Position numbers and translations under genes: made by a program
Shown: piece after piece, positions 1-27,186 of the stretch
Layout of the letters: each line of letters opens with the position of its first letter
Position numbering within the stretch: the first letter of the stretch is position 1
DNA from: a virus
Length of the DNA stretch: 27,186 nt
IMG/VR virus record: IMGVR_UViG_3300031757_000014
Coordinates: 1-27,186 of that record
Strand: one strand, 5' to 3'
The notes under the pieces: model-generated
The model's database searches: none
What the model was told of the DNA's origin: nothing
The model's input: only the letters and a program-made list of their open reading frames with translations

Positions 1-288
1 CAGGGTTCCGCCGGGCGCCCGGTGGCAGTACGTCGAGGCTCCCGGGCACGTTCCGCCCTGTTCTGGTGGGCCGCTGGGGAGCCATGTCGCTACGCGGACG
101 GAGTCGGATGCTCGGGGGGTTCCGTCTTTGCTGGTGCCGGCTACCGGGGAGCATTTCAGATCCGACGAGAGGAACCCATCCGCCAGGGCTTCCCATCCGG
201 CGAGGGTGCGGGAGGGTATGGCGGTCGGGTGGGCGGCCTGTTCGGCGACGGTGTAGAGCCGGCGGGGATTGGTGGCGGCGGTGGTCAT
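1..288 (-). CDS. Partial hypothetical protein, C-terminus cut by the left edge
   Basis: An open minus-strand frame begins with ATG at 288 and stays open for 96 codons to the window edge, so only the N-terminus is seen. Its ATG overlaps the TGA of the upstream 67-residue gene (ATGA), which makes this start very likely and puts the two genes in one operon. The visible part is rich in Pro, Gly and Ala. Near the edge it carries a TCPGAS-x2-CH motif with two Cys. A TCPG-x4-C motif occurs in the Gp88-type phage proteins, but the usual downstream CYA box is not seen, so this is only a weak resemblance. Function unknown. Confidence 0.6.
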   Translation of the reverse strand, partial: MTTAATNPRRLYTVAEQAAHPTAIPSRTLAGWEALADGFLSSDLKCSPVAGTSKDGTPRASDSVRVATWLPSGPPEQGGTCPGASTYCHRAPGGTL

Positions 289-488
289 GATCGGTCCCCC
301 GTTGTCTCGTTGCTCCATTGCTCGAGGGAGCGGCGGTAGGCGGCGACCGTCTGCCAGTAGTGGCGGGCCATGCGGCGGGCGGATCGTCGGCGCTGGATGG
401 CGCCGACGACCAGTAGGTAAGCGCCGAGGACTACGGGCGCCAGTATCAGGGTCCAGGCGATGGCTTCGAGTAGTAACGGATCTGTCAT
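285..488 (-). CDS. Small single-pass membrane protein (67 aa)
   Basis: The 67-residue protein has one strong hydrophobic segment at about residues 5-31, followed by a basic stretch (QRRRSARRMARHYW) and a polar tail. This suggests a membrane anchor with a positively charged cytoplasmic side. The start is set by a good AAAGGAG ribosome binding site seven bases before the ATG at 488. A longer upstream reading of the frame lacks coding character. It is the first gene after the terminator-like hairpin at 648-681, so it probably has its own promoter in 489-647. It overlaps the next gene by ATGA. No family recognised. Confidence 0.65.
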   Translation of the reverse strand: MTDPLLLEAIAWTLILAPVVLGAYLLVVGAIQRRRSARRMARHYWQTVAAYRRSLEQWSNETTGDRS

Positions 489-647
489 GGGGTTCTCCTT
501 TGTGGTTGATGGTGGGAGGGTACCACTATCGGCGGTGCTGGTTCGGCCACGGTGTACGGAGCTTCTTTTCGTGATCGATGCCAGGGGGCGGTTTTGTTTG
601 TCGGTGGTGCGGTGTGCCGGGTGCATGGGGAAGGGGGAAAACGGAGA
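489..647 (-). promoter_or_regulatory. Intergenic region likely holding the promoter of the 67-aa gene
   Basis: These 159 bases separate the terminator from the next minus-strand gene, so a new promoter is expected here. A TACACC hexamer lies on the minus strand at 551-556, similar to hexamers in the divergent region 2531-2663. No convincing -35 partner is seen, so the exact promoter is not assigned. Confidence 0.25.
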
Positions 648-681
648 ACGGCGCCGGCTCCCCCCCGGGTGCCGGCGCCGT
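648..681 (-). terminator. Hairpin terminator after the DUF932 operon
   Basis: A perfect 11-bp inverted repeat (ACGGCGCCGGC at 648-658, GCCGGCGCCGT at 671-681) encloses a 12-base loop. Read on the minus strand, it lies just after the stop of the gene at 698-934 and is followed by TCTCCGTTTT. The T-run is short and displaced, so termination may be imperfect. Confidence 0.6.
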
Positions 682-697
682 TGGTTCCTCCCTTCTC

Positions 698-934
698 TTA
701 GGTGGGTGGGTGGGCCCACTTCGCTGTCGGTAGCAGCGTGGCGAATGCCTGCTCCATTGCCTCATCCTGGCCGCATGTGGCACAGATGTAGGCGGGGGTG
801 TCGGTGTCGGTTCGGGTGTGCCGGGACAGGGCGTTGACCTGAATGGGTGTTCGCATGGTGCCGGGGTATCCGCATCGGGGGCAGGTGCTGGGGTGGGTGA
901 GGGCGTGCATTACGTCGAACGCTGTAAGGGTCAT
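698..934 (-). CDS. Zinc-ribbon protein (78 aa)
   Basis: This small protein has two Cys pairs, CPRC at residues 18-21 and CATC at 51-54, about 30 residues apart. This is the typical spacing of a zinc ribbon, so it probably binds one zinc ion. The ATG at 934 overlaps the TGA of the upstream 109-residue gene (ATGA), which sets the start. A longer reading of the same frame runs through that gene out of phase and is rejected. It is the last gene of the DUF932 operon, just before the terminator-like hairpin. Its partner or target is unknown; small zinc ribbons of this kind are common in phage early regions. Confidence 0.75.
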   Translation of the reverse strand: MTLTAFDVMHALTHPSTCPRCGYPGTMRTPIQVNALSRHTRTDTDTPAYICATCGQDEAMEQAFATLLPTAKWAHPPT

Positions 935-1260
935 GCGCTGCCCCAGTTGATCCGGCCTATCCAGTCCTGTACGCCTTCGATGGCTTCTTCGAGGGTGACG
1001 TAGCCGTCGCTGTCGGTGATGCAGTTGTAATCCTCGGGGGAGAAGTTGTCTCTCGTCAGGATCCCGTAGTCGTCGGCGTCGAAGTCGTCGGATGTCATGA
1101 CGTCGTGCTGGTTCATGGCTTCCACGAAATACTCGTTGAAGTCGTCGACATCGAGGAAGCGGTTCGATGGCAGAGCCAACGCCTCGGTGATGTGGGGTAG
1201 TAGGGCGACCGCTACGGCTCGTAGCAGGTCGTCCAACGGTGCCAGGGTCTGGTCGGTCAT
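931..1260 (-). CDS. Acidic protein with EF-hand-like loops (109 aa)
   Basis: The protein is strongly acidic after residue 36. Two segments resemble 12-residue EF-hand calcium loops: residues 61-72 (DADDYGILTRDN) and 81-92 (ITDSDGYVTLEE). Both have Gly at loop position 6 and acidic residues at position 3. The second keeps a Glu at position 12 but has Ile in place of the usual Asp at position 1; the first has Asp at position 1 but Asn at position 12. Metal binding is therefore plausible but not certain. Start and stop both overlap neighbours by ATGA, placing it firmly in the DUF932 operon. No family is recognised beyond the loops. Confidence 0.72.
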   Translation of the reverse strand: MTDQTLAPLDDLLRAVAVALLPHITEALALPSNRFLDVDDFNEYFVEAMNQHDVMTSDDFDADDYGILTRDNFSPEDYNCITDSDGYVTLEEAIEGVQDWIGRINWGSA

Positions 1261-1439
1261 GTGGCACGCTCCAAGTCTGCTAGAGGGAAAACCAGCGTTC
1301 CGTCGTCGTCGTCCTCCATCCAGTCGGATGCGTCGCCGTCCAGAACGACAGCCTTCCTCCCGTCCCAGCGCACGATCTTGCCGTGTATGTCTTGGCCTTT
1401 GACCTTCACACGGTCACCGACTGCGAGTTGGTCGGTCAT
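1257..1439 (-). CDS. Small SH3/KOW-like barrel protein (60 aa)
   Basis: Residues 4-35 read as a small beta-barrel pattern: a GDRVKVKG turn, then GKIVRWDG, then a hydrophobic AVVLDG strand. This is like the KOW/SH3-type domains that bind nucleic acid or protein. The tail is acidic (WMEDDDDG). The ATG at 1439 overlaps the TGA of the DUF932 gene, and its own TGA overlaps the next ATG, so it is translationally coupled on both sides. The much longer reading of this frame to 2018 runs antiphase through the DUF932 gene and is not coding. The role is unknown. Confidence 0.72.
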   Translation of the reverse strand: MTDQLAVGDRVKVKGQDIHGKIVRWDGRKAVVLDGDASDWMEDDDDGTLVFPLADLERAT

Positions 1440-2530
1440 GCGTTCACCATCTCTTTCATGGTGTGCCCGTTGAGGCCGTCGACACCGGTTGCCATGAGGG
1501 CGTCGGATAGCGGGTAGCCGCTGCCGTTGGCGCTGGCGACGGTCCGCTGGATGGCGAGGGCTGCACGGTGGCGGGGCTTCGCTCCCTTGGCGGTGCGGGT
1601 GGTCCGTTCGTGCTGCTCCCAGCCCTGCACGGCCATGAGTGCCGACCATGCGCTCCCTCGGGTGTCGCTGGGTACGGCGTCGGAGTAGTAGACGCCTTGG
1701 ATGGCTTCGAGGCGGTTCTCCTGCTTCGTGTGGGCGCCGGTCCATCCCTGCTCGTCGTCGGGTGTGGCGTACACCTGGGGAAACACCTGTGCGGTGAGGT
1801 CCTCCCACAGGTGGGCCGACGAGTAGGGGGTATCGAGCAGCCGCGTGATGGCGGCATCGGTCAGGGAGGCGGCACCGATCATATTGCGGAGGATCATGCG
1901 GGCCTCGGTCAGGTCTTCGATGCCTTGCGTATGCCTGACATGAATCTCCTGGGCGGCGGTGCCCAGGAGCGAAGCGCGAAAGGTATTTGCGCATACGACA
2001 ATGTACGAGGCGAGGCAACCAACCAATGCGCAGGTGCCGTCGTGGCTGGTGCCTAGGTTCATGGCGTGGTTGCGTGCGGGGAGGCCGTCGAGGGCTGCGT
2101 CGTCGGGGACGCCGACGGATAGGAACGCCATGCGGCGGTCACGCAGGGTGCCCGCCGACAGGATCGGTAGGTCGACGCCTCGCTCAACGCGGGCTGCTTC
2201 CCGAAAGATTCCGGCGAGGTCGACGAGTTCCTCGTTCTGAAGAACGCCGTAGGCCTTGGTCGGGAAGTAGTGGGGTGGCTGGTCGCCGCAGGCGATGCCG
2301 ACATGGTTGTCGATCAGGGTCGGCGGGTTGGTTCGTGCGTCGGCCAGGGGGACGGTTTGTACCGACCAGTTGCCGACGCCTAGGACTCGGCGTACGTCTT
2401 CGGTGGCGAGTCCTTGTCGGAGGTCTGCGTCCCAGCGTTCTGTTTCTGCGAGGCCGTGCCAGTTGCCCATACCTGAGAGGGGGTGGCCCTCCATGAGTAG
2501 GACGTTGTCGCGTCCGGTGATTTCGTGCAT
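1436..2530 (-). CDS. DUF932 family phage/plasmid-like protein
   Basis: This 364-residue protein matches the DUF932 (TIGR03299, phage/plasmid-like) family in length and layout. The N-terminus has a WHGLAETER segment, followed by alternating strands and a YGVLQNEEL block. Then come a VGVPDDA region, a central GTSHDGTCA/CANTFRASL block and a helical C-terminus. The molecular function of the family is not established. It is common in phages and plasmids, often in early regions. A strong AAGGAG site lies just upstream of the ATG. It heads a four-gene minus-strand operon and is divergent from the plus-strand early genes. The family call is by pattern recognition. Confidence 0.85.
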   Translation of the reverse strand: MHEITGRDNVLLMEGHPLSGMGNWHGLAETERWDADLRQGLATEDVRRVLGVGNWSVQTVPLADARTNPPTLIDNHVGIACGDQPPHYFPTKAYGVLQNEELVDLAGIFREAARVERGVDLPILSAGTLRDRRMAFLSVGVPDDAALDGLPARNHAMNLGTSHDGTCALVGCLASYIVVCANTFRASLLGTAAQEIHVRHTQGIEDLTEARMILRNMIGAASLTDAAITRLLDTPYSSAHLWEDLTAQVFPQVYATPDDEQGWTGAHTKQENRLEAIQGVYYSDAVPSDTRGSAWSALMAVQGWEQHERTTRTAKGAKPRHRAALAIQRTVASANGSGYPLSDALMATGVDGLNGHTMKEMVNA

Positions 2531-2663
2531 GTTGTTTTCTCCTTGGTTGTGCCGGCCGGGTGGTCGACGGGTTGAGTGTAGACGAGTTGTTCCCTCTGCA
2601 CGGTGGATGCTTCACGGGGTACGGTCGGGCTCTACACCGGATGGTCCGGTTGGGAAGGCAGAG
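2531..2663. promoter_or_regulatory. Divergent intergenic region with putative early promoters
   Basis: This 133-base gap separates the two divergent early operons, so it should hold a promoter in each direction. For the plus strand, TTCACG (2611-2616) and TACACC (2633-2638) are 16 bases apart, and the start codon follows 26 bases later. For the minus strand, a TACACT hexamer lies at 2575-2580, about 45 bases before the DUF932 ATG. Neither matches a sigma-70 consensus well, so the exact elements are tentative. Confidence 0.35.
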
Positions 2664-2834
2664 ATGGCAGAAGCAGAAGATACTGGGAGTGAGGCCGACG
2701 AGCCCAAGCAGGTCGTGGCTGGTGATTGGTTGAAGAAGGAGATACCCCGCCGCATCGAGGAAGCGGAAGCGGCGGGTGCGCCGCTTCCGATCTTCACGGG
2801 AATGATGAACGCGTTCTTGGGGAAGGGTAAGTAA
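2664..2834 (+). CDS. Small charged hypothetical protein (56 aa)
   Basis: This is the first gene of the plus-strand early operon. The 56-residue product has an acidic N-terminus (residues 1-14), a likely amphipathic helix around WLKKEIPRRIEEAEAAG, and a short hydrophobic tail ending in GKGK. The start at ATG 2664 is supported by GGGAAGG about seven bases upstream. A longer reading of the frame would run through the promoter region and antisense into the DUF932 gene, so it is rejected. The stop overlaps the next start (TAATG). No family recognised. Confidence 0.65.
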   Translation: MAEAEDTGSEADEPKQVVAGDWLKKEIPRRIEEAEAAGAPLPIFTGMMNAFLGKGK

Positions 2835-3139
2835 TGGGCCGGGTGTTTGACCACAATGACGTACTCGTCACCGAGTGCGACGAGTGTGGCAGTTCGCTTG
2901 TGTATGAGTACCCACTAGATCCACGCAACCTGTGTATGGGATGTCTGGATGAGGCCGATCCGATGTGGCGGGAGAAGAAAATGGGCATCAAGGTGATTGA
3001 CCGTCGCCCCACATGCGGCGAGTGCGGCCACAACGTCGATGGACACGATCCAGAGAACGGTTGCCTTCAGGGCTGGATGAGTTTGATCGGTCCTGGCCGG
3101 GGTATCCAGTTTTGTGGATGCAAGGCGGTCGCAGCGTGA
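2834..3139 (+). CDS. Double zinc-ribbon-like protein (101 aa)
   Basis: Cys pairs occur at CDEC (15-18) and CMGC (34-37), then CGEC, and finally CGC near the end, with a lone Cys and His residues between. This fits two small zinc-binding modules in tandem: residues 15-37 form a classic ribbon and the second is built from about residue 61 to the end. It probably acts as a small nucleic-acid- or protein-binding factor; that is inference from the fold only. It starts at the TAATG junction with the preceding gene and ends in a GTGA overlap with the next, so it is translationally coupled on both sides. Confidence 0.75.
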   Translation: MGRVFDHNDVLVTECDECGSSLVYEYPLDPRNLCMGCLDEADPMWREKKMGIKVIDRRPTCGECGHNVDGHDPENGCLQGWMSLIGPGRGIQFCGCKAVAA

Positions 3140-3399
3140 CCGGGTCGGGCGCAATCGTGTTGCGTAACGGCGCCGATGTCATCATCCACCACCGGTGGCG
3201 GGGCCGGAAGGGGGAACGGTCGCATCTAGGGCTCGTTCTCGCCATGCCGGTGTCGTCGCCGTATCACCCCTACGTCACATGGTCGATGGCATCTGACGAC
3301 GGGAGGATCTGGGATTGCTTCTCCGGTCATTACTGTGAGTCTCCGTCGGAGGCTTTCCGGTCGTACCGTGCCCGACGGAATGAGGTTCCCAATGGATGA
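3136..3399 (+). CDS. Hypothetical protein (87 aa)
   Basis: The GTG at 3136 overlaps the preceding TGA (GTGA), and AAGGCGG lies a few bases upstream, so this start is preferred over an ATG at 3118. The product has a beta-rich N-terminal half with basic patches (HHRWRGRKGER). Its C-terminal half has paired Trp and Cys residues (YVTWSMASDDGRIWDCF, then HYC) and a short basic tail. It is not recognised as a known family. It sits in the early run of short overlapping genes. The frame extends upstream without a better start signal. Confidence 0.65.
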   Translation: MTGSGAIVLRNGADVIIHHRWRGRKGERSHLGLVLAMPVSSPYHPYVTWSMASDDGRIWDCFSGHYCESPSEAFRSYRARRNEVPNG

Positions 3400-3613
3400 G
3401 GTAACGATGGACTGCCGCCAGTGCGACAGCGTCGACACCATCGAGGTGCCGGAGCAGTCGTTGTTGGCGTACATGGAGGCGGGTTCTGCTTTCGCTGATG
3501 CGGCGTTTCCGTCGTTGTCGGTGGGCGACCGGGAGTTGCTGATACAGGCCAGACGTAAGCGGCACGGTCAGTTCAACTGGTACCTGTGCCCTACCTGTTG
3601 GGAGGCGATGTGA
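3392..3613 (+). CDS. Zinc-ribbon-like protein (73 aa)
   Basis: The protein carries CRQC near the N-terminus and CPTC near the C-terminus, about 50 residues apart, which could close one zinc site. The middle is helical with a hydrophobic AFADAAF stretch. Two starts are possible: ATG 3392, with GAGG six bases upstream, and ATG 3407, with GAGG five bases upstream. The first overlaps the previous gene by 8 bases and is chosen here. The second would remove only five residues. It ends in a GTGA overlap with the next gene. Function unknown. Confidence 0.68.
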   Translation: MDEVTMDCRQCDSVDTIEVPEQSLLAYMEAGSAFADAAFPSLSVGDRELLIQARRKRHGQFNWYLCPTCWEAM

Positions 3614-3945
3614 CCATCAGACCTACCGGCGAGGATCGGACGATGACACGGGAGGCTCTCCTGGCCGAGCGGGACAGGGATGCTGCCCGGTTGCGGGCAG
3701 AGTGGGCTGGTTGTCTCAACGTGGCTGAAGGCACCTGCGAGTCGGTGAAGGCCGGCGAGAAGCCTGACATGCGGTTGGGTGACATCTGTGTGTGGTGTGC
3801 CTGCCGTGAGTGTGAGCGGTGCGGGTTACTGATCGACTTCGACTGTGAGAACAGGGTGAGTGACGGTCAGGGTTACATCGATGTCTGCGCCGGCTGTTTT
3901 ACTGAGGACGATAAGAGATACGACGATGAAGGAGAAGGCGAATGA
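3610..3945 (+). CDS. Cys-rich metal-binding-like protein (111 aa)
   Basis: The GTG at 3610 overlaps the previous TGA and follows a strong GGGAGG site, so it is chosen over upstream starts. After a charged helix (about residues 13-33), the protein has a dense Cys pattern. It shows C-x7-C, then CVWCACRECERCG, then single Cys and a final CAGC near residue 95. That is enough ligands for two zinc sites. The acidic tail (DDEGEGE) is unstructured. It resembles the other zinc-ribbon proteins of this early cluster in style but not in sequence. Function unknown. Confidence 0.7.
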   Translation: MTIRPTGEDRTMTREALLAERDRDAARLRAEWAGCLNVAEGTCESVKAGEKPDMRLGDICVWCACRECERCGLLIDFDCENRVSDGQGYIDVCAGCFTEDDKRYDDEGEGE

Positions 3946-4127
3946 AGGTAATAGCGAAACCAGTATTGCGTACCTATGAGGTGCTGCTGACCGAGGAAGA
4001 CCTGCGGAATGCGGTGGGTCCGATCATCGTGAGCGGCGACACCATCCAGGTCACGCATGTTGACCATGCGCCCATCGATGACGGGCACATGGTTCGTATC
4101 TGCATCGTGGCGGTGCCGACGGCATGA
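3942..4127 (+). CDS. Hypothetical protein (61 aa)
   Basis: The ATG at 3942 overlaps the previous stop (ATGA) and follows GGAGAAGG. The 61-residue product reads as alternating beta strands (KVIAKPVLRTYEVLL, then GDTIQVTHVDH, then VRICIVAV) around one helix. This suggests a compact alpha/beta fold. No motif points to a function. It is coupled at its 3' end to a further short gene by ATGA. Confidence 0.65.
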   Translation: MKVIAKPVLRTYEVLLTEEDLRNAVGPIIVSGDTIQVTHVDHAPIDDGHMVRICIVAVPTA

Positions 4128-4297
4128 TCGAGCATCCTTATGCCCGGCGGCCCGCCATGCAACACGACTACTACAAGTCGAAGGAGGATCAACTGTTGCG
4201 GGAGGTGAGGGACCGAGCGGAACTGCTCGAAGAAGTGCGGACACTGAAACGCATTATGGCCGCTATCGCCAGCCATTTGGGGGCGTCCTGGAGGTAA
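4124..4297 (+). CDS. Coiled-coil minigene (57 aa)
   Basis: This gene is easily missed because of its length. The ATG at 4124 overlaps the preceding TGA (ATGA), and the frame is open for 57 codons to TAA at 4295. The basic N-terminus is followed by a long heptad-like helix (from about residue 18 to 52, with Leu, Val and Ile spaced three to four apart: DQLLREVRDRAELLEEVRTL). This suggests a short coiled coil that may dimerise. The overlap with the upstream gene and the helical pattern argue that it is real. Function unknown. Confidence 0.6.
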   Translation: MIEHPYARRPAMQHDYYKSKEDQLLREVRDRAELLEEVRTLKRIMAAIASHLGASWR

Positions 4298-4369
4298 CTG
4301 GGACACACCCGCCGTACAGGTAGAGGCAACAACCATTTCTTCTAAGCCATCGATCACCGGGAGGTAACT

Positions 4370-4612
4370 ATGGCAACACCAACCGACCCTGACGGGGAGT
4401 TTCTGACCCCCGTCCCAACTATGGAGGCTCGCCTCCGCGACGCCCAACGTGTCTTACTGGGCGTCCACGCCCCGTTCTCTGACATGGTGGCGAAGCCCGA
4501 CCGGTTCGACCCGGCGGCCATTGACCGTATTCGTGTTCTGATTGAGGCGTTGGATCAGGAGTTGCGTAACGCCGCAAGCGTGACGCAACAGGGCGGATGG
4601 GACCGTGGGTAA
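4370..4612 (+). CDS. Hypothetical protein (80 aa)
   Basis: A strong GGGAGG site precedes the ATG at 4370. The gap of 72 bases from the upstream gene shows nothing else. The product has a Pro-rich N-terminus, then two predicted helices (MEARLRDAQRVLL and AAIDRIRVLIEALDQELRNAA). The C-terminus is Gln/Gly-rich. The frame ends in an 8-base overlap with the next gene, indicating coupling. No family recognised. Confidence 0.68.
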   Translation: MATPTDPDGEFLTPVPTMEARLRDAQRVLLGVHAPFSDMVAKPDRFDPAAIDRIRVLIEALDQELRNAASVTQQGGWDRG

Positions 4613-4970
4613 CGGGCAAGAACCCGTCTACGTTTTCGGCACTGATCTTCTGCCGGAACCGGTTGCTTTCGGCATGACAATGCGGAAACATTTAGACGAA
4701 TACGGTGACGATCATGAACGGGTTTTGCGTGTTTCTGCGGAGATAGCGCACAACCTGGAAGCACTAAAGACTGCGGTTGCTTTTGTGCGTCGACAGGCAA
4801 TGTTGGACGCACAAATGGAGATAAGTAACGGCGCCAAGGTGGGTCGCCTGGCGGGTGTGGGGCGGGTGCGCGCGCATGAACTTTTGAACCGTGCCACGGG
4901 TGAACGGATGCACAACGTGGCGTTGTCGGATGTGATCCCCGTTCTGAGTGACGCCCCGCTGTATGATTGA
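4605..4970 (+). CDS. Helical protein with possible helix-turn-helix (121 aa)
   Basis: The start is GTG 4605, overlapping the previous stop by 8 bases. The protein is mostly helical. The segment at about residues 76-97 (AKVGRLAGVGRVRAHELLNR) has the Ala-x3-Gly-x5-Leu rhythm seen in helix-turn-helix DNA-binding units, but it is too short on its own to be sure. It is the last gene before the hairpin-bearing gap at 4971-5101, so it closes the early block. It might be a small DNA-binding regulator; this is inference. Confidence 0.65.
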   Translation: MGNGQEPVYVFGTDLLPEPVAFGMTMRKHLDEYGDDHERVLRVSAEIAHNLEALKTAVAFVRRQAMLDAQMEISNGAKVGRLAGVGRVRAHELLNRATGERMHNVALSDVIPVLSDAPLYD

Positions 4971-4982
4971 CCAGGTACCGTA

Positions 4983-5011
4983 CCCCAACCCCCCTTTAGG
5001 GGGGGTTGGGG
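4983..5011 (+). terminator. GC hairpin in the gap between early and DNA-metabolism genes
   Basis: CCCCAACCCCCC (4983-4994) pairs perfectly with GGGGGGTTGGGG (5000-5011) around a five-base loop. No T-run follows, so it is not a classic intrinsic terminator on the plus strand. It may attenuate transcription, protect an mRNA end or be part of an origin. It starts 12 bases after the stop at 4970. Confidence 0.4.
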
Positions 5012-5030
5012 GTAACGGGGGCCGGTTCCC

Positions 5031-5066
5031 GCCGGCACCGTCTTTCCTCTCCGAGGCGGTGCCGGC
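5031..5066 (+). other. Second hairpin in the same gap
   Basis: GCCGGCACCG (5031-5040) pairs perfectly with CGGTGCCGGC (5057-5066) around a 16-base pyrimidine-rich loop. It lies 35 bases before the exonuclease ATG. That ATG lacks a clear ribosome binding site, so this hairpin could affect translation or mark the operon start. Its role is not shown by the sequence. Confidence 0.4.
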
Positions 5067-5101
5067 CACCGACTGTCACAACCGTCTGCCATACTGGTCA
5101 C

Positions 5102-5869
5102 ATGATTGAGATTCCGATACGCCAGAGTTGGTTGAACACCTTCTCGAACTGTCCAGAGCAGGCCCGCCAGGAACGGTTGGGTCTTGTACGTTCGCAGGAA
5201 AGCAGCGACATGCTGCGTGGCAATATGGTTCATGCCGCTATCGAGTATTGCGGTAATGAACTAATGCACACGGGTAACAGGGTTTCCATTGAAGAAGCAT
5301 CTGAATACATGGATTCTATTGCTTCTGATCTTGCCGGCACCGTTGAAGTTTGGCGACATGAGTTTGAAACTGTGGTGGATGTCGCCCGAAAGAACCTTGT
5401 TGCCTGGCATGAAGAAGTCTTTCCGAACCTGTTGGTTCCGACCGGAGTCGAGCAGACGTTCCGCACCGTTCTGGATGAACGTGACGGCGTACGCTTAGTG
5501 CTGACCGGCACCGCCGACTGGGTGCAGGATGATCTGATCGTCGACTGGAAGAACCCGAGCCGGGCGTATGAACCGTGGGAGCAGAAGCGGTGGAACCTCC
5601 AGGCCAGCGTCTACTGCTTCGCTCTGGGTGTGCCGTACTTCGATCTGGTGTGTCTGGTAAAGGGCAAGGTTCATACCATCAGGATCGAACGACACGATCC
5701 CGATACCGAAGCATTGCGGGATCTATGCTGGTCAGCAGCCGCTCTTATACAATCCGATCTGAAAGTCTGGCCGTTGCGCTGGGCGGGATGGCATTGCTCA
5801 CCAAAGTGGTGCCCCGTCTGGCAGGCCGGTGAATGCCGAGGGAAACACCTTGGCCCAACACCCTGGTAA
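5102..5869 (+). CDS. Cas4/RecB-like PD-(D/E)XK exonuclease with probable Fe-S cluster
   Basis: This 255-residue protein has the core of the Cas4/RecB nuclease family. A conserved GNMVHAAIE box has His44 and Glu48. Asp139 lies in GTADWV, Asp148 and Lys150 in IVDWKN, and Gln167 in QASVYCF. Four Cys (17, 232, 237, 245) are placed as in Cas4- and AddB-type enzymes, where they hold a 4Fe-4S cluster at the ends of the nuclease fold. The expected activity is metal-dependent trimming of DNA ends, likely in phage replication or recombination. The start at ATG 5102 is chosen because the preceding stretch is the hairpin gap; its ribosome binding site is weak. No CRISPR genes are nearby. Confidence 0.85.
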   Translation: MIEIPIRQSWLNTFSNCPEQARQERLGLVRSQESSDMLRGNMVHAAIEYCGNELMHTGNRVSIEEASEYMDSIASDLAGTVEVWRHEFETVVDVARKNLVAWHEEVFPNLLVPTGVEQTFRTVLDERDGVRLVLTGTADWVQDDLIVDWKNPSRAYEPWEQKRWNLQASVYCFALGVPYFDLVCLVKGKVHTIRIERHDPDTEALRDLCWSAAALIQSDLKVWPLRWAGWHCSPKWCPVWQAGECRGKHLGPTPW

Positions 5870-5889
5870 AGGGAGAGAGAGAGTTATTT

Positions 5890-6570
5890 ATGAGTGGGAG
5901 AGATGCTTCCATTGTTGCCCAGGTTGCCGCAAAGGTTGCAGGTGAAGTCTGCGCCGGTAGCGGTGACGCCAACCTGTACCTGGCTACCGTTGAAACGGTC
6001 CACAACGATCTGGTGGAGCGTTGCGCTCTGGAAACGCTGACTACCGCGTTTCCTGGTGCGACCGCTGAGGCTGCCCCTGCGCCGCCCCCTCCGCCGGGTC
6101 CAACCCAGCAGTCGGTGGCTGCCGCCCCGGTCCCCAGGGCCGCAACAGGGGCGCCCAGTGGCGCCCAGGTGGGTCAGAAGATATACCCACGGGTCGACTT
6201 CTGTGTCGGCAAGGGCTCCGACGAGAAGCAGGCTGCTTGGAACCTGCTGGCATTCCAGCCGAACGAGTGGTCGGACGGCAACGGCGGCACCATCAAGGTG
6301 TTCGAGGTGAAGGAACACGCTGACGGTTCCACGGATGTTTCCAAGAGCGGGAAGAACTTCCCGAACTTCTCCGTGATGAAGGAGGCGTTCACCCACATGG
6401 GGGTGAACGTGTCCAACAACGTCGGCATCTGGGTCAACGACGGTGACAGCAATGTTCCGTTGAAGGTGTGGGATCAGGCCGGTGGTCAGACCCAGGCCGA
6501 CGCTGTCGACTTTGTGTGGGAGTCCCGCAGGGCGGATCTCCAGCAATACACCTACTCGAATAACCGGTAG
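5890..6570 (+). CDS. Two-domain protein with Ala/Pro linker, unknown role in DNA metabolism
   Basis: A helical N-terminal domain (about residues 1-56) is joined by an Ala/Pro-rich linker (about 57-95) to a C-terminal domain. That domain has several beta strands and aromatic residues (IYPRVDFCVGKG, WNLLAFQPNEW, VGIWVNDGDSN). The ATG at 5890 follows a GGGAGAGAGAGAG site and is preferred over a start 57 bases upstream that lies inside the exonuclease gene. It sits between the exonuclease and the helicase, and its stop touches the helicase start. The layout and position would suit a single-stranded-DNA-binding or helicase-loading factor, but no motif proves this. Confidence 0.7.
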   Translation: MSGRDASIVAQVAAKVAGEVCAGSGDANLYLATVETVHNDLVERCALETLTTAFPGATAEAAPAPPPPPGPTQQSVAAAPVPRAATGAPSGAQVGQKIYPRVDFCVGKGSDEKQAAWNLLAFQPNEWSDGNGGTIKVFEVKEHADGSTDVSKSGKNFPNFSVMKEAFTHMGVNVSNNVGIWVNDGDSNVPLKVWDQAGGQTQADAVDFVWESRRADLQQYTYSNNR

Positions 6571-7545
6571 GTGACGGATACTTCACCTGTCGCGCTCAGT
6601 GCGGCTGACATCGATGCCCGATTGAATGGTGTCGATGTTCAGCCGTCTGGCCGCAACTACCGTTACTTTCAGCCTAGCCATAAGGCGGTAGACAAGTGGG
6701 TGGAATACGCAGCGGGGAGCCACGACAGGTTCTTCCTGGGGTTAGGAGACATCGACAACAAGATGCGTGGCGTGTGGCCGTCTGACGTTCTCGTCGTGAC
6801 GGGTCGTGCCCATAGCGGCAAGTCTGCCGTGTTGTTGTCTGCTATAGCGAAGAACCTGAACGAGGATCCGAACTTTCGGGCAGTCATCTTCACGCCGGAT
6901 GAACCGGAGACTCTTGTCATCAGCAAACTGTACGCTTTGCTGTACCTCCAGAACCTGGCTGATGTGGAGGAAGCCCTCCAGGCCGGCGACATGATCCACA
7001 GGCAACACATCGAGGACGCCAAGGACATGCTGGACCGGGTCAAGATATTCCCGTCGGCTATGCGGTTCAATGAGATGAGTGAGGCGCTGTCGGAGTGTGA
7101 GGACTTCTGGCAGATCCGTCCCCGCTTCGTGATGATCGACTTCCTGGAGCAGTTGCCGGCGGCGTCTGGTTACGAGGGTGTGTCGTCGGTGTTGAAGGGT
7201 GTGAAGGAGTGGGCTGAAACGGAGAACCTTCCTGTCGGTCTGGTTCACCAGTCAGGCAAGAGTTCAACGAGGGGTACGTCGAGGGGGATGGACGACGGCA
7301 AGTTCAACGCCGACGAGTATGCGATCCTCCAGTTGAATGTGTTCCGTAAACGGGATCTGGCGAAACTCGACGATTACCAGCAGCGCATCCATTCCGTATC
7401 CATCTCGTTGGATCTGTGTAAGAACAAGCGGCCGCCGTGCCATACCACCAATCCTCCTGTGGATTACTTCATGGATCCGCATTGCGGGCTTGTGCGTGAA
7501 TACTACGAATCAGATATTCCTTCGGATGACCGATGGTTGACGTAG
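6571..7545 (+). CDS. DnaB-like replicative helicase / RecA-fold ATPase
   Basis: The 324-residue protein has a RecA-type ATPase core. The Walker A box GRAHSGKS is at 78-85, with a Glu at about 111 after the next strand (FTPDEPE). The Walker B strand FVMID ends in Asp190, and a His-Gln pair at 226-227 (LVHQSGK) matches the DnaB sensor motif. It lacks the separate N-terminal primase-interaction domain of full DnaB, so it is a short form. It most likely unwinds DNA at the phage fork, working with the primase encoded next. The GTG start follows directly on the TAG of the preceding gene. It overlaps the primase gene by 13 bases. Confidence 0.82.
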   Translation: MTDTSPVALSAADIDARLNGVDVQPSGRNYRYFQPSHKAVDKWVEYAAGSHDRFFLGLGDIDNKMRGVWPSDVLVVTGRAHSGKSAVLLSAIAKNLNEDPNFRAVIFTPDEPETLVISKLYALLYLQNLADVEEALQAGDMIHRQHIEDAKDMLDRVKIFPSAMRFNEMSEALSECEDFWQIRPRFVMIDFLEQLPAASGYEGVSSVLKGVKEWAETENLPVGLVHQSGKSSTRGTSRGMDDGKFNADEYAILQLNVFRKRDLAKLDDYQQRIHSVSISLDLCKNKRPPCHTTNPPVDYFMDPHCGLVREYYESDIPSDDRWLT

Positions 7546-8477
7546 TCGATACGTTCGCCCGGCTCCACCAGGGCGGCCGTATCGCCATCAACTACGATGG
7601 TATTCGCCCGTTGGTTGATTCCAAGGGGGAGGCTTACTCTGCGGTTGGTGAGCCGTATGAGGATGCGATCAGGGAACACCTTGATGGGGAACCCCCGATT
7701 GGTGTGTACCCGTTGTTCAGGAAGGATTACCAGCGCACTACCGAATGGTATGTGAACTGGTTGGCTGTTGACCTGGACGAGGGTGAGCCTGACTTCATTC
7801 ACGCCTGCAATCTGCAACGGTTGTTGGAACGGTTCAATGTTCGTGGCTGGATTGAACGGTCCAGGTCGAAGGGCTTCCATGTGTGGGTGTATCTGCGGCA
7901 GCCGTTGACTGCCGAGTTTGGCCGCGAGGCGATGATGGGGGCGTGCCGGCTGCTGGATGTACCCACCAAGGAGGTTTACCCGAAGCAGACGGCGTTGGAT
8001 GGGAAAGGGTTCGGGAACTGTTTGTTGTTGCCGTATCCGAACATGGGGAACCCTGGCCGGCAGGTCATCATCGACGATGATGACACCCCGTACCGGTTGG
8101 AGGCGTTTGTGGAGCAGGCGTGGGAGTCGAGGGCGAGTAGCCATGCGATCCGTTCCATCCATGCGTTGTACCAGGAGCGTCACTCGAAGCCCATCGCTCA
8201 GGTGGAGCATGTCAGAACGCGCCGTGATTCAGACTTCGGGTTCATTGCCCGCAGGATCTGGGATGGAGACATTCGGGAGGATCGTTCCAACGCCCTGTAT
8301 TCTTTCGCTTGTTCGCTATTTAGGCAGAACTACAGTGACCACACTGTTCTGCATTTGACAGGTCAACTCGATGAGCGTGTCGGAAAGTTCGTTGGCCGTA
8401 ATGACCGTGACCGCCGCTTGGAGGAACTTGTGATGAATGCCCGTAACAACACCCTGGGGGATTCCAATGGCACCTAA
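7533..8477 (+). CDS. Archaeo-eukaryotic-type primase (PrimPol-like)
   Basis: This 314-residue protein carries the marks of the AEP primase superfamily. A hhhDxD strand (WLAVDLDEG, Asp80 and Asp82) supplies metal ligands. An SKGFHVW box (112-118) matches the s-x-H motif, and GNCLLLPYP (161-169) is the conserved strand after it. The C-terminal part (about 225-314) has a DRSNALYSFACSLFRQ segment resembling the PriCT helical domain found behind phage and plasmid AEPs. It would make primers, or act as a primase-polymerase, at the fork together with the adjacent helicase. It overlaps both neighbouring genes slightly, so it is in the same operon. AEP assignment is by motifs only. Confidence 0.8.
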   Translation: MVDVVDTFARLHQGGRIAINYDGIRPLVDSKGEAYSAVGEPYEDAIREHLDGEPPIGVYPLFRKDYQRTTEWYVNWLAVDLDEGEPDFIHACNLQRLLERFNVRGWIERSRSKGFHVWVYLRQPLTAEFGREAMMGACRLLDVPTKEVYPKQTALDGKGFGNCLLLPYPNMGNPGRQVIIDDDDTPYRLEAFVEQAWESRASSHAIRSIHALYQERHSKPIAQVEHVRTRRDSDFGFIARRIWDGDIREDRSNALYSFACSLFRQNYSDHTVLHLTGQLDERVGKFVGRNDRDRRLEELVMNARNNTLGDSNGT

Positions 8478-8811
8478 TCCTGAGACATACCGGTTCACTG
8501 TTCGTGGCCGGCCGAAGGCGAAGGGTCGGCCACGTTTCGGAAAGGGGCGCACCTACACGCCGAAGGGAACGGTCGATGCCGAGCAGGTGATCGCTGATGC
8601 GTACAAGGGGCCGAAGTTTGAGGGGCCGGTGTCGTTGGCGTGCGCGTTCTCCAACGACCGGGTCACGATCACGTTGACTCCGATAGAGATGGAGAAGTCT
8701 CCGTTGCGGGGAGATGTTTCCAACTACCTCAAACTCGTTGAGGATGCTCTGAACGGTTTGGCGTATGACGATGACCGTCAGGTTCATCGCCTGGTCGGGA
8801 AGAAGAAGTAA
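8467..8811 (+). CDS. rusA: RusA-like Holliday junction resolvase
   Basis: The 114-residue size and motif order match RusA. An N-terminal VRGRPKAKGRPRFGKGRTYTP block is followed by RGDVSNYLKLVEDALNG (81-97) and YDDDRQVHRL (100-109). RusA enzymes cut four-way junctions symmetrically to resolve recombination or replication intermediates. The acidic motif normally reads D-x-D-N. Here the second acid is Ser85 (GDVSN), while Asp83, Asp93 and the DDD run remain. Such variants may still be active, but this should be kept in mind. The ATG at 8467 is chosen because an earlier start would lie deeper in the primase gene. The TAA overlaps the methyltransferase ATG by one base. Confidence 0.85.
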   Translation: MAPNPETYRFTVRGRPKAKGRPRFGKGRTYTPKGTVDAEQVIADAYKGPKFEGPVSLACAFSNDRVTITLTPIEMEKSPLRGDVSNYLKLVEDALNGLAYDDDRQVHRLVGKKK

Positions 8812-9428
8812 TGCGCGTACTCAACCTATATGCGGGAGTGGGGGGCAACAGGAAGCATTGGCGTGATTGTGAGGTCACGGCCGTCGAATGGGATCCCAAG
8901 ATCGCCGCCGTCTACACAGGCTTGTTTCCCGACGATGACATGGTCGTCGGGGACGCCCACCAGTACCTGCTCGACCACAGTGGCGAGTTCGACTTCGTCT
9001 GGAGTTCGCCTCCATGCCAATCACACTCACGAATGGTCAAGGCCGGACAGAACCGGTCGCCCCGCTACCCAGACATGGCGTTGTACGAGGAGGTCATCTA
9101 CCTCCAGCACTTCGCCAAGGCCCCGTGGGTGGTGGAGAACGTCCAGCCCTACTACGAGGTCTTGGTCCCCGCCCAGAAGGTGGGCCGCCACCTGTTCTGG
9201 ACGAACCTCGACCTCGCCCATGTCGAGGATGTGCCCCGGCCCAAGGGATTCATCAACCAGAAGCAGGTCGGCAAGCAAGACCTCATGGACTGGCTGGGCA
9301 TCCACTACGAGGGCAACGTCTACTACGACGGCAACCATTGTCCGTTCCAGGTGCTCCGCAACTGCGTCCACCCGGACCTGGGCCTCGCCGTGTTCGATAC
9401 GGCACGCGACAAGGGAGTCGCGGCATGA
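8811..9428 (+). CDS. Compact DNA cytosine-5 methyltransferase
   Basis: Motif I (LYAGVGGN, 6-13) binds S-adenosylmethionine. Motif IV holds the catalytic Cys69 in SSPPCQSHS, and motif VI is the ENV at 109-111. A C-terminal RNCVHPDLGLAVF stretch looks like a modified motif X. These are the signatures of DNA (cytosine-5) methyltransferases. At 205 residues it is far shorter than typical members of over 300, leaving little room for a target recognition domain. It probably methylates phage DNA against host restriction, or pairs with the next gene. It overlaps that gene by ATGA. Confidence 0.85.
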   Translation: MRVLNLYAGVGGNRKHWRDCEVTAVEWDPKIAAVYTGLFPDDDMVVGDAHQYLLDHSGEFDFVWSSPPCQSHSRMVKAGQNRSPRYPDMALYEEVIYLQHFAKAPWVVENVQPYYEVLVPAQKVGRHLFWTNLDLAHVEDVPRPKGFINQKQVGKQDLMDWLGIHYEGNVYYDGNHCPFQVLRNCVHPDLGLAVFDTARDKGVAA

Positions 9429-9919
9429 CGATACAGATCGAACTGGACCCGTGGGAGTACGAACACGCTTTGAACATTGGGGCACGCCGGTATGTGGCGA
9501 ACTGGGGTAAGCGTGACGCCACCCATTATGACAAGAACCGCATGGAGGACAACCGCACAGCGCAGGCTGCTGCCTGCGTGGGGGAACTAGCGGTAGCGAA
9601 GATCACGAACCAGTATTGGCCTGGGCATGTGTGGCACAAGTCGGAGCATAAGACTTACAGGCATCTGCCGGATGTGGGTCACAACATTGAGGTGCGTCGG
9701 GTACGGACCAGCACCAGTGCGGCTGTACGCCGCCGCCAGTTGGAACAGGGGTTGATCCTGTGGGTGGTGCAACCTGTTCCTCCAGAGTTTCGGGTCGTCG
9801 ACATTCTGGGTTGGATCGATTACGACGAAGCGTGGGCGAAGGGTGAGCCGGCGCATTACGACCTGGAGAACACCAGGGTCATCGGGGAGCAGTTTCTGAA
9901 CGCACCGTCGATTGAGTAG
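9425..9919 (+). CDS. Putative PD-(D/E)XK nuclease-like protein
   Basis: This 164-residue protein begins at the ATGA overlap with the methyltransferase. Its pattern suggests the restriction-endonuclease-like fold. A helix ends in CVGELAVAKI (Glu54), a LPDVGHNIEVRR strand pair supplies Asp83 and an E-x-R version of the E-x-K motif (Glu89, Arg91), and beta strands follow (LILWVVQPV, FRVVDILGWIDYDEAW). Proteins of this general layout are seen in actinobacterial phages. It could be a nuclease or an inactive relative, and the lysine-to-arginine change leaves catalysis in doubt. Tight coupling to the methyltransferase raises the possibility of a restriction-modification-like pair; that is inference. 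Confidence 0.6.
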   Translation: MTIQIELDPWEYEHALNIGARRYVANWGKRDATHYDKNRMEDNRTAQAAACVGELAVAKITNQYWPGHVWHKSEHKTYRHLPDVGHNIEVRRVRTSTSAAVRRRQLEQGLILWVVQPVPPEFRVVDILGWIDYDEAWAKGEPAHYDLENTRVIGEQFLNAPSIE

Positions 9920-10337
9920 GGCGGAGCGGGGGGCATGGACATCCGATCCGCAGATGCTGGATCTACTATTAGGACCGGTCAGTCAATCACAGACTACGAT
10001 CCGGCCGTGGTCGCAGCGGCGCCCCGAAACTCTTTACGATGCTTTGGTGCGGGCCGCACCGTTCACTGAGCCGGAAGAAAGTATCGACGAACAGAACGAG
10101 TTGAGGGAGATCCTGGCTGATGCCGTGGATTCCCTCAGTGACGAAGACCAGTGGATCTTCCTCATGTTGACGACGGTCCGGCTCAGTTTGCGGTTTGTGG
10201 GCAGCGTTCTGGGTGTACCGAAGACCACGTTGGCGCGTAGACGCGACCGGATTATTCGGAAACTACAGGAACAGTTGTCAGAGTCGACGCTTGTTCAGAA
10301 ACGCCTTGTCCGTCAATCGTCTTCGAACGAATCGTAG
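9912..10337 (+). CDS. Sigma-70 region 4-like DNA-binding regulator
   Basis: The segment at about residues 63-122 has the layout of sigma region 4. A leading helix (LREILADAVDSL) is followed by DEDQWIFLML, then a helix-turn-helix (LRFVGSVLGVPKTTLARRRDRIIRKL). Such proteins direct or modulate RNA polymerase at promoters. No region 2 is present, so it is a partial sigma or an activator. It is the last gene of the DNA-metabolism operon and faces the late operon, so it is a good candidate for late gene control. The start is uncertain: TTG 9912 overlaps the previous stop, and an in-frame ATG lies at 9954. Confidence 0.7.
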   Translation: MSRAERGAWTSDPQMLDLLLGPVSQSQTTIRPWSQRRPETLYDALVRAAPFTEPEESIDEQNELREILADAVDSLSDEDQWIFLMLTTVRLSLRFVGSVLGVPKTTLARRRDRIIRKLQEQLSESTLVQKRLVRQSSSNES

Positions 10338-10630
10338 AGCATCAGGCATTGTTCCAGCATGTCCATGAAACCGTTCACCCATCTGAGGATGCGAGACAAG
10401 GCGATGAGGTCGCCGCCGTCTGCGTCATGCCAGGTGCCAACCATGCTGAGTGCTTCGTCGTGTTGGAACACCAGTAGTGTTCCGAGGCGACTGTTGTGCC
10501 AGGAAGCGTGGGTGCCGTCCTCCATGTCGAGGATGTGCCGGCTTTCTTGCAGGGAACGCAGAATGTCTTCTTCTAGTTGGACGCCACTCGATGCCATGAA
10601 GTCACCCCATTTGGCATCAAGGTCGTCCAC
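10313..10630 (-). CDS. Hypothetical protein at the end of the lysis/virion operon (105 aa)
   Basis: The GTG at 10630 shares its G with the TAG stop of the upstream holin gene, and an AGGGAT site lies nearby. The product is acidic, mostly helical, with His and Trp residues in the middle (GTHASWHNSR, FQHDEALSMVGTWHDADGG). It has a hydrophobic C-terminal helix and a DSFEDD tail. Its last 25 bases overlap the end of the convergent sigma-like gene. No family is recognised. Position after the holin makes a lysis accessory role possible, but nothing in the sequence shows it. Confidence 0.65.
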   Translation of the reverse strand: MDDLDAKWGDFMASSGVQLEEDILRSLQESRHILDMEDGTHASWHNSRLGTLLVFQHDEALSMVGTWHDADGGDLIALSRILRWVNGFMDMLEQCLMLYDSFEDD

Positions 10631-10788
10631 TACGCGATCTTATCCCTGGCGTACGTCTTGATGACGGATAGTGCTGCGGCGGTGCCGGCGACGACGGCTC
10701 CGCGGCCGGTCGACAGGTCACTGATAAGGAATACTCCCAGGAATCCCTGAACGAACGTCCAGGCTGCTCTCTCTAGCATGTCGGTCAT
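10630..10788 (-). CDS. r1t-type holin (52 aa)
   Basis: This short gene is easily missed. It encodes 52 residues with an N-terminal amphipathic helix, [18 protein letters not shown], passing into a hydrophobic GVFLIS stretch. A polar turn (DLSTGRG) and a second hydrophobic helix ([13 protein letters not shown]) follow, with a basic tail. This is the pattern of r1t-like holins of phages of Gram-positive hosts, which form membrane lesions that let the endolysin out. The ATG overlaps the upstream gene's TGA (ATGA), and its TAG overlaps the next GTG. The endolysin is about 0.5 kb upstream in the same operon, which supports the call. Confidence 0.8.
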
Positions 10789-10919
10789 TTTGAACCCTTC
10801 GATCTGTTTGCCTTATCGTAGGCAATAGCGGCGGCCTGGTCCCGTGGGTACCCTTCGGTAATCAACTTACCGATGTTGTGGCCGATTACGTTCTGGCTGG
10901 ACCCCTTCTTGAGGGGCAT
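10785..10919 (-). CDS. Conserved-looking phage minigene (44 aa)
   Basis: The 44-residue product begins [20 protein letters not shown] and continues with [18 protein letters not shown] and a basic tail. The pattern S-x2-V-I-x2-N-I-x-K-L-I-x2-G-x-P-x2-Q-A-x-A-I-A is one I recognise from small proteins found across many unrelated phages, whose function is unknown. The TGA overlaps the holin ATG. The predicted fold is two short helices. It sits between endolysin and holin but need not be a lysis factor. Confidence 0.7.
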
Positions 10920-10952
10920 GTCAGTAACTTGGGCGACGAGGCTTCTTCGGCA

Positions 10953-11084
10953 TCAGTCGAACAGTGCCTTGCGGGCACCGGCCTTCGATGGTGAGCCGAC
11001 AGTACCGATACCGCCACCCGTCTTCACCGAGGTGACCAGCACCTGGCTGGCCTTCACCTTCTTGGGGGTTGAACCATCTCTCAT
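10953..11084 (-). CDS. Basic Gly-rich minigene (43 aa)
   Basis: The frame from ATG 11084 to TGA 10953 is open for 43 codons and is preceded by AGGA a few bases upstream, right after the stop of the 61-residue gene. The product is basic (PKKVKASQ) with a Gly-rich turn (KTGGGIGTVGS) and a KAGARKALFD tail. No family is recognised. It is called because it fills an otherwise empty slot in a tightly packed operon and has a plausible start. A short frame of ten codons after it (10921-10953) is not called. Confidence 0.5.
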   Translation of the reverse strand: MRDGSTPKKVKASQVLVTSVKTGGGIGTVGSPSKAGARKALFD

Positions 11085-11090
11085 GGTGTC

Positions 11091-11276
11091 CTACTTCCCG
11101 AAGGGGCGGCCGCCACTGTTGGCGTTCCCCAGTTTCGTCTTGCGGAGATACGCGGCGTCTTTCTTCGCCTTGCCGCTCATGGCGTGCATGTTCTCGCTCG
11201 ATGTCGAGTCGTAGGGCTGTTCGTCCTGCGATCCGAACGTCTTCTCGAATGTGTCGTAACCTTTGCCCTTCGGCAT
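11091..11276 (-). CDS. Small polar hypothetical protein (61 aa)
   Basis: A very strong AGGAGGT site eight bases before the ATG at 11276 supports this gene, and suggests it is highly expressed. The product is polar and Lys/Gly/Ser-rich, with a KAKKDAAYLRKTKLG basic helix and no membrane segment. It begins directly after the endolysin gene with a short 35-base gap that shows no terminator. It could be a small virion or packaging-associated protein, but no evidence points to a specific role. Confidence 0.65.
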   Translation of the reverse strand: MPKGKGYDTFEKTFGSQDEQPYDSTSSENMHAMSGKAKKDAAYLRKTKLGNANSGGRPFGK

Positions 11277-11311
11277 GTGGGTACCTCCTATTAGATGGAT
11301 GGGGTGTCCCT

Positions 11312-12097
11312 CTACACGAAGAACAATGCCGTCCAGGTGTCACCGTCAAGGACACCGTTCGGCTTCAAGAAGCCCATAGCCTTCTCGAACTGTTTCACAG
11401 CGCCGGCTGTACGCCTACCATAGATCCCGTCAACAGGACCAGGGTCGTACCCACGGCCCTTCAAACGGCTCTGAGCGGCCCTCACAGCCTCTCCACGGCT
11501 CCGCTGGCGCCACGACAGGGGTGCAGCCGCCACACGGTCCCTGAGAGCCGTCAGATAGGCCACAATCCCCGCCCAATCAATATCGGAAGGCGGACCCTGC
11601 TCAACATGGGCACCATCCGTCAACCAGTCATACAGCCAATCACCAGGACAAGTCGACGACGACACATCCCGATGCCCCCGCACCCACAACGAACCCCCAT
11701 ACCGGAACTGCACATCATCAACAACCGACTGAATAGCCTTCAACGCCACATCCGGCACCCGCTCATACCCCCACCCCGTATAACAGATCGACTCCGAACG
11801 GGCATTCCACCCCTTCGTAGCAGCACCACGCACACCAGGCCCACGCCCCTCAAACACCGCACCAGCCGCATCCACCAACCAGTTGTAAGCAATCCCATCC
11901 CACTTACGGGAATCCATATGGTACGACTCGAACGCCTTCACCGCAGCAACCGACGACGGCCCATCCTTCACACCGCTGTGATGCAACACCACACCCTTCA
12001 CACGCCCAGGACGCAACGCACGAAACGGCTTCGCCGGCTTACGCGCCCCCCACTCAACCCGCGACACAACCCCCCGCGTCTGCGACAACGGCTTCAT
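11312..12097 (-). CDS. Endolysin: N-acetylmuramoyl-L-alanine amidase with peptidoglycan-binding domain
   Basis: The N-terminal domain (about 1-165) is an Amidase_2/PGRP-type fold. It has WGARKP at 16-21, His39 in VLHHSG, Tyr71 in AYNWLVD, and the zinc ligands His142 and Cys150 in GHRDVSSSTCPG. These enzymes split the amide bond between N-acetylmuramic acid and L-alanine in peptidoglycan. The C-terminal part (about 195-261) matches the PG_binding_1 helical repeat (AVRAAQSRLKGRGYDPGPVDGIYG). No signal peptide is visible, so release needs the holin downstream. The ATG overlaps the stop of the 2575-residue gene (ATGA) and follows GAGGG. Confidence 0.93.
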   Translation of the reverse strand: MKPLSQTRGVVSRVEWGARKPAKPFRALRPGRVKGVVLHHSGVKDGPSSVAAVKAFESYHMDSRKWDGIAYNWLVDAAGAVFEGRGPGVRGAATKGWNARSESICYTGWGYERVPDVALKAIQSVVDDVQFRYGGSLWVRGHRDVSSSTCPGDWLYDWLTDGAHVEQGPPSDIDWAGIVAYLTALRDRVAAAPLSWRQRSRGEAVRAAQSRLKGRGYDPGPVDGIYGRRTAGAVKQFEKAMGFLKPNGVLDGDTWTALFFV

Positions 12098-15000
12098 CGA
12101 ACCCTCATTTCAATATCAATCAAATCGCGCATCTTCTCATCAAACGCCCGATCATTCCTAATGATCTGATTACGAGTCTCATGCGGATCATTGACCCGCA
12201 CCTGCGTACCAAACACCGTAGACACCACAGTCGACGCAACACGCCGCGAATAACGGCTCTCATTCGGCAACAACCTACGGAACCTCGACAAGAACGGCAT
12301 CCAACTATCCATCATATACAAATCCTGATCCCGCATCTTATACTCCCCCTTCTTATCCTTCTTCGCCTTCCCCGCCAAACTCAACGCATCCATAAGAAAC
12401 GGGAACTTGGCGTACACATGAGGCACCTGCTGATACCTGCCGCTGAACGGCAGATCAGCAAAGAACTGCTTCCCCGCCCAAATCTCCAACGGCACCTTCA
12501 CCGGCGGCGCAGCCGACTCAGCAAACACCCGCGTGATCGACCCCGGCTCCTTCATCAAACGGTTCAGATCACGGAACGGCAAATCAGGAATCCAATACGA
12601 CTGATAATCGTTGATCTTCCACGGCAACCGGATAGCCATGTTCTCCAGGAAATAATCCGGCACCACCCCCTCCTCCTTCGACTGGAGTTCCAGGTTGCCC
12701 TTCACCTGCTGCAACCGGCCCCACGCATACGGATGCTTCCCCAGGCTCTCCACCAGAATCGGCACCACATTCTTCTGCCAGGTCCAGAACGGAATGATGC
12801 GACGCATCTTCCGTTCCATACTCGTCAAATCCGCATAGTTGAAATGGAACTTGTAAACCTGGCCGGCAGCGTCAGCAACCGAACCGCCCTTCTGCAACAC
12901 ATCGAACGCCAGAGCGCCACGCAACACCGTTTCCATCTGCTCATTCGACGAGCGGATAAACCGGAACGGAGCGAACTCCGTCGAAGCCGGATTGAACACC
13001 ACATCAATCGGCTGGTTGGTGATCGGATTGCGAGACTCCCTGACAAGCCTCATAGCAACATTCCTGTCAACCTCAGTGATGACCTGTCCGCCACCAACAA
13101 TGCCGCTGTCGAGAACACGACGGATGGTACGCAACTCGTTGATGTCGACACGGGAACCAAACCCGACAGACACCGACTTCTTCTTACTTATTCCAAGTGC
13201 TTTTATCATCTCATCGACACCCTTGACAGCGTTCCCTTCACCCAACTTCGACGCCTTGAAAAACACCCCGGCGAACTTGTTCGTCGAACCCAACTCCATC
13301 AAACCAAACGCGTACGACAACCACGAACCACCCAAACCATTACGGATAACGAACCCCGGCGTAGACACCGCCTGCGCCTTCCAATAGTTCAGGAACTTGT
13401 CGTACCACTTCAAGAACGCACCAAAGTCGCCGCTTGAAGAACTCGTCTTGAACAACGCGTTCAACATCTCGAACACCGGGGCCGCTTCACCCCCACCGTC
13501 ACCCAACGGTGCCGACCATCCCCGCGACCACTTCGGATCCACAGAGTTCGGCCCCCACTGTGCCGCCGTCTGCTGCGTCAACGACTTATCGAACAGATCC
13601 TTACCCCTGGAGGTGTTGAACTTACGCAACGCCGCCTGGAAATAATCCATGTCGGTACGCGTCCCATCGAACAACTCCGCCACATCCTTCGGAGCCAGAC
13701 CCTGATGCGCCAGATCCTTCCGACCACCAGGCTCCCTCAGATTCGCACCAGCCGCCTCATACACCTCCTTCGTGACATCGAACTCGGCCTGGAGTTGACG
13801 TAGCCGCCCCTGCATCGTCGCAATCTCCGCCTCAACCGTCAACCCGACCCGCATCGCCGCCTCAGCCTTTTCGTAATCCGCCAAAGCGTACGCCAGATGA
13901 TTCAGGCGTTCCGCCTGGATCAGAACGTCACGCTCCGCCTCCGTGAACGCCATCCGCTGCTCCAACGGCATCCGCCACATCGGCTCATCCAACCACGACA
14001 AACCCTCCTCGATGCCACCAGGGAACCCTGTTGTTTCCGTCCGACCCGTCAACGTCGCCAACGCCTGCCGCACCCCACCCTGCCGGGCCGGATCCAAGAA
14101 CGTAGCCCCCACCGCACCCTGAGCCTCCGCCCCCGTCCAACGGTTCTCGAACACCTCCTGCGCCCACCCGTCGATACGGCTCTCCGCCGCCGCATAGTTC
14201 TTGAACTTGACACCTGGACCCAACGGTGCCCGCGTTCCCGGCACCTTTTCCCCTGTCTTCGCAGGCGAAGCCATCAACCCCGACGGGGCATCAAGAATCT
14301 CCACACCCTGACCAGTCCGCTTCCCAACGAACCGCAACCGGAAATCACCGAAAGGCGTACGCACAATGGCTTCGTCGAACCTGGGGGCGCCCTTCGGCCC
14401 GTACATTCCCGACGGATCCGGCGCCCTGGTAGCCGCCGCCGGAGGCTTAGGTGCGCCCTCCGATCTGATAAGGCTTGCATCAAGCACCACCATCTCATCC
14501 CCTACTACCGGGTGAGGATCATCCACACCCGAACGAATCTGCTTGCCCCGCAAGATGATTACGTCATAACCCTGTTCAGAAGCAAGGCGTGAACCGTAAA
14601 CACCCAACAGCGAATAAGCGTCCTCACCTTCGTCAATCATCCTCCGATAATCGAAACCGGGGAACCGTTCTTCAAGTTCGGTTAGCAGGCGCTCAACGTG
14701 GTCTTTCCTCAGTTCACCGTCGCCTCGCAGGAGGCGTCCCCATTCGGCGTCATCCAACAAGTGTCTCAGCGCGCTGACCCCGGCGTCAGCCTCGTATTCA
14801 GAACCCCAGAACGCCGCTCTTTCAGGAATGGTCACCTTTGCCTGGGGAACCTCCAACGGGTTCTTCGGCATAACCGTGGCATAAACGGGTTCTCCAAGAT
14901 CCCTATGAGCCGACACCCCGCCAGGAGGCGCTTCGTCTAACGGGGTGACATACAACCCTTGCGGTTTACCTTCGGCAAAAGCCTGTGCGTCGGGTTCCGC

Positions 15001-18000
15001 ATGGCGCACAATCCGAATCTCACGGGCCGTAGGTGCCGCTGCTGCCGGAGGCGTAACCGCCTCCGCTGTTGCTTCCAGCATTTCCTCACGGGTTATCTCC
15101 CCCAGGGCGTACTCCTGGTAAGGCGTGGCCGGCGGTGGCGTAACCGCCTCCGCAGCCGCCACACGGGCAGTAGGAGCATCGCCCACCAAACTGTCCACAT
15201 GCGCCTTAGCGTCCTCCAAAGTCTCCCACACCCCAGGAACCGCCACGGTCTTATCAGGGTTGCTCTTTGCCGGGACACGCACATTGCCGCCGTCGGCAAC
15301 CTTCTCAAACTTCTCCATCCCCTCCCGCTTGTACCAAACCGTCCAGCCGCCAGCCTTCCCCTTCGACCTACGAATCCGAAACATGGTCGGTTCGACCTCA
15401 CCCCAGGACCTCCCCCTTGGCAGCATCACTCCTTCGCTCGCGTTCAGATCCGCTACCAGTTCGTAAGCGTCGCCCTTCTTGTAGCCGGCAAGATCCCTCC
15501 ACACCGGCCCCCCCGCCGGCGGTGTGACCGCCTCCGCAGCAACCTCACGGGCCGTAGGCGCCGGCACCCCCTCGCCAGCCCACTTCCCCAAACTCTCCTT
15601 GATCTGCCCAATGCCCCCTTTGGCCTCAACAACCCGAACATGCTCCCCCACCAGGCCACGCGCCTGTGCCCTCTTTAGAAGATCCCTCATCAAGGCACGG
15701 TACGCAGCGGGACCGTAGAAGAACAGTTCCTCCGCACCCCCCACAAGATCAGCAAACTTCTGTAGTTGTTCAGGCCCGGCAACAACCTCCTTAGCGCCCG
15801 TCTTAGGCAACTGCACATCGTACGACCCGACCATCTCCGTCGGATCCAACACCCCGTGCTTCGCAGAGATAATGCCACCCAACTCGGCGTCACTACCGTC
15901 GATCTGGCGCCTCAGATACTTGAAGGTTTCGCCCGTATAAAGATCCTCGGCAGCAACCGTGGCACCTTCCACCATCGGGCACTTGTCTCCCGTGCAGGCA
16001 GAGAACACCTTGCGGCGAGCCGCAGCACGCCTGGCAGCAACACCACCAGCCGCTGCTGCCGGAGGCGGCGTAACCGCCTCCGCACTACGGGCAGCCAGGA
16101 GGCGGTCCACCTCATCAATCTCGTCGAGCAGATCACGCATCTCCGGGGAATACGACTTCCGCGCCTCCAGATCACTGAGGTCGAGAAGAATGTCACCAGA
16201 CCCGTCATCGGCAATAAAGCCGCCCTCATCCAAAGCACGACTCAACTGCTCATTCAACTCGTCGGCACGGTTCGTCAACGCACTCCGTGTAGACGCTGCT
16301 GCCGGCGGAGGCGTAACCGCCTCCGCAGCCACCGCACGCGCCGTAGGAGCCACACCCAACCGCTTCGTCGCTTCGGCCTGCGCCAACTCCTTCGCCTCAT
16401 TCAACGAACCAACCCGCCCCACTTCCTCACCATTCACCGAAACAACCCAGCCGTCACGAACCCACTTATCGACCTCCTTGCCAAACTCCTCAACCGTCTG
16501 CACTGTGCCATGCGGTTCAACAGTCCAGACATCGATCTGACGGCGACCATCCACCTCCCGCACCGACATCGCACTCTCCCCAGGCAACGTCGTGCGCGGC
16601 TTAGATCCGACATGCTTACCGGCATCAGTCCACGCCTTCGCCTCTCGAAGCCGCAACGCCTGGCGTTCCTCCAACGTCATACGCGTCGCTTCATCAACAT
16701 TCGTGACGCTGCGGTACTTGATTAGTAGTTCTTTCTCCGACGGGATCGAATACTTCGGCTCCCGCAACGGCCGGGAAGCAAACGGCACCTCCTCAGACGG
16801 CGCCTTCGACCACTTCAACGGCTGACCCTCAGCCACCTCCGCCCCACCGGAAACATTCCTCGACCACACACCATCCCGCAACGTCGCTTCCAAACGTACA
16901 AACGGCGAATCCTTAGACAACAACACCCCACCAGCCAACGCCTGACGCTGCTGCCACTCATCCAACGACGCCCCGTAACCATGCCCCCGATCCAAAGCAC
17001 CCCGATACGCAGCAGTCACTTCCTCCCAACTATTCTCAGCCTCCCCCATCCACCTCGGCAAATCATTCACAGAAATCCCGTTGTAATCCCGATAAATACT
17101 CCCAATATCAGGATAAAGACGACCATCCAAATGAACCTCCCGCACATCAAACCCAGGAGCAGGCACAGTCTTCGCCCACGGGCCAGGAGGATCAGGGTTC
17201 AACAACTCCCGAAACTCAAACACATCCCCAAACCACTCCCGCATCCTCGGAACCTCAGGAAAAGCATCCAACAACCCCTGCTTATCCAACTCCGCCAACG
17301 GCTCCTGCAACGCAGCAAGCAACCGCTTCATCGACTGAACATCCGTCGACACCTCAGCCAACGACTTAGCGTCCTCCACCAAATGCCGCATCTTCTCCGC
17401 AGCGGCCGCAAACGCCTCCGTCAACTCGGCCAACAACTTCTCATCAGTAATCGTTCTCGTCGCCGCCGTCTGCTGCCCCATCAACATCCTGCTGACCGCC
17501 TCCAACTGGGCCTTCCGGTACCCAATCAACGACGCTTCCTCCAACAAAGGCTTCATGAACTCATGCATCGACTCCTTCGACTGGCGGCCACGACGGGTCA
17601 CATCGCCCATCGCCTCGATCAACCGGGACTGTATGTCAACCAGTTTCGCCTCAAGAATCTCAGTCTCAGCCACCCACGCAGCCGCCTGCTCCCCCATCTC
17701 AGACGCACCTTCCCGCTTCGCAATTTTCATCCGCATGGCCTTCACCTGCTCCACATCCAGGCCGGCCTCAATCCCCCTGAACACCTCATCAAACAAATCG
17801 CCCCTGGCGCCATACTGCTTTTTCAACGCATTGTGGGCAACATCTTTTTGCCCCTTGATCCAAGTCAACGGCTCCTGGAACGCAATACCCCCCTCCTCCA
17901 ACAAGGTCATAATCTTTGATCGACGCACCCCCTCCCCGATCTTGCTCAAATAAACATCCATAGCCTTCCAAATGTTCGTATCAAACAGTTCCTCCGCCCC

Positions 18001-19821
18001 ATCACCAAACTCGGCTTTCGCTATCGCCTTGATCTGCTCATCAACCGTGCGACGCAAGGGATCATCCGCCTGCTTCATCAACGGGATACCCCTGAACTCG
18101 CCGCCAGCAATCAGTTGACGCTGCATCGTCGGGTCATACGCCTGCTCCAACGCCCGACGCATCACCCACAACTCATCGGCACTCGAAGCCAACCAGTTCA
18201 TCCCACCAAACGCATTAGCGCGCAGCAGAGCATTATCCATCCAGTGGCGGCCCTGAGTCCAGAAATCCGCAACAACGCTCAGGCCGGCACGTTCAATCAC
18301 AGCACCAAACTTCTGCTGAAACGCCGGATTCATAACCGGCAAACCATTCTCCACAACAGTCGCACCCAACGAATCAGTAAGGTAATACTGCGTTTTCAGC
18401 ATGTCGTCGACCTGCTTGGGCTCCAACCCCAACCGGCGAGCCGACCGGCGAAGATCCAACGCATCCTTCGACATGAGATCCATGAACCGGTTACGGGCAG
18501 CCCACCCCGCATTATTGCCCACCATGATCCTGTTGGCATCCAACACTGTTTCGTAATCGCCGCTTCGCAACCCCCGTTTGAGGCCGGCCTTCGTGTTGAA
18601 CGAGTTCTCAATCGTTTCCGCAATCCCCCTACTGAGCGGGCCCGCTTTCGCCTTCTTTTTCGCAGTCTCCCTACTGAACAGGTTCGCTTTCGCCTTCCCG
18701 AACTGCGGAACAACCGTCGTCAACACCTTCCCGGTGAAACCAGGCAACTTGAACGCCTCGACCGGCATCCTCGCCGCCACCCGTGCCGCCGCCGTATAGA
18801 AATCGTCAGGCATGTCACCCAAATCGACACCCTTGGCGATGTCTTTCATTCGGCCAACGATCCTCGCTTCCGCAGCAGCCGCATCCTGCGCCCCGGCCGC
18901 CCCGAACCTGGCAACCGCCTCAGCGGCATCATCAAGCGCCCCCTGCGCCACAGGGCGGGCCAACTCGCCAATGTACGGCAACTTTGACGCCTGGCTGGCA
19001 CGACGGGCCGTCACACCACCCCTGGTGGCCTTGTCCAACACCTTGTCCAAACGCACCGCCCGCCCCAGACGCCCCGTCGTCGGAAAAAACAACCCCATCT
19101 GCCCCAACAAACCAACTTCCTTCAACGCCTCCGCTCCCGCCGAATGCATAGCATTCGACCTGCCGACAGCATTCACACCATCCTTCAACACCTTCGACTT
19201 GTGAGCGGCCTGCGTCGCCGTCACCCCAGCCTTACCGCCAGCCTTGACAATGTCGTCGTACCAGGCGGCACCCTTCGACATCACATTTATCAACTTCGGG
19301 GCCGTCATCCCCGCACGACCAGCAGCCCCAATACCACCCGTCATATAAGTAATCGGATCAAACGCAATATCCAACCCCAACCCAAGCACCATGTCCAACG
19401 GGCCAGGAAGATCCAACCCCCAATCACGCATCACATCCTGCATAAACAGGTTGTCCTCAGTCTGCTTCCACCAATCAACAGGCGAAAACCCCTCACCGGT
19501 AAACAGATCACCAACCTCTTTGATCGTCGACACAATCGCCGCACGCGGCGTATCGATCAGATCAATAAACTTCCCCAACGGGCCAGCAAACTCAAACGGC
19601 CCCGGCTCCGGCTCCGGCGCCTTCGGGAACTGCACCGGGTCAGGCCGCGGCGCCAACTGCTCTATCGTAATAGGCGTACGCTGCGGCACATCCTTCGGAG
19701 CCCTCACCAGGTCGATCAACGGACCCTGGGCGCCCCCAGTCATATTGGCGAGAATATCCCCCCGGCTGGGCCGGCCAGGCCCAGTCGTAATGTTCGCCAG
19801 AATATCTTCACGCGACGGCAC
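12094..19821 (-). CDS. Giant polyvalent virion-type protein (2575 aa) with repeat-linked modules
   Basis: The GTG start at 19821 follows a strong GGAGG. Residues 2-33 hold a duplicated (P)SR(E/G)DILAN(I/M)T unit. The N-terminal 1000 residues are helical, Ala-rich and phage-structural in style. From about 1165 to 1785 come modules split by five AEAVTPP linkers (near residues 1169, 1251, 1433, 1560 and 1589). They include a coiled coil, a DUF6884-like module (about 1270-1420, with CTGDKC, AAEDLYTGETF and IISAKHG) and an ADP-ribosyltransferase-like module (about 1600-1785, with GLYVTP, NPLEVP, GYDVIILRG and DEMVVLDASLI). The C-terminal 450 residues (from TPGFVIRNGLGGSW near 2155) resemble conserved ends of large polyvalent proteins. 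It is likely packaged and injected with the DNA; this is inferred from family and position. Confidence 0.85.
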   Translation of the reverse strand: MPSREDILANITTGPGRPSRGDILANMTGGAQGPLIDLVRAPKDVPQRTPITIEQLAPRPDPVQFPKAPEPEPGPFEFAGPLGKFIDLIDTPRAAIVSTIKEVGDLFTGEGFSPVDWWKQTEDNLFMQDVMRDWGLDLPGPLDMVLGLGLDIAFDPITYMTGGIGAAGRAGMTAPKLINVMSKGAAWYDDIVKAGGKAGVTATQAAHKSKVLKDGVNAVGRSNAMHSAGAEALKEVGLLGQMGLFFPTTGRLGRAVRLDKVLDKATRGGVTARRASQASKLPYIGELARPVAQGALDDAAEAVARFGAAGAQDAAAAEARIVGRMKDIAKGVDLGDMPDDFYTAAARVAARMPVEAFKLPGFTGKVLTTVVPQFGKAKANLFSRETAKKKAKAGPLSRGIAETIENSFNTKAGLKRGLRSGDYETVLDANRIMVGNNAGWAARNRFMDLMSKDALDLRRSARRLGLEPKQVDDMLKTQYYLTDSLGATVVENGLPVMNPAFQQKFGAVIERAGLSVVADFWTQGRHWMDNALLRANAFGGMNWLASSADELWVMRRALEQAYDPTMQRQLIAGGEFRGIPLMKQADDPLRRTVDEQIKAIAKAEFGDGAEELFDTNIWKAMDVYLSKIGEGVRRSKIMTLLEEGGIAFQEPLTWIKGQKDVAHNALKKQYGARGDLFDEVFRGIEAGLDVEQVKAMRMKIAKREGASEMGEQAAAWVAETEILEAKLVDIQSRLIEAMGDVTRRGRQSKESMHEFMKPLLEEASLIGYRKAQLEAVSRMLMGQQTAATRTITDEKLLAELTEAFAAAAEKMRHLVEDAKSLAEVSTDVQSMKRLLAALQEPLAELDKQGLLDAFPEVPRMREWFGDVFEFRELLNPDPPGPWAKTVPAPGFDVREVHLDGRLYPDIGSIYRDYNGISVNDLPRWMGEAENSWEEVTAAYRGALDRGHGYGASLDEWQQRQALAGGVLLSKDSPFVRLEATLRDGVWSRNVSGGAEVAEGQPLKWSKAPSEEVPFASRPLREPKYSIPSEKELLIKYRSVTNVDEATRMTLEERQALRLREAKAWTDAGKHVGSKPRTTLPGESAMSVREVDGRRQIDVWTVEPHGTVQTVEEFGKEVDKWVRDGWVVSVNGEEVGRVGSLNEAKELAQAEATKRLGVAPTARAVAAEAVTPPPAAASTRSALTNRADELNEQLSRALDEGGFIADDGSGDILLDLSDLEARKSYSPEMRDLLDEIDEVDRLLAARSAEAVTPPPAAAAGGVAARRAAARRKVFSACTGDKCPMVEGATVAAEDLYTGETFKYLRRQIDGSDAELGGIISAKHGVLDPTEMVGSYDVQLPKTGAKEVVAGPEQLQKFADLVGGAEELFFYGPAAYRALMRDLLKRAQARGLVGEHVRVVEAKGGIGQIKESLGKWAGEGVPAPTAREVAAEAVTPPAGGPVWRDLAGYKKGDAYELVADLNASEGVMLPRGRSWGEVEPTMFRIRRSKGKAGGWTVWYKREGMEKFEKVADGGNVRVPAKSNPDKTVAVPGVWETLEDAKAHVDSLVGDAPTARVAAAEAVTPPPATPYQEYALGEITREEMLEATAEAVTPPAAAAPTAREIRIVRHAEPDAQAFAEGKPQGLYVTPLDEAPPGGVSAHRDLGEPVYATVMPKNPLEVPQAKVTIPERAAFWGSEYEADAGVSALRHLLDDAEWGRLLRGDGELRKDHVERLLTELEERFPGFDYRRMIDEGEDAYSLLGVYGSRLASEQGYDVIILRGKQIRSGVDDPHPVVGDEMVVLDASLIRSEGAPKPPAAATRAPDPSGMYGPKGAPRFDEAIVRTPFGDFRLRFVGKRTGQGVEILDAPSGLMASPAKTGEKVPGTRAPLGPGVKFKNYAAAESRIDGWAQEVFENRWTGAEAQGAVGATFLDPARQGGVRQALATLTGRTETTGFPGGIEEGLSWLDEPMWRMPLEQRMAFTEAERDVLIQAERLNHLAYALADYEKAEAAMRVGLTVEAEIATMQGRLRQLQAEFDVTKEVYEAAGANLREPGGRKDLAHQGLAPKDVAELFDGTRTDMDYFQAALRKFNTSRGKDLFDKSLTQQTAAQWGPNSVDPKWSRGWSAPLGDGGGEAAPVFEMLNALFKTSSSSGDFGAFLKWYDKFLNYWKAQAVSTPGFVIRNGLGGSWLSYAFGLMELGSTNKFAGVFFKASKLGEGNAVKGVDEMIKALGISKKKSVSVGFGSRVDINELRTIRRVLDSGIVGGGQVITEVDRNVAMRLVRESRNPITNQPIDVVFNPASTEFAPFRFIRSSNEQMETVLRGALAFDVLQKGGSVADAAGQVYKFHFNYADLTSMERKMRRIIPFWTWQKNVVPILVESLGKHPYAWGRLQQVKGNLELQSKEEGVVPDYFLENMAIRLPWKINDYQSYWIPDLPFRDLNRLMKEPGSITRVFAESAAPPVKVPLEIWAGKQFFADLPFSGRYQQVPHVYAKFPFLMDALSLAGKAKKDKKGEYKMRDQDLYMMDSWMPFLSRFRRLLPNESRYSRRVASTVVSTVFGTQVRVNDPHETRNQIIRNDRAFDEKMRDLIDIEMRVR
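15046..16326 (-). repeat. Five palindromic linker repeats inside the giant gene
   Basis: Five copies of GGCGTAACCGCCTCCGC-type sequence occur in frame at 15046-15065, 15132-15153, 15518-15537, 16060-16082 and 16305-16326. The best copy has perfect 9-bp arms (GCGGAGGCG / CGCCTCCGC) around TAAC. The copy at 16060 has 9-bp arms with a five-base loop, that at 15046 has 8-bp arms, and those at 15132 and 15518 are degraded. All encode Ala-Glu-Ala-Val-Thr-Pro-Pro on the minus strand, often beside an Ala-Pro-Thr-Ala-Arg motif, and fall between protein modules. Confidence 0.85.
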
Positions 19822-19823
19822 GA

Positions 19824-21869
19824 CTACCTCCGTGCCTCGTACTCCTGCATGGCTTCGATGTCGCCCCAGCCGCCAATCGGTACATTCGCCAGCGTATCGT
19901 TGATATCCACCGGGTAATATCCGAACGGAGCGTTCTGCTGCTCATCGAGTTCTGACCTGAAACCGATCTCCGGATCGATGAAATACGTTTCACCATTAGG
20001 ACCAACCCACGGCATCATGTTCTCGTAATCACCCGCAGGGTTCTCCATCATGTCCCCATACAGATCACCCAACAAGCCACCCGCCGACATGGCCTGCGCC
20101 GTACCCGGCGTCAAACCCATCTGAGCATCAATCTGAGCGAACTGCGCCGCCTCAGCAGCAGCCGCCTGATTCGACTTCGCCTCAGCCTCCGCCTTAGCCT
20201 GAGCAGCCTCAGCCCTCGAAATCTGCCCCGACGCCTCCAACTGATCGATACGAGACACCTCAGACTGATACGCCTGCTGCGCCTGATACTGACCCGCACG
20301 CTGCGTCTGCCCCGCACCAAACGCACCAGCAGTAGCCGCCTCAGCACCCTTGAACCTACCCGCAGCATTCGCCTGCCCAGCACCATACATGCCCGTGCTG
20401 TACGCCTGATTAGCCCCAAACTGTCCCTGAGCGATCTGATTCAACAACGACTGCTGCGCCCCCAACTCGCCAGTACCGATCTGACCCAACGCCTGCATGT
20501 TCTGCAAACCCAGATCCGTACGCCGCCCAGCAATATCCTCCGCCAAATCCGCCCGGCCACCAAACAACTCATCCGCCAAAGCACTACGGGCATCCTGGAA
20601 CAACCCAGTCGCCCCCAACTGGCGGTCAGTAGCCTCCGACGCCGCAATCGACGCCAAACGGCCCTGCAAATCCTGCGACGAAAGACCCTGCGACCCCAAC
20701 AACGCCGCAGTCTCAGCACCAACCGCCGACGTATACGCCTCCGGCCCCACACCCTGCTCCCGCAGAGCAGCCTCCGCATCCAACCGGCGCTGATCCAAAC
20801 CACCCTGAGCGCCGGTGTAACGCCCACTCATGGCATCCGCCATCGCCTGCTCCTGGGTCAGACGCTCACCCTCCAAGGTGCCCATCTGCCCCAACAGGGC
20901 CGCCTCGTTCGAGTCGAGGCGGGCGCCACGATCCAGTTCCAACTGGTCATACACGCCGCCCCGGCGGGTCTGCTCGGCGTTCAACGAATCAATCAGATGC
21001 TGGTACTGCTGGCCGGCATTCGCCCGCTGCATGTCAGCCATCGCCAGAATCTGGCCCTGCTCACGGCCCTGACGGCCCGTCAAATACTCCAGGGTGTCAT
21101 CACGGACACCACCGTAATAACCCTCATCGGCGGCGCCCCTGTCATCCCAATACTGACCAGACCGATCCCCCGCATCAGACCAGTAATCACCAGTCACCGT
21201 GCCCTCGTCCTCGAAATATGCTTCCGACGTATCGAAAGCGGTCTGGGCATCATCCCGCATATCGTCATACAGATCAACGTATGAATCCTCGATACTGGCA
21301 AGCGGTGCGGCAGGTGCGGCAGGTGCGGCAGGTGCGGCAGCATTGTTTGCCACAAAGTTCTTCCAGTCATCTGACTCGACCTGGCCCAGAAACGCGTCCA
21401 ACGCAGATTGCCCACCACGCAGCGCAGGGTCACCCATAGCGCCAGGTGAACCAAACACCGGGGCATCCTGCACCGCCTCGTAAGCAGCCGTGTTACCACC
21501 CGTAACCGGATCGTAATAAGCGTTCCCTGCTGCCACATACCGTTGTCCCGACAACTCAAACGGGTCAGGTCGTGCAGGTGCGGGCGCAGGTGCCTGGGCG
21601 CCAGGATACGCAATCCTTGCCGGCGAAGGCGCCTGTGCGCCAGGATACGCAATCCTTGCCGGCGCCGGTACAGCACCTGGCCGGTTGATAGCCCGCGACT
21701 GAGGCCGCTGGGCGGCAGCCACCGCAGGAGTCGCACCAGCACCCGTGCCACCGCTGGCACCACCGGCAGCCAACATCGTGTTGGGGGGGCCACCTGTCGT
21801 CGCAGCATTCGTCAGAATGCCGCTACGACTCCGCACAGACGGAGCCATCCGACCGCGAGGACCAGCCAT
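19824..21869 (-). CDS. Ala/Gln/Gly-rich virion-type protein (681 aa)
   Basis: The ATG at 21869 overlaps the upstream stop by one base. The N-terminus (1-100) is Pro/Ala-rich with tandem PARIAYPGAQ units. It is followed by an acidic Tyr-rich region (about 190-275, many DYWSD- and YDD-type motifs). Then comes a long helical stretch (about 280-600) rich in Gln, Ala and Gly, with motifs such as GQFGANQAYSTGMYGAGQ. The C-terminus is acidic. The composition resembles internal virion or tail-associated proteins of podovirus-like phages, but no catalytic motif is seen. It is directly upstream of the 2575-residue gene, which suggests the two products act in one virion substructure. Confidence 0.7.
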   Translation of the reverse strand: MAGPRGRMAPSVRSRSGILTNAATTGGPPNTMLAAGGASGGTGAGATPAVAAAQRPQSRAINRPGAVPAPARIAYPGAQAPSPARIAYPGAQAPAPAPARPDPFELSGQRYVAAGNAYYDPVTGGNTAAYEAVQDAPVFGSPGAMGDPALRGGQSALDAFLGQVESDDWKNFVANNAAAPAAPAAPAAPLASIEDSYVDLYDDMRDDAQTAFDTSEAYFEDEGTVTGDYWSDAGDRSGQYWDDRGAADEGYYGGVRDDTLEYLTGRQGREQGQILAMADMQRANAGQQYQHLIDSLNAEQTRRGGVYDQLELDRGARLDSNEAALLGQMGTLEGERLTQEQAMADAMSGRYTGAQGGLDQRRLDAEAALREQGVGPEAYTSAVGAETAALLGSQGLSSQDLQGRLASIAASEATDRQLGATGLFQDARSALADELFGGRADLAEDIAGRRTDLGLQNMQALGQIGTGELGAQQSLLNQIAQGQFGANQAYSTGMYGAGQANAAGRFKGAEAATAGAFGAGQTQRAGQYQAQQAYQSEVSRIDQLEASGQISRAEAAQAKAEAEAKSNQAAAAEAAQFAQIDAQMGLTPGTAQAMSAGGLLGDLYGDMMENPAGDYENMMPWVGPNGETYFIDPEIGFRSELDEQQNAPFGYYPVDINDTLANVPIGGWGDIEAMQEYEARR
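21304..21339. repeat. 9-bp tandem repeat, four copies
   Basis: GGTGCGGCA occurs four times in a row at 21304-21339, encoding an (Ala-Ala-Pro)n stretch in the 681-residue protein. The multiple-of-three unit means copy-number slippage would keep the frame. Confidence 0.9.
21592..21669. repeat. 39-bp tandem duplication
   Basis: A 39-base unit is present twice, at 21592-21630 and 21631-21669. The 26-base core beginning GCCAGGATACGCAATCC is identical at 21600 and 21639. It encodes a 13-residue unit containing PARIAYPGAQ near the N-terminus of the 681-residue protein. Few differences between copies suggest a recent duplication. Confidence 0.85.
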
Positions 21870-22375
21870 CAGGCGCCCCTGATCCGTGCAGCCATCACAG
21901 CCCGACGCGACGCATCATCCATAACGCCACCCATGCGCTGCCCAGCGTACGCCTGCTCCGCATCCCACTGTTGAGAAGCCAAATCATCCAACGCACCCTG
22001 CACACCCATCTCAAAGCGGCCAGCCTGACGCAACTCATCCGTATACGTCCGACCCAACCCCCGCTGAAACTGGCCCGAATCCAACATGCCGCGCTGATTG
22101 AACTGACCAGGAACCTGCCGACGCAGATCCCCAAACCGGCGACTCATGTCATCCAAACCCATCGCCCGCTGCCGGCCATACCCCTCACGCTGATGCTGCA
22201 ACCCCGACAAACGCCGACGCAGATCCCGGCCACCCTTAGCAACCGACGTATACTTCGGAATGTTACCCAGCGGCGACGGTGCAATCGCCCCAGCAGCACG
22301 ACCCTGGACGCCAGCCGGCGTCAAAGGCCCAACCGACTCCTTGGAGCGGTTCGTGATGTTGAAGTCAATCGCCAC
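21869..22375 (-). CDS. Arg/Gln-rich virion-type protein (168 aa)
   Basis: The start is GTG 22375 with a weak upstream site, nine bases after the stop of the preceding gene. The product has a Pro/Gly-rich N-terminus. It continues as a long basic helical region (KGGRDLRRRLSGLQHQREGYG, shown to 21389 bases only in outline here) and a Gln/Gly/Asp-rich C-terminal half. RQVPGQFNQRGMLDSGQFQ-type motifs resemble those of the 681-residue neighbour and suggest a shared structural role. The last residues overlap the start of that gene. No named family recognised. Confidence 0.65.
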   Translation of the reverse strand: MAIDFNITNRSKESVGPLTPAGVQGRAAGAIAPSPLGNIPKYTSVAKGGRDLRRRLSGLQHQREGYGRQRAMGLDDMSRRFGDLRRQVPGQFNQRGMLDSGQFQRGLGRTYTDELRQAGRFEMGVQGALDDLASQQWDAEQAYAGQRMGGVMDDASRRAVMAARIRGA

Positions 22376-22384
22376 CGTAGAAGG

Positions 22385-23059
22385 TCAGCGACCGATTGGT
22401 CGGCCACCAGCGGCCTGCTCTGCCATCAGAGCCTGAATAGCGGCGGCACGACCACGACCCGATGACTGGCGGCCAGCGCCCCGCACCGTATTCGGGTCGA
22501 CATGCAACTGTTGGCCCGTCCGTGGATCAAACACCGGTCGAGGACCGTCGAAAGCGCCACTGATCGCCCGGCCTATGCCCGCCAGCGGATGCCCACCCTG
22601 AGGGCCGAAAGAAGCAGGATCCGACAGATCCCGTTCGCCGCCGGGTACACCCGGTACGTCCCAGGGTCCGGTCCCAGGCCCAGTAGGCATCACACCGGGC
22701 GTACCTGGGGTCGGTATGCCCCGTGGTGGGCGTCCTTGACCGCCACCACCTGCGCCGGGGGGACCGCCAGGGCCGCCACCGCCGAAACCTGGCGAACCGG
22801 GACCACCAGGAGGACCACCAGGCCCAGGACCAGCCGGCCCACCAGGAGCCCCCTGACCCATCGAAGCCTGCTCCATCACCATCCGGCGCAGAAACTCCTC
22901 TGCCTCCGGCGTTGCCAACCAAGCCATCACCGCCTGCACCTGCGGATCCTGACTTTGCCTGAACCGCGCCTGGTCAGGCGCAAGACGCTGTCGAGTGGAA
23001 TCCATAACCTGATCCACCCGGTTTACTGAGGGTGGCGCATTTCCTGGTGTGTTCGGCAT
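22385..23059 (-). CDS. Gly/Pro-rich, collagen-like protein (224 aa)
   Basis: A helical N-terminus (about 10-68, with VQAVMAWLATPEAEEFLRRM) leads into a Gly/Pro-rich tract at about 70-142. There, GGP, GPG, GSP and PGG triplets are frequent but do not keep one strict Gly-x-y register. The C-terminus is mixed, with an FDPRTGQQLHVDP segment and a helical end. An AGAAGGAA site precedes the ATG at 23059. Such Gly/Pro-rich tracts occur in phage fibre and virion linker proteins. The same operon encodes a prolyl-hydroxylase-like enzyme, which makes proline hydroxylation worth testing. Confidence 0.7.
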   Translation of the reverse strand: MPNTPGNAPPSVNRVDQVMDSTRQRLAPDQARFRQSQDPQVQAVMAWLATPEAEEFLRRMVMEQASMGQGAPGGPAGPGPGGPPGGPGSPGFGGGGPGGPPGAGGGGQGRPPRGIPTPGTPGVMPTGPGTGPWDVPGVPGGERDLSDPASFGPQGGHPLAGIGRAISGAFDGPRPVFDPRTGQQLHVDPNTVRGAGRQSSGRGRAAAIQALMAEQAAGGRPIGR

Positions 23060-23086
23060 ACTAATAGGTTCCTTCTGTCCCGTGAA

Positions 23087-23335
23087 CTAGCCCCATACAG
23101 CCAAGGTGTTGGAAACCAACACCTTTTTCGTGGCCGTACCGTCTGTGTCGTACATGACGAGATAATCGGTCGTAGCAAGGGTTGCGCCCAAAGCCGTCAG
23201 ATTGCTCGCATCGACACTCAATCCAATCGCCCCACTCGTTCCCCCACCCGCCAAACCGCTGTTCGCAGCAGTCGTAACGGCAGTTATGTCACCGGTCGGA
23301 ACCTGATCTATGCGTTGAGTAATACGCGAAGGCAT
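23087..23335 (-). CDS. Short tail-fibre-like protein (82 aa)
   Basis: The motif GDITAVTTAANSGLAGGGTS, then a GAIGLSVD strand and a DYLVMYD segment, is typical of repeated beta-structured modules in phage tail fibres and tail-attached proteins. Here it forms a separate gene of only 82 residues. A good AGGAGCG site precedes the ATG at 23335. The stop is 27 bases before the next gene, with no strong signal between. It probably is a fibre or appendage subunit; the short length suggests it trimerises or attaches to a larger protein. The same motif type recurs in the 152-residue gene at 26404-26862. Confidence 0.7.
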   Translation of the reverse strand: MPSRITQRIDQVPTGDITAVTTAANSGLAGGGTSGAIGLSVDASNLTALGATLATTDYLVMYDTDGTATKKVLVSNTLAVWG

Positions 23336-23343
23336 AACCGCTC

Positions 23344-23631
23344 CTAACCGAAGTAGGTAACATCGATAGTGCTGCTCGACGAAACCCGAATGAACTTCAC
23401 ATCCGTCAAGTCATCCTCGTACAAGTCCAAAACTGAGTACGGGTTGATGTAGTGGCCCACACTGGCCGTGGGTGTCCCCCAGCGGACCCTGATCGGTTCG
23501 GCACCGTTGGTGATCATCGCCGCGATAGCCGTCGCCGGCACTGACGCCAACGCTACTGCCGTACCGGCTACCGCCAACTGTTCGTCGCCAACCGACGACC
23601 CGTATTCTGATGCTGCTCGTCTAATACCCAT
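23344..23631 (-). CDS. Small beta-rich virion-type protein (95 aa)
   Basis: The product reads as a run of beta strands: EQLAVAGTAVALASV, AMITNGAEPIRVRWGTPTA, YSVLDLYEDDL and VKFIRVSSSSTIDVTYFG. This is typical of small decoration- or tail-associated jelly-roll-like proteins. The style resembles the 118-residue protein at 26035-26391 without clear sequence identity. A TAGGAG site lies seven bases before the ATG at 23631. No specific family is named. Confidence 0.68.
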   Translation of the reverse strand: MGIRRAASEYGSSVGDEQLAVAGTAVALASVPATAIAAMITNGAEPIRVRWGTPTASVGHYINPYSVLDLYEDDLTDVKFIRVSSSSTIDVTYFG

Positions 23632-23638
23632 GTTTCTC

Positions 23639-23770
23639 CTACGGCTCCAGGGCCGCTACGCGTGTCTCGAGGTCGTCCAGTTTTTCTTGAATCTTGCGAA
23701 GTTCATACTCAATAGATGAGGCGTTTGGTCCCACAAACTTGTGTGTCGGCTTGTATACGACCGGCATCAT
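23639..23770 (-). CDS. Coiled-coil minigene (43 aa)
   Basis: The frame runs from ATG 23770 (or the next codon, ATG 23767) to TAG 23639. GGGAGG stands just upstream; its spacing suits the second ATG better, which would give 42 residues. A polar N-terminus (VVYKPTHKFVGPNASS) is followed by a heptad helix, IEYELRKIQEKLDDLETRVA, indicating a short dimeric or trimeric coiled coil. The gene overlaps the end of the upstream 115-residue gene, so it is translationally coupled to it. Function unknown. Confidence 0.65.
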   Translation of the reverse strand: MMPVVYKPTHKFVGPNASSIEYELRKIQEKLDDLETRVAALEP

Positions 23771-24114
23771 TCCTCCCAGAAAGACTGCTCGTCCTGCATC
23801 AACAACGCGCTCACAGAGGAAGCCACCCCAGCAACCAGTTCCTCCATTGCGTCCACACGGCTACACAGGTCTTCCATCGCTGCCAACCGTGTTTCTAAAT
23901 CCCGAATGTCTTCCGAAACATCTTCCACTCGCGCATAAGCGTGCATGTCCATCGAATCTTCAATGGATTCGACCGATTCTTCGAGGCGGTCGATGCGTGC
24001 CACTGTGCGTGCTGATGACCATGTGATTGTTCCTGCGATGACCGCTACGGACAGTATGAGTCCGACCGCGATGGTCGGGATCTTTACCTGTCGGATGTCG
24101 GTTGGTTCGTTCAT
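23767..24114 (-). CDS. Membrane-anchored coiled-coil protein (115 aa)
   Basis: Residues about 12-32 form one transmembrane helix (IPTIAVGLILSVAVIAGTI) after a short polar N-terminus. The rest is a long acidic coiled coil (for example RIDRLEESVESIEDSM and DIRDLETRLAAMEDL), ending in a polar tail. The layout fits an inner-membrane-anchored protein projecting a coiled coil, as in some phage lysis accessories, but no spanin lipobox or holin pattern is present. It overlaps the oxygenase gene upstream by four bases (ATGA) and the coiled-coil minigene downstream, so the three are coupled. Confidence 0.68.
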   Translation of the reverse strand: MNEPTDIRQVKIPTIAVGLILSVAVIAGTITWSSARTVARIDRLEESVESIEDSMDMHAYARVEDVSEDIRDLETRLAAMEDLCSRVDAMEELVAGVASSVSALLMQDEQSFWEE

Positions 24115-24764
24115 GTGGGCGCATCGTCGTACTGGTCAAACCCCCACCACATCTGGAACACATACCGCGACTGCCCCACGGGAGGGAGCGTCTTGTGGGA
24201 ATGAGTCCACCCTGACGGGAAGATTATGAACCTGCCCGCCTGCGGGCGTATTGCGTCGTTCTGCTGTGGGAACACCAACTCGCCACCTTCGGCAACATCG
24301 TTCAGGAAACCCACACCTGTCAGATGCCGCCTGTTATACATGCCGTAGGGGTAGAAGTCGGAATGCACAGTGTGGTACGCCCCGCCATCCAAGTAGCGCA
24401 ACACCTGATACGACTCCGTTACCGAAAACGACGGAAACTTGTTTGCCGACGGAAACGTCGCAAGGTAACTGTCCAAGCAGCCAGATGCGAAATCCAACAT
24501 GGGTTTGTGAACAGCGGGGGAATCGTGGGACACGTACCCCTGCTGGTGGGAATCACGAAATGTGAGATCCACGATTCCTTCGTCGGCGGAAGCCAATACT
24601 TGTGAGCGATGCCAGTCCTGTCCCTCACTATGCTCAATGATGCTGTTGCACCGCACGGTCGAAGGATCAGCCTGATAAACGGCGATAAAGTTGTTTACGG
24701 ACACGGGTCGTTGTTCGGCAACCTTGTTCCGTTTCAGTAACTCCAACACTATTCGGCCACCCAT
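24111..24764 (-). CDS. 2OG-Fe(II) oxygenase, prolyl-4-hydroxylase-like
   Basis: The double-stranded beta-helix signature is clear: His134-Ser-Asp136 in YHTVHSDFYPYG, then His190 as the second iron His. Arg200 lies ten residues on (HKTLPPVGQSRY) and would bind 2-oxoglutarate. Conserved FLNDVAEGGELVFP and GRFIIFPSGW strands fit the P4H group. Such enzymes hydroxylate proline or other residues in proteins using 2-oxoglutarate, iron and oxygen. Its place among tail and fibre genes suggests a virion protein as substrate. The ATG at 24764 overlaps the previous gene by 16 bases. A GTG at 24749 overlapping that gene's stop is an alternative start. Confidence 0.88.
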   Translation of the reverse strand: MGGRIVLELLKRNKVAEQRPVSVNNFIAVYQADPSTVRCNSIIEHSEGQDWHRSQVLASADEGIVDLTFRDSHQQGYVSHDSPAVHKPMLDFASGCLDSYLATFPSANKFPSFSVTESYQVLRYLDGGAYHTVHSDFYPYGMYNRRHLTGVGFLNDVAEGGELVFPQQNDAIRPQAGRFIIFPSGWTHSHKTLPPVGQSRYVFQMWWGFDQYDDAPT

Positions 24765-25111
24765 GAAATCGCATCTTCATCCCACGAATAGGAAATCCCA
24801 TCGTCGGGGGAATAGGTGGGAGGCTGCCAAAGATAGTTCTCGTCCAAAGACCACGAAGGAAACGGTTGAGGATCGTAGAACGCATCCGCTACGGGATCGT
24901 AGCCACCCGCAGGTCCAGCAAAGTTGTACCGCAGCGGTGTGCCGCCTCCAGAGTGAACATTGCCGTAGGTGTTGTACGACGCTTGCAACCAAGTACCACC
25001 AAGGGCAAGGTCGTCGGCTAGATACTCTTGGCCGCGATGCTCCTGATCGTCGGGGACCACCAGCACCTGTAGGACAATGTTGTTCTCGTCTAGTTCAGCA
25101 AAGTGCGCCAT
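24749..25111 (-). CDS. Conserved phage protein beginning MAHFAELDENN (120 aa)
   Basis: The N-terminus, MAHFAELDENNIVLQVLVV, matches a family of small proteins I recognise from many tailed phages, found near tail genes; its function is not established. The middle holds a GTWLQASYNTYGNVHSGG segment. The Tyr/Pro/Trp-rich C-terminus has FYDPQPFPSW, LWQPPTYSPDDG and YSWDEDAISW, typical of this family. The start is fixed by a one-base TGATG overlap with the Gly-rich protein gene. A longer frame reading into that gene is rejected. Confidence 0.8.
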   Translation of the reverse strand: MAHFAELDENNIVLQVLVVPDDQEHRGQEYLADDLALGGTWLQASYNTYGNVHSGGGTPLRYNFAGPAGGYDPVADAFYDPQPFPSWSLDENYLWQPPTYSPDDGISYSWDEDAISWVAE

Positions 25112-26031
25112 CAGGAAGTGGCCTCCAACGCATAACGAACTATGACTTTCCCAGAACCGCCCGCACACGTGAACTGGGGCTGACCACCACCGTTGTCGCC
25201 GTTGCCGCCACCACCGCCACCCGTGTTCACTGCGCCTACGGTGCTGATTGGAATACCGCTGTTGTACCAACCCATCGTGCCGCCGTTGCCGCCGCCACCG
25301 GGATTACCGCCCCACCCGAAGGTGCCACTCACCGAGCCGTTGTTTGACCCGCCACCGCCTCCACCACCGTATGTGCCGATACCCGCCTGAAAGGGCGTGT
25401 TGTTGAGGCCAGCACCACCATTCGTGCCGACGTTGGTGGAACTGTTGGTTCCTGCCCCTCCTGCACCACCGCCACCAGCGCCGCCACCACCACTATTCGC
25501 GCCGCCAGCGTTACCGTTGCCAGAAGCACCCGCCCCGTAGGGGTACGGTTGAGAGTAGATGCCACACCTGCCTGTCAAGGCTGGGGTTGTCGCTGGGGCT
25601 GAAACAAAGACTGAAGCGTTACCTACAGGACTGCCGCCTGCACCGATAGTAATGGTGTAACTCTCCACGTTACCTGTCTGCCCCAGCGTCGATAAAGCCT
25701 CGCCGCCACCACCACCGTTCCTGAAGCCCGCTCCACTTCCAGCACCCGACCCGACAACCAGAACATCGAATACATGACCGTCAGGGTTCGCTGTAATAGT
25801 GAAGGTTCCAGATGAGTTGAACGTGTGGGAGCGGTAAGTGAACCCGTCGGTGTCGTTGGTGTAGTCGCTTATTGTCCCGCCCGTGGCGGTAATCGGCGTG
25901 AACGAAGCACCGAACAGGCCACCATTCAACCACGAAGACACAGCCGTAGACGGCCACGCCTTGGAGGCGTCATGCCGCCCCCGCCAGTTAGAAACAGCGG
26001 TAGACGGGTTGGTGCGATCCTGACGAAACAT
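25111..26031 (-). CDS. Gly-rich tail appendage protein (306 aa)
   Basis: After a polar N-terminus, residues about 45-95 form beta strands (YRSHTFNSSGTFTI, VFDVLVVGSGAG). From about 96 to 290 the sequence is a Gly/Asn-rich array with repeated GGGGG, GGAG and NGG runs, ending in a GGSGKVIVRY strand. This matches the glycine-rich domain of phage tail and adhesin proteins, where poly-Gly helices form a stacked bundle at the fibre tip. It is probably host-binding. No good ribosome binding site precedes the ATG at 26031, so it may depend on coupling to the gene before it, three bases away. Confidence 0.78.
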   Translation of the reverse strand: MFRQDRTNPSTAVSNWRGRHDASKAWPSTAVSSWLNGGLFGASFTPITATGGTISDYTNDTDGFTYRSHTFNSSGTFTITANPDGHVFDVLVVGSGAGSGAGFRNGGGGGEALSTLGQTGNVESYTITIGAGGSPVGNASVFVSAPATTPALTGRCGIYSQPYPYGAGASGNGNAGGANSGGGGAGGGGAGGAGTNSSTNVGTNGGAGLNNTPFQAGIGTYGGGGGGGSNNGSVSGTFGWGGNPGGGGNGGTMGWYNSGIPISTVGAVNTGGGGGGNGDNGGGQPQFTCAGGSGKVIVRYALEATS

Positions 26032-26034
26032 TTG

Positions 26035-26391
26035 CTAGGCAGTAATCCGGTTTACGTACCCGTTGACCATGATGACGTTGGTGGTACCGGCGTAGGCCGT
26101 GATCGCAAGGCCGTTCTGCAACAGCAACCCCGGAATCACGAGGTACTTGCCGCTGACGCCTTCGATGGTCATGCTGCTTCTGCCATCAGGGTCGGTTGTC
26201 TCACCCCATTCGATGGTCAGCAGGACATCGCTGCCGCTGCTGTTGTTTGCGTACAGCCACACCTCGTCCAGATCCGAAGTCCCAGACACGGCGGTGTGGA
26301 TTGCCGTGCCAGAACCACCAGTGGTTGAGGCGACTTTGATGTTCTTTCCGTTGGTGCTGCCCGAGAGCAGGACTTTGGAGTATGTTGCCAT
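26035..26391 (-). CDS. Conserved small virion protein beginning MATYSKVLLSGST (118 aa)
   Basis: The N-terminal MATYSKVLLSGSTNGKNIKV, then TAIHTAVSGTSDLDEVWLYA, LLTIEWGETTDPDG, VIPGLLLQNG and a VNRIT end form a pattern I recognise in environmental phage genomes, commonly next to fibre genes. It reads as an all-beta fold, probably a virion or tail component. A good AAGGAAAG site precedes the ATG at 26391. The molecular role is not known. Confidence 0.78.
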   Translation of the reverse strand: MATYSKVLLSGSTNGKNIKVASTTGGSGTAIHTAVSGTSDLDEVWLYANNSSGSDVLLTIEWGETTDPDGRSSMTIEGVSGKYLVIPGLLLQNGLAITAYAGTTNVIMVNGYVNRITA

Positions 26392-26403
26392 GTTCTACTT
26401 TCC

Positions 26404-26862
26404 TTAGTTGAAAACTGTGTTGTTCAGAATGAGTTGAGCATCATTAGTGGTGACCGAAATGGCAGGCGTTGTACCGCCCGATGACACGACTGGTGCCGTG
26501 CCCGTCACCGCCGTAACCCCAGACGTGATATCGGAAGTCAACGCCACCGTACCGGTGGCATCCGGGAACGTGATCGTCCTGTCCGCCGTGGCATTGACCG
26601 CAGCGATAAAGGTTTCATAAGCGTCAGCCGACGAACCCTCATAGATGAGCCTCTGATTAGAACCGCTCAGATACACGTCATCGGCAAACGTCGCCAGTTC
26701 CGTCACAGACAGGGTACCACCAACCGTGGTAGCCGATCCTGACGTAGACAGCGTGGGGGTTCCTGTGGCCCAATCTACAACGTCATCAAAGTTCTCGTTG
26801 ACCTGCGCGGCGACAATAGGCGTCCCAGCCGTAAACGCATACGTCTTCGCCAAAGCGCCCAT
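26404..26862 (-). CDS. Tail-fibre-type protein (152 aa)
   Basis: The N-terminus (MGALAKTYAFTAGTPIVAAQ, VNENFDDVVDWA) is a common opening of phage fibre proteins. It is followed by the repeating LTVTGLATFADDVYL-like strand pattern (here LSVTELATFADDVYL), a TITFPDATGTVALTSD segment and ITSGVTAVTGTAPVVSSGG. These are typical trimeric beta-prism fibre modules. GGAGG lies about ten bases before the ATG at 26862. It ends with a short TNDAQLILNNTVFN tail instead of a receptor domain, so it may be an adaptor or a truncated fibre. Confidence 0.78.
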   Translation of the reverse strand: MGALAKTYAFTAGTPIVAAQVNENFDDVVDWATGTPTLSTSGSATTVGGTLSVTELATFADDVYLSGSNQRLIYEGSSADAYETFIAAVNATADRTITFPDATGTVALTSDITSGVTAVTGTAPVVSSGGTTPAISVTTNDAQLILNNTVFN

Positions 26863-27186
26863 CTACCGCAACCTCCGAGTCCTATACATGCCAATAATCG
26901 AAGTTACTCCCCACTTGCCCCGCTTGGACACGGAGGGGAGAACCTGAAACCTCAAACTAATAGCCTGCGCTGTCCCAACTGTTGGCCATCTAGCGAACAA
27001 ATACCGGTCCTGAGTGCCTTGCGCCTGCCATTCCGACGTGTCCCACACCCCGTATCCCGCGCCACTCGTGGGATCCGTATCCCACGTCGCTGGTGACCCG
27101 ATCCCGACAATATCCTTGTAGTACCCCTCCCAGTATCCGCTCAGGTCATAGTCTTTGTAAACGTAGGTATGAACGCGGGTGTCATT
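26863..27186 (-). CDS. Tail protein, C-terminal fragment, cut by the right edge
   Basis: The frame is open from the window edge for 107 codons to TAG at 26863, directly before the fibre gene. An internal GTG (27048) is not a likely start because coding character continues upstream. The sequence has aromatic strand motifs (TYVYKDYDLSGYWEGYYKD, WDTDPTSGAGYGVWD) and an end of YLFARWPTVGTAQAISLRFQV then a MYRTRRLR tail. This resembles the C-terminal parts of podovirus-type tail tube or nozzle proteins, which end in strand-rich domains with basic tails. The identification is tentative. Confidence 0.6.
   Translation of the reverse strand, partial: NDTRVHTYVYKDYDLSGYWEGYYKDIVGIGSPATWDTDPTSGAGYGVWDTSEWQAQGTQDRYLFARWPTVGTAQAISLRFQVLPSVSKRGKWGVTSIIGMYRTRRLR

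Follow-up and report, generated by a model that had tools for sequence, protein, structure and literature searches.

A recurring near-palindromic, in-frame linker repeat at module borders of a giant phage protein

In integrons, a folded palindromic site designated attC is situated between exchangeable cassettes. Phage proteins are known as domain mosaics whose joints usually are anonymous, and recent swap, gain and loss of domains between close relatives have been described by Smug et al. (2023; PMC10684548). The polyvalent proteins of Iyer et al. (2017; PMC5512222) are very large and multidomain, vary in their domains and are encoded at positions which suggest delivery together with the DNA. 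Palindromic DNA residing in frame inside genes is represented by the Rickettsia palindromic elements (PMC10969869), while PARCEL elements are protein-coding repeats with dyad symmetry which are thought to be shuffled between genes (PMC2996958). Here we describe a gene for a giant protein present in the virus record IMGVR_UViG_3300031757_000014, the entire 27,186 bases of which were analysed and are referred to as the window. The giant protein resembles both mosaic and polyvalent proteins, and one recurring DNA sequence in constant phase is found at its joints. Comparison with related viral sequences suggests that this repeat is probably a linker, conserved in its DNA, where short-homology recombination adds, removes and exchanges modules.

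Anatomy of the giant gene and its five repeats

The giant protein consists of a conserved N part (residues 1 to 1156), a variable module zone (approximately 1157 to 1790) and a conserved C part (approximately 1791 to 2575). Its first 1156 and last 790 residues share about 70-85% identity with those of relatives; between these conserved N- and C-terminal thirds the succession of modules, which AEAVTPP links to one another, differs from virus to virus. In the window, the repeats separate, in this order, the backbone, a 74-aa module, DUF6884, a 120-aa module, the mini-module (29 aa including the linker) and a module of about 200 aa, to which the C part is attached (Table 1). DUF6884 is the only domain recognised in the giant protein. 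An ADP-ribosyltransferase identity considered for the window-specific module following repeat 5 had to be abandoned as it found no support in Pfam. With regard to similarity to known ejection proteins such as the internal virion protein gp16 of T7, the PDB yielded no sequence relative. AlphaFold models of the C part (pLDDT 47.5) and of the module zone (pLDDT 40) are too weak to be interpreted; the repeats fall into stretches of lowest confidence, as does much else.

The giant gene, the last one of structural type, follows the tail genes and immediately precedes that of the amidase endolysin. Genes of podovirus internal virion proteins are likewise located after the tail genes and just before the endolysin. 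This placement suggests that modules of the giant protein may become active in the host cell upon entry and that the protein is probably carried in the virion as one of ejection or polyvalent type. Judged from its position, the 681-aa protein encoded just upstream may correspond to the podovirus internal virion protein that ranks second in size.

Table 1. Location of the repeats, of the modules they border and of further features of the window
Feature	Positions	Strand	Remarks
DUF932 / TIGR03299 phage-plasmid protein	1436-2530	minus	present on relative L003 too
PD-(D/E)XK exonuclease gene	5006-5869		
Primase	7533-8477	plus	matches AEP-TOTE (PF22548) and CRISPR-associated primase-polymerase; DnaB-like helicase gene adjoins
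Amidase/peptidoglycan-binding endolysin	11312-12097	minus	directly downstream of giant gene
Giant protein gene	12094-19821	minus	2575 aa, GTG start; single ORF holding all five repeats
Repeat 5 (aa 1586)	15046-15066	minus	palindrome form A; mini-module end, followed by window-specific module
29-aa mini-module, ...YQEYALGEITREEMLEAT	15067-15131	minus	between repeats 4 and 5
Repeat 4 (aa 1557)	15132-15153	minus	right arm broken; start of mini-module common to L003 and L009b; left flank unrelated
Repeat 3 (aa 1429)	15518-15537	minus	right arm broken; DUF6884 module end; homology to L017 and L003 stops here
DUF6884 module	15538-16059	minus	PF21818 match at aa 1287-1386; contexts differ within family
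Repeat 2 (aa 1247)	16060-16083	minus	palindrome of form B with a 9 bp stem and a loop of 5 nt; DUF6884 module start
Repeat 1, AEAVTPPP (aa 1166)	16305-16326	minus	full palindrome GCGGAGGCG-GTTA-CGCCTCCGC; border of N backbone and window-specific module
42-nt imperfect tandem duplication	18605-18688	minus	in N part of giant gene
681-aa protein	19824-21869	minus	no recognised family; just upstream of giant gene
39-nt tandem duplication	21579-21656	minus	90% identical; in gene of 681-aa protein
2OG-Fe(II) oxygenase gene	24111-24764	minus	inside structural region

A sequence-only reading of the window had described five palindromic repeats, all in one frame, each encoding AEAVTPP, mostly flanked by APTAR and placed at borders between unlike modules. 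Positions, common frame and peptide of all five are confirmed within the 2575-aa ORF, and the relatives bear out the module borders. The palindrome is complete, with stems of 8-9 bp, in three of the five copies, but the right arm is broken in those at 15132 and 15518, which retain perfect stems of 6 bp only. APTAR does precede three copies and follow a fourth, but it is lacking at the copy at 16060. Instead of the 17 nt assumed in that reading, the conserved unit comprises about 45 nt (R-E-V-A-A-E-A-V-T-P-P-P-A-A-A) with the near-invariant core GAGGCGGTYAC. On the coding strand of the window, the 10-mer GCGGAGGCGG is restricted to the repeats, with five occurrences, and it is absent from the other strand. 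Matches to the repeat pattern amount to 13 compared with 2.05 +/- 1.86 (largest value 8) expected from dinucleotide shuffles.

Occurrence of the repeat and module changes among relatives

To determine the distribution of the repeat, 2.9 million IMG/VR viral contigs were examined for the 20-nt motif GCGGAGGCGGTYACRCCNCC, which matched in 15 stretches. Repeated occurrence is restricted to homologues of the giant gene, mostly with several copies each, which together provide 33 non-identical copies; four contigs carrying the motif outside this family (L019, L023, L025 and L029) look like chance. A stricter form of the motif gave three matches in 84,980 bacterial and archaeal genomes, which lie in unrelated frames and were judged to be chance as well. 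If any codons are allowed, AAEAVTPP is found on 22 further contigs, none of them a homologue, all with a single copy and nearly all with other codons. Apart from these chance-like matches the element, for the core of which a search of host and related genomes had been proposed, was found neither in host nor in other viral genes of these collections. Its confinement to one gene family makes it unlike Rickettsia palindromic elements, and kinship with these is not supported. Relatives of the C part were not found in the 84,980 genomes, and 50,697 phage records contained no nucleotide match; the DUF6884 and GRLGASEEE modules, when used as queries, retrieved family members only.

The comparison set is small and comprises about nine distinct genomes, all of them metagenome contigs save two distant phage records. 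Eight copies of the repeat (one degenerate) are present in L009b, five each in L004 and L005 and four in L003. Distant homologues which possess the core of the protein and lack the repeat are L033 (1669 aa), Cellulosimicrobium phage DS1 (1783 aa) and podovirus ct52p938 (1313 aa). In L009, which contains Ns, a frame break splits the giant gene into ORFs 7850-11644 and 11671-18609, probably due to a fault of the draft sequence.

Alignment of these homologues reveals that module content changes within tens of bases of the repeats and always in frame, as had been anticipated; each of the five repeats in the window borders a module change with respect to at least one relative. Genome pairs of 92-98% identity lose their homology at a repeat (L005/L009b, L007/L017 and L003/L009b). 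L005 and L009b, whose flanks are 97-98% identical, share 97.6% identity to the left of a repeat and are unrelated to its right. Their common DUF6884 block extends 25-28 nt beyond the repeat's GAG, and homology resumes at the GAG of the following shared repeat. In L007 and L017 it is the right side which is conserved (92% identity), with the KIPTQ module common from 15 nt before GAG, while the left sides are unrelated. The same holds true for the mini-module, at whose repeat L003, L009b and the window share the sequence to the right and are unrelated to the left. At repeat 2, the homology between the window and L009b begins 4 nt before GAG. In total, twelve copy pairs combine one homologous with one unrelated flank and share 11-31 nt exactly. 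Calculated for all pairs within the repeat zone, 44% of the block ends are located no more than 30 nt from a repeat centre compared with 18% upon random placement (maximum 31% in 2000 trials), copy counts not being independent because the copies share descent.

The changing surroundings of DUF6884 illustrate this turnover. The module that comes after it varies among the window, L003, L005, L009b and L017 (in the latter it is the KIPTQ module), and the one in front of it is the GRLGASEEE module in L009b and the KIPTQ module in L007. The halves of the repeat can separate since L009b joins the backbone GGGCGCGAG directly to GCGGTCACACCG at GAGG, and L003 retains before DUF6884 the right arm CCGCCTCCGGCAGCG alone. 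Module changes without a repeat occur in the same gene as well: L004 and L005 split after GAGGTTGACC, and DUF6884 starts without a full repeat in L003 (right arm only) and in L005. Within the C part, L005 and L006 harbour a 357-nt insertion (about 119 residues; L005 gene nt 6403-6759) that is devoid of a repeat and lacking in the other members. Homologues with the same modules joined by unrelated linkers were not seen in the comparison set, and the sequence comparisons support the idea of module exchange.

Possible mechanism and rival explanations

General short-homology recombination would pair the invariant GCGGAGGCGGTY between co-infecting relatives, with a phage annealing recombinase or template switching during replication as the putative agent. 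A crossover at the repeat would fuse two unlike modules in frame through the flexible Pro/Ala linker, and repeated crossovers would preserve the similarity of the linker between genes. The identity needed amounts to 23-27 bp for Redbeta and to 31-34 bp for RecA (PMC3945230). Copy pairs with unrelated flanks exhibit exact identity over a median of 14 nt and a maximum of 41 nt, reaching at least 23 nt in 47 of 580 and at least 31 nt in 7. As the median falls below the known limits, many exchanges would need microhomology or template switching. The window does encode a PD-(D/E)XK exonuclease, but an annealing recombinase was not recognised among the scanned genes.

The palindrome may contribute to this process, as its hairpin may stall the polymerase or expose single strands and thereby raise the rate, though exchange may do without it. 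The palindrome is represented by three forms, GCGGAGGCG-GTYA-CGCCTCCGC, CGGAGGCGG-TYACG-CCGCCTCCG and CGGAGGCGGT-YAC-ACCGCCTCCG, their spacers measuring 4, 5 and 3 nt, respectively. The mean best stem is 7.7 bp in comparison with 3.8 bp for random codons and 6.0 bp (maximum 6.9) for codons shuffled between copies, none of 1000 such shuffles attaining the observed mean; among other in-frame 24-nt windows, only 12 of 8728 reach stems of 8 bp. A strong palindrome is present in about two thirds of the 33 copies, while in about one third the right arm is broken and stems do not exceed 6 bp. The near-invariant left and the varying right arm confer polarity on the repeat. As proposed in the sequence-only reading, the repeat was folded as DNA and RNA. 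Full copies of the window form stable folds both as single-stranded DNA (z -2.8 to -4.5), with strong hairpins on both strands, and as coding-strand RNA (z -2.4 to -3.3). Throughout the gene family GAGGCGGTY is invariant, and none of the 33 copies uses the valine codon GTG, which accounts for 48% of the valines in the gene. The backbone, used as a control, displays 4-fold third-base identities of 0.61-0.98 and invariant runs of up to 25 nt. Since its codons are well conserved, too, the core stands out only moderately by its DNA identity and sameness of DNA alone is not a proof of selection on DNA, which weakens the invariant core as strong evidence for it.

The strongest rival is plain linker duplication, in which a Pro/Ala spacer is copied along with domains, its sameness reflecting recent copying and codon bias and its palindrome being incidental. 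Such a palindrome is partly expected from peptide and codon bias, as random codings of an AEAVTPP-type peptide by codon usage produce stems of at least 8 bp in 2-6% of cases; the weak stems of one third of the copies, the conserved backbone codons and a 13-aa tandem copy in L003 agree with this explanation. Mere copying does not, however, predict that modules turn over predominantly at the repeats, nor that genomes with differing modules have like linkers, and we consider it rather unlikely, if deserving of some weight. Because of the 2-6% of chance codings, shared ancestry and the broken copies, the hairpin is an unproven, albeit plausible part of the exchange mechanism. That the palindrome itself is the active exchange site, its hairpin provoking recombination or template switching or being bound by an unknown enzyme, appears doubtful to us; if true, the phage gene would carry a built-in device for in-frame module reassortment with the linker peptide as a by-product. 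The hairpins on both strands, the polarity and the retention of the palindrome in three registers above the column-shuffled level would also suit a dedicated site, targeted by a recombinase or transposase as integron attC or REP/Y1, with the modules as cassettes. Yet neither an integrase nor a transposase was found among the genes scanned in the window and a 34.8 kb relative, these contigs being incomplete, and the contigs examined contain no silent store of cassettes, so that the self-encoded cassette system envisaged in the sequence-only reading receives no backing. As, in addition, the attC core GTTRRRY is missing, the spacer varies in length and no copies exist outside the gene, a dedicated site is quite improbable.

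Stable RNA folds, a GGAGG in every full copy and the location at domain borders are in line with a role of the mRNA, whose hairpin with its Shine-Dalgarno-like core would slow ribosomes to permit stepwise folding. Considering the broken right arm of one third of the copies, and since recombination accounts equally well for the conservation of the left arm, we regard this as improbable. The recurrence of the same peptide between modules could also indicate a putative phage-protease site, cleaved between AAE and AVTPP to cut the giant protein into modules, as the A-x-E pattern recalls the sites of phage head proteases. However, no protease was found, the residue preceding AEAV varies (A, T, P or S), and the avoidance of GTG would be left unexplained, which renders cleavage very improbable. 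Finally, unlike fragments might have been joined at short repeats during metagenome assembly, given that the members are metagenome contigs and L009 contains Ns and a frame break. Exact repeats within a gene have a median of 14 nt and do not exceed 41 nt, though, and read lengths in usual assembly are far above these values. Moreover, L005/L006 (12 SNPs) and L002/L003 (2 SNPs) originate from different assemblies and have the same module order; as replicate assemblies with independent SNPs agree, an artefact is hardly credible. Recombination at a shared linker, our preferred reading, would enable a virus, if the repeat raises exchange, to remodel a large protein rapidly by simple means, and would offer a convenient system in which the origin of intragenic mosaicism can be tested. 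The repeat also represents a sequence tag for finding the module pool used by these phages.

Comparison with known systems

Rickettsia palindromic elements measure about 100-150 bp and reside in many unrelated genes, whereas the repeat described here spans about 20-45 nt and belongs to one gene family. PARCEL elements form tandem arrays of 75 nt which constitute the domain itself; in contrast, the giant gene contains a short dispersed linker between unlike modules and no tandem arrays of a 25-residue amphipathic repeat. With respect to attC, none of the copies harbours GTTRRRY and fusion takes place inside one reading frame; an integron integrase was not detected among the genes scanned on these incomplete contigs.

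With 2575 residues and several unrelated modules the giant protein accords with the description of a polyvalent protein as a large phage protein of several distinct domains. As in polyvalent proteins, the position of its gene would suit delivery together with the DNA. It differs in that DUF6884 is the one domain recognised; the word “linker” does not appear in the text of Iyer et al. (2017; PMC5512222). Closest is the domain mosaicism reported by Smug et al. (2023; PMC10684548), the text of which does not contain “palindrom”: as in their mosaic proteins, near-identical segments lie beside unrelated ones within homologous giant proteins. What distinguishes the giant gene is that one recurring linker, conserved in its DNA, nearly palindromic and in frame, occupies the joints, several copies of it being present in a gene.
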